Origin: Sipunculus nudus
Lineage: Eukaryota; Annelida; Sipuncula; Golfingiida; Sipunculidae
Direction: 5' to 3'
Length of the DNA stretch: 64,000 nt
NCBI GenBank assembly: GCA_026874595.1
Contig: CM049307.1
Span: forward strand, 46,309,678-46,373,677
The translations under genes were made by a program, and so were the position numbers. The notes under the pieces are model-generated. The model worked only from the letters and a program-made list of their open reading frames with translations. It had not been told where the DNA came from and made no database searches. Shown here one piece after another: positions 1-64,000 of the stretch (position 1 is the first letter of the stretch; the number at the start of each line of letters is the position of its first letter).

Positions 1-20
1 CTGAACAGATGGACTACAAG
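1..20 (+). CDS. Dynein exon (partial, AAA1)
   Basis: The last 20 nt of an exon encode EQMDYK, preceded by the final two bases of a split or truncated codon. A GT donor follows at 21-22. In outer-arm heavy chains this peptide comes directly before SIGNIYKGL, which begins the next exon, so the join is expected for the family. Confidence 0.85.
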
Positions 21-3000
21 GTACTTGACTCCTTACCTTTGTCTATGAAGTTGGATGAAGTTTACATTGTTTGTGTTTTTGTTTGTCTGAAAAAAAGAAA
101 TGTGTTTCATTGAATTTTTTTTTAAAGATTAGTCTTGGGTTAAAGTTTATTGAAAACAGGGCATGGTTTCTTGTGGGTTTTAAACATGAACTTTTGGAGC
201 ATTTTGCTTCATTTGGTGTTGTCTGGTTTAAAAAATGTCTGTCAAAAAGTATGTATTTGCATGTTTGTTAGGTGCCTTTGTTGCAGTATTTAACTTTGAG
301 ATTTTCGAAAGAATTGTGCATCACCCTGCATCAAGTAATTGTATGTATAAATCATTTGACACTAATATGACACTTTCTGATTAAGTTTCAAATATGCTCA
401 AATAATACCATGAAGAAATGTTAGAACTTTTGAGGTAAATTTTAGCGATATGTCATTTCTTCTGGGTGCCACTCCTTAGAAGTTATTTTAAGTTTGTGAT
501 ATAAGCAACCTGTATAAATTAAGAAATTTTTATATTTAATTCTTACTTCACAGTCCATTGGCAACATCTACAAGGGATTGGCCCAGTCAGGAGCCTGGGG
601 TTGTTTTGATGAGTTTAACCGCATCGCTGTGGAGGTGTTGTCTGTGGTAGCCGTGCAGGTGAAGTGCATCCAAGACGCTATCAGGGACAAGAAGAAGATC
701 TTCAACTTCCTTGGGGAAGAGATCAAACTTGTCCCAACTGTTGGTCTCTTCATTACCATGAACCCAGGCTACGCTGGTCGTACTGAGCTGCCTGAGAACC
801 TCAAAGCCCTTTTCAGGTGGGATGTGTTCTATAACTTCTGTTGAAGAAGGCATGAAAACAGATTTTTTTCTTTATTTAACCAAGACTCTATATAAAATGT
901 AATTTCAGTTAGCTTTATTTGAAGAAAATAACACATTTTATACAGGTGAAACTTAAGGAAAAAAATATTTACCAGCTGAAAATTATATTGATTTTTTTTT
1001 GTAAAAGTGCAGTATAGGTGACTAGCAGCAAACTGGCATTACTTGACTTAATATTTGTTTGAATCAAGTTTGATGTTGTCTCATTGTTTATATGAATCTT
1101 ATAAAGATGTGTGTGTGTTGATGGAGTCATCAAGTAAGCTCCCTCGTGGGAGCAGTTTAAATCAGCACCGGCCTTTAAGAAGCTAGTTTTAGGTAGATCA
1201 CCTCCACTGCACTTTTACAGCTTTTTTTTCAAATTTGCAGTAACCATGTATGCTGAAGATCGTTAAATTTTATGAAACCTGTCTCATTTGTGCAGAAATG
1301 CCACTTAAGATTTTATCATTTCTTTTAATTTGTGCATTTTGCTTCTTTCAGGCCATGTGCTATGGTGGTTCCAGACTTTGAGCTTATCTGTGAAATCATG
1401 TTGGTGGCCGAGGGCTTCCTCGATGCCCGTCTCTTGGCCAGAAAGTTCATCACACTGTACAGCTTGTGCAAAGAGCTGCTATCCAAACAGGTTGGTACCC
1501 TTTTCTTTTCTCCATGTTCATAAACAGTTTGTACACTGGAAGAAACCTGTGACTCCTTTGAAGTAGACCAGAAAAGTTTGTTTTGACCTTGCGCTTTTTA
1601 AATAGTGTTGTGTAAAGTTCATAATAGTATCAAATTTCCTTGATATTTCAATTTAAAGTAATTTAATGAGACTAAATAAAACACACAATTTTGTATAATT
1701 TTTTTTTCAGGATCATTATGATTGGGGTTTGAGAGCTATCAAGTCTGTGTTGGTGGTTGCTGGTTCACTGAAGAGGAGTGATCCAACTAGACCTGAAGAT
1801 CAGGTAAACATTTACTTTTTTTTCTGAAACGGCTGTATTTTGAAGACATAGCTGAAAATATCTTGTAAAAGTTATATATGTCATGAAAGTAGGCTTTAAA
1901 ATGAAATATATATTGAAATCTATTTAGAATTTGAATTGTTATCCTCTTTATAATAAAGAGTACCGCAGAACGTTTTAAATATGTTAGTTTCTTAAACACT
2001 CTAAATCCCATACTGATTTTAGGTCTGAGAACATAACCTACAAATCTGAGAATTCACAGATAATGATGAATTAAGGTTTTTCACAGATGCAGAGAAAGTC
2101 GTCCTTGGATGCTTAAATACTGCAGAGAGTATATATAGAAATCATATAATGATTATCCAACTATTCTTCAGGTGTTGATGAGAGCCTTGAGAGATTTCAA
2201 CATCCCTAAGATTGTGACAGATGATTTGCCAGTATTCATGGGTCTGATCGGTGACCTGTTCCCTGCCCTGGACGTTCCCAGGAAGAGAGACATGGACTTT
2301 GAGAAACAGATCAAACAAGCTGTACTGGACCTCAAACTGCAGCCAGAAGAGAGCTTCATCCTTAAGGTAAAGGGACATGCACACATGCATACGTGATGTA
2401 TGTATTGCATTGGTAATTTTTTCACATTAACTTCTATATATTCCTGTTTTAAATCAGTAATTGTTATATCTCACAGCACAAGGGTAAACTGATATGATAA
2501 AGGACTTTTTTAGTGTAATTTTATAATATATACAGTCCCTTTTGCTAGTATCACACATTTTGGCTGAAGTAGTTGTGTTTGTTCAATAAATGTAAAGTGG
2601 TGACATTCCTGATGTCACATATGTCAAAACTGCTCACAGAGGCTGCTCATAGCACAAAATCATTTTAAACAGGCTGCTGAAATCAAGTTTATCCTTCTAT
2701 CCTGGTGTTTTTCATTCAGTCCATATGGATACTTTTCTTACAACTAAAGCTGGAAACATATTTTTCTGCAGTCAAACAGTCCAAGTAAGATGACCTGTGA
2801 TCTCATATCTGCAAACCATTTGTCAAAATATAATTATCATAGACAAACCAGCAATAAGCATACAATTACCTTCTGATGTATGTGGCAGATTTGGCTTCAC
2901 AGTTCTATATTTTGTCACCAGGTGGTGCAGCTGCAGGAGCTGTTTGAAGTGCGTCACTCTGTGTTCATTGTGGGTAACGCTGGCACTGGTAAGAGTATGG

Positions 3001-6000
3001 TGTGGAAGTCTCTCTTCAAGGCTAACCAGAACATGAAGAAGAAGCCCATTGCCCAGGATCTTAACCCCAAAGCTGTCACAAATGATGAACTTTTTGGTGT
3101 CATCAACCCAGCCACAAGAGAGTGGCAAGATGGTGGGTGACAAACAGTTATATATTTATTATTATTGACAGTATTTTTCTCAGGCCATTAACACAGGAGA
3201 AACTGCCATTTAAGCGCATATTTGCAAGTCAATTGTTGGAGTTTTATTGTCAATTTATAAAATCTCAAGATGACATCTTATTAGACCATGCATTGTCTGC
3301 TTATGGGTTGGATAAAAAAAATACTGAGATTTTTTTAATCAAGATTGGATTATGCATATTTTTAGCTCAGCTGACTATAAGTCATCTGAGCTATAGTGAT
3401 CACTCTTTGTCCGTCGTCCATCTGGCCGTCCAGCCATCCGGCCGTCTGTCCGTTAACAAGGCACAAATCGTAACCACTGGACCTGGAATCTTCTTACTTT
3501 ACATCCAGAGAGGTCCATGAAAAATCTCCTTGGAAACCTGGAATTAGGTCTCTGTTACCCATATCCTTCGAGCTATGGGGCCCCAAAGTACCCCCCAGAA
3601 TTGTCAAAAATTTCATACAAAAACGTCAATATCTCATTAACTACATCACATGAAAAGTGTCTATGGAAATCTTTTAAAATAAGGTCTCTGTAAACCAAAT
3701 CCTTCAAGCTATAGGACTCCAAAGTATCCCTCAGAATAATGGACAATTTGATACAAAAGCTGAAGTATCTGAACAACTAATCCAGAGACCACCATGCTTC
3801 TTTGCATGGATATTGACCATTAAGTGTTTTTATTAGTTTCTGCAGACTGGTGGAGCCACCTGTATTTTTTTTTAAAGTTTACGCATTTTTTCTCTATTGT
3901 TGAGATATATAAATACAGACACAATCTCAGCCTGTTGGTTAATCTGTTTGATGCTTCAGTTGAATGGTTATATACTACCATTCAGATGATAAAATTTCCT
4001 TTTGCAAATCTCTTCCCAGTCAGCTGAGCGTCATGACCCATGGGTCACTTGTTATGTTTATTTATTAGTTGGAAATACATACATTGAGAAATTTGAAAAT
4101 ATGAAGTATTAATGTATAAAAATAATCACCTAAATTGATCTGACAATAGTTTTCTTCAGATGGTCTAAGAAATGAAAAAAAAAAATGAATTTTAAATGTA
4201 TTTGCAAAAACATTTACACCAAAGACACAAAAAGGTGCATGTCTAAAAAAATTGTAGGTTGAAGTTTTAAGATGTAGCTTAAATTAAAATTTTATATAAT
4301 ATAATTGAAAAATTACAATGACCATGTATGTGTTATGTCCTGCAAACCTCTGGAATCACTAGGCAATCCTCCAAAGGACCCAGGCAATGTTTTTGAATGG
4401 AATGATGGTAAGATCAGCATGGCAAATGCATGTTCATGTCAGAAAGTCCCTAGCATGTTCACATGTAAATGTTGATATTGAAAAGGCAATTACGGTCACA
4501 TTGTTCACTGTTGTGCAAAAATTTAATATGTATAACAATTTTTCACCATTTTATTCCAGCTTTGAGCATAACAAGTTTGTTAGTTTTTTTTTTTATTGTT
4601 TTTCCCTTTTTTTTTGCTTGAGAGTTCAATAGAAAATTAATACATTTAAATTTATTGTATTTTTTTACAGATATTATATCCTGCATGGGCATGAACAATC
4701 GAAAAGTATCTTGATATACTTTTTGTATTGTTCATAAACATTTGATATTTTCACCACATCGCCACAATCAAATATTTTAATTATTTTATGTTGTCTTTGT
4801 GATTTTATTTTATTATTATTTTCATACTTCATACATGTATATCCATCCTGATAAAATTTCTGATCTTTAAAGTAATTTTTTCTATTAAGTGTCAAAGCAT
4901 CACCATAACTGCCATTGTTTTTAGTGTTCTCCTTTGCAAGGACAAATGTGAATCATCGTGGAGGATACTAATGATATAAATTTGAATATGAACATTAGAA
5001 TATTTTAAAGAGCCAAGCTAAATCCAATAGATTCACATAGAAAATTTTTTCTTCAGGCCTGTTTTCCGTGATCATGCGTGACCTGGCAAACATGAGTGGG
5101 GACGGACCAAAGTGGATCGTACTGGATGGTGACATTGACCCCATGTGGATTGAGTCCCTGAACACAGTAATGGATGACAACAAGGTGCTGACCTTGGCCA
5201 GTAACGAGCGTATTCCTCTCACCCCGTCCATGAGACTGCTGTTTGAGATTTCCCATCTCAGAACCGCCACACCAGCCACAGTGTCCAGAGCTGGTATCCT
5301 GTATGTTAACCCCGCAGATCTTGGCTGGAACCCGTGAGTGTTTAAAAATGCATATTTTGCTGTAAAATTGTCTTTCAAAATTGTATCTGAATGGCTGAGT
5401 TTGAGTGTGAATTGCAAATCTAGGTCTGTTTACAACTTAATCCACAATATTTTGAAATACAAGTATCTTTCAAAATTGTATCTGTATGGGTGAATTTGAG
5501 TGTGAATTGCAAATCCAGGTCTGTTTACAACTTAATCCACAATTTAATCTCCACAACTTCTGAAATTTAATAAAGATACTGATAGTGACATAACACAAGA
5601 AAATTAGGAGATGCAACTGTCAATTTACAACAGTTCAAACACAATCTGATTATCAAATGGTCTTTATTCCATTTATAATGATGAAAAAGTGTTACTGAGT
5701 GCAGAAATATGCCTGTGGTATGAAAAACTCTAATTTGATCAGTTTGGGGATACCTTTGGTATAATACATTCTGTTCATGTTAAAATATGCTTGAATTATT
5801 AAATATAATCAATATTTGGCATACTCTCTGATGTTTGTTCATAATTAACCCTCAGGACAGTATCATGGGTATTACTTGGATTTGGTAAAATAATTAAGAA
5901 CAAATTTGGAGCACAGTTCAGGATGGTGTAAAAGTGCCTATAATTAACATGGACTATTTTGGTGCTTGTGAAATATGCAGGGATAAACGTATTATCCCGG

Positions 6001-9000
6001 ATTGGAGGTAGGTTTTCCGTTAGTGGCATGTTGGTAACACATCACTGAAATAAAATGTACTGTTTCTTATTAAAGGCAAATGTCGCTTAATGAGAACAAT
6101 TTGTCCAGATCTGTGGTAACGTATATGGTGCCTCACAGTGTCACATCCCCCCCCCTGCGATGCAGCCAAAGCACTTTGATGTGCTGCAGTGTTGTCCTGT
6201 TTTAAAAATCATCATTAAAAAAAATAACCAGCTCACATTAATTTGAGTTTGATTGTGCTATATGGTCACTCCCGTGGCACCATTGTAATAATATAGGTTT
6301 CCACATACAGGGCTTTGGTAACAAGACCCAATGAATATTGAGTTGAGAGAGATGACAGGCTGGAGTCACTGCATCAGTGTACACTTACAGTTAAGCTCAA
6401 AGGGCTATTTATTGGAGATATTGGTCACTGCATAAGAATGGACAGAGCCCTCTTTATGTATGCACATAGAAATTTATAATGGTGAATTGTTGTATTTCAA
6501 TTTGAAAATATTTTTTTTTGCAATTTCTTTTCAAATTGAAAGCCAAAATGAGGTACATGTGAGGAAGCCTTACACATTTGGTGTCATTGTTTGGATCTAT
6601 ATACATGTATATTCTATGATGTAAGTTCTGTTTATAAGTGCAGATGAATTTGTTCTCTGTGCAAGCAATTGAATTTAGTAGATGTTTGCTGGAATAAAAA
6701 AAATCTTTAAACAGTGTACGTTCAAGCAAATCCAGAAAAAAACTAAACATCAACTAAAAAAACATCAGTCATGGAATATACATATATATTTACATATTTA
6801 CAAAACTGAGTAAAATCCTCAATAAATGATTTACCAACAAAAAGACAAGCAAAAACAAATAATTGAGATACAAAATATAAACTGTTACCCATGATTGACA
6901 TATCATGCAGATGGGTACCATCCAGTATTCCTTTCAAGGTCAATAAAGAACAGGAAGGCAAGGTAAATACTGCAGTTTTTGAAAACCATACCTGAAATAA
7001 GTCAAGTGGAGTTGTTTTCATTATTAATATGATTATGTTCAGATACGTGAGCAGTTGGATTGACACACGAGAGGTGCAGTCAGAGAGAGCCAACCTGACC
7101 ATCCTGTTTGATAAGTATGTACCAACCTGTCTGGAGGTGATGAGACATCGCTTCAAGAAGATCACACCAATCGCTGAGATCAGTCATCTTCAGATGCTGT
7201 GCCATCTCCTGGAATGTCTGCTGACTCCAGAGAACACCCCTCCAGACTGTCCCAAGGAACTGTACGAGCTCTACTTTGTGTTCTGTTGTGTCTGGGCTTT
7301 TGGTGGTGCCATGTTCCAGGATCAGGTAATCCTACATGACATCAGATGTAGAATATGGATAAATATGAAATCCTACATAACATGTATACAATGTTAATGG
7401 ATATAAGATGTATAAAATATTAATAGATTTTAGATGAGTATCAGTAATATCAAGAATTTTTTGTCAGATGAGCACCTTGTATTTTGCTTATTTTTTTTTT
7501 TAAATTTCCTATTTTATGAGTTCCAGAGCTTGAAATAATGTTTTATCAGTGTAATTTATTTTATGGTTTAAATGGTCAGATTATATTTATTTCAGTAGTT
7601 ATCCTTGTTTTAAGCATAACAGAATATGTACCACTCATTTTGACAGGTTAACATGAGGTATAATGTATATTTGGATATTTAAATGAATATCATATGATAG
7701 TCCTTAAGTACATACAATGATATATACTGTTCTTTCTATCCTATAGCTGGTGGATTACCGTGTGGAGTTCACCAAATGGTGGACCACGGAGTTCAAGACC
7801 ATCAAATTCCCCTCACAGGGAACAGTGTTCGACTACTACATTGACTCAGAGACAAAGAAGTTTGAGAACTGGTCCAAGATCACTGAGAAGTTTGAGCTTG
7901 ATCCAGACATGCCACTCCAGGTAAACCATTGACTGTCAAAAAAAGATATAAAGCAGTGTTTTCATTGTGAGATATTTTGGCATACTAAATACAGAAACAT
8001 GTCAGGTCAAAGGTCATAAGATCCATGTCATGACAACTGCGGTTCCAGGATTTTCGCAGGGGGGGGTCAAAGGATGTCATTGTGTAATTATTCTGAGCAA
8101 TATACCTGTCATTGTTAAAATTGGTCTTAAAAAATTGGTGGTTGGGAGTGGGGGGGGGGGGGGGGGGGAGATCCTGTGGATCCGCACCTGCATGATGTGT
8201 CCACAGTTATCATGTACATCTATAATATTCATTCACATTCTGTGGTGGTTTGAAAGAAAACACACTGAATTTTTTCAGAATGAAGAAATAAAATATTAAA
8301 TAATATTAACTGTTTGTCACAAATTATAAAATACTCATCATGCCTGGACTTTTTAACTTTATTTTTTATAGCTGTTATGTTCCTCGGCTAGTAGGTAAGA
8401 TTATATGCATGACTTAAAGTGAATACAGTTGCACAGTAAGTGATATTTAATTATTAAGTCCTTCTAAAATGGCTACAATTACACTGTCAGTATCAGTCTG
8501 AAAGGCATTAGAGAACGTTTTAAACTTGGTGTAAAATTTATTTTTTTACTATATAAATACTCAAAAGCTCTGAAATATCCTTTAAAAGATAGTCAGTTGG
8601 CTGGAACCTCTGCTGTTTTATTATTGTTCACTCCTGTATCATTCCCTATTACCAGGCTGCCCTGGTGCACACAGCTGAGACGACTCGCATCCGGTTCTTC
8701 CTGAACCTGCTGCTGGAGAAGAAGAAACCCGTCATGTTGGTCGGAAACGCTGGTACAGGTAAAACTGTACTGATGCAGGACAAGCTGAACTCCCTGTCAG
8801 ACAACTGGCTGGTCGCCAATGTTCCCTTCAACTTCTACACCACATCCGAGATGTTGCAGCGCGTGCTGGAGAAGCCACTGGAGAAGAAAGCTGGCCGAAA
8901 CTATGGTCCCCCAGGCACCAAGAGGCTGATCTACTTCATTGATGATATGAACATGCCAGAGGTAGATGCTAATTGTGATTGTAGGTGCATTTATAATGGG

Positions 9001-9058
9001 TATAGCCTGGATTGAGGGAGGGGAGGGGGCCGAAATATTTTACAAAGGCAGTTGATGC

Positions 9059-9116
<58 letters not shown>

Positions 9117-12100
9117 ACTTCACAATAATTGCACACAATGTGCTATTTTAAATTCAATTAGAAATTTTGGTTGTACAAGATGAATAAATAAAAAAATATA
9201 TAATATTTGCAGGATCATACCTGATAAAATGTTGAAAAAAGTCCCCAGATCTCTAAATACAAGTGACAAGAATTTCATGATTGTGTTTTAGAAAATTTAA
9301 TCATAAGACTAAAGTGAAATTCTGGGAGGACAGGGAGTATTAAAGATGGTGCTATTTTGTATTCTTCAAAAGATTATTTGGAAATTGATTGGCAGTTTTC
9401 AAGTTCTTTTAAAATTAATGATGATGCTTTGGGTCCGATATTAATGATGGAACATAGATATTTATATATATAAATATATATTGTTATGCTTTGACCAGGT
9501 GGACAAGTACTTCACAGTGCAGCCCCATACACTGATCCGTCAGCACTTGGATTATAGCCACTGGTATGACCGCAAGAAGCTCTCACTCAAAGACGTCCAC
9601 AATACCCAGTATGTGTCCTGCATGAACCCCACAGCAGGTAGCTTCACCATCAACCCTCGTCTTCAGGTATGTATTTTGTCATATAAATCTTGTTTGTTAT
9701 TAAATTTTGCTTAGGACACCTACAGATAGCTCTTATAAAAATGGAAATACAGTTAAATAAGTGTACATTACTTAACAAGTCCCTGAGGATATTTAGATAT
9801 TTGACATTTTCACAGTCATTGTAGATTGATAAAGATGAACACACATGGGTCTTCTTATGAATGAGAAAGCTAGAGTTATCTCTCTTAAAATGATGACATT
9901 TCAATAAGGGACATTTTTAGTAAACTTGTCATATTTAATTATAAAACTATGATTCTTAAAAATGAAATAAATTTATTTTTCTTGTTTTTATTTAGATTTT
10001 TTATTCAGGCGTGTGTTTCTTGTGTATCCATGTTGTTCATGTCAGTGGCACTTCAGTGCCAATACTATATATTATAAGCTTCCCAGGCTTGTATTTTGAT
10101 GTAGCGTTGTATGTATACTTAATTACCAGCGCCAGTTCAGCGTGTTTGCCATGAGCTTCCCTGGACTGGATGCCCTGAAGACCATCTACAGCAGCATCCT
10201 GACTCAGCATCTACAAATGGGTAGCTTCCAACAGAGCTGCATCAAACTGGCAGCAGGAATAGTGGACGCAGGGCTGGTCCTCCACAACAAGATTGCCAGT
10301 ATCTTCCTCCCTACAGCCGTCAAGTTCCACTACATCTTCAACCTCCGAGATCTCTCCAACATTTTCCAGGTTTGTATCAAACATCTTGTCAAAATATATA
10401 AATATTTTTTTATTTTATTTTATCAATAAACAAGGAAACCCCCATATTAGTCTTATGCAGGAGCATGATGCACTGGAAATAATGGGAATTTCTTGCATAC
10501 ATGTGTACATAATTTCTGTTAGCACAGCTGAACAAATTTGTACATAGGTTTTCTTCACTTTTATATCTTCTTGTATTCTCAGAGCTCTCTTGTTTGTTAT
10601 AGACAATGTATTCTGTGTTACCAATGATCTCAAATGCATTTAAGTTGTTGAAAAATCTTTCTTGACTTGTGAATTCCTGGCAACTGGAACTGCATGAGAG
10701 GCCAGAGAAGGCATGCAAGAGGCAGTGTTTTGAATAATTTGAACTGTAATATTAATATTGTATGATTGTTGTATGATTAATAATTACAGAAAAATTCAGT
10801 AGGTCAGAAACGATAGTCACCTTCTTTATGTAAACTGTTTATGAAGCTGACTTACTGGTAATTACCATAAAACTGAAAAAATTTTGATCTGCAGGGTATG
10901 CTGTTTTCAACCCCTGAATGTGTGAAAACACCAGTTGACCTTGTGCGTCTGTACATGCACGAGGCCAGCAGAGTCTACAGGGACAAGATGGTGGATGACA
11001 AGGACATGGAAACATTTGATAAACTGTTGAAGGATAACATGAAGAAATCTTTTGAGGTAAAAACTTTACTTTTTGTAACAATTTTCATATTACACATTAC
11101 ATCATGTAATTGTCTCCAAAGCTGAAACTGGTTTGAGTAAGTTCATGATACTTAAGTAATATATATTTTTACTTAAGTAAATAATTGATTAGCAAAATTA
11201 ATAATTCATATAAACCGATTTTGTATTTTTACTTATTTTAAGCTCAGCTATATACATATTAAGAGATGTCTACCTCTGCCTATGATTTGCAGTGACATAT
11301 TTATTCTTGAACATAATGCTGGTGCACATATTTTGGCATTTGTTTAGAAAGGGCCAAAGCTTAAGGACACATTTTTAATATACAGGACTTTATTGCAGGT
11401 TGACTAAAAGAGGTTCGTTCACCTTTCGGGGAAACAGTTCAATGGGTGGAAGTAATATTACAGTTTTTATTAATGTTTTATAGGACATGGATGAAGCACT
11501 GCTCTTTGCTCAGCCACTGCAGTACTGTCATTTTTCAACTGGCATCGGGGAGCCCAAGTATATGCCAGTGGTAAAATCTGAAGACTTGAGCAAGATTTTG
11601 GCAGAGGCACAGGAAGGCTATAATGAAATCAATGCTGCAATGAACCTGGTACTGTTCGATGATGCTATTGCCCACATCCTTAGAATCAACCGAATCTTGG
11701 AAGCTCCACGCGGCAATGCCCTTTTGGTGGGCGTTGGTGGAAGTGGTAAACAGAGCTTGTCTCGTCTGGCCGCATTCATCAGCAGTCTGGATGTTTTCCA
11801 AGTCACCTTGCGCAAGGGCTATGGTATTGCTGATCTAAAATTGGACCTTGCTGGACTATACATGAAAGCCGGTATTAAAAATATGGGGATGGTCTTCCTG
11901 ATGACCGATGCTCAGGTGGCTGATGAAAAATTCCTCGTGCTCATCAATGATATGTTGGCATCTGGTGAAATCCCAGACTTATTCCCTGATGATGAATATG
12001 AAAATATTATCAGTGGAGTACGCAATGAGGTCAAGGGTGTCGGTTTAGAGGATACCAGAGAAAACTGCTGGAAATTCTTTATTGAAAGGGTCCGCAAGAT

Positions 12101-15100
12101 GCTTAAGGTATGTTCCATTTAGGCTTGGATTCTCAATGTTCATTGGGTTCAGTTTTCAAGGAAAAATTAAATTATGAAGTGGAATTCCTGATGTTAATGC
12201 TGTTTAATTTTCTAAGGGAAAATGAAAGTGTAGACTGGAATTTTTTATGTTCATGGTGTAAAGTTTACTAAGAAAAATGAAAGTAATGTTTAATTCCTGA
12301 TGTTCATGGTGTTAAGTTTATTAAGAAAAATGAAAGCATATGATTTATCTGTATGAAAAGCACTCCAACAGATAATTGTTACAATAATATGGTATTTAGA
12401 TTTCCAAGTTATTTGGAAGAGGTATATGCATGAAAACCTTTGATTTTATTACCAGTTACCAGATCTACAGTATTTTTGTGCCAACCTGAACTAAGATTTT
12501 GAAAGAACATTCTAGCTTTGAAAAATAGTGCTGCCTTGAATCTCATTTACATAAGGGTAAGAAAATATTAGCTGTATTTTAACCTTAAGAAATGTGCATT
12601 TTTTTCAAAGGAGTTCAGTTTTTTATTTGGTCATCTTTTTCTTTGCAGGTTGTACTTTGCTTTTCACCGGTGGGCAGTACATTGCGTGTCCGTAGTCGTA
12701 AATTCCCTGCTGTCACCAACACAACTAGCATTGACTGGTTCCATGAGTGGCCAGAGGATGCATTGATCTCTGTCAGTCAGCGTTTCCTGGAAGACGTCGA
12801 ACTGCTCTCTGTGAGTCACTTTTCAATGAAACTGTCAAATGAGAAACCCCACAGACCCAGCTACCTCACTGGTGCTTAGTCTTTGACAGGTTCACCCAAA
12901 CACAGTCTATTTATGATTGAATCATGTGTCACAAATGGTTGTAGGAATCATAAGTGTTGGACTATTTTATGATATAAGGAAGAATTAGCCATATCATTGA
13001 GAAAGATGCATAAAATTAATACCACATTTTGGCCATGTCTCTGTTCTGTCACGAATCTGTTCACTGGATTGTGAAATATAAAGTTCATGATAATTCATTT
13101 CAGGGTCCATTTTTGACAGTGGATTGTTCAGTATTTTGTAATGGTCAGTGACAGTTTTTTTTCTAATGATGATTTAAACAAAAAATAATCTGGCCACCAT
13201 ATCTTAAATTTCAGGTTATACTATATTGACATTTTAGTTCATTTAGTATATAATGCAGCATTTACCTTAGATCATATTGAGTTGTAAAATGCATAATGAC
13301 CAGCTTCACTTTCTCCAGTTCAACAAAACAGCTCAGCATTATCTGCGTTTGTAAGTCATAAATTGTACTTTGCAGGGGGAGACCAGAGAATCTGTTTCCC
13401 AATTCATGGCATACGTGCACAAATCTGTGAATGAGGCGAGTGCAGCTTACCTCCAGAATGAGAGACGCTACAATTACACCACACCAAAGAGCTTCCTGGA
13501 GCAGATTGTCCTGTACCAGAATCTGCTGAAGATGAAGCACAGCGAGCTGATTGGAAAGATGCAGCGTCTAGAGAACGGTCTGGAGAAGCTCAAGAGCACA
13601 GCTTCACAGGTATACATAAGCTGGATCATCGCATTCTTCAGTTATCTATGTTTAGATTTTAACATCTTAAATGTTTAAACTGACCACTGTTATTTTGATA
13701 ATATGGTATAATTTCTGACTTTTCAACAATTTTTTACATTGAATGGTCATTTGATTGCTTAATGAATAAATTATTTTCTAATAGGAATGTTATTTGAAAA
13801 TGAAAAAAAAAATGATTTTATTCAAGAGGTGTCAACTTCTCAAAAGATTGATAATTCTTTTGTGATTTATACATGAATCTGGTCTTATTATTTTCAATTT
13901 CTTACTTCAAAATATTCTATATACAAAGACATCATGTTCACCATGATAATGCATGGATAACGCATGATATAGTTTGAAAGAATGTCAGGCATAGGAAAGG
14001 TTATAATCAAGAATAACTGTACTCCTAATTAGGTGGATGACCTGAAAGCCAAACTGGCCGCTCAAGAGCAAGATCTAGCCGTAAAGAACGAGGAGGCAAA
14101 CAAGCTGATCCAGGTCGTGGGAGCCGAGACGGAGAAAGTGTCAAAGGAGAAAGCCATAGCCGACGATGAGGAAAAGAAGGTGCAGAAAATCAACGAAGAT
14201 GTCTCCAAGAAACAGAAAGACTGTGAGAGAGATCTGGCAAAGGCTGAGCCAGCTCTGATTGCTGCCAAAGAAGCTTTGGACACTCTGAATAAGGTGGGGT
14301 AGTCTGGTGATAAGGAAAATCTTGCTTGTTGTCTACTATCTCACTCATGAAACCCTTTGAAAGCCTTTAATACCAATATGGTCTTTTTAAAGGACCACTG
14401 GTTTCACCTGAACATTGTCATTAAATCCTTACTTGTACACTTCAACAGAGGCCTAGCATCCTCCAACCTAGCAGGCAGTTGCAGGGACCTTCAGTCGATA
14501 TCTTTAACTGGAAATTCTATATACAAATGTTCCAAGGAAACCTTAGGCATGAATTGATAACACAGGAACAAGATACCTGCTTCCAGTATATTTAAGTAAC
14601 ACCAAAAAAAAGGTTGCGTCTCAGGCACTTTTTTTCAGAAAATGGTGAGGGTGATATTTTTCTTTTACTTTTTTTGTATGTTTGGATAAAAACTTCATAT
14701 GATCAGCAAAAAGCATGATAATAACACAATTGTTTTGCTAAACAGGTAAAAGCACTAAAAATAAAGGAAATCTGATCAAAATTGTATTATTTTAACTATG
14801 TGAAAGAAATGTCCAAGCAGCTGAAAAAGTTTCTATTGAAAATCAAATTAAAGGATTTTTGGTGCACGGGGTTAAAATTGAAACGTGCAGAGCATGAGAA
14901 CCCTACTTTAATATTTTATCGGCCAAATCCAGTAAATTTAATATCTGGCAAAACTAATTTTTAAACATTTTATCCCCTCTGATAATGTTCAGGTTGACTG
15001 GTACCAAGCAAAGACTATTAAATGCTCCTAATGGAATTTTGTCATTTATTAACCAGCTAAAAGAAAGGTTTCTGCTCATTGTAATGCAGGGAGTCATTTG

Positions 15101-18100
15101 AATTTAAATTAAATATAAAGTAAGGTGTTATATCAAATGAGTTATGTATCAGGTGGTTGTAACTTTTATGTGCAATTTCATATCAAATTTCTTGTTAAAA
15201 ATCTTCTCTATTAAAGACCATCTGCGAATTTTGGCCAGTACCAGGGGTGATATTTTTTACATCTGTATATGAAATATACAGCTATTTTTCAAATTATCAA
15301 CAAAAATAAGTGGACATGGATGGTGGAACAGAGAACATGTTTATAATTTTGCTGTGATATATCTATTACAGAACAACTTGACAGAGCTGAAATCCTTTGG
15401 TTCTCCGCCAAGTGCTGTTGTGAGCGTCACCGCTGCTGTGATGTGTCTGCTGTCTAACAAATCTGCCAAAGTCCCTAAGGACAGGAGCTGGAAATCATGC
15501 AAGGGCATGATGAACAAGGTGGGTATATATGTGACGCAACTCTTTGTAAATGAAATTATGTAACACCAGTGGTCAGGAGTGAAAGAAGGGATCAATATAT
15601 GGTATATATAAGTTAAGGTTAATGAAGATAATATAAAAAAAAAATGAAATATTTATGAAAGGGCAGAAATTCTGTTTCCAACACATTTCTTTAGGATCAG
15701 GTCTGGAACAAATGCTTTATTTTAAAATTGGTCACATAAATATTTCTTATTGTATCAGATCCAGCAAAAAATTGAATAAAATTTGAACATATTTAATCAA
15801 AGTATTGCTTTCATTATGGTTTCAGTAATTTTTTTGTTCATTTATGTTTTTATTGTTCATGGCTTCTTTTGTAGGTGGATGACTTCCTCAACTCACTTAT
15901 TAACTATGACAAAGAAAACATCCCTGATATGTGCCTGAAAGCAGTCCAACCTTACATTGACAACCCAGAGTTTGACCCTGACTTCATCCGTGGCAAGTCT
16001 CTGGCTGCTGCAGGCCTGTGTTCTTGGGTGCGCAACATTGTCACATTTTATAATGTGTTTTGTGAGGTAGAGCCAAAACGTCTGGCACTCGAGGCTGCAA
16101 ACACACAGCTGAGAGAAGCCCAGGAGAAGTTGCGAGTCATCCAGAATAAAATTACAGCCCTGGAGGAAGCCTTAGGCAAGCTGACAGCTGAGTACGAGGG
16201 TGCTGTTGCAGCTAAGCTGAAGTGTCAAGAAGAAGCCGAAAGCACACAGCGTACACTGGAATTGGCTAACAGGCTGATTGGAGGACTGGCCTCTGAGAAC
16301 GTAAGATGGGCGGAGTCTGTTGGAGAGTTCAAGAAGCAGGAAACCACGCTCGCCGGTGATGTTCTTATGATCACTGCGTTTGTGTCATATGTCGGCTGCT
16401 TCACCAAACAGTATCGTTTGGATCTGATGGAGAAGCACTGGCTACCATTCCTGGCCTCTCTGAAGCACCCTGTCCCCATAACAGAAGGCTTAGATCCTCT
16501 CAGCATGCTGACCGATGATGCCACTGTCGCTGGATGGAACAACGAAGGCCTACCAAGTGACCGCATGTCAACTGAAAATGCCACCATATTGACCAGCTGC
16601 GAGCGCTGGCCTCTGATGATTGATCCACAGCTCCAGGGTATCAACTGGATTAAGACCAAATACGGCGACAACCTGCATGTGGTCAGGCTTGGACAGAGAG
16701 GCTACCTGGACGTCATCGAACGTGCGGTGTCATCAGGTGAGGTGGTACTTATTGAGAACATTGGAGAATCAGTTGACCCCGTACTGGACCCTATTCTTGG
16801 CAGAAACACCATCAAGAAGGGACGTGCCATCAGGATTGGAGACAAAGAGGTAGAGTACAACAAAGAATTCCGCTTGATTCTACACACCAAGCTCGCTAAC
16901 CCTCACTACAAGCCTGAGATGCAGGCACAGACCACTTTGATCAACTTCACTGTGACAAGGGACGGTCTGGAAGACCAGCTGCTAGCTGCTGTAGTGAGCA
17001 AGGAACGACCAGATTTGGAGAAGCTGAAGTCTGACCTGACCCGCCAGCAGAACGAGTTCAAGATCACTCTGAAACAGCTGGAAGACTCCTTGCTGGCCCG
17101 TTTGTCAGCAGCTCAGGGTGATTTCCTCGGAGATACAGCACTGGTGGAGAACCTGGAAACTACAAAGCGTACAGCAGGTGAAATTGAAGAGAAGGTGAAG
17201 GAAGCTAAAATTACTGAGCAGAAGATTAACGAGGCCCGTGAGCTCTACCGCCCCGCTGCTGCTAGAGCATCACTCCTCTACTTCATCATGAATGATCTGG
17301 TCAAGATTCATCCCATGTACCAGTTTTCACTCAAGGTGGGTTACAAAATATGTTTTAGCCAGTTCCACTCACACTAACAACCACACATATTATAAGCCAG
17401 ACATGTCACTCTGTATTTAAACCAATCTGGTGTCACAGGGAAACTAGTCAGGAAAAATTAATTTGCCTGCTCCCTCAATCATTTGGTCCCAGAGCCCACA
17501 GGACAATACATACATTTTTGTTTGTGGCTTTATGTTATAACATATGAATTATGACTAGCTCAAGGCATATAAAACATGAAATCCAGAAGCTAAATAATGA
17601 CATCATGCTTAGGGTATAGCTACCATTTTCCTCATTAAGTAGATGGTGCCACTCCCTAGAAGCCACAGATCTATCCTTTAAACAAAAGGTAAAAATGGAT
17701 CACAAAAAAAAATCATCTCTGTTAAGTATAGATGAGCTGTCACCAGGGACTTAGATAGTCATTTAACCTATTGTTATTGTTCCTTCTGTCAGGCCTTCAG
17801 TGTGGTGTTTGACAAGGCCATCAGCAGAGCAGAGGCTGCGGAGGAGGTGAAGCAGCGAGTGCTGAACCTGATCGATTGCATCACATACTCGGTGTATGTA
17901 TACACCACCAGAGGGCTGTTTGAAAGGGACAAGCTCATCTTTACATCCCAGATGACTTTCCAGGTAAAATCTGTACAAATTTATAATAACAGATACCTAT
18001 TTATTAAAGCAAACTATTCTTATCATGAAGTCTTGTATTATACTATTTCTCATAAAATACAGTATTAGATCAATATTTGAATGACTTTTTCATATGGCTT

Positions 18101-21100
18101 TTTGCATTTTAACGACTTATCAATGCTTGTTTTACGATAAATGCTTAACTTTTAAATATATATATCCAATCCTACTTAGTTTATTAAGCCTTCACATTTG
18201 TAAATTTTAAGATTGAATGTGATGTAACTTAAGGCTACATTCAACAGATGAATATATATGGTTACCATAACTATGATTGTCATATTTTCTTTCAGTTAAG
18301 TTGACTGTTTTGAATGATACAGTGATATTACCTTTATCCAACCACTTCACTTTGCTATTCAAATACACAGAATAGCACATATTTTACTTCATATCTATCA
18401 ATTTCATTTTAGCAAAACCTCCATCCATGAACCTTTTTTTGATTTTCCAGCAAAATAAATTTTGAAATCTAAATATCCCTTTCCTGACCATAAGTAAATG
18501 CACCCAACTTGACAACCACTTTATACTGATTGTCATTTCTAAAATGATTATTGTTCTAAATTATAAATTTTGACTTGGCATTATAGGGATCTTGAGTAAT
18601 CTAATTATTATACATTCATAATTTAGTAATATTGCACTTTTGTAAAGTAAATAAAATAAATGTCCCTGACTATACCCAACCAGCTGAGTGACATGGTCCA
18701 GTTGTTTTGAATTACAGTATTGACCAGGATCTGATTGCTCGGCTGTGCCAGAGTGTGTAATAATCTTCATCTTGTTTGATGTGAACAATGTAGTGTCTTT
18801 GAACAGATCTTGCTGATGGCTGAGAACATCAAGCACTGGGAGCTGGAATTTTTATTACGTTTCCCAGTTGTGGGTGGTGTAACAAGTCCGGTAGATTTTC
18901 TTAGCAATACATCCTGGGGAGGAATCAAGGTAAAAAAATCCTGCCCGGCTCCCATGAACAGCCCCCACTGGCTTCTGTCACTCACTGTCTTTCACAATAC
19001 AATGGAAACAGATTTTATTACAACATCACCTAAGTGCTGTATTTGCAAAACACTGCCCAACTCTTGGTTTTGTCTTCAGTGTGAAAACCTGAATTATCCA
19101 CTGACAGTTTAAACAATTATTATCAGTTCCTATGATGAGTTATCAGTTTAAATAGCCCAATCCACCCCATAAAAAACAGTTTATCTTCAGTCAAGTGGCA
19201 TGTGTTGATATGGTTTTAAAATTTGAATTCCATTGTATAAATTGTGTATATACATCATGATACTCTTGATTCTTTTTAACTATTTGCATTCTTTAATAGC
19301 CAGTCTGAATAGCTCATTGTTTGGAACCAAAATGGGCAATATATGTAATTTATTTGTGAGTCTTGTCATTTAAAAATATGTAACAGTAAATTTTTTCATC
19401 AATATTCACTAAAAATGCATTTTAAAGCTTCATAAAAATTACACATATATTTCATTTTGATTAAAAGTTATTTCTAATTGTGCACAGGTAAGATCAGTTG
19501 AAATTTTAATGGAAATTCACATAAATTTACAAAATGTGAATTAAACTTCATCATTACTTGATAATTGTGCTATTAGGACTGGTGAATTAAAGAAATTGCA
19601 AATAGTGTATTTAGTGAACAGTATAGAAGGCTCACTGAGGAACAGCATGAAGATCAAACAAGCTTTCTTTACAGCAAAGATATGACATGATGCATGGCAT
19701 GTTGTACAGTCATATATAGGTGTCTTATTAGCACTTGTACATGTCTCTCACGCTCACGCTGGCTATAGGTCCTCACCATGAACAAAGACATCAATCCGGT
19801 GGAACTGGACTTCCTGCTTCGTTTCCCAGCAGTTCCTAATGTTACCACCCCAGTTGATTTCATGAACAACAATTCATGGGGCGGTGTTAAGGTAAAACCA
19901 TACCAAGTTTGACCTGCAGGTTTTTGTTTTATACAACTGACAGTGATGGGCAACACCTGTGTAATTATGACTGCTCTTGTATAAGCAAAATCTGCAGGTT
20001 TATTGGTTAAGTTTGATGCTTCACACATTGATTTGAAACATTACAAGTGGTTCATTCACAGACTCAAATATTCAGATGTTCAAATATTTTCAGCAACTGG
20101 CCAGTCATTTGAAATTCCTTATTTCTGGTAAATTTTACAACACTGATATTGCTCATATAAAATTTATAAGGAATTGTTGGCACTTTCTCAGTAAATTGTT
20201 TAATTTATATGAAATTAAAAATTTTTTTTCTTAATTTTTTTTACAACTCCATATTATTGGTGTGATAAGCTGGTCTTAAATTTGTGTGATGTTATTGCCA
20301 AAATTCTGCATCCTAAATTTGCAGCTGGACAAAGGATTCTGTTTCATTAAAGAAAAATGTTATCCACATTCAGTTTAGAATGATTTGACAAAGATACTAC
20401 AGGAACAAAATATTTTGAATTCTTTTGGATATATACTTTATCCAGGCCCATACCTTGTGTCTTAACATACACATATAATATGTAGACAGATCTGATATTT
20501 TGAAAGTCTGTGAATGTGTGAAAAGGTGTGGTTTGATTTTTGCTGTTTCACCCCAAATTATTTGAATTCATTTAACTTTACATACATTCATTTATGTTGA
20601 TTTGACCCATTTTACATTTAATATTTGGACTGATGTTTTTACCCTTTAACAGGATTTGACTGACATCTATTTATTTGTATATATGTTCATTTGGCTTTTG
20701 CTTTACCATCTTGCACCCTTTTTCTTTTTGCCATTCTTTGCTTGTTACTTTTGTTTGGTGCACTTATTCCAACCCCACCCACTACCAAAGCATTCACAAT
20801 ATTTCAGTTTCCTTTATTTAACTTTTCCATCTTAACTCATAACTGGTTTTACCCTGGCTGTACTAAAATGAGGGTGAAAATTAACTTTCTTTGGATTTTA
20901 AAATAATCTGTTTGCATTAATATCTTATATTCAGCCTATTGTTTTATTAACTGATTTTTGTAACATCATCAGCTTTATTTACAGGCAGATCAGAATTGTT
21001 TACCCAGAAGTAATTTCGTAAAGGAGTTAAAACTAGTAAAAGGCTGTTCTTTCACTTTTTGAATAAGTGTTAGTTATCAAAGTTTTAAACTTTTAATAAA

Positions 21101-24100
21101 ATTCTAGATTGAATGATTTTTAAATTAATTATTAAATGTGCTGCTTTTAAAGTCAATTGATCTGTATCGTAGTGGAAATCTCTGAGTATATGGTTAATGT
21201 ATATTATATAGAACCTCTTTTGCATACTGATAGAACCTCATAATTTCTCATATTAGGCATTATCCGGTATGGATGAGTTCCGCAACCTAGACCGGGACAT
21301 TGAAGGCTCTGCCAAACGTTGGAAGAAGTTTGTTGAGAGTGAGTGTCCAGAGAAGGAGAAATTCCCTCAGGAATGGAAGAACAAGACCTCTCTCCAGAAA
21401 CTCTGCATGATGAGGGCTCTGAGACCAGATCGTATGACCTACGCACTGCAGTAAGTGATAAAGTGCAGTGCAGTTACTGTGGTTGGCTTCATATTTGCAA
21501 AGCAGAAATTTTGCGATTTCTCCATTTTGAATGTTTCACGAGGGTTTCATTTTTTCGTGATCTCACCAGAACTTGTATTAAATCTTTGGTTAAGCCCCAG
21601 CTGTGTGTATTATAAAATGAGAATAAGTCATGAGTTTGTGATATTCTTCTCAAATGACAATGGGCTAATTAGCACAGCACAGGTAGTTTAAGGGAACGTT
21701 TTCCGTAATTCTACATGGATGTAATTTATTATAAAATTTCTCACTGTTCATAAAAATTCCAATACAAGTATTGGGTACACTAAATGAGAAGGACATACTC
21801 AATTGGCCAATTATTCCAGAGGAATTTATTTTCGTGATTATTTCCCAATCGCGAATATCATGAAATAAAAACCCTTGTGAACAAAAAATGCAACCACAGT
21901 ATTTTGCACCCAGGATGCAAGTAATGAAGTCCATTTCACTGATAAGTGCCAATTGAAAACTTCAATTAAATTGATGTGTCAGATCAGCTGTAAGCAACAA
22001 AAAAGGATTCTTTAAAACTGTGAAAACCTTTCTTGCTTCTCACATCATCCAATTAATGTACATCCACTGAAATGGTAAACTCAAAGGAATATTATTACAC
22101 TTGAAAATTTGTTTTTGTAAATTGTAAATTCAGATATAAATAAACATGCAGAGGTCGGTGGTAAGATATATATATGCTGCCAAAACCAGCTATATTTTAA
22201 ATCAAGAACATACCAAGTATTAAAAAGACATTTTATAAACAGATTAATTACAGATATGAACACTAGGTGGTACTGGTAAGCAGTTGAGGTGTTACTGTAA
22301 TTTTTTTATGATGTTTTTTTCTTACCAATAGGAACTTTGTGGAGGAGAAGATGGGTGCCAAGTATGTAGAGAACAGAGCTGTGGAGTTCTCAAAGTCCTA
22401 CGAGGAATCTGGTATTGAGACCCCTATCTTCTTCATCCTCTCCCCAGGGGTGGATCCCCTGAAGGATGTAGAAGCTTTGGGCAAGAAGCTAGGCATAACC
22501 GGAGACAACCGTAACTTCCACAACATCTCTCTTGGTCAGGGCCAGGAGGTGGTGGCTGAGCAGGCACTGGACCTGGCTGCCAAGGAGGGACACTGGGTCA
22601 TCCTGCAGGTGGGTCTGGGCTTTAGTCTGGCTCTTAACAGACCAGCAAAGAATAGAGCCCCAAAGGCTTAGTTTTGTGATTTTCAGGTGCAATCTTGATT
22701 GTTTTAATCATTACAGGCACAGTGTGCTTGCATGATGCCTCAGATGAAACCTGTATGAGCTGCAAAGTATTTGAATAATGGCTCAGCCTTTATCTGAAGC
22801 CTTAGCTTTGACAGTTATTTTATAATAAAATTTATCCTGATACTTATACAAAGTTTGCATCCATGTTCAATGTTTTGCTCATTTAATTATTTAAAAAATT
22901 ATTAAAAGTTTTAATTATTGTGAAAAAATCAATCATATTTAAAACACTTGTTGGCCAGCTTTCAAGGGGAGCCTGTGAAAACATAAGCAGTACATTCTGG
23001 TATGTAAAATAAAAAAAACTGAGACTGCTGGCTGAGACATCATACTGTATGCCTATGACTAAACACTAAATAATGGATAAAATAAGTGGTGGTGACTCTT
23101 ATGTCATGCTGATACTTACATTAAAGTCATATATATATCGTACACGCCTTGCATGGATTCCATTGCTTAAAAAATGCTTGTACCAATATGCACAGGAACC
23201 AGGTAATTAAAGTGCAATTGCTTATGAAGGGGAGGAGTACAATTATTAATATACAGTTCAGTGTTTATCATACACAACAAGTTTGTTCTGCCTGTTTGGT
23301 TTTAATGATTGATGAATGTCTATTTTCAGAATGTGCATCTTGTGGCAAGATGGTTGCCAACCTTGGAGAAGAAGATTGAGGAGTACAGTGTGGACAGCAA
23401 TGAAGCTTACAGAGTGTTCATCAGTGCTGAACCTGCGGGAACCAGAGAAAGCCATGTGATTCCCCAGGGTATCCTTGAGGCATCCATCAAGATCACCAAT
23501 GAACCTCCAACTGGCATGTTTGCTAATCTCCACAAAGCTCTTGACAATTTCAATCAGGTATATTACCTCCTATATAATATATCACTTGTCTTAAATAGAT
23601 AAAAGTGGTCCAGTGATAAATTAAAAACAGTTAGTGCAGTGAGATTCGTATGGGATTAAAAGCATCCAGATTGAGAATAGGTATGCATTTACAAATGTTT
23701 TCAAATCCTGTTACCACATGTTTGTTCCATTGTTTTGACACTTTTAAGAACAAAAATATGTTCTTGAGAGTATGTAATAGAAAATTAATCTTATTTTTTT
23801 TTCATTATGGTTGTTGCATAAATGAAAGAACTTTGATATCTTTAAGTGTGGATTACACTTTTGCATTCACTTTTTCTCAACCAAATTAATTAGCTGTGAA
23901 CTGTGAAATGGATCAAATAATAACTTTCCTTATAACCACTGCTTTTATTTCCAGAATTACCAATCTTCTATTGTTATCAAGTACTTTAAAACTTATAATG
24001 AAAGCTCTTCCATAACCCTAGCTATAGATTCTACCACACCAGGCCTATATTCATGTTGTATTTTTAATGTTTTCCACAGGACACACTTGAGATGTGCGCC

Positions 24101-27051
24101 AGAGAAACTGAGTTCAAGAGCATTCTGTTCTCTCTGTGTTACTTCCATGCCGTGGTGTGCGAGCGTCGTAAGTTTGGCCCACAGGGATGGAACAGAGTAT
24201 ACCCATTCAACACTGGTGATCTGACCATCAGTATGAATGTGCTGTACAACTACCTGGAAGCCAACGCCAAGGTACCATGGGAGGATCTTCGCTACCTGTT
24301 TGGTGAAATCATGTACGGAGGTCACATCACTGATGACTGGGATCGTAAACTGTGCAAGACCTACCTGGAGGAGTACATGCATCCAGACATGGTGAGTTCA
24401 TAGGTCACTACAATGATACTGTCATATGTGAAGGTGACCACTCCTTTGATTATGAATTTTAATTGTCTATAATTTAATCGTGGCTATGATGTATAATATG
24501 GTATCAGATAAAAAAACTATAGCTACTTAATCAACAGATCTTATTTACCATAACAAATAACACCAAGGTCAACATGGCCTAATCTAAGGTTGACCTGATG
24601 GTCTATAAAGTGAAATACATAACCAGAGAGTAGACCCATTTAGTTCAGCTGCTGACCCTTGCATTTTCAAGCATTTGGTATGTGAAGCGTTTGCATGTCC
24701 TATGCATGGGTTGTTTATTATTTTGCTAAGTGAAAGTGATTTTTCCCCTATTCCTCATAATAATATACAAAGATCCAGCTGGATCTAATTTGTTCATTGG
24801 TTACTGCAATTTAGCCTAGATAGTATATGGAATTAAGGTATACACAATTTACCATCCTTGAAATCATGTCGTAGGAATAAAAACAAAAGTGGCATATCTG
24901 TATGATCTAATATATGAACAAAAATCACTGGGTAACTAAATCTGTGTGTTACTGTTGCAGCTGGACGGTGAGCTGTACTTGGCTCCTGGTTTCCCCATCC
25001 CACCAAACTCTGACTATAAGGGTTACCATCAGTACATTGATGAGTGTCTGCCACCAGAGAGCCCCTACCTGTACGGCCTACATCCTAACTCTGAGATCGA
25101 GTTCCTGACCACCACATCTGACCACGTTTTCCGCACAGTGCTGGAAATGCAGCCGAGAGATGCAGCTGCAGGAGCTGGTTCTGGAGTCAGCAGAGAAGAA
25201 AAGGTATAACAGTCGTGTCAATATACATTTCATTATTTAAAGATGGACCTGGAATGTTTCCTAAAACACCACTTTATTTCATATAAAAGTTGACCACGCG
25301 TGTTTGAAGAGATTGTGATGCTCTCTTGGAAAATGCTGATAAGTACTTTCAAAATCTGAGACTTCTAGCCTATCCTAACTTTGGAAAAAAAAAGTCTTGA
25401 TGTCTTAAATAATAAAAATTCTATATGCAAGCCAAACTATAAATTTATTGGCATTTCCTGGTTACAGCTGATCAGCATTCACAAAGAGTTTGCCCGAAAA
25501 AAAGTTTTCTTTCCATCTGAAAACTAAGTGCATTCTTTTTTATTTTATAATGAGTAATCATGGACATTTGCCATCTCAGTGTAAAAATAAATATTTGGGA
25601 GGACTATTTTTATTTTTACTGTTCACACAAAATAGTACAACATTTTGGCCAAGGTAGAATTTGAAAATTAAAAATAGCTTGGGCCTTGTGACTTCCATTC
25701 TTCTGATCCTCAGACAATCTTCCTCTTGTATTTAGAGTTGATTAAAGGTATATATGGATACTATTAAAAGCCTTTCATTTACTTCAGATCAAGCAAATTC
25801 TGGATGAGATTACTGAGAAACTTCCAGAAGAGTTCAACATGGTTGAGCTTATGAACAAGGTGCCACCAGATGAACGAACCCCATATGTAGTTGTGGCCTT
25901 CCAGGAATGTGAGCGAATGAACATGCTCACCTCAGAGATCAGACGTTCCCTCAAGGAGTTGGACCTTGGTCTTAAGGTGAGGTTTCCTTTGCAAGTACAT
26001 TTGATATGAAATCACAAACTTCTTATGATGGAGACAATTTTAAGAAATAGTTATTTGAATGATGTATTTCCAAATGTTGTAAACTGCTTTTGAGTAATTC
26101 TGTTCTTTTCTGACTAAAAAAAGAACAAAAATTCTTTAGCTATAGTAAAGACATTTTACAATCAGGCAATCTCATGAACAGAGAACTAGTAAATCTCATG
26201 GATATATTTTGGCTATCTTCAAATATAGAATATTACAATAGATCATATAACCACTGTTAATACCATTCAGTATTAAATACCTCGATGTGGTGTCTTTTCG
26301 TGCTCGTAAGTTAAAGAATATATAGTTTGTCATTGAAGAACACAGTCAAAGTAAAGATAGTAACATCTAAAATGCAGCAAAAACAATATTAAAATGCTTC
26401 TCCCGCAATTGTAATAGTTTTTTTTGCCCTCAGGGTGAACTGACGATCACTGCTGATATGGAAGAGCTGGGCAATGCCTTATACCTTGACAATGTACATG
26501 AGAGCTGGGCTAAACGAGCATATCCATCGCTGTACGGCTTGTCTGCTTGGTATGCTGATCTGCTGCAGCGTGTGAAGGAGCTGGAGAGTTGGACATCAGA
26601 CTTCCAGCTGCCCGCGGCAGTCTGGCTGGGTGGTTTCTTTAATCCGCAGTCCTTCCTGACAGCCATCATGCAGCAGATGGCGAGAAAGAACGAGTGGCCA
26701 CTGGATCGCATGGCTCTGCAATGCGACGTGACCAAGAAGAACCGGGAGGATTTCAGCGGTCCACCAAGAGAGGGTGCCTACGTAGCTGGCCTGTACATGG
26801 AGGGTGCACGCTGGGATACTCAGACTGGTATGATTGCTGAGGCCCGACTGAAAGAGCTTGCACCTGCCATGCCGGTGATCTTCATCAAGGCTATACCAGT
26901 TGACCGCATGGACTCGAGGAACATCTACGAATGTCCTGTCTACAAGACCAAGCAACGTGGACCAACATTCGTCTGGACCTTCAACCTCAAGACCAAGGAG
27001 AAGCCAGCCAGATGGGTGCTTGGAGGTGTTGCGTTGCTTCTGCAGGTTTAA
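1..27051 (+). CDS. DNAH9/11/17-like: Axonemal outer-arm dynein heavy chain, beta (DNAH9/11/17) type, 3' part, 28 exons
   Basis: This encodes the motor heavy chain of the ciliary outer dynein arm, which hydrolyses ATP to slide doublet microtubules. The window starts inside AAA1 (EQMDYK, then a [17 protein letters not shown]-type block) and runs to the true C-terminus (GGVALLLQV, stop). About 2,590 residues are present of a family usually near 4,470, so the tail, linker and AAA1 P-loop lie upstream. P-loops for AAA2 (GNAGTGKS), AAA3 (GNAGTGKT) and AAA4 (GVGGSGKQ) are visible, followed by the coiled-coil stalk, AAA5, AAA6 and the C-terminal domain. All exon junctions are GT-AG and keep phase. 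Subfamily is assigned from overall resemblance to sea-urchin beta chain and vertebrate DNAH9/11/17; I cannot choose among the three. Introns of 0.3-1.9 kb hold AT-rich sequence, one interspersed repeat (3.4-4.05 kb) and simple repeats, and otherwise nothing I recognise. Confidence 0.95.
554..816 (+). CDS. Dynein exon, AAA1 core
   Basis: The exon begins [20 protein letters not shown] and contains the AAA1 GCFDEFNR Walker B-type block and the [14 protein letters not shown] sensor region, which are nearly invariant in axonemal dyneins. It has an AG acceptor at 552-553 and a GT donor at 817, and ends in phase 2 (arginine codon split AG|G). Confidence 0.95.
1352..1490 (+). CDS. Dynein exon, AAA1 C-terminal part
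   Basis: It completes the split Arg codon and reads [17 protein letters not shown], then the [18 protein letters not shown] helix region typical of the AAA1 small subdomain. A pyrimidine-rich acceptor precedes it and a GT donor follows CAG. Confidence 0.95.
1711..1803 (+). CDS. Dynein exon, AAA1-AAA2 boundary
   Basis: A short 31-codon exon reading [18 protein letters not shown] and ending SDPTRPEDQ. It is in phase 0 at both ends. The [11 protein letters not shown] block is a family hallmark. The acceptor follows a run of T. Confidence 0.93.
2172..2366 (+). CDS. Dynein exon, AAA1-AAA2 linker
   Basis: It encodes [20 protein letters not shown] and a [19 protein letters not shown] block joining AAA1 to AAA2. 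Phase 0 at both ends, with canonical acceptor and donor. Confidence 0.95.
2922..3132 (+). CDS. Dynein exon, AAA2 P-loop
   Basis: Contains [20 protein letters not shown], the AAA2 Walker A loop, then the [20 protein letters not shown] block. It ends in phase 1 (Gly codon G|GC). The next coding exon is 1.9 kb away, across a repeat-bearing intron. Confidence 0.95.
3361..4052 (+). repeat. Interspersed repeat, family A, copy 1 (dynein intron)
   Basis: A non-coding repeat inside the intron between the two AAA2 exons. It opens with TTTAGCTCAGCTGACT and closes with CATGACCCATGGGTCACTTG. Inside each end is a perfect 12-bp inverted repeat, GCTCAGCTGACT (3,365-3,376) and AGTCAGCTGAGC (4,018-4,029). The interior contains the phrase about ATATCCTTCGAGCTATGGGG that recurs in the 40.8-43.4 kb tandem array on the other strand. 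No coding capacity was found. Confidence 0.7.
5057..5333 (+). CDS. Dynein exon, AAA2 Walker B region
   Basis: Reads [19 protein letters not shown] then [20 protein letters not shown], the AAA2 Walker B/sensor region, and ends at [13 protein letters not shown]. It starts in phase 1 and ends in phase 2, matching its neighbours. Confidence 0.95.
5371..5546 (+). repeat. Direct repeat of about 80 bp, two copies
   Basis: A sequence starting TCTTTCAAAATTGTATCTG at 5,371 recurs from 5,466 with a few substitutions, a period of 95 bp. Both copies share GTGTGAATTGCAAATC and GTCTGTTTACAACTTAATCC. It lies in a dynein intron and has no apparent function. Confidence 0.85.
7043..7325 (+). CDS. Dynein exon, AAA2-AAA3 linker
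   Basis: Completes the split Pro codon and reads [18 protein letters not shown], ending [13 protein letters not shown], the helical connection between AAA2 and AAA3. Canonical splice sites. Confidence 0.95.
7747..7920 (+). CDS. Dynein exon, pre-AAA3
   Basis: Encodes [20 protein letters not shown] and [13 protein letters not shown], the conserved lead-in to AAA3. Phase 0 at both ends. The acceptor is TATAG. Confidence 0.93.
8148..8168 (+). repeat. Poly-G run
   Basis: An almost uninterrupted run of about 20 G in a dynein intron. Such tracts can form G-quadruplex and are prone to sequencing length error. Confidence 0.8.
8656..8961 (+). CDS. Dynein exon, AAA3 P-loop and Walker B
   Basis: Contains [17 protein letters not shown] (AAA3 Walker A) and [13 protein letters not shown] (Walker B). 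AAA3 nucleotide binding gates motor cycling in dyneins. Phase 0 at both ends. Confidence 0.96.
9061..9112 (+). repeat. TA dinucleotide microsatellite
   Basis: About 25 perfect TA repeats in the dynein intron after the AAA3 P-loop exon. Confidence 0.95.
9499..9666 (+). CDS. Dynein exon, AAA3
   Basis: Encodes [20 protein letters not shown] and [19 protein letters not shown], the AAA3 sensor-1 region. The preceding intron carries a long TA microsatellite. Confidence 0.94.
10130..10369 (+). CDS. Dynein exon, AAA3 small subdomain
   Basis: Reads [20 protein letters not shown] and ends [16 protein letters not shown], the sensor-2 region of AAA3. Phase 0 at both ends with canonical sites. Confidence 0.95.
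10895..11056 (+). CDS. Dynein exon, AAA3-AAA4 linker
   Basis: Encodes [20 protein letters not shown] and [16 protein letters not shown], the helical link to AAA4. Phase 0 at both ends. Confidence 0.93.
11484..12107 (+). CDS. Dynein exon, AAA4
   Basis: A 208-codon exon with the AAA4 Walker A ([20 protein letters not shown]) and the [20 protein letters not shown] Walker B region. It begins with the [13 protein letters not shown] block. Phase 0 at both ends. Confidence 0.96.
12125..12345 (+). repeat. Degenerate tandem repeat, unit about 65-70 bp
   Basis: Three to four imperfect copies of a unit containing TTCCTGATGTTCATGGTG then AAGTTTA(C/T)TAAGAAAAATGAAAG, in the dynein intron after the AAA4 exon. 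Non-coding. Confidence 0.75.
12649..12810 (+). CDS. Dynein exon, AAA4 small subdomain
   Basis: Encodes [20 protein letters not shown] and [15 protein letters not shown]-type sequence (here [16 protein letters not shown]), a very conserved sensor-2 region of AAA4. The donor GTGAGT follows TCT. Confidence 0.94.
13376..13609 (+). CDS. Dynein exon, start of stalk coiled coil 1
   Basis: Encodes [20 protein letters not shown] and a charged helix ([20 protein letters not shown]) that opens the antiparallel stalk leading to the microtubule-binding tip. Phase 0 at both ends. Confidence 0.94.
14033..14293 (+). CDS. Dynein exon, stalk coiled coil 1
   Basis: Strongly heptad-like, rich in Lys, Glu and Ala ([20 protein letters not shown], then [19 protein letters not shown]). 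This is the ascending helix of the stalk. Phase 0 at both ends. Confidence 0.94.
15372..15518 (+). CDS. Dynein exon, microtubule-binding domain (first part)
   Basis: [20 protein letters not shown] and the [17 protein letters not shown] block form the first part of the stalk-tip microtubule-binding domain. It is a 49-codon exon in phase 0. Confidence 0.94.
15875..17335 (+). CDS. Dynein exon, stalk tip, coiled coil 2 and AAA5
   Basis: The largest exon (487 codons). It finishes the stalk tip ([20 protein letters not shown]), returns down coiled coil 2 ([20 protein letters not shown]) and enters AAA5 ([20 protein letters not shown], then [20 protein letters not shown]). AAA5 lacks a canonical P-loop, as expected. 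It ends with the buttress-like helix [20 protein letters not shown]. Confidence 0.97.
17793..17963 (+). CDS. Dynein exon, AAA5-AAA6
   Basis: Encodes [20 protein letters not shown] and [20 protein letters not shown], the conserved entry to AAA6. It ends in phase 0 just before the alternative exon pair. Confidence 0.94.
18807..18929 (+). CDS. Dynein alternative exon A (123 nt)
   Basis: Encodes 41 residues beginning [20 protein letters not shown] and ending [15 protein letters not shown] acceptor, GTAAAA donor, phase 0 at both ends. It covers the same protein segment and has the same length as the exon at 19,769-19,891. Only one can fit between FTSQMTFQ and [11 protein letters not shown] in a normal dynein, so the two are inferred to be mutually exclusive. 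Its start (MAENIKHW) is less like the usual [15 protein letters not shown] consensus than exon B. Confidence 0.85.
19769..19891 (+). CDS. Dynein alternative exon B (123 nt)
   Basis: Encodes 41 residues beginning [20 protein letters not shown] and ending [13 protein letters not shown]. It has the same length, phase and splice-site type as exon A, and about 24 of 41 residues are identical. Both copies are free of stops and have intact splice sites, which argues that both are used. Exon B matches the family consensus ([13 protein letters not shown]) better. Confidence 0.88.
21257..21450 (+). CDS. Dynein exon, AAA6
   Basis: [20 protein letters not shown] and [20 protein letters not shown] are hallmark AAA6 blocks. 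It ends in phase 2 (Gln codon CA|G). Confidence 0.95.
22332..22608 (+). CDS. Dynein exon, AAA6 Walker B-like region
   Basis: Encodes [40 protein letters not shown] and GHWVILQ. The [10 protein letters not shown] block is characteristic of AAA6. Starts in phase 2 and ends in phase 0. Confidence 0.95.
23330..23557 (+). CDS. Dynein exon, AAA6 / C-terminal region
   Basis: Encodes [28 protein letters not shown], and [20 protein letters not shown], all strongly conserved. Phase 0 at both ends. Confidence 0.95.
24080..24391 (+). CDS. Dynein exon, C-terminal region
   Basis: Encodes [40 protein letters not shown] and [20 protein letters not shown], the highly conserved segment after AAA6. Phase 0 at both ends. 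Confidence 0.96.
24961..25203 (+). CDS. Dynein exon, C-terminal domain
   Basis: Encodes [20 protein letters not shown] and [20 protein letters not shown], and ends in the variable [14 protein letters not shown] stretch. Phase 0. Confidence 0.94.
25788..25976 (+). CDS. Dynein exon, C-terminal domain
   Basis: Encodes [20 protein letters not shown] and [20 protein letters not shown], ending LKELDLGLK. It is 63 codons in phase 0. No initiator-type ATG frame marks it, but the conserved peptide and splice sites are clear. Confidence 0.94.
26434..27051 (+). CDS. Dynein terminal exon
   Basis: Encodes [53 protein letters not shown] and the terminal GGVALLLQV, followed by a TAA stop at 27,049-27,051. 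The ending matches beta-type outer-arm heavy chains, so the C-terminus is complete. Confidence 0.97.
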
Positions 27052-27525
27052 ACATCAACATAGAACTGACATCATTCTGGAATTCTGCATTCAAATCTAT
27101 CCAAAGATATATATACATGCAGACCATTACACGTTTCTTCTTTAAACTTTAATTTTGATTGACATTTTGTGCCATGGAGATAGTACTGCGTTGTACTTTT
27201 ATGAAAAGTACTGAAGTGTATTTTTAGCAAGCCATGAATGCAGTTTTATAATGTTTTGTATCTTTTTTTTGTTCTGGTCTTTATTGAGAATAATTGTGAG
27301 ATACTAAAGCATGCTCTTTGTATATGAACATATTTGAAATGTTTTGCCAACATTTGTAGTGTAGTAATAGAATTGGTTTATTAAGGGCTGTGTGAAGCAT
27401 GTGCATGTTAGCAGCGCACTTTCTAAAGCATGCAAATGTAAAAACTACAGCAGTATATCTAAGTTCACATATTACATATCATCTTCCATATCAGTATGAG
27501 GTTTTACAAAGACAGCTCCTTTTAG

Positions 27526-27531
27526 AATAAA
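27526..27531 (+). terminator. Candidate poly(A) signal of the dynein gene
   Basis: AATAAA lies 475 nt past the stop codon, the first canonical hexamer I noted downstream of it. This would give a 3' UTR of roughly 500 nt. The cleavage site is not visible. Confidence 0.5.
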
Positions 27532-28129
27532 ATGTAAATAACTGTTAAAGATTCAATAATTCTATTTGCTTTGCGCAACAAACGCATTAATAAGGTGCAT
27601 AAAACGCATTAACTGTGGGGCTGTTGACTGTAGTTTATTGTACAGTGATTGATCACAATGTTTAACATGTTAATATCACAATGTGCCAAGTCGTTATTCC
27701 GTCCATTGTGCACTTGTTCTTGTTGATATTTCTGAACACTTTCAAACTTAAGAAAAACAATGCATCAGTATTATATTATACTAGCTGGACCCTATTTGAC
27801 CTTCCAGATAATTGAGGCTGTGTGCTTATTATTCCATATTACATACATAGAGGACTATGATACAAATGCCAGATGAATGCATTTACTATACATGTACATT
27901 ATTGCAGACTAGAAGCTTGTTTTGTTTCAGGTAATTCTCCCTTATATTCAGTGTAATCCAATTTTTGCAGTGTTATTTTTACCTTCTGATCACAGCCTTG
28001 CATTGACATTTTACACCTCCTACAAACTTTGCTCCTACTTAAACAGACCCTTGGTATTGCAACTCTGAATTTGTGCACAGTTGTACTGCATCAGTTGATA
28101 TATTAAAGGTTGCCATATTGTTACAGACA
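27532..28129. other. Intergenic, no recognised feature
   Basis: AT-rich sequence after the dynein 3' end. No coding similarity or repeat structure was seen. Confidence 0.5.
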
Positions 28130-28895
28130 AGTCTTTTTTGTTTTTAGGCCATGACGACCTATATTCTGTGAGTGACTGGCCAAAAAACATGATTTTTAGC
28201 ATCCAGACAGAAAGGACACATATTCTTTTCGTTAGACTTAGAAACTTCTAATTATACATCCATGGAGGCTCTAGGCAGACTCCTGAGAAACCTGAAATTA
28301 AGTCATGGTGACCTAAATTCTGCAAAGGACTGGCCAAAATACCTGATTCTGAGCACCCAGACAGTCGGGACAGTGTACAAATTGTAACCATTAGGCCTAG
28401 AATCATTTAATACAATATCCAAGGAGGTTCTGGCCAAATATCCTTGGAAAGCTGAAACTAGGTCATGAAGACCTTTATTCTGCAAACAACCGGCCAAAGG
28501 TATAATTATGACACCAAGACAGGCGGGCACAAAACTTTACTCTTGAACCTAGATATTGGGTCACCATGGCCTCCGAGTTATGTGAAACAACATGATTTGA
28601 GTATCTTATTACTCAGGTGGACACAAGTCATAGCAGTTTGACGTGGAAAAATCAAACTTGTCATCGAGGGAGTTCCAAGTAAAACTTCTTGGAAACCTTA
28701 AATAATGTTCCTGTTACCTTTTTCCAAGGACTATGGAAAAAGAACATGATTATGAGCACTCTGGAAGTCATTCTACCTATTGTCAAAGGTTCCTTAAATA
28801 TTTTGTACCAGATCATTACATCAATAATTAGGCCTAATACATGCATCACCTGTAAGTCTCATTCAACCGAGCGTCATGACCCATGAGTCACTTGT
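28130..28895 (+). repeat. Interspersed repeat, family A, diverged copy
   Basis: It ends GAGCGTCATGACCCATGAGTCACTTG, split here as GAGCGTCATGACC then CATGAGTCACTTG, matching the end of the copy at 3.4-4.05 kb with one change in the terminal block. The interior has three loosely repeated phrases (ctggccaaa, followed by aaattgtaaccattaggcctag-like and tgaaactaggtcatg-like text), consistent with an old tandemly built copy. The 5' limit is approximate. Confidence 0.5.
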
Positions 28896-28899
28896 TTTC

Positions 28900-30065
28900 C
28901 TTCTCTTGGAAGACATTTCCAGTTGACTTGGCCAGGTAGAAAATCTTTCTTATGGCTGTCTAATCTTTATAGATTAAATGGTTGGATTCTAGGTGCAATT
29001 CTGGGCATTTGTTTATTCTTTTAGAGACTTGCCCAAGCAGCTGTGTAAACTTATATGTCTCTAACTAGTGGTCTTTTTTGTTTCTTTTACCTTCTTGAGA
29101 ATATGATTGATAGTGTTTTATTCCTTGCTGATGGGAAGGTGCCTGTTGTCCTCGACTGGTTCAATAGTCCGAGTAGCTTCTTTCTGACAGATGGGCCTTG
29201 ATGCTTTATCATTACAGACTTCATTCTTTTCCTGGTCTTGAGTCTCTTGACTGCGTTTAATTTAGTTCTGTTAGTTTAAGTACATATATCATGCCAGGGA
29301 TGGATTTCTGTTGTTGTTGTAATTTATCTTGAAATAGGTTTCCAACTTCTTCCTTAATGAGGGAACTTTGATGGTACTCTCTGTCTCAAAGGCTTTGGCG
29401 AAGAGATTTGCTGCTCTTTTTCCAGTGTGATAGCTTTTCATCTTCTTGTTATACTGATGTTTTACAGGTTAAAATAGGCTCTTCATTCAGGAGTCTTCTC
29501 TTATTTTTTTCTAGATTGTTTCCGGAGGTCTTCTAATGCAAACTCTCTCGAAGCTCCTGGGCCTAGGCACTGCTGAGATCCTCTCTGATAGTTTGTAATA
29601 TTTCCTGAAATCACGTGAGACAAATTTCTTTGATGCAGATATAATAAAGTTTGTCGGTTATTTCACATTGTGGTTCAGGTACTCTGTAAATTTGATGATA
29701 CTGATGTTTTCATCATGGAACTGATAATTTGGCAGTTTGTTTTCCTGAAGTTCCACCTGGCTTATTTCCGGCGGTACTCTGTGGCCTTTATATCACTGAT
29801 TTTGAGCGTGATGGGAAGATGGTCACTTCCTCCAACCTGATTCTTGCAAACTTGACGCACTGTCTGTTCTCTGGTGCGACAGTGATGTCAGAAGTTGAGG
29901 ATTTTCTCTATGCTCTTCAACATAATGAGGGATTGTTATTGGTTCGTTGATGAGGATAAGCTGAATGCCAATTAGCCAGTCCTGTATCTTTTCCCCTGTT
30001 GCATCAATATGGTCATAACCCCATGCAGGTGAGTTCTGGGATAGAATCATCCAAAGAATTAACAA
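28900..30065 (-). mobile_element. Decayed non-LTR retrotransposon fragment (endonuclease)
   Basis: On the minus strand at 30,065-29,823 the peptide WGYDHIDATGEKIQDWLIG followed by LILINEP resembles the middle of an APE-type endonuclease from LINE ORF2, where a Trp-Gly-Tyr/Asp-rich block precedes the strand with LIND/LINEP. Further 3' (28.9-29.8 kb) the same strand shows only stop-ridden traces of similar style. No intact ORF remains and the limits are approximate. Confidence 0.45.
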
Positions 30066-30840
30066 GGAGGAACTTTCCTGACCTTTGCAAATTTCTTTTT
30101 CACTTTTGGGGCGAGTACTTTTCTAAGAAAAAAAAAACAAAGTTAGGATAAGTGCTTCAACCATCTAGGCCGTATTCATCCCTAGGATCAACAAAGGGGG
30201 TTCAATTTTGTGCGAGCTTGAAAACTAGGATTAAGATAATGTACACTCCTGTAGTGCGGCATTTGATAATACGGCATTCGGCGTAAACCGGCATATTTTA
30301 GATTAGATTATCGTTTATTGGCGTTATCCGGCTCCGGACCTTTGCCGAGAACCAACTACCCTAATTACGATGAAAGCTATCCACGTAATCCTGCACGCCT
30401 TGGTGACCTCCAAGTCGATAAACATCAAAGTACTTATTGCCTGTCATGCATGAGTCAAACGTCAGGCAGAGCAACAGAGCAATCCGGTGCCGGATTAAAG
30501 GGCTTCGAATGTATATAATCCGTTCATTTCCGGGTAGCCAGTAGAGACAACAGAACGCTAAAAGTATGTAGTATAATTTTCCCTAACTCTAGAAACCAGT
30601 CTTCCAGATGCTTTGAGCAAGCTGTATATTAGCGATGGTGCTGTTAGGGCTTCTGTTATTCTTTTGGCATTTCAATATGTCGTTCCCCTTTTGGGAAAGA
30701 AAAAGTCCAAGAATCGGCAAGATAATTCCCTTTGATTTTGACAAGCTTCAATTATGTATTTTCGAGGGAGATTCCTCACAAGAGTAAACCGGGCAAATCT
30801 GTGTGGTCATATTTCACCTTCTAGAAGATAACTATCCCTA
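30066..30840. other. Intergenic, no recognised feature
   Basis: No supported gene. A short stretch at 30,250-30,350 has repeated cggcat/ccgg phrases, but I could not assign it. Confidence 0.4.
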
Positions 30841-31190
30841 AAAAGAAACTTGAACTCTGGCAGGAACAGGTCTCTTTCGCCTTCGGGGGAAATAATCTGC
30901 AGCAGGAATAGAGTAAGGACACAGGAGTCTTGCACGGTCATCAGGTGATACGCAGCTGGAATAGGTTTGTCTGTTTTTGAAAGGTTTTTCCTTACGTTTG
31001 ACAAAATTGATCCAGAAAAAGTCATGGTGTCCCTCGATGGCCACGTCTATAAAACGCTTCTTCAGTCCTTCGTGCCAGCGTTTGGCCAGAGAGTTCACCC
31101 TGCAAAAGCTGATTTTGAATGGGCTCATCAGGCATCCTTACGACATGACCAGCCGACCTGGTCATAATTGTCAAGAATATCAAGGCGTGT
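30841..31190 (-). mobile_element. 3' end fragment of an RTE-like LINE ORF2
   Basis: The minus strand reads RSAGHVVRMPDEPIQNQLLQ then GELSG. A one-base frame change leads into KRWHEGLKKRFIDV. This matches the C-terminal WAGHVxRMxDxRLPKQLLYGEL...KRFKD pattern typical of many invertebrate LINE ORF2 proteins. It is broken by frameshifts and stops, and may be the tail of the same element whose endonuclease lies at 32.6-34 kb. Confidence 0.55.
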
Positions 31191-32590
31191 TGGTTAAATA
31201 ATATAATTTATGTTATTTTTTTGTATGTGGTTAATATTTCTATTTGGTATGTCTGTTCCCGATAATGGGCTTTTGTACAGCTGTTCAGTGTAGTCCAGCA
31301 TGTAACAGGCACCATATGGTCAAGTACCACGCCATTAGGGCAGTAGAAAGTACTGTCCCAGTGACAGAATACATTAAGCTTGATTTGTTGCTACTCTTAT
31401 ATGAAAGGGATTTTGGCTGGGGTGACATTTCCTTAAGATGGTGTTTCCTTTGAACTTAGTTAATGTTTCTATAGATAAATGGTTGGAGTAACGCCTTGGA
31501 ACCAGAGGGTTCCTTCTTTCTTATTGGTTAGTCTTTAGTGATTCAAGGCGGGGCATGAACTTGCCAATCAAAAAGTAAATAATCTATAAAAGACCACGAT
31601 CATCCAGAAGGGGGGCGCTCACATTAAGACCACCACCAGCAAAAATTCAAGAGTGATATGAGTGGCCACAGGAAGCAAAAATGGACCTAAGTAATTATAA
31701 CGTGAATCTAAGTTAAAAGGAATAAAATACATCAGAAGTGATACTGCAACAAAAGGGAATTTTTATATATATGTGTGTGTATATATATATACATACTATT
31801 GTGTGTGAGACTGGAATAACTTTTATATTTGACTCTCAAATGGATTTACTCATGAAAGGAAAATACAAGTGCTAAACTGGAATAACTTTTGTATTTGACT
31901 CACAAATGGATTTACTCATGGATGGAGATATACAAGTGCTAAACTGGAATAACTTTTATATTTGATTCATAAACGGATTTACTCAAGGAAGAAACACAAA
32001 CAATGGACATTCGACAATAAGATTAGCCTGGTTAGGGTATAAGAATAGATATTGACTCAGTGATGATACTTTATATGTGCTTTTTACAGTTTAATAGTTT
32101 TAAATGTATTATTTTCTCTTGTTGTCAGTATAATTATATACTTATATAATCACAATCCTGGGTTGTTCTTTCTCAAATGTGGAGTGTGCTGTACAATCCG
32201 AAGCCCAATACCTGTTCAGTGTTCTCTTTAATCGATTTAATTAATAAATTCAGAGCAACACTTGACAATAATCCTGTACATAATCCACGTTTCACAGATA
32301 AACAGTAGGGTAGGGAGTTTGACAGCACAGTAGACCTTCAGCTTTGTTGTAAAGCTAATCCCCCGACGCTGACAGACATTGGTGCTTCCGAAGGAAGAAC
32401 TGGCTTTGCCATTTTAGGGTGCTGCCCTAGTCAACTAGTCAACTTTCTGCGGTCTGTCCTTTCACTGTAATGGTGGGTATTGCATAAAAGGTATGTAGGG
32501 CTTGCTGATGCTGATTGTGCTGATTGTTCTAAAAGGCATTGTTGAGCATGGCGGTAAATCTCATGCTGAACAAAGTGGGTGCTAACACAG
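31191..32590. other. Intergenic, mostly unrecognised, with a short tandem array
   Basis: No coding similarity was seen. It contains a GT/TA microsatellite near 31,765-31,795 and the tandem array listed separately. Confidence 0.4.
31811..31990 (+). repeat. Tandem repeat, unit about 66 bp, three copies
   Basis: CTGGAATAACTTTT starts at 31,811, 31,877 and 31,944. Each unit continues with a TTTGACTC/ATTC-type block and GGATTTACTCA. The copies differ by a few bases. No known function. Confidence 0.9.
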
Positions 32591-33990
32591 GCGCGCCTTG
32601 AAACCATTAGTCATCAACCAACACCCTTGCTAACCTTGAATACACGGCTTAGTAGGCATACATGTGAATACATAATAGATGTATTCCTCAGGAATGGTCC
32701 CCTGATTCCAGAATCATTGGAAAATCAAAGTGTGTTTTTCTTGGAGTGTGACACCTGGTCATCTGGCAAATGGCCTGCTTCACTTCAGGCAGTTTTGTGA
32801 GGGCCACCATGGCAGTATTGTTGTCAAGCTTAGGCATCTTGTCTATGATCTCATCATTCATACTTAAGGGGCGGTTGAATATAGTTTCAAGGTGTTTCAG
32901 CCCATCTCTGTAGGATCCTGGTCTTCTCTGTAGCAAGAAGGGCCCGTATTTCCTCATTGTTTTCATCGAATCCGTCATGATTCTAGCGGGCGGCAGGTCC
33001 CAGTGCTTTCAGCGCAAGAGTTAAAAGTGTCGCGGAAACGTTCCCAATCTGTGTCAGCGCTACCTGCCAGATGGAATTGACTGTTCAGGTCCTTCAGCTT
33101 GGCTATGTTGATTTTCTTCATGACCTTTCTCCCTTGTTGACGCCTCTTTGATCTGATGTGAAGATTCATTTTAGACACTATCAGTTTATGGTCGGATTCA
33201 ACAGTCTGCACCACACATTGCCTTTGCCACTCTGACATCATGCCAGTCCTTCCTCCTGACGATGGCGTAGTCAATGAGGTACCAACCCGAGGGTGCAGCC
33301 ATGTCTTGTCGCTGGTCGGCATACGGAATGTTCGTAATAAGAAGTTCATTAGCCGTGCATATTCGCAGAACAAGCAGGTCATTGCTATTGCATTTTCTCA
33401 CTCCCTGATTATCAATGACCCCTTCCCAGGCTATATAGTCGCACCTTACTCTTGCATTGAATTATCCGAGCAGTATCAGTTTTTCAGAACTCTTCACTGT
33501 GGAAAGGAGGACATCCAATCCCTCATAAAACTTTTTCATCTCGTCAGAGATGGTAAAGGTGGGAGCACAGGCACTAATCTGGGTGACCTGCCGTCTGTCT
33601 TGTAGAGGGAGCTGCAAAATCATGATACGGGTCGTTCAAACCCTTGAGGACATTGGCAAGTTTGCGCATAAGAGGACTCTTTACAACAAAGTCTCCAGGT
33701 TCACTACTTAGGCCGCACCAGAAGAACGTGACCTCCTCCTGCCTTTGTTAGTTATCCTTAGTTTGCAAGTAGGGTTTCATGCATAGTTGCAATCTTTATG
33801 TTATATCTTGCAAGCTCTCTTGGAACTAGGGCTATTCTCCTCTCAGGTCTGTTTGCAGGAGGGTTGTCAATAAATGTACGCACATGTGCCCACATTCCAG
33901 TGATATCCAGGGGACAGAACTCCCCAAATGACATCTACGATGCAACTTGACATCTTATGAGCTCTGTCGACTTTTTTTTGGTTATCCATT
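32590..33990 (-). mobile_element. Decayed RTE-like LINE, endonuclease and linker region
   Basis: The minus strand carries the endonuclease C-terminal half in two overlapping frames: NELLITNIPYADQR, GWYLIDYAIVRRKDWHDVRV and AKAMCGADC, then (after a frame change) SDHKLIVSKMNLHI. The SDH block is the catalytic endonuclease motif. Further 3' is RPLSMNDEIIDKMPKLDNNT, the linker before the reverse transcriptase. This family is often mis-annotated as craniofacial development protein 2-like genes. Multiple frameshifts show it is dead; the RT domain is missing. Confidence 0.75.
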
Positions 33991-35120
33991 TGGTGGATTG
34001 TCTGGGCTGAATTAATCTTGTAGTGAATCACTATATTTTACCTTACACTGGTTAAAGAATAGTTCCTTTATACTAAAAATGATGAAACAACATTGATCAT
34101 CTATCATATGGCTGAATTGGCAGCTGCAGGATGGCTATTAGGTGACAGTTTCAAACTGGTTTTGTTAAGTAAGAATCCATACAAGGCTTAGTCAATCACT
34201 TGACCAAGAAATGTTGCATTATGTTTGACTCCTTGGGCATCTATACGTCAGTGTAATAGTTAAACAGTATTAACAATTTTAGTGTAATATTTAAACATTA
34301 TCAACAGTTAACACACGTTTGTACAAAGTAGTTGTGCAAATGGACCCCAGGAATCTGGTTTAACAAAGATTATGATTTTCACGAGGAAGTCCATTATTGC
34401 CAAAAACTAACCCTTTTCTGACTTTTCATGTTGAATGTCAGGCTATCTTGGGTCCTAGCTGGTTGGAAGAATGTCTCATCTGGGCAGCATGTGGACCTCA
34501 ATAGTTGGCTGCGAGGAACAAACGTGGCCTTTTGTGTCAACTGAACTGCTGTAACGGAAGTTTTTTTTTATCACTGATATGAATCATGTCATATTTAACA
34601 AACAGGAACTGGTTGATGTTAAAAAAATTCCTGTTCTCATCCCCCACTCCTCTTCCCACTTTTTCGGTCAAGGTCAGCACCCAGTAAGGTTGCATCACAT
34701 TTGCTCCAGCTATATGTGCATTTTTTCTGCAGCTGTGTCATTGATTAACAAAAACAGAATGGACTGCAGGCTGTATGAGTATCATCTGTCATTCAGAGAT
34801 GTGCATCAGTTGAAGGTTCATAATAAAATCTGAATTTGAGTGACAATTTATTCCAGGAATTCCGCAACTGAGTCATGCATGACTGAACACCACCATGAGA
34901 GTTTATAGCAGATCTCAGTACTTATGGTCCGGATGACAGTCTATTGATCAGTGAACAGAGTGTCATCTAGAACGTGTGACTTTTTCAAAATCCACAACAA
35001 TGTGCACCCTGGAATTATACCCACACACAGAGGCACAAAAGGAACTTCAATAAGACATATTCCGGTGAAGGAATAGTATGTGATTACGGACCTGAATACC
35101 GGCCAAGTGGGACATTTGAT
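33991..35120. other. Intergenic, no recognised feature
   Basis: AT-rich sequence between two LINE remnants of opposite orientation. No ORF with recognisable similarity. Confidence 0.4.
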
Positions 35121-38100
35121 TCAAATTTTACTCAAGGACTTTAAGATCCATGCCCAAGGACTCAAGGATAAAAGCAGTAGCTATCAGTACTGTACAGGAT
35201 AACACCATATGTTCCCTAAATCCACGGTCAGTTCCAACAAATTTACCAGTATCAGTGACTTTATTTTGGACCAAAAGTTTGTTTTGCTTGCCATATTTGA
35301 AACATGGCTGATTGGGACTGAGAAACACAAGGTTGTAAGTGCCCTTCTTCCTAAAGGCTACGCAATCAAACATAAACCAAGATAACGTAGAGGTGTTGGT
35401 GTAGCCATTATAATTCGAAGCAGCCTGAGCAGCTCCTTAGCAAAACAAACAACTTGGAACTCATTTGAATCAATGGAGTACATCCTGAACTCAGCAAAAT
35501 CAACCACACCAACCGCCTTCAAAAGAAACAAATTATTCACTTAACTGTTCACAGAGGAGTTTCGGACTACTGAGATAGTTTAATCACTGCTCCTGGTTTG
35601 CTTTTATTAGTCAATGACTCCAGTTTTCATGTGAATGACCACAGCAAAAAAGAGGCCTTAGATTTTCCAATCTGATCTACTCCTATGGCCTGAAACAACA
35701 TGTAAACCACAGTATGCACTCTAATGGTCATACCTTAGACCTTGTCATTTTAAGGTCATTTGACTCTTCGGTACTGTCTACACAGTCGGCTGACCATGGA
35801 TTCCCAGACCATTTCCTTTGTTTGTAAATCTATCAATTGAAAATCTGTGGATTCATAGGCTTAAAGTTTTGTACAGGAAAATCAAAAGTATTAACATGGA
35901 CTGTCTATCAGCTGCCATCAAAGATTTTCTTTCTAGATTCCCATTGTCGGGGTTATCAGAAGCAGAGCTGGTTGAACTCTACAATACACCTTGCAGCAAT
36001 GCTGATGTTCTGGATATATTAGTACCAATCAAAACCCGTATGGTAACTGTGGCCAGATGCGAAGTGGTATAACAAATATATTCGCGAGGTAAAACGTTGT
36101 GGACAGACAGAAAGGCCTCACAATCCACAAACACATGTTCATGAAACGAAGGGCTGAGGTCAATGCTTATATAGATCAGGCCAAAATAACATATTACAAA
36201 TCCATGGGTGATATAAAGTGGTTATTCGGCATCCTAAACACATTGCTCGGTAGGGCTGACAGTAAACCTCTCCCAAACGACAAAACTCTGGCGGAGCTGG
36301 CTGGGATATTTAGTGATTTCTTTGTAGAGAAAATAAAAACCAGGAGTTCTATTGAAACTTATTCAAACTGCGTTTTTTTTTTGTGACCTTCCACCGGTTA
36401 ATAGCTCACTGAGTAGCTTTATCACCGTCCCTGACGACCAGAACATTAAACTGATGATGTCATCTCCAGATATGAGCTGCGAACTTGACCCCCTCCCTTC
36501 TGGGCTGGTTAAGAAAGCAGTCAGACTTTTGTGTCCAATCATTACAGCTGTTGTAAACACATCACCTTCCACTGGGATAGTTCCTGACGAGTTAAAACCA
36601 GCATTAATCACACCAATAATGAAAATATGTAACCTAGATTCAGACATATTAAGTAACTTTCGACCTGTTTCAAATTTAGCTTTTCTCTAAATTTTTTTTT
36701 CGAAAAAGCTGTTACATTACAACTGAACATGTATCTGAAGGAGAACAATTATCTTGAACGTTGTCAGTCAGCATACAGAGAATGTCACAGCACTGAGACA
36801 GCATTGCTCCGAGGGCAAAACGACATTATTTGTGCAACTGGTAACAAGGAAGCTGCGTTGCTGGTGCTTTTGGATATATCAGCTGCATTTGACACTGTTG
36901 ACCATGCTTGCATATTAAAGACTCTTCGGTTTCTTGGTATAAGAGGCACTGTATTAGAGTGATTTAATTCATATCTTGTAAATCGTCAGCATAAAATCAT
37001 AGTTAGAGGAGAAAAATCTTAAGCCAAAACATTGGACTGTTGTGTACCTCAAGGATGAGTGCTTGGACCGACGCGCTTCACTATTTATACATCATCTCTT
37101 GGCAAGGGCTACGTAGGCTTGGCATTAAGTATCACCTTAACGCAGAAGATATTCAGTTATGGATCAGCTTTGAGGCCGATGAATTAGACTACCCCATCGC
37201 TTACAATTAAACCTGTGTTGAAGCTGAACAGGGATGGATGCGTCAATTTAGTATGAAAATGAATGATGATAATACCGAGTTTTTAGTGATTACCTCCAAA
37301 CAAATGTACAGCAAAGTCTCTCATGCTTCTTTTCAAGTTGGTAACCAGAGGATGTTAGTATCAACTTCAGCCAGAAATATTGGCGTAAAAATGGACTGCC
37401 GCGCACCAATTGAGGCACATATCGCGTCTGTCTGCAAATCTGCCTAAGCATCGACTAATAAATGACAGCAAAAAATGCACCAGAATGCTGTAGTATACAT
37501 ACAGTTTTTCAAGATATTCCACACCGTGGACACCCCCTCCCACACCCTCCCCTCTCTGGGATTTCCCCTTCGAATCCGCTTACTGCCCCCCTCTGTCAAT
37601 AGGGTCACGCTATATATATGTTTAAACTGGTCTACTATTGCTCCCCCCCCCCAATGAAAATTAGGTTTCGCCACCAATGTAAAATATAAGATACTTGTTC
37701 TTGTGTTTAAAGCTAAGAACACCATTGCTCCGATGTATCTTCAAGTACTTCTCAGTCATCATGTTTCAATCAGCGGATTACGTTCCAATGACCAAAATTT
37801 ACATATGTGCCACTTACAAAATCATTATTGAGCCTATACAAAACAGGCCTTTCAGCTTTGCTGGTTCTAGACTCAGCACATTAAAAATCTGTTCTTACTT
37901 CTTAAAATTTAAAAGCAAAACAAAACCACGTATTTTCTGAGTTCTTCTACTCTAATCATTGACACTGTATTGTACCTGGCAATATCTTATTTTTATATTC
38001 AGAATATATTGGATTGTCTGATGTTCTTTTAATGCTTATATGTAGTTATCAAAATATCATCTCTTTATATGTATCAGCGTTTTGGAGCATGCATTGCACG

Positions 38101-38215
38101 GATTTTACGCCTTATAAAAATAATTTTTTATTATTATTCATTATTTTTGTCTATGATCAGTTTTGCTCACGGTCCCCTCAATTTTATATAATTTTTAATG
38201 CTTTGTTGCCATAAC
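35121..38215 (+). mobile_element. Decayed CR1/L2-like non-LTR retrotransposon
   Basis: Domain order is that of LINE ORF2. Endonuclease traces at 35.2-35.55 kb read LAIFETWLIGTEKHK, then RRGVGVAIIIRSSL. The pre-RT helix region is at 36.1-36.35 kb. RT blocks at 36.4-36.96 kb read PSGLVKKAVRLLCPIIT, ILSNFRPVSNLAFL, YRECHSTETALLRGQND and LLVLLDISAAFDTVDHA. RT palm traces lie at 37.0-37.45 kb. The RT motif A aspartates (LDISAAFDTVDH) survive, but stops and frameshifts are frequent. A tail of weak similarity continues to about 38.2 kb. The ends are approximate and no target-site duplication was identified. Confidence 0.8.
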
Positions 38216-39340
38216 TGTCTATCTCTCTCTTTTTTTTGTTTTATTGCCCATCAGCGTCATCCGGGGGTCTTTATATTGTATATAGGAGTGAATATTAGCT
38301 CTTGCAATTCATATATTTGACCGGCTCAGTTAATAGGTTTCAAATTTTACAGGGCTAAGGAAATTAATTAGTTACACAGATGATAGGTACATGGGTGAGG
38401 AATGAATGAATAAAAGTTCCAAAGCAATCATTCTTTAGGAGTGCCAAGGGAATCAGAAGTTGCTGAGATGAATTGTTTTACCATATTTTTGCAGTTAACT
38501 TTTACAAACTTAACCATTACTGGCTGTAAACTTCAGAGATGCCAACCTCTGAGGGTAAAAAAAGGAGGTTTTCATCGAGAACCATGGCCCTTGACAGATG
38601 GGGTCCAGGAGGCCGCCTTAGGGCCCCTGGTTGGGTCCCTGCATTTTGAGGTTTTGAATGGCCCAAAATCAGCTGTTTTTTTGCAAATTTTTAACAAAAT
38701 CTGATAGCAGTACAAGGCTCAAATTACTTTTTTAAATTTATTAGCAGTATGTGCTAATCATTTCCAAATTGATTGGCAAATAGTCAAATGTCATGCAAGA
38801 CTCTAAAAAAATATAACCAGCTAAAACAAAGATGGCTATACAAACAGGGACACCCCTTATCTGTCATTTTAAAGAGTAAAAAACATTTGAAACTTAACCT
38901 GGAGATTTATTTGAGAATTCTTAGTTGTCATATTATAGGCTGTAACTTCCAGTTGCAGTATTCTAGGTAATTATTGAAAAACATAAACTTTGAAGAAAAT
39001 TTTCTAAAAAAAATCAAGGCCTACAGGCCTAATGCGAACCTGTGCAATGATATTACACCAGGTATAATGCTTCAATGCTGGAGCATTACTTTTCAAGAAA
39101 ATGTGTAACATGTATATGAACAATGCAAGTACTAAACACTTAGAACAAGAAACAATTAAACAAACATCACTGCTGAAATTCTGGCATGGCTGCACTCAAC
39201 ACAAAAACTAGAATACGGGTAGTCAACAAGCAACTACGTGTATCCGCCAAAATCCGAGTGGGACGGGTGAAGTGAGGCATGGATTGAGTAGCAAGGGGAA
39301 ATAGAGTGAGGCGATTTGCATAATAGCCTGGATGTCTGCA
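38216..39340. other. Intergenic, no recognised gene
   Basis: A short GC-richer patch at 38,540-38,660 looks like an interspersed repeat, but I found no second copy in the window. Otherwise AT-rich and empty. Confidence 0.4.
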
Positions 39341-40483
39341 GCCGAAATGTGTATGTAGGTTGCGCCACCTACCACAAAATCCAGAAAGCTGTCCAAGTTG
39401 TATACATATGCAAAATCTTAGGCAGATAAGTCAAACCACTACTTGTATATGAGTGATCTTATCCCACAGCAGACAAACAGAAGGTTGCCAAAAATGGTGG
39501 CAGGTGGCGCCACAAATATTGTGTATGATTGAGAGCTAACTGAGATCTATACGAATGCAAAATTTCAGGGGGATATGTCAAACCAGTCCTGAGATATAAG
39601 CCTGAATGTCTGCAGCCTATACATAAATGTAGGTGGCGCCACCTGCCACAAAATCCAGAAAGCTATCCAAGATGTATAAACATGCAAAATTTTATGCAGA
39701 TAAGTCAATCCACAACTGAGATATGAGTGATTTTATCCAGAGGCAAACAAACAGACTGACGCTGTGCAAAATTAGTTGCAGGTGGCGCCACCAGTATTGC
39801 GTATGATTGAGAGCTATGTGAGATCTATACACATGCAGAATTTCAGGGCGATATGTCAAACCAGTCCTGAGAAATAAGCCTGAATGTCTGCAGCCTATAC
39901 ATAAATGTAGGTGGCACCACCTGCCACAAAATCCAGAAAGCTATCCAAGATGTATAAACATGCAAAATTTTATGCAGATAAGTCAAACCACTACTGAGAT
40001 ATGAGTGATTTTAGCCCACGGCAGACAAACAGATGGACGCTGTGCAAAAATGGTGGCAGGTGGCGACATCAATTTTGGGTTAGATTAAGAGCTATGTGAG
40101 ATCTATAAACATGCAAAATTTCAGGGGTATATGTCAAACCAGTCCTGAGATATAAGCCTGAATGTCTGCAGCATATACATAAATGTAGGTGGAGCCACCT
40201 GCCACAAATTCCAGAAAGCTATCCAAAATGTATAAACCTGCGAAATTTTAGGCAGATATGTCAAACCACTGCCTAGATATGAGTGATTTTATCCCTTGGC
40301 AGATGAACAAATGGACACTGTGCAAAAATGGTTGCAGGTGGCGCCACCAGTTTTGCGTATGATAAAGAGCTATGTGAGATCTATAAACATGCAAAATTTT
40401 TGCCCAATCGGTCAAATGGTTTCGGAGATTTGAGCTTGGATGTCTGCAGCTTAACGTGAATGTAGGTGGCGCCACCTGTCAAA
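39341..40483 (+). repeat. Satellite array B (left part), 277-bp period with palindromes
   Basis: Units begin with text such as TGTCTGCAGCCTATACATAA and carry two copies of the palindrome GGTGGCGCCACC or variants, one followed by TG (CACCTG) and one by AG (CACCAG). The CACCTG-type copies fall near 39,633, 39,910, 40,187 and 40,465, a period of 277 bp, with the other type about 148 bp after each. Non-coding. The array resumes after 43,425, so the intervening block looks inserted. Confidence 0.85.
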
Positions 40484-43424
40484 CAAGTGACCCATGGGTC
40501 ATGACGCTCAGCTGTCTGGGAAGAGATTCGCAAAAAAAAAAATTTATCATCTGAACGGTAGTATATACCCATTCAACTGAAGCATCAAACAGATTAACCA
40601 ACAGACCAAGATTGTGTCTGTATTTATATATATATATATAATTTATATTTATATAATAGAGAAAAAATGCGTAAACTTTAAAAAAAATACAGGTGGCTCC
40701 ACCAGTCTGCAGAAACTAATAAAAACAGTTAATGGTCAATATTCATGCAAAGAATCATGGTGATCTCTGCATTAGTTTATCAGATACTTCAGCTTTTGGA
40801 TCAAATTGTCCATTATTCTGAGGGATACTTCGGAGTCCTATAACTTTAAGGATATGGGTAACAGAGACCTAATTTCAGGTTTCCACAGACACTTTTCATG
40901 GGCCTCCTTGCATGACAAGAATAAAGATTCTAGGTCGAGTTGTTACAATTTGTGCCACGTTAACAAATGACAGCATCCTTAAAGGTCTCAAAAATAGAGA
41001 AAAAATTCCTAAAAATTTGAAAAAAAATAGAGGTGGCGCACCCAGTCTGCAGAAACTGATGGAACACCTCATGATCAATATGTATGCCAAAAATCATGAC
41101 CATCAGTGTTGTAGTTATTAAGATACTGCAGTTTTTTTATCAAATTTTTCTTTATTCTGGGGGGGGGGGGCGGTATTTTGGAGCCAATAAAGCTTAAAGG
41201 ATATGGGTAACAGAGACCTAATTTCAGGTTTCCATGGAGACTTTTCATAGGTCTCACGGTGTGTCAAGAATGAAGATTCTAGGTCCAGTTGTTATAATTT
41301 GTGCCCTGTTAACAGATGTTCAAATTTTTAAACGTCTCAAATATAGAGAAAACAATTCGTAATAATAAAAAAATACAGGTGGCGCCACCAGTCTGCAGAA
41401 ACTTATGAAACATCTCTTGATCAATATGTATCCCGAAAATCATGACCATCAGTGTTGTAGTTATTATGATGTTGCAGTTTCTTTTTATTAAATTTTTCAT
41501 TATGCTGGGGGGTAATTGGGAGCCCCACAGCTCAAAGGATATGGGTAACAGAGACCTTATTTCAGGTTTCCATGGAAACTTTTCATAGGTCCCTCAGTGT
41601 GTCAAGAATGAAGATTCTAGATCCAGTCTTTACGATTTGTGTCCTGTTAACAGATGTTCACATTTTTAAAGGTCTCAAAAATAGAGAAAACAATTCGTAA
41701 AGAATCGAAAAATACAGGTGGCGCCACCAGTCTGCAGAAACGTATGAAACATCTCATGATCCATAGGTATGCCAAAAATCATGACCTGCAGTGATGTAGT
41801 TAATGAGATATTGAAAGTTTTTGTATGAAATTTTTGACTATTCTAGGGGGTACTTTGGGGGCCCATGGCTCGAAGGATATGGGTAACAGAGACCTAATTT
41901 CTGGTTTCCATGGAGACTTTCCATAGGTCTCTCAGTGTGTCAAGAATGAAGATTCTGGGTCCAGTCTTTACAATTTGTGCCCTGTTAACAGATGTTCAAA
42001 TTTTTAAAGGTCTCAAAAATAGAGAAAACAATTCGTAAAGAATCAAAGAATACAGGTGGCGCCACCAGTCTGCAGAAACTTATGAAACATCTCTTGATCA
42101 ATATGTATCCCGAAAATCATGACCATCAGTGTGCAGTTATTGAGATGTTGCAGTTTCTTTTTATTAAATTTTTCATTATGCTGGGGGGGGGGGGGGGGTA
42201 ATTTGGAGCCCCACAGCTCAAAGGATATGGGTAACAGAGATCTTATTTCAGGTTTCCATGGAGACTTTCATAGGTCCCTCAGTGGGTCAAGAATGAAGAT
42301 TATAGGTCCAGTCTTTACGATTTGTGTCCTGTTAACAGATGTTCACATTTTAAAAGGTCTCAAAAATAGAGAAAACAATTCGTAAAGAATTGAAAAATAC
42401 AGGTGGCGCCACCAGTCTGCAGAAACTGATGAAACATCTCATGATCCATAGGTATGCCAAAAATCATGACCTGCAGTGATGTAGTTAATGAGATATTGAA
42501 AGTTTTTGTATGAAATTTTTTACTATTCTCGGGGGTACTTTGGGGCCCCATAGCTCGAAGGATATGGGTACCAGAGACCTAATTTCTGGTTTCCATGGAG
42601 ACTTTTCATAGGTCTCTCAGTGTGTCATAAATTAAGATTCTAGGTCCAGTCTTTACAATTTGTGCCCTGTTAACAGATGTTCAAATTTTTAAAGGTCTCA
42701 AAAATAGAGAAAACAATTCGTAAAGAATCGAAGAATACAGGTGGCGCCACTAGTCTGCAGAAACTGATGAAACATCTCATGATCAATAGGTATGCCAAAA
42801 ATCATGACTTGCAGTGATGTAGTTAATGAGATATTGAAGTTTTTGTATGAAATTTTTTACTATTCTAGGGGGTACTTTGGGGCCCCATAGCTTGAAGGAT
42901 GTGGGTAACAGAGACCTAATATCTGATTTCCATGGAGACTTTTCAAAGGTCTCTCAGTGTGTCAAGAATGAAGATACTAGGTCCAGTCTTTACGATTTGA
43001 GCCCTGTTAACAGATGTTCACATTTTTAAAGGTCTCAAAAATAGAGAAAAAATTCGTAAAAAATCGAAGAATACAGGTGGCGCCACCAGTCTGCAGAAAC
43101 TGATGGAACATCTCATGATCAATATGTATGCCAAAAATCATGACCATCAGTGATGAAGTTAATGATATATTGAAGTTTTTGTATGAAATTTTGGACTATT
43201 CGGGGGGGGGGGGGTACTTTGGGGCCCATAGCTCGAAGAATATGGGTAACAGAGACTTAATTTCTGGTTTCCAAGGAGAATTTTTATGGACCTCTAAGAA
43301 TGTCGAGTTACAAAATTCTAGGCCCAGCGGTTACGATTTGTGCCTGGTTAACAGACAGACAGACAGATGGACGACGGACAAAGAGTGATCGCTATAGCTC
43401 AGATGACTTAGTCAGCTGAGCTAA
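40484..43424 (-). repeat. Family A repeat inserted in array B, with internal ~340-bp tandem units
   Basis: On the minus strand it has the same ends as the copy at 3.4-4.05 kb: TTTAGCTCAGCTGACT at the 43,424 side and CATGACCCATGGGTCACTTG at the 40,484 side. Where copy 1 is 0.7 kb, this one is 2.9 kb because an internal unit is repeated about eight times. The phrase CAGGTGGCGCCACCAGTCTG (or a variant) recurs near 40,690, 41,031, 41,376, 41,714, 42,053, 42,400, 42,737 and 43,075, about 340 bp apart. G-runs of 8-15 sit in several units. The flanks (ccacctgtcaaa before, aaaatcaagaaagctg after) join into the normal array B unit seen at 43,825-43,850. Confidence 0.8.
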
Positions 43425-44560
43425 AAATCAAGAAAGCTGTCCAGGATGTACACACATGCAAAATTTCAGGTGGATAAGCCCAACCAATGCACAAATGGTT
43501 CCGGAGATATGAGCTTGGATGTCTGCAGCATAAATGTGAATGTAGGTGGTGCCACCTGTCATAAAATCAAGAAAGCTGTCAAGGATGTATAAACCTGCAA
43601 AATTTCAGGTGGATAAGTCAAACCACTGCCGAGATATGAGTGATTTTATCCAAGGCAGATGAACAAATGGACGCTGTGCAAAAATGGTTGCAGGTGGGGC
43701 CACCAGTTTTGCGTATGATAAAGAGCTATGTGAGATCTATACACAAGCAAAATTTTGGCCCAACAGGTCAAATGATTCCTGAGATATGAGCTTGGATGTC
43801 TGCAGCTTAGTGTGAATGTAGGTGGCGCCACCTGTCAAAAAATCAAGAAAGCTGTCCAGGATGTACACACGTGCAAAATTTCAGGTGGATAAGTCTAACC
43901 ACTGCTGAGATATGAGTGATATTATCCCAAGGCAGATGAACAGATGGACGCTGTGCAAAAATGGTTGCAGGTGGCGCCACCATTTTTAGAGTATGTTATA
44001 AAGTTATCCAAGAGGTACATTTGAGCAAATTTTTTAGCCTGATCAGTCAAACAGTTCCCAAGATGTGGGTTTATGTATTGAAACAGACGCACAAATGGAC
44101 GCTGGGCAGAGAGGAAAGGTCAGAGGTCAACCAAAAATGAGGGCACAGCAGTTCACATGTGACTCTATCATAATTCCGAATTTAAAAAAATTCAGCCCAG
44201 TGGTTACAGAGGATCCTGTTCTCCAGAAACCTATGCGGCGGCGGCGTCCAACTGAAAACATAGTTTCCGCAAAACTCTGTTTTGGCGGATACAATGATTG
44301 TGGCTGGCACCACCAGTCTTGTATACAACGAAGAGATATATACATATGCCCAATGTCAGACTGATATGTCAAACCCCTCTGTGAAATAAGCAGGGACATA
44401 CACTGTGCAAAAATTATTGTAGGTTCGCCACCAGTCTTGTAAACTATAAGGCTACCCGATATGTATAAACATGCCCAATTTTAGGCTGATGTATAAAATT
44501 CCTCTGCAGAAATAAGCAGGCGCTAACACTGCAAAAGTCAATGTAGGTGGCACCACCTGT
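43425..44560 (+). repeat. Satellite array B (right part)
   Basis: Continues the 277-bp units of 39.3-40.5 kb, with palindromes near 43,546, 43,691, 43,820, 43,969 and 44,545. The last units (44.1-44.56 kb) are more diverged. Confidence 0.8.
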
Positions 44561-45060
44561 CTTGTAAATGAGAATACCATCAAAGACGCATAGACATGTC
44601 AAAATATCAGGCCAAAACATCAAACTTCCCCAGAATTTGATGCACTGGGCTGACGAGGCTTAGGTGAGTAAAGGCAGTTGCCCACGAGTGAACTGTGACA
44701 ATATGCTGCCTCAAGCTACTGCACTGAGTGAACTCTTGACCTGTACTTGGCTGCACTGAGAGAACTCTTGACCTGTTGCATAATCTGACACAGTTGGCAG
44801 TCTGCCAAAGCTATAAATAGATCCAGGCTGAACTTTGGTGCCAAATCTGATGCAGTGAGCAGTCTGCCAAAGCTATAAATAGAATGCAGCTACTGCACTG
44901 AGTGAACTCTTGACCTATACCTGGCAGTACTTCTTCCAATCCTGGCCCAAAACTATTTATAGAGCTGACATCATCTTGGCTAATGGCCAACATCAAGGCA
45001 CTGGCGATCTGCCAATGGTAAACCAAGTGCTGCCATCTGTACATAAAAGTAGTCCCTACT
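44561..45060 (+). repeat. Low-order repeats
   Basis: The phrase CTGCACTGAGTGAACTCTTG, or close variants, occurs about four times (44.7-44.93 kb) and once more near 48.35 kb. CAGTCTGCCAAAGCTATAAA occurs twice. Non-coding. Confidence 0.6.
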
Positions 45061-48000
45061 TGAAATAACTTTGAAATTAATTTTCCCAATACAAAATGCT
45101 TTTCAGCTGACTTTTTATAAAAAAGAAATCAGGAATATATGTAAAACTATTACAGATGCATACTGAATGCAAAATTACAGATATATCTCATTGATGGCAA
45201 ATTCTTGAATTAAGTTGAGTAGGGATACCAATAATTTATAATCCATGTACAGTTGTCTTTAAAAGCCACAGAGAGTTGAATATCAATGATTGTAACATTG
45301 CCTGGTATGATGAATAACTTAAATCATAAATCTATTTTTTTAAAAGCTTTTAAAAAACTTTCTTGTCAATATAAACCAAAGATAACCTGAAATCTAAATG
45401 TCTAGTGGCATGATGTAATAGATGCTTATAAACTGGTGCCAGGCTAGATGTAACAGCATCACTCAGCTAACATATATGGTAAAATGACTCAATTCAATCT
45501 CCATAATTCAGCCATAAATCATTCATGTGGAACCATCAATGACAATTATTATAAGAATTATTGTAGGGATTATTCTTGTAAAATATTTAACAAACTGGCT
45601 TCAGTGGCATCAGTCGAAAAACGTTTCGCAGATTTATAACTCATATAGGAAGATACAGCAAACTGGCTAAGTTCAGCTTCCCGTAACTCAGCCAAAAAAC
45701 ACTGAACCAAAACCATTTGAACAAACTTGAATTATCAACATCTGAGGATAATTAATGTGTGAGATTTAAGAAATTGGCCCAGTGGTTTTTGAGAAGAAGA
45801 TCTTTGTAGCCACTGAGCAAAAATGGGCTGTTACGGCATATGACTAAATTCAGCTTCCTGTAACTTAGCCAAAAGTCACTGAACAGAGACCATTTGAACA
45901 AACTTCAGAAAGCACTACCCTAGGATCATTTCTGTGCGATATTAAACATTTTAGCCATATGGTTTCAGAGAAGAAGTTTTTTGTAGCCCTCAGTGCGATA
46001 CAGGCACTGATGACCCCGCACAAAAAAGGCAGATGCAGGTGGCGCCACCAATACCTCAATTTCAGATATGACCTATGTGACCAACATTGGCATAAAATTT
46101 GGTGATGATAGCTCCAGCCGTTTGAGATTAAAATTTTAATATGCTTTTTTGGACAGATGACAAAGTTCAACCTCCTGTAACTCAGCCAAAAACCTCCGAA
46201 CTGGAACCATTCGAACAAACTTGAGTGAGATTGTTCCAGGGATCATTTCTGTAAAATATTGGACAATTTGGCTGGACAGTTTCGTAGAAGATTTTTAAAG
46301 CTTTTTTCCTATAAAATCTAAGAAAATGCAGTTAGAAGAAAAATAAACCAAATCCATTATAGTTTTTTGCATGACTGATTATTTGCAAGAAATTTGGTGA
46401 TGCTAGCTCCTGCTGTTTTTGAGATAGCTATGGTTAACGTACAGACGACGCACAACGTACGACGGCGCACCATGGCATAAGCTAACAGGTTCGCTAAAAA
46501 CTGGACACAGGTTGGTAGAACAGAGGGACAAGGGGAACACAAATATGTTACATCTGCAGAGGGAGGATGAAAATGCCCTAAATTGTGTATAAAACAAGAG
46601 ATAAATTTACTTAAAAAGTTATCACTTTTATGGAGGATATAGCAGTGTTTGTGGTGCACACAAATTCAAGGGAAGTGTTGCTGCATGCGTGAATTTTTTT
46701 CTAATTTCTGGTCCTTTTGTTTAACAGTCAGCTAAAGGATCTATGTTAGTTCAACTTATTAGTCAAAGCTGGGATGATACATTTTCCATCAAGTGGGCCA
46801 TTTCATATAAATTTGGATTTTGGCAGTGAAGGGCAAGGGGCAAAGAAATTTTAAATATGAAAACTGATCCATGTGGTATAAACAGTAACTTTATTACCCG
46901 GCACAGCCGAGTGTCAAGCAGGGGAACCACCAAGCTCCTGAAGAAATATATGAATTGCCTAAGAGGATCCAGGACCAAGAAAAAATACAGGGGTTTCTGG
47001 GTATTTTAAACCAAATATACGGGACATGTAGGGATTGGGGAGTATTAATTGCACAATTGTGATTTACATGGTAATTGACATGACCATCTATTCTAAAGAA
47101 GCATTTAAAGGTTTTAGTTGCATTACCCCAACATTTCCGCAAAGAGCTGCAGGTTTCAATGAAAGTACTTTTTAATATTATAATTATTGAGTAAACACAA
47201 CCATATAAGAAACAGACTGAACATTTTAGAAAAATATTGGAATTATTGTCTTAATGCTATAAAATATAGGAGATAATTTCTGCTTGGATAAATAAAGGAA
47301 ATACCACAGTTGGTGGTAGCCCTGGTCAAGTCGGCAAAATTTCAGCCAGTAGATACAGAACTGCCAGCTGAACAGGTTTAGCATACAAACATACAAACCA
47401 ACAGACAACAATCAAGACAAAACAATAAATCAATGACACCTTAATTTAATTGATCTCACTCGTCTTCATAATGCAGATATAATTAGCATAATATGACAAC
47501 CAGAAGGCCATCTCCTGGGGGTCCCTTACAGTAACGTGAACAAATTCAGTCTCTGGTACACAGTCAGCACAGATGTGAGAGAACTGCAGCTCGGTGCATA
47601 CACTTGGTTGATCATTTATCTACAATTTCTTCTCAACTTAAAAGACATCTGTAACAGAAAAGAACACATTCATTAAAATATACTTAAATAATATAAATAT
47701 TAAAATATAACCTGTGCAAAGTTTGGGAGTATGAATGGAGATTTATTTTTAAAATTTAATATTGATCCTCCTATGTCCTGCAGATCTACCTTAGTATTAC
47801 GATTTCAGCAAAATGGATGTTTCAGACCTGCAAGTTTTGGACTAGGACATTTTAAAACTATATATATCAGTCAGGATATTTCAGATATGTTCTTTTTACC
47901 AGGGAGGATTATAGGGACTGCTGAACGGATTTGGCAGCATGGTTTTGAAGAAGGAACATTTTTGTTTTTTTTTTTTAGCTTTTCCCTATAAAATCTAAGA

Positions 48001-49080
48001 AAATACAGTTAGCCAAGAAATAAGCAAAATCCAATAGAATTTTTTAGGTGACCAATTTTTTTTTTTAATTTGGTGATGCTAGCTCCTGGCCTTTTTGAGA
48101 TAGTTATGATGCACGACAGATTACAGACAATGCCACACCATCGCATAAGCTCACAGATTCACTAAAAATGCAAACCAAGTTTCCACAAACCGTTGAAAGA
48201 TATAGTTCCACTAGTTTTAATCTGGGCATTCTGCGTCTAGACGATGTGTCTAGATGTCTAGATGATGTGTCTAGAGGTCTAGAAATTTCGTCAAGACACC
48301 AGGCAGAGCCAGGTCAGTTGCCATGGTGATATCTGGACTGCACCTGGGTGCACTGAGTGACCTCTTGACTTGGCGTGATGAAACTTGGCACTTTGTCATA
48401 TCTGTTTTCAAACATTGAAAGCCTTTTTCAATTGGCTACACTGCTTTTTTAAAGCTGCATTTACCCAATCTATTTTTATAAAACTGGCAGGACCCCACCA
48501 CAGAATTATTCTTGTAAAGTTTAAACCAATCAGCCTAACAGTTTCATCATAAAACAGTGTACAAGCTATAAGAGTCTAAAATTACATTTTCACCTGTAAA
48601 AAAAAACAGATCAATTTAGGTGGCATTACCAACACCTCAATTTCAGAAATGACTTATGTGACAAACATTGGCATAAAATTTGGTGATGATATCTCCAGAA
48701 ATTTCTGAAATTTTAATTTTAGTGTGCTTTTTTGGGACAGATGACTAAGTTCAACTTCCTATAACTTAGCCAAAAATCACCAAACTGGAATCAATCGAAC
48801 AAACTTGAGAAAGATCATTTCATGGATTATATCTGTGAAATATTGTACAATTTAGTTGGACAGTTTCGGAGATGAAGGTTTTTAAGCTTTTTTCCTATAA
48901 AATCTGAATTAATGCAGATACCCAATAATAAGCTCTAGGGCACCAAGTTTCACATGTGACTATACTGACTAATTCTTATATGTAATTTGGAGCTGCTAGC
49001 TCCGTTGGTTTCTGACTTACAGCAATGGACGGCGGACGGACAATGCCGCACTATCACATAAGCTCACAGGTTCGCTAAAA
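45061..49080 (+). repeat. Diverged repeat domain, unit end GCATAAGCTnACAGGTTCGC
   Basis: Three places close with ACGGCGCACCATGGCATAAG-like text then CTAACAGGTTCGCTAAAAA: near 46,500, 48,175 and 49,080. Each is preceded by text resembling GACTAAGTTCAACTTCCTGT and AACTTGAG, also repeated. A further palindrome GGTGGCGCCACC lies near 46,031 and a diverged form near 48,620. No coding similarity was found. Limits are approximate. Confidence 0.5.
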
Positions 49081-49632
49081 AAATATTTCATAGGTGGCTG
49101 AATGGTTCATTACATGTCAACAAACTATAGAGTTAACACAGGGAAAACATAAATATCATCCACTTGAAAAGAAAAAGAAGAAGCACTTAATCTACACCAG
49201 GTAATAGAGAAGTATTTAAGAAATTTTCAGTCACAATTCTTTCCCTATACCAGTCACTCACGAGTACCAGTAATGGGTATGAAGTGTTCACATTCTTTTC
49301 TCTTAAAAAATCAACCATCAGCTTTGCATAAATTTTACAGACTCTTAAAGCTATTTTATACAGTTTTTCTTGAAAATGCACGAATCATTTGGAATAGAAC
49401 CTTGCTGGACCATGAGGAAAAAACTATTGTGTGCATGGGTTTATAAATCTTGCGCCAAATTAAGCTTTGTGCATGACCAGTTAACTTTTAGCTGGACTTA
49501 GGGGCAAGATTTATAAAAACAAAGTAATATTTTGTTACCAAGTTCCTAGAGGGCCCTCTGTACTTATTATAACCGAGTTTACATATAATTTTATCTGCAG
49601 CATCTTGGATATGATCCCACCCACCTAAAGAC
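49081..49632. other. Probable 3' UTR and downstream region of the minus-strand NDUFAB1 gene
   Basis: Lies directly 3' of the NDUFAB1 stop on the minus strand. I did not find a canonical AATAAA on that strand, so the end of the transcript is not placed. Confidence 0.35.
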
Positions 49633-50849
<1,217 letters not shown>

Positions 50850-51363
50850 CTGCAAATACAGAAATATGATTAACCTTCAACATTTACAGAAAATCATATG
50901 AATAATATGAGCTTAATTGCAAAAGTCACCTGACAAAGAAAATCTCGGCCCACTCTCCTGACAACTCACCTTAACCTTTTAAACTGCTCTTACATTTCTC
51001 TTGCAAATAGTAATTTTAAATACTGTAATTCTGTAATTGTTTTTTAATATAATTTTTTTTCTAACTCAGGATTACACATACTCTACAGCAACTTTTCACA
51101 TTTCATGTGTATAATTTTTAACCTATATTATAGTGTGAAATGTAAATAACATGTTTTAAAATTATTTTTTAAAGTTTAATCCTGCAAATAGGAAAATTGA
51201 CCTCACCACCAAAGCCCTTATGCCCTGCCCCTTTGATCAAATAAAATTATTATTTTGATCCCCCAAAACGCTCCTACATAGGTCTTCCTTGCAATAGCCG
51301 TTTACAGGACATTAATGATGTCACAAAGGCCATCAACTGGAATTGCTACACTGATGAATATAT
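50850..51363. other. Intron or upstream region of NDUFAB1
   Basis: AT-rich. No exon recognised. It ends at the 5' LTR of the retrotransposon. Confidence 0.5.
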
Positions 51364-51569
51364 TGTAGTAGGAACGGATTAAATGACCTGCCAAAGGATC
51401 CGGGACCCGTCATAGGACCCCCCAGTTTTACGCAAGAAGACCTCCGCGGAGTGTCGTGTGTATAAGGGCCGAGCTGTAGAGAGCCATCGAGGAGTCCATG
51501 TCCGATTGGAGCTGCCTGTTGGCGTGTTTGAGGTCGTACTACGAGGTGAGACTACCTACATCTACTATA
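51364..51569 (+). repeat. 5' LTR (206 bp)
   Basis: Starts TGTAGTAGG and ends CTACTATA, imperfect inverted termini. A TATAAGG box at 51,461-51,467 is a likely promoter. A consensus-like splice donor, GAG|GTGAGA, lies at 51,545/51,546. Confidence 0.93.
51461..51467 (+). promoter_or_regulatory. TATA box in the 5' LTR
   Basis: TATAAGG stands about 100 bp into the LTR, where U3 promoters are expected. An identical copy lies in the 3' LTR at 60,998-61,004. Inferred from position and motif only. Confidence 0.5.
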
Positions 51570-51570
51570 A

Positions 51571-51585
51571 TGGCGACGAAGGATG
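51571..51585 (+). other. Primer-binding site
   Basis: TGGCGACGAAGGATG begins one base after the LTR end. The leading TGG is complementary to the CCA end of a tRNA, as expected for a minus-strand primer site. The tRNA species was not determined. Confidence 0.7.
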
Positions 51586-52597
51586 ATTTGGAGCGGGTTT
51601 AGCCCCGGTTTTACCTCTTAGATAGTCGGTAGTCGTTGTATCTAGATCTTAGCTCGGCAAGGAGCCGCCATTTTGCTTGGCGCGCTAGTCAAAAACTTTG
51701 GTCCCTTTGCTGACTTCAGCAGTCGAGACAAGCTTAGTACAGCGTTGTCTTGTGTTTACTTAACTGGACAATTAGTTGTTCTTGCCTGTTATTGTACTGG
51801 ATAGAACTGTCAATAGTCTTAGTGCTAGCAATAGTCGAATTTCGGTCTTCTCCATATCGTTTTGATCAGAGCTGTGATCACGTGCCCCGTGTTTCTGGTC
51901 AAGATCCCCGAAATTCTTCACTCTGAACGATTTTTTGTCACGTATTTCCTTGAGTATTGCCCTAGAATATTTCATATTCTTCTCTGCCCCCTTGATCAGC
52001 AGCAATTTCTGTGGTTACAGGCAATTTTCCTTAATATACCTTGTTAGGATCGGAGTTTGTACGAGTTTATACTTGTATGCTATTACTGTAGTATTAGCCC
52101 CTTTTGTAGTTCACAGTCTGCCTGTACTGAGGCCCAATCTTGTATTTTTAATGTGCAGGTAAGGTCAAGGTTGTTTGTTGACAAAATTTTTTTAAGCCAT
52201 CAGTAGTAATGGGTGGGTAAGCAGGAAGCATGAGGTAACCACATATTGCTGTTGTTGTATTGTGCTTCCACCAAGTTCTTTTATAGTCTATTATAGACTG
52301 GACAGGTACTTTTAGTGTAGTAGGTCCCGATACTTTTTGCATTATTTTTCATATTCCTCTTTAAACTGTATAGATCTGGACCCTGTGCATGCACTTTGCT
52401 GGCTTACTTGCTTGTTCATGTTGTTGAGCCCCTATTACCTTTGTTGTTGGTTATGAGCCTGGCATTGCTTTTTGCTAAATTTGCGCATCCCTAATCAGCT
52501 TGCGTTGTTTGTTTTGCAAATCACTGAATATTCCTTGCGTGCATTGGGCTCCCTGTCACACAGGCAACCTTCCCTGTCCCTTGTTACAACTAGCATC
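51586..52597 (+). other. Untranslated leader of the LTR element
   Basis: About 1 kb between primer site and gag start. No ORF of note; expected to hold packaging signals, none recognisable. Confidence 0.4.
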
Positions 52598-54526
52598 ATG
52601 GCCCAATTTCAAAATTCTATTGATGTAAGTTCTGCTTCGGTGTCCCAATTGGTCACCTATTTCACGGATATGCTGTCCCCAGCCACTATCCTCCACATTG
52701 TTCGGTTGCGTGAGTCAACCCCTGATTTTGGTCTACCTGATTTGGCTCATGCTACTGGTCTAGCGTTAACCTTTTGGGAGCGTCTTTCCCGGGAAGGCAA
52801 GATTCGTCTTTCGGGTAAGACGGGTGGGCCCCCGAATCCCGGCCAAAACGATTCCTCCATAGATCGAATCCTTCATGCACTTCCTACCGAAGCTGTATAT
52901 GTCCCGCCTCCAAATATGTTGAGGGAGGGGAGTGTAAGAGGTGACTGTTTACCCCAGTCTAGAGGTGTGGGAATGCGAAATGGTCCCAGTGTAGACCAAA
53001 CCCAGCCTGAACTCGGTCGTCATGCTGGATCCCCCAGTAATGAAGGCAGTAGTCCAGCGTCAACGGCTGGATATTCCCAGCAAGATATAAGTAACCTTGA
53101 CATGTTAACGATGATTGGGAATTCAGGTCCTCGGTCCACCCAGGGCGATATTAGGGGGGAAGTATACTATCAGGGAACAAATGAGGGTTTTGACCCAGCT
53201 ACAGGTCCTGCTTTAAGCGTGCGTCGGACTTCTGCCCCCTTACCAGTGAATTCACGCCCGGGTACTCAACCGGCCTCAGGTAATGTGGGTCCCTATAATC
53301 ACACACAGCGGGAGGCGTACGACCAGGGCGTCCTCTGGGCTCAGCCCACTAGTTCCAGCCGAGTTAGCAACAAGAAACGGTCTTCAAGGCCTTAGAAGAG
53401 TGTAGACAGACACGCACGGCGTCGCCGGCATAGGTCCAGTTCCTCTGAGTCAAGCGACTCAACCTCCGAAGAACGTGGCGGCACACGGTCCCGTAAGAAG
53501 CATCACCGGCGTCGGGTTAGGTCCATCAGCTCTAGTGATGGTTCGAGGCATAGGAGAAGGGATAACCGAGCCAGTTCTTACTCCGAAGATTCAGACTACT
53601 CTTGTTCACCTCACCGCCATGGCACCAGAAGGAGAAGAAGGGGCCCAGACATCATGAAGTTAGGCACCTTCACAGGCGATAGGAATTGGAGTGGTTTCTT
53701 CTTCCAGTTCCAGAGGTTGGCAGACAGGCGAGGATGGTCTAGACACAAGAAAGCAGAAAAACTTGTCGAGTCCCTTGGTGGGAGGGCCCTTGATTATGTC
53801 AGAGAGCTTGAACTGGAAGGTGACTACAAACGCTTAACTAAGAAGTTAGAGCAACGTTTCGGCATGAGAGATGCACCTATCACTGTGCGAAGGGAGCTTC
53901 AGTTTGCAAGACAGGAGGACCAGGAGACCCTGGAGGAGTTTAGCGAAAGGGTTCACGTCCAGGTTATAAACGGTTTCCCGGGCGCCACAGAAGATACAAT
54001 TCAACAGCTTGCCATTGAATACTTCCTGAGGGGATGCGGCGACAAGAAAGCAGCAGTTAGTGCCATGGGAAGGAACCCAAAATACCTCCACAAAGCTCTT
54101 CAATACGTGAAGGATGCCATCAACAACCACCGAGCCATTTATGGGAAGATACACATAGCCCGTAAAACGGTAACGTTCGCCGAGAGTGCAACGTCAGATA
54201 TGGAAGGTCAAGTTGACACAAAGCAGGCCCAGTCGACAATATCTGAGAGGGTCAACCCGCGGAATGGCACACAACCCGAAACCAGCGACCAGGCTTGGGC
54301 CCAAATGAACAAACGCATTGACAGTCTGGAAGGGTTGATCAAGAAAGCCTTAATGGTGTCCAGGCCCAGATCCGTAAGCCCAAGTAGGCCCCAGCTAAAG
54401 CCTGCTAATAGCGTCTGCTACAAATGCAATCAGCGGGGACACTATCAGAAACAATGTCCAAATAGTGAGGGCAATCCTGCCTATAAGGAACCAGAACAGG
54501 GTTTAAAAGGCCAAGGGTTGCGTTAA
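52598..54526 (+). pseudogene. gag: gag polyprotein gene, interrupted by one in-frame TAG
   Basis: Encodes the structural protein that packages element RNA. The first ATG of the frame is at 52,598 (MAQFQNSIDVSS). The frame runs 643 codons to TAA at 54,524 with one internal TAG at 53,393-53,395. The first 265 codons form a domain I do not recognise followed by a disordered Gly/Ser/Pro-rich stretch. After the TAG come an Arg/Ser-rich segment (53,400-53,640) and the capsid-like region (KLGTFTGDRNWSGFFFQFQR, then KLEQRFGMRDAP). A CCHC knuckle, CYKCNQRGHYQKQC, sits near the C-terminus. The TAG may be a disabling mutation or sequencing error. Its end overlaps pol by 40 nt. Confidence 0.85.
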
Positions 54527-57500
54527 ACGGCCTAGACGCAACCCAGTTATCAGAAGGCCATTTACAAGAAACAGAGGCTGACGAGGCCAATCGTCAGCAC
54601 TCATCAACCCCGCTAGGTGGGGCGGAGCAAGGTCAGTCTCCCCTTCAGTGGGAGGACTCCTCTGTCAGTTCAGGTACTCAGGAACGTTTCTGTGAGGCAG
54701 AAGTTAAAGTGTGCCAAACTCAAGGACTAACGCTAGTAGCCCCAGTTAAGATAAACGGGGTTGACACCCAGGCTGTGATCGACAGTGCGTCTCAAATCAC
54801 TGTGATCAGCCTCAGCTTTTATGATAGTCTACCCGAGAAGCCTGTATGCACAGGCACAGCCACCCTGAAAGGGATTGGTGGGGATGATTCGGCACTTACA
54901 GCAGAGCGCGCCCCTGACACAACTATCCAGTTCGGAAAGAAAGCGTACCATTGGCCAGTGTACATAGCCAAGATATCAGATTCAGTGCTTCTTGGTCTAG
55001 ACTTTCTACTGGCACAAAAGTGCACGGTTAATTTAGAAAACAAAACCGTAAGCTTACCTGGAGAGGTAGTACAGGCTTCAATCCGGACAAGTCCGGATGA
55101 CGATATCTGTGGATGTTCAGTAGTCGCTGCAGCGCGGAGGGTGCTGCAACCCAATGCGGTGAGCACCATCCCTATAAGAGTCCTTAGTTGCAGAGTTGAG
55201 AACTGCGACTACTTAGTTGAACCCAAGTTTAGCCAGGCGGAACTATGGTCCCCCAAGATGCTCACTAGGGGTAGTGGGCGCATAGAAGTTTGCAATAGTT
55301 CCAACAGGTGTATCACGCTTCGCCCAAATCAACCTGTGGGCGTGGCGACAGGAGTAGAAGGGATCCTTACATCCCTAAGTATCGAGTCTGCGGACTATAA
55401 CAGTGCTCCAACAGGGGGCGCTGTGCCGGTTCCACCAATACCAGTGCCCACTGTCAGACGCGTGTCTGGAATTGCAGGGGACCAGTTAAAGGAGAATACA
55501 GAGGGCAGAGTGGTACCAGACCATCTGAAAGAAACTGTCAGTCAGGTCAGGGAGACAGCATCAAAGGATCAGGCCACACAATTAGAGAAGCTCTTGCTAA
55601 CGTACCAGGACGTTTTTGCTAAGCACGACCTGGATCTAGGTTGCTTGTCTGAGGTTCCCCACAACCTGGATACAAAAAGGCCACGCGCCAGTCCACCAAC
55701 GTATGAGGAGAGTTCCAATCAGTTTCGAACAGGAAGAGAGGAGCCACCTAGAGAAACTCCTAGCAGCAGGGGTTATTCGCCATTCTAGTTCGGAGTGGGC
55801 CTCAGCACCAGTGTTGGTAAGGAAGAAGGACGGAGGGGTGAGATGGTGCATAGATTTTAGAGCCATGAACGAAAGGACAGTCAAGGACACCTACCCTCTC
55901 CCCTAATCGAAGATTGCTTGGATACCCTGGCTGGCACTGTCTATTTCTCCACTCTGGAATTAGCCTCCGGCTACTACCAGATAGAGTTGGAAGAAGAGGC
56001 AAAAAGGAAAACAGCATTCATAACAAAGTACGGGTTGTTTGAACACAACCGTCTCGCTTTCGGCCTTTGTAATGCGCCAGCGACCTTTCAGCTTGCCATG
56101 AATCACATGCTGAGGGGGCTCACGTGGTCCGAAGTCATCGTGTACATCGATGACATAATCGTCCTCGGTACTTCATTTGACCAACACTTGGCCAGTTTGG
56201 AGAAAGTGTTCGGATGTCTGCGGACACACAACCTGAAACTCAAGCCAAGAAAGTGTGAGTTCCTGAGATCTGAAGTAGAATTCTTGGGACGGACCGTTAG
56301 CTACGAAGGTGTCAAGATCACAGACGGGAAAACGGACATAATCAGAAGTTGGCCAGTCCCTGTCACAAGGAAAGAACTCGAATCCTTCCTGGGATTCTGC
56401 AACTATCATCGCACACACATCCAAGGCTATGCGGGAATTACTGCATGTTTGTATGAGCTGGTGAAACCCAAATCCATTTTCGTATGGTCTGAACAGCACC
56501 ATGATGCATTCGAAGCACTCAAGGAGCGGCTGACTTCAGCCCCGTGCTTAGCGCTGCCTTCAAAGGAAGGAACGTTCATTTTAGATTGCGACGCCTCTTA
56601 CTACGCAATAGGGGCTGAACTCTCGCAGTTGCAGAACGGCCAGGAGCGTACCATCTCATATGCGAGCTTTACTCTGACCAAGGAGCATAGACGCTACTGT
56701 ACCACCCGCAAGGAACTGCTGGCGGTAATACGGTTTTGTCGACATTACAGACACTATCTCTTGGGGAGACCATTTGTGGTAAGGTCTGACCACAATTGTC
56801 TGGCCTGGCTTAAGCATTTTCGGCATGTAGAGGGTCAGCTAGCCCGTTGGCTGGAGGAGCTTGCTAACTATGACTTTAAGATCGTGCACCGGGCCGGCAA
56901 TAAGCATTGCAACGCGGACGGCCTTTCCAGAATTCCAGCACCGCCATGTGAATGCTACAGTGCAGGAGCTCGTTCCCAAGACCTCCCTTGTAAGGGGTGT
57001 CAGTACTGCCAGAGAGCAAGTGAAAAGTGGATCCGATTCACAGAAGATGTAGATGATGTGGTTCCTTTGGCAGTCAGGACATGTGAACTTGGGGTTACGG
57101 CCGAAGATACAGCTGGTGAAGAGGGACCTGGAGATGCGAGAGAAATTGACGGTTCCTCAGATGCATCTGGATGCCATACAGCCACGGATTCAGGCAGTGA
57201 AGTGTCCGACACAGAATCCATCCCGGACCAGACGCCTAATTGGCTGGAAGCTTACTCTTCTAATCAGCTGATAGAGATGCAGGATGCTGACCCGGACCTA
57301 AAGTCCTTGGTATTGTGGTTGGACAATTGAGAGCCGAAGCAGGCAGAACTGCTCCTCACTAGTCCTGCAGTTAAATCTTTGTGGGCGTGTAGGTCCCAAT
57401 TGCAGTTGAGGGGCGGTGTACTCCATTATATGTGGGAAGGCGATCATGGGGCGCACCCCTTATTGGTGGTCCCTGAGGGTTTAAAACAGGAAATCCTTAA

Positions 57501-58905
57501 ACTTTGCCATGGCTGCCCCACGGCTGGGCACCTAGGAAGAGATAAGACCTTGGCACGCCTCCGTAGGTCCTTTTTCTGGCACAATATGGTCAGAGACTGT
57601 GCACTGTATGTGGCACGGTGTCAAGTCTGCAACCGACATAAACGGCCTGTTAGAACTGCAAAAGCAGGATTAGTCAACTATCATTCTGGATATCCAATGG
57701 AACGTGTGCATCTGGACGTCCTTGGGCCATTTACAACAAGCATACAGGGGAACTCTTACATCTTAATGATGTGTGACCAATTCTCAAAATGGCTTGAGTG
57801 TGCAGCTACTCCTGACCAGACAGCGGAGACTGTGGCCAAGCAATTCATCATGCATTTCGTCACCACCTTCGGTTGTCCGCTTATCGTTCACACCGATCAA
57901 GGCCGCAATTTTGAGTCGAACCTGTTCAAAGCGTTCTGTGAGAGGATGGGTATAGCCAAGACTAGGACTACGCCCTACCACCCCTCTTTGAATGGCCAGG
58001 TTGAACGGCAAAACAGGAATGTGTTGCAGATGGTGCGGTGTATGATCCAAGGCTGGACTCGGGAGTGGGACGAAGATCTACCACTCGTCGTTATGGCTCT
58101 GCACTCGATGGTCAACCGAATGACAGGTTTCTCTGCAAATCAAATTATGCTGGGACGCAAGGTTTACCAACCCACCGATTTGATACTTGGTATGAATACA
58201 GATGAGCCAAGCCATACTCCTGAGAGCTGGGTCCATAACCTCACGAAGCGCATGGAGGCCATTCACCATCGTGTGAGGGAGAAGTTGAAAGGTAACCTCG
58301 AGCATCAAAAACAACTGTACGACATTCTCATAAGAGAGGATCGTTATGGGATGGGTGATGTGGTTTACCTCCGTGACAGGTCAACAAAGAAGGGGCAAAG
58401 CCCGAAGCTTCAACCCATCTGGAAAGGGCCTTATCTAGTGGTTAAGGCAAAGCCTCCATTGTATTTGGTCAGGACAAAGAAAAAAGAGTCCTACCATCAC
58501 CACAACAACCTGAAGCGTTGTGCAGACGGCTTCCTTCCCCATTGGCTACGAAGAGCTCGCGCTCAGTTATTCCATCAGGAAACAGCCACCTAACTAGATC
58601 AGTCTGAATCCATTCCAGAACCCTCTGATGGTGGTCAAGATCCAGCAGAAGGAGGGTCAGCACCGACCTCGTCAGGGGAACCTGCAGTAGCTGTTGCAGC
58701 CTCAGAGGGCGCCCTTGGTAGTGATCCCGCCGTTTCGGATCCTAGTAGCAGTATAACTGAAGATATTCCAAAGGGAAGTCCAGAGCCTCTTTCTGAGTGC
58801 CAGGATTCGGGGATCTCGCCACTAGACTCACGGGCCCATAGCAACAGGGAGTCGAGGCGTAAGTGCCGGAAGCCGGCTTATCTTAAGGATTATCTTATGC
58901 CATAG
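54487..58905 (+). pseudogene. pol: pol polyprotein (protease, RT, RNase H, integrase), broken by frameshifts and stops
   Basis: Copies element RNA to DNA and integrates it. Protease: AVIDSASQITVIS (DSA where DSG/DTG is usual). [34 protein letters not shown] and VYIDDIIVLG. RNase H: FILDCDASYYAIGAEL, TRKELLAV, RSDHNCLAW. Integrase: an H-H-C-C zinc region (CHGCPTAGH to CQVC), catalytic Asp in HLDVLG and HTDQGRNF, and Glu in NGQVERQNR. Breaks: a +1-type shift near 55,700; a lost base near 55,906-55,912 at a C run; TGA at 57,328; TAA at 58,591. The frame then continues to TAG at 58,903, ending in a basic KPAYLKDYLMP typical of Gypsy pol. Motif A Asp is Glu (55,957-55,959). Confidence 0.9.
54502..54559 (+). 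promoter_or_regulatory. Programmed -1 ribosomal frameshift signal (gag-pol)
   Basis: TTTAAAA at 54,502-54,508 is in the required register (T TTA AAA in the gag frame). A 6-nt spacer follows. Then GGGTTGCGT (54,515-54,523) pairs perfectly with ACGCAACCC (54,536-54,544). Loop bases GGCCT (54,529-54,533) can pair with AGGCC (54,555-54,559), giving an H-type pseudoknot with loops of 5, 2 and 10 nt. The gag stop lies in the first loop. Shifting -1 enters the pol frame, which is open from 54,487. Confidence 0.85.
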
Positions 58906-58969
58906 CGTAAGGTGCATGGAGTTATAGATAAGGTGTTGCCATTTATTGTTATTTAGAGTTACATTTTGT

Positions 58970-58971
58970 AG
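58970..58971 (+). promoter_or_regulatory. Candidate splice acceptor for a subgenomic nuclease mRNA
   Basis: ACATTTTGTAG ends at 58,971, four bases before the nuclease ATG. Together with the GAG|GTGAGA donor in the 5' LTR (51,545/51,546) it could give a spliced message, as retroviruses make env. Inferred from motifs only; the polypyrimidine tract is short. Confidence 0.4.
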
Positions 58972-58975
58972 AGCT

Positions 58976-60445
58976 ATGGAAGACCCAGAGAGTCTTGGGG
59001 AGGACAGATTTGTTCCCAATTATGAGCCCGTTCCTGGGGCTAAATCCGGTGCTACTGGCAGCAGCAGGAAGTCCAGGTGCCAACACACTTGTCGTATATG
59101 TGGGGAAGATAGCAGTTCCCTTGGCCGGCATGTGGCAACTGACCATTTGCCCTGGTGGCACCACCCGTTCACAGCATGCTGGACGTGCAGAGTCCAGGAG
59201 TCGTCCAAATGTTTCCTTAGGCTTAGGCATACAGGGGTTGGATGCAAAAAGTTTGCTGATAGTAATCTGTTTGAGGACTTGTGGGGATTATGGGTATACC
59301 AGTTCATCCAGTTCATTACCCAAAAATTAGGCTTGGGTGAACCCTCTGATCTCAAGGCATATATCCTTCAACACCAGTTGCATAACCCTAATCCTCATCC
59401 GCCAGGGTTTAACGAGGAAGAGCAGGTTATCTTAGCCAAGGTAGCTTCTAAGTACGGATGGGAGATACCCAGTGTGTTAAGTGCTAGGCCCCCTTATTCG
59501 GAAATCTGTGTGATTCACTGGGACGTTCTAATGAGGCTTTTAGCCACACTTCCAGTTGATACTAGGTCTGCCATCTCAGGGTTCGTCCCCGACTCTAACA
59601 CTCATGCCCCAGTAGTAGGCATCATAGATTCACACTGCCACCTTGACGTCATGCTTAGCAGGGCAGATGCCAAGTCTCTAGCACAGTTCGAGGTCTCAGT
59701 GGGTGAGCCAGAGCGAGCGGTCTTAGGCATGGTTTCGAACTTTGTGTTCCCTCATTACTGGGATAGTCACCTTAGTTTATCTGGGGACCGACGTATAAAG
59801 TGTTCTTTCGGTGTCCACCCTCGCCTCATCAAGTCCAGGGCAGCTCGCCAACAGCAGTTATTGTCGCTTGAGCACCTTTTGGCCTTACCTTCCTGTGTAG
59901 CTTTGGGTGAAGTGGGGCTAGAATTCACTCATACTAGCACTAGGGAACAGCTTTTGCAGACTGGGTTCTTCAGGGAGGTTCTTAGTCTTCTGCGCCGGGA
60001 GGATTTCCAGTCCAAGGTCCTCATTCTCCACTGTAGGGATTACGGCTCGGGGGAGGCGGCTAGGCAAGCCTTAGCCATGCTGCTGGATTCTGGGTTGCAA
60101 GGACATAAGATCCACCGTCACTGTTTCTCAGGGAATAAAGACGAGTTAAAGACGTGGGTTAGTCGTCTTCCGAATTGTTACTTCGGGTTCACATCTACAG
60201 TACATAGAAGTCAGGAAACAGAGGAAGCAGTATCGGTAGTGCCTCTTAACCGAATCCTAGTCCAGTCCGACAGTCCATACCTCGCTGCTTCCCCATGGCA
60301 TCTCGGAGAGCTGGTTAAGTATTTGGCCCAGTTGAGAGGGTTACCAGTAGAAACCTTTGCAATGCACGGCAATGCTAATGCACGGGAGCTGTACGGAGCC
60401 TTTCCGGAGGGTACAGCCGATGTCTGCGATGCAACCCCTCGGTGA
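58976..60445 (+). CDS. TatD-family metal-dependent nuclease with N-terminal zinc-finger-like region, third ORF of the LTR element
   Basis: 489 codons without a break, from an ATG in good context (G at -3, G at +4) to TGA. Residues 39-57 fit C-x2-C-x9-H-x4-H; more Cys/His follow (C68, C71, C79, H85, C90). Residues 100-210 are unassigned. Residues 213-475 are a TatD fold: IIDSHCHLD (H220, H222), FGVHP (281), ALGEVGLE (E312), LHCRD (H352), HRHCFSG (H382), LVQSDSPYL (D432), so every metal ligand of TatD nucleases is present. TatD proteins cleave DNA; the animal relative TATDN2 is reported to act on R-loops and RNA. Here it lies between pol and the polypurine tract, where env would be, in a different frame from pol. 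No signal peptide or membrane segment is visible, so it is not an envelope protein. Activity is inferred. Confidence 0.93.
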   Translation: MEDPESLGEDRFVPNYEPVPGAKSGATGSSRKSRCQHTCRICGEDSSSLGRHVATDHLPWWHHPFTACWTCRVQESSKCFLRLRHTGVGCKKFADSNLFEDLWGLWVYQFIQFITQKLGLGEPSDLKAYILQHQLHNPNPHPPGFNEEEQVILAKVASKYGWEIPSVLSARPPYSEICVIHWDVLMRLLATLPVDTRSAISGFVPDSNTHAPVVGIIDSHCHLDVMLSRADAKSLAQFEVSVGEPERAVLGMVSNFVFPHYWDSHLSLSGDRRIKCSFGVHPRLIKSRAARQQQLLSLEHLLALPSCVALGEVGLEFTHTSTREQLLQTGFFREVLSLLRREDFQSKVLILHCRDYGSGEAARQALAMLLDSGLQGHKIHRHCFSGNKDELKTWVSRLPNCYFGFTSTVHRSQETEEAVSVVPLNRILVQSDSPYLAASPWHLGELVKYLAQLRGLPVETFAMHGNANARELYGAFPEGTADVCDATPR

Positions 60446-60886
60446 GTCCTCTGAGAGTATTCGTACAGCTAGTCCCCCTTATAAGTTGTACTCCAGTGGG
60501 AATAGCTCTCTTCGTTTATAGTTCTTTTCATAGTTCACTTGTTATTACCTGTAGGGCAAGGTTTTGTTGAGACAGTTTAAACTTAATAGGTTTAGAAGCT
60601 GTACAGTGTACAACGGATGCGTTGCCAATGTCTGCGGGGCAAGCCTCGGTGACCCTTCCGACTTTGTACAGCTGATTGTCCCTTAGGGCATCACTAGATA
60701 TGTTGTGTTGTTCCAAGCCAGAGTAATTTAGACCTCAGGTCGACAGGGTAATTTTAGTGTTCAGTGTCCAGTGTACTGTCCAGTTTGACTACTTTGTCCA
60801 GTTGTTAGCTGCAAACGTTCAATATCCATAGTCTCGGGATATAGTCGCCTCAGTCCATTCTTTTGGAAGATGGGCTCACCTCTCAC
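60446..60886 (+). other. 3' untranslated part of the LTR element
   Basis: No ORF. A segment at about 60,628-60,687 imperfectly repeats the end of the nuclease ORF and following bases (60,418-60,480): both share ATGTCTGCG, CCTCGGTGA and GTACAGCT in the same order. Confidence 0.6.
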
Positions 60887-60900
60887 AAAAAGGGGAGGAA
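60887..60900 (+). other. Polypurine tract
   Basis: AAAAAGGGGAGGAA abuts the 3' LTR, the expected plus-strand primer for reverse transcription. Confidence 0.88.
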
Positions 60901-61106
60901 TGTAGTAGGAACGGATTAAATGACCTGCCAAAGGATCCGGGACCCGTCATAGGACCCCCCAGTTTTACGCAAGAAGACCTCCGCGGAGTGTCGTGTGTAT
61001 AAGGGCCGAGCTGTAGAGAGCCATCGAGGAGTCCATGTCCGATTGGAGCTGCCTGTTGGCGTGTTTCAGGTCGTACTACGAGGTGAGACTACCTACATCT
61101 ACTATA
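60901..61106 (+). repeat. 3' LTR (206 bp)
   Basis: Identical to the 5' LTR except for C at 61,067 in place of G. It is followed by ATAT, which also precedes the 5' LTR. Confidence 0.93.
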
Positions 61107-61970
61107 ATATCGCAGTCATTGTGAACTGTCTTGCAATATTTAGGATTATTTGTCTCATACAAATCATGTGCCATGCAGGTAAGACATTATTATTCACTCA
61201 GTAGTCAGAGGAATGGCTTCTACAATCTTTGGCCTAGAACTTTTAATGCTGTCTCCTTTGTATAAAAAATATCCCGGAAAACATGCCGACATGGGTACTG
61301 GTACAGACTACACGTGTTCTGTTTGGGAGAGCTCTCCCAAATCATGCACATTTTATTATTTTGAGGTGACTGACAGATTACAGTAACATTTGGGACCTGA
61401 TTGGCTGCACGGAACAGTTATGCTCATTATTATTCATTAAATGAACGTGCTATTAAGTTCACGTAAAGTTCATGGTGAGGTCAATTACTTAAATTCCTGT
61501 AAGTTTGCTCTTTCCTGATTTTTTTTCTTAATCAGGTTACAGAATTTGTAAAGAACCTAAATGCAATTCATATGGATTACATTTGTATTCCAGCATGAAA
61601 TGGTTATCTTTTTTTCCACTTAAAATTGTGAATTTGTCAGTCATGGCCTCATGGGGCTTAGTAAATGATGGTTTTTCCTTGATTTTGCCATGTTAGTGAC
61701 ATTTTCAGGAATTTCTGGAATATTCTTCTTAAATCTGCCTTAATCTGGCACTGCCTCAGTCTATATTTTAGGTTTTCCAATTAGAAATTCACAGGACAAG
61801 CTTCTTTAATCTTTGGAAAATTTAGAAAAATTTAATGACTACCAGAACTGATTTGCGGATTAAATATGGATATTCCCAATTTCAATGATGTATTGTTTTG
61901 ACTTTTGATAAAAGCACAAGCTGTTTGCTGTTAATTGTTTGTTCTGGGGCTGTCACAACTTAACAATATA
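61107..61970. other. Region 3' of the LTR element, no recognised feature
   Basis: AT-rich and probably continuous with the sequence at 50,850-51,363 before the insertion. If NDUFAB1 has its first exon further right, this is intron 1 of that gene. Confidence 0.35.
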
Positions 61971-63385
61971 CCGTAAAATCTCCACTTAAAACCGCGGTTT
62001 AATCAAGAAATTCAAAATCTTAAAATCATGTTGTTTTCCTGAAAGCACTGTGCGATTTATACTAGAAGGGTTTCCAGATTATCTTCCTGACATGCATCGT
62101 TTTGGGCCCGCGAGTGGGCGATCATATGGCGACTTTCAAAGGCCGCCCTTATCAGCAGTCTCGCATACATGGGAGCCGTGTGTAAATGTATTTTTTACGA
62201 TTATTTGTTATTTGTAAATTAAATATTGCTGATTATCTTTCGTGCGATATATAACTTGTTATAAAAATCTTGGTAATTGTCACCAAATAATACGTTTATA
62301 ACACCCCTGCTGTAACACAGCGGCCCACTTCGTTTGGCATGGTCAAGCAAAATTGAAATAAATGTCTACATTAAACCCATTTGCGGCATGATTTAGCAAC
62401 GATTATTTGTTTATAACATAAAATGAATAAAAAGCTGACATTGTAAAGAGTCGCACAATGGGGACGATCGTTTTAAAATGAAGTTTGAGTGCCGCCATGT
62501 GCTGAAACGAACCGGTATTCTGCTAAGAATATTTTAACGGCTGTATACGGTGGGTGGTAAACAGAACAGCCACCTATTCCGTCCCAGCGTGCCTTGCGGG
62601 AACGCTGCCTTGACAAGTAGCGCCCCGCACGGGAACTTGCTCCAAGAAAAAAAACCTGCTTACCTCGACTGACCACTTTAATTTTACTTTAAAATCACTC
62701 GTTTTCACGTGCCATGTTTCCTATACCTCCTATATGTGCATATCTCGACAAGGTAAATTCAGTTATTTTTTTTATATTTAGTTAAGTTGACCAGCGATGT
62801 TTTCAAATGCATCAACAAATTGTGACATGGAGCGATGTCAACGTACGATGTGACGATGATAATACCGAAGTAACCGGTATGAAAACGATTTGAATCTTCA
62901 GAGTATTTCAAGAAAATGGAATTTTCATCATAGATTAAGATTTCATAATATTACCTTTATAATTAAAATATACAGTGACTTTAAATTGATCAGCAGAATA
63001 TTTTTTTTCCAAAATATAATGGAAAATCAGTAGCAAACCAGAATTCGGCACGGCATATAATAACTGTATAAACACGCAGAGGTTCACAGACCCTTACGTC
63101 TTCCCAAACTTCATGCATGAGTGACCCTGCAAAAAAGTGTGTTGATGTGTTTAAATAAAATGCCCAAGGAATTTTATAGAGGACAGGAATGGCCGTGTCT
63201 CAACCTTCGCGTGTTGATTTCTAGAGGATGGCTTGATTCTGTCAAATCATTCCGTAGCGAAAGTTGGTGCGGTTTTAAAGGGGGGTTCTTAGTATTTGAG
63301 ACCCTCACGGTGTCTTGCCTGAGATTTCGGCAAAGTCTGGGTGTGGTTATTATCGGAAGTGCGGTTTTAAGTGGAGATTTTACGG
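61971..63385. mobile_element. TIR element, 1,415 bp, non-autonomous
   Basis: Perfect 25-bp terminal inverted repeats: CCGTAAAATCTCC... from 61,971 to 61,995 and its exact reverse complement at 63,361-63,385. Each end is flanked by TA, which fits a Tc1/mariner-type TA duplication. A partial third copy of the repeat text (GTGCGGTTTTAAAGGGG) lies near 63,270. No transposase was recognised. The centre (62.1-62.7 kb) is GC-richer than the surroundings, so the inverted pair could instead be two separate insertions around a host promoter region. Confidence 0.65.
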
Positions 63386-64000
63386 TACTCATTAATCCAA
63401 TACAGGCCATCTGTGACAGCCGCTTTGTGGATAATGACAATATGATAACCTTGTTGATGAACAAACATATTGTCTGATCTATAAATTGAAATACTGCCGT
63501 ATACAGCACCATCAAAGCACATCAATTTATTACATGTAAACAACAGTACATCTGTGCTCCAAAATTTTAAATATTAAATTTTTTAATCATGATCTGTGGA
63601 ATTGTGCAATCTGTGATGGAGTAGCATGTGTATACCGCATAGTCTGTCATTCATTTAATCTGTGACCAAAAAAAATTGCGTCAATTTTGGATAATTATGC
63701 CTCTTATTTCGGATGTATATAATGACAAGTTGGACCACAAGCTACATGAATGAAACTGCCTGCCTGGCCATGACCAGGGCTCTGTGTACTATGTTAAAAG
63801 ACTGGCAGTATAGCCTATAAGATATCAGAGCCCAGCTGTGTCAACTGAACACGGTGACACCTGCTGACCTCTTCATATAAGGTGTATTCAGGAAATTTCA
63901 CGCAACAACCATGATGTCACGGTTACGTCATTCCATTATGACGGCAAAGATTTCACATACAGCACCGTTCAGTTAGGCTGAGTTAGCCATGAACTTCTCA
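63386..64000. other. Unrecognised sequence to window end
   Basis: No coding similarity, RNA gene or repeat was identified. Confidence 0.4.

Follow-up and report, generated by a model that had tools for sequence, protein, structure and literature searches.

The locus analysed here raises the question of why an LTR retrotransposon should carry an open reading frame for a TatD-type nuclease at the place where retroviruses have env, and of whether this third ORF (ORF3) belongs to the element or came to lie in it by chance. The initial annotation of the window (the whole 64,000-nt stretch of DNA analysed) had proposed that the element carries an intact nuclease gene, and this part of the proposal holds, as ORF3 is open over 489 codons and matches the TatD family PF01026 with an E value of 2.9e-38. 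The Ty3/Gypsy-type LTR element occupies positions 51364-61106 of the window and has 206-nt LTRs with one difference between them; its features, all in whole-window coordinates, are as follows.

51360..51363 (5' copy) and 61107-61110 (3' copy), no strand assigned: target site duplication ATAT, from flank comparison
51364..51569, + strand: 5' LTR, 206 nt, TGTAGTAG...CTACTATA, from repeat comparison, its end agreed by 16 other copies
51571..51582, + strand: PBS-like TGGCGACGAAGG, immediately 3' of the 5' LTR
52156..52164, + strand: best splice-donor-like site, CAG/GTAAGG, in a scan of 51572-60000
52598..54526, + strand: gag region, broken in the window copy, with a CCHC zinc knuckle and a weak PNMA-like match
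54709..58905, + strand: pol region, broken in the window copy, with protease, RT, RNase H, integrase and a basic tail ..KPAYLKDYLMP
58940..58975, + strand: splice-acceptor-like sites ..TTATTTAG/ and ..CATTTTGTAG/ directly 5' of ORF3, from a signal scan
58976..60445, + strand: ORF3, zinc-finger plus TatD nuclease, 489 aa, intact, from the ORF list, Pfam, alignment and structure model
59090..59188, + strand: N-terminal zinc-finger region C39-x2-C42-x9-H52-x4-H57-LPWW..ACW-C68-x2-C71, from the alignment
59624..60397, + strand: TatD domain (PF01026) with ligands H220, H222, E312, H352, H382 and D432, from Pfam, alignment and Foldseek
60887..60900, + strand: polypurine tract AAAAAGGGGAGGAA, from the sequence, abutting the 3' LTR
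60901..61106, + strand: 3' LTR, from repeat comparison and other copies

The repeats that start at 51364 and 60901 extend over 208 nt with a mismatch at 1 of the 208 positions; the LTR end was set at CTACTATA, giving 206 nt, by 16 other copies whose flanks start at the same point. The start of gag was taken as the first ATG of its frame and that of pol as in the listed ORF. Matches within the internal ORFs comprise a zinc knuckle, a weak PNMA hit, a retroviral aspartyl protease, RVT_1, RNase H and the integrase domains H2C2 and rve, and the order protease-RT-RNase H-integrase, seen in the window, in its relatives and in the database pol protein P0020, is that of Ty3/Gypsy. LTRs, PBS-like site, CCHC gag, this pol order, polypurine tract and a short (4-nt) target duplication are shared with Ty3/Gypsy elements (Metaviridae), including env-bearing ones of the errantivirus type, as is a third ORF in the env position that is probably expressed by splicing; unlike in the latter, however, the third ORF of the window element encodes no envelope protein but a zinc-finger TatD protein without a membrane helix. 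The PBS-like TGGCGACGAAG recurs in family B (copy L142), and the family B copy L031/L142 has 232-nt LTRs that are identical to each other and flanked by ATAT on both sides. In the window copy both gag and pol are interrupted, with ORF ends or breaks at 53395, 55788-55918, 57330 and 58593, and ORF3 has stayed open. Its location between the end of pol (58905) and the polypurine tract (60887..60900), i.e., in the env position, was correctly recognized in the initial annotation. The same pol tail and 70-nt gap before ORF3 are found in copies L002 and L012, and the distance from pol to ORF3 amounts to 70-101 nt where the pol tail can be read (four copies: L002, L012, L031, L045).

ORF3 is listed with a TTG start at 58946, has an ATG at 58976 and contains no internal stop. 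The Pfam match to TatD_DNase (132.2 bits versus a cut-off of 27) covers ORF3 residues 217-474 and the full profile (positions 1-253). All six metal ligands expected of the TatD fold are in place, as had been noted before, and in an alignment of 13 sequences (the window protein and the database relatives P0001-P0012) H220, H222, E312, H352 and H382 are invariant, while D432 is conserved in at least 90%. According to the accessible part of PMC10085689, class II TatD proteins are characterized by an HxH motif and include TATDN2, TATDN3 and YcfH; having H220-x-H222 and the metal ligands, ORF3 is, as judged from its sequence by this class definition, a class II TatD nuclease. Its structure model (mean pLDDT 83) gave TATDN3 as the best Foldseek match (2y1h, E 2.6e-13), followed by other TatD enzymes, and the 50 matches listed consist of TatD proteins and further enzymes, most of them metal-dependent; in a viral structure library, a giant-virus protein (6.8e-10) was the single match below E 0.001. 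In line with the earlier assessment, hydropathy analysis detected neither the signal peptide nor the membrane anchor expected of a retroviral env: no hydrophobic N-terminus was found, and the best 19-residue Kyte-Doolittle mean, which falls within the TatD domain, reaches 1.44, giving no membrane helix.

A conserved N-terminal zinc-finger region, which goes beyond the initial annotation, precedes the nuclease domain. Its residues C39, C42, H52, H57, C68 and C71 are likewise invariant in the 13-sequence alignment, the signature reads HLPWW..ACWxC, and no family was found for this domain in Pfam or NCBIfam. Alignment and structure model agree that the zinc-finger/helical domain is ordered and conserved from about residue 35 onward. 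ORF3 in this respect lacks the disordered N-terminal region that the accessible part of PMC12709183 describes for TATDN2. The aligned N-terminal pieces are too weakly conserved to serve in a locus search. A basic stretch with at least four K/R in the 16 residues before the first finger is present in 13 of the 18 members examined.

Is the neighbourhood of ORF3 and pol a peculiarity of this one locus? The element's own genome (1.43 Gb) contains 94 matches to ORF3. At the 30 top-ranking loci (L001-L030, 28 distinct places), integrase precedes ORF3 within 1.5 kb and in the same orientation at 30/30, and of the next 20 (L031-L050), 19/20 have RT and/or integrase in the 4.5 kb upstream; altogether, the 50 copies compared are 32-100% identical, and 49 of them are preceded by integrase and/or RT in the same orientation. 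The sole exception, L038, is a deletion derivative: an LTR-ORF3-LTR unit without gag-pol that has a TGCT target duplication, LTRs identical at 223/225 positions and an open 461-codon ORF3, and that retains a stretch upstream of ORF3. The initial annotation had asked whether homologues elsewhere are flanked by pol, and the outcome that would have spoken against it, homologues never adjacent to pol, was not found. Among the 17 family A copies the LTR ends at a common base, and their 3' flanks are all distinct except for the pair L017/L018; these copies are separately mobilised.

The association was also examined by coordinates, scoring the best integrase candidates and counting a TatD locus if it lay within 4 kb downstream of integrase on the same strand. 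Of 104 integrase matches, 102 were used (two are halves of listed loci), leaving 101 loci after merging; the two merged sets of TatD matches gave 109 loci, with 14 rows on bacterial-looking contigs and 3 rows of host TATDN2 exons left out. A downstream TatD was present at 60/79 integrase loci that are at least 50% identical to that of the window versus 1/22 below 50% (Fisher p 9e-10), so that TatD marks a pol clade. Broken down by integrase identity, the fractions are 21/28 (90% or more), 16/20 (60-89%) and 23/31 (50-59%). Seen from the nuclease side, a scored integrase precedes 61/109 TatD loci within 4 kb and in the same orientation, and at none of the 109 does one occur in the wrong order or on the wrong strand. 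Counter-evidence comes from the 48/109 TatD loci without a scored integrase within 4 kb and from the 19/79 close integrase loci without a detected TatD. Many of the 48 could be fragments, with the restriction of scoring to the best candidates adding to their number, and some could stand alone; fragments and this scoring limit may explain many unpaired loci of either kind. Six short TatD pieces taken as possible host exons (L135-L140) turned out to be ORF3-like. Among database relatives, P0001 (the best for ORF3) and P0020 (the best for pol) are both found on contigs 557,787 nt long, P0008 and P0044 both on contigs of 7,874 nt, the equal sizes suggesting that either pair shares a single contig; 2 of the 12 database ORF3 relatives match a contig size among the 120 listed of 816 pol proteins.

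Nuclease and integrase appear to have travelled together over longer times as well. For 16 lineages, 14 from the own genome plus the two database pairs, integrase and TatD distances are correlated with r 0.853, a value reached in 0 of 10,000 permutations. Each of the nine TatD groups supported at 0.95 or more reappears in the integrase tree, and P0001 and P0020 occupy matching places in the two trees. On the other side, three more well supported integrase groups (joining L027, L050 and a five-lineage set) are missing from the TatD tree, where L050 is placed elsewhere with weak support. We are close to certain that, in the own genome, a Ty3/Gypsy clade has gained a class II TatD nuclease with a zinc-finger/helical domain and has inherited it together with pol; most simply, the TatD gene was acquired once, before the present families split. 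Mean identity over the 16 lineages is 39% for TatD versus 55% for integrase, and ORF3 therefore changes faster than integrase.

Pooled pairwise pN/pS is 0.51 for 15 family A copies and 0.29 for 10 family B copies. With distinct substitutions counted once, integrase values are 0.32 (p 4e-5) in family A and 0.43 (p 0.06) in family B, and those of TatD 0.51 (p 0.009) and 0.54 (p 0.011). The comparison among copies envisaged in the initial annotation did reveal a departure from neutrality, if a small one: purifying selection on ORF3 is detectable but modest. In close pairs from other families, TatD dN/dS is 0.44-0.60 and that of integrase in the same pairs 0.26-0.76; this similarity is expected, as neutral decay after insertion is mixed in, and since copies decay in this manner, within-family dN/dS alone is weak evidence. 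For L041/L048, TatD dN is 0.21 with dS saturated, and integrase dN/dS is 0.09. Nor did the neutral decay of metal ligands, named beforehand as an argument against the proposal, emerge across copies: 40/50, from several lineages, retain all six, and many of the remaining copies are degraded. The exceptions are L014 and L026 (missing cells), L017/L018 (L at 382), L023 (K at 352), L036 (P at 352), L024/L042 (S at 432), L025 (N at 432) and L040 (N at 222). Position, copy number, retained active site and selection are thereby established for ORF3.

Two readings that deny ORF3 a place in the element have to be weighed against these data. That a processed host TATDN2 was inserted just once, by chance, into a Gypsy element has nothing in its favour except the identity of the domain; this reading is refuted, with a residual probability that we consider negligible, by the dozens of copies from many families adjoining pol, by the agreement of integrase and TatD distances and trees, by the separate clade that ORF3 forms, and by a zinc-finger domain of its own that was not found in the host TATDN2 stretches L134 and L141. 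A host multigene TatD family invaded by retrotransposons could account for the 48/109 TatD loci without a nearby scored integrase, but is rejected as highly improbable in view of the constant integrase-ORF3 order on one strand, the uninterrupted ORF and LTR ends located at the same base in 17 copies with differing flanks.

Where the gene came from is a related issue. In a 68-row tree inferred by a quick method, the 17 ORF3-type proteins form one clade (SH-aLRT 99) with host TATDN2 outside, and ORF3 and host TATDN2 together stand apart from 49 prokaryote-type rows (support 99); P0142 joins ORF3 with a support of 45 only. A preceding FastTree, for which a shorter host sequence was used, had placed host TATDN2 beside a bacterial row (0.82), and human TATDN1-3 are part of neither tree. 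Host TATDN2 (L134, L141) is intron-split and has a long N-terminus of low complexity; the ORF3-type zinc finger was not found in the translated stretches of these two loci. ORF3 thus shares with TATDN2 and other class II nucleases the HxH motif, the full TatD domain and its ligands, and differs by its uninterrupted ORF, its N-terminal zinc fingers and its mobility. The motif HRHC[FY] is common to host TATDN2, which carries IHRHCF, and to ORF3 relatives: it occurs in 8/12 database relatives (H-x-H-C-[FY] in 12/12) and in 0/83 TatD proteins from prokaryote or viral contigs. Prokaryote TatD rows for the trees came from a genome-contig scan, the best 80 loci of which are 21-33% identical; viral contigs scanned for ORF3 relatives yielded three prokaryote-type TatD loci and no relative of the element, and a profile search built from 13 members found 31 proteins, few of them new members. 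Taken together, the idea of a captured TATDN2 relative survives in part: the class II HxH and IHRHCF motifs speak for it, while a clade that leaves the host gene outside and a zinc-finger domain of its own do not. Since ORF3 has its own clade and its own zinc-finger domain, its TatD appears, on sequence grounds, to be old and distinct, acquired long ago rather than copied recently from host TATDN2; descent from an ancient TATDN2 is plausible.

Retroviral env is expressed from a spliced mRNA, and the pattern of splice signals before ORF3 resembles that of env. The donor-like CAG/GTAAGG in the leader at 52156 scores 11.6 bits, the next best site in 51572-60000 scoring 8.9, and in family B (L142, a 3.5-kb stretch) the best donor, AAG/GTAAGG with 11.4 bits, lies inside the LTR; donor and acceptor scores depend on the splice matrices used. 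In 11 copies, the 130 nt that precede the ORF3 ATG were scanned and the best acceptor-like site lies 0-94 nt from this ATG, evidence that is weakened by the fact that some best site will exist in any such scan. Acceptor scores beat shuffled sequences in 4/11 copies only (L038, L045, L048, L050), and for the window family alone the signal is not significant (shuffle p 0.17); combined over nine lineages, it reaches p 6e-4 versus shuffles and 1e-4 versus other windows. The donor-like and acceptor-like sites suggest env-style splicing of ORF3, the resemblance to env comprising the position between pol and polypurine tract and, as far as signal scans go, a putative spliced mRNA. ORF3 is likely to be translated from a subgenomic RNA that is spliced in the manner of env, its donor lying in the LTR or leader and its acceptor immediately 5' of ORF3.

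The basic stretch before the first finger in 13 of 18 members makes it rather probable that the protein enters the nucleus. There, the zinc fingers may keep ORF3 bound to nucleic acid or to the pre-integration complex. As a tentative proposal, somewhat short of probable when set against other roles, the two-metal TatD centre might trim or nick DNA or RNA:DNA intermediates that arise in the element's own reverse transcription, integration or post-integration gap repair. The accessible parts of the literature describe 3'-exonuclease and AP-endonuclease activity for TatD enzymes (PMC10085689) and report that TATDN2 resolves R-loops (PMC12709183). Processing of cDNA ends, of RNA:DNA hybrids or of integration gaps is the most economical reading, and from fold and position ORF3 probably acts as a nuclease in the nucleus, in the service of replication or integration. 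Spliced expression, nuclear action and nuclease activity on the element's own intermediates are what we infer from these sequence features; the explanation as a whole, a conserved Ty3/Gypsy ORF3 nuclease, spliced like env, nuclear and acting on intermediates of the element, we consider moderately probable.

The main rival to a role in replication or integration is that ORF3 acts in counter-defence or competition, destroying nucleic acids of host defence, the cDNA of competitors or RNA:DNA hybrids while being dispensable for the chemistry of replication. Its faster evolution relative to integrase (39% versus 55%, 16 lineages) is common in antagonists, but accessory genes not involved in conflict usually change faster as well. 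The Qat anti-phage system includes a TatD nuclease, QatD, in which the domain that ORF3 shares is used for genetic conflict; ORF3, however, belongs to a eukaryotic element and misses the cut-off of the NCBIfam QatD model NF041926 (83.8 versus 230 bits). As both the metal centre and the zinc fingers hardly vary among 13 diverse relatives and no defence target stands out, we regard counter-defence as unlikely. More doubtful still is a structural or regulatory role, with the TatD fold doing no more than binding nucleic acid (e.g., in RNA export, packaging or targeting). The zinc fingers, the basic stretch in 13/18 members and the S in place of D432 in the related copies L024 and L042 would fit such a binder, yet non-catalytic folds are expected to lose ligands, and 40/50 copies from several lineages have kept all six.

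Retroelements that have gained a further nuclease domain do exist. The extra RNase H of Athila/Tat elements and retroviruses sits in pol; its fold is unrelated to that of ORF3, which is a separate metallo-nuclease ORF 3' of integrase. We know of no Gypsy lineage with a TatD third ORF. The likeness thus lies in the gain of an extra nuclease domain, which the accessible part of PMC9040795 describes for plant Athila/Tat elements and for retroviruses with dual RNase H. In agreement with the initial annotation, no description of a TatD within a retroelement was found in the open-licence literature (the search being weak for the reverse transcriptase/integrase side), nor is one given in the accessible parts of PMC6962438, PMC5408686, PMC5840709, PMC10085689, PMC12709183 and PMC12440569.

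The elements described here represent a retroelement lineage that has kept a nuclease through deep divergence where retroviruses have env. The benefit of a TatD enzyme to a reverse-transcribing element thereby becomes testable, which links up with the R-loop function reported for TATDN2, and the ORF3 family supplies a conserved zinc-finger domain that has no Pfam model. As a warning, 'expansions' of TATDN2 in invertebrate annotations may be mobile elements. We give an even chance to the wider proposition that, in a major animal Ty3/Gypsy clade, a spliced, nuclear, zinc-finger-guided TatD nuclease occupies the env slot and is obligate in the life cycle, and that many invertebrate 'TATDN2' annotations are the same gene. 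According to a figure legend in the accessible part of PMC6962438, the Hox cluster of the giant squid includes a TATDN2; that this is an ORF3-type retroelement gene is our guess. Finally, LTR identities of 207/208 in the window copy, 232/232 in L031/L142 and 223/225 in L038 point to recent activity of several families.

Integration of family A, to which the window copy belongs, and of family B, which includes the L031/L142 copy, is characterized by a preference for AT-rich targets, since ATA lies directly 3' of the 3' LTR in 16 of the 27 copies whose 3' flanks were compared (L001-L014, L016-L018, and L027-L036) and ATAT flanks both sides of the window copy as well as of the L031 copy.

The third ORF (ORF3), encoding the TatD nuclease domain, was also encountered between LTRs in a unit that is devoid of gag-pol:

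G000:C7:62423367-62430746 (Sipunculus nudus genome), approximately 3869-6454 in the orientation of ORF3: LTR-ORF3-LTR unit lacking gag-pol (locus L038)

Here, the target duplication is TGCT, the LTRs are identical at 223 of 225 positions, and ORF3 is open over 461 codons. This single copy may possibly represent an ORF3-only non-autonomous element. In its near relative L041, an in-frame stop is present, and the N-terminus is missing from L040. In two other, mutually related ORF3 copies, L024 and L042, serine replaces the metal ligand D432.

Six database relatives of ORF3 (P0004, P0005, P0006, P0007, P0009, and P0011) harbor a cysteine-rich insert (e.g. TCxCxPxCxxxxxC) within the TatD domain, after GE-GLD/E, which could perhaps constitute an additional metal site. 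A further, long TatD protein (P0142; 869 aa, on a 6.56 Mb contig), in which a finger-like C/H cluster precedes the TatD part and the motif IHLHCF is present, joined the ORF3 clade weakly in the tree; it is possibly a cellular relative or a domesticated copy. The TatD search of the Sipunculus nudus assembly additionally returned 14 rows of high-scoring bacterial-type TatD genes, several with equal scores, on high-numbered contigs (C61, C62, C64, C65, C66, C69, C72, C74, C75, and C89), which probably stem from symbiont or contaminant bacteria within the assembly.

Upstream of the LTR element, a dynein heavy chain gene contributes exons to the window, recognized by domain matches, and tandem arrays also occur, several of which have units of 276-338 nt containing GGTGGCGCCACC:

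11487-12122 and 15875-17377, + strand: dynein heavy chain exons (AAA_8, MT stalk, AAA_9)
39325-44568: tandem arrays
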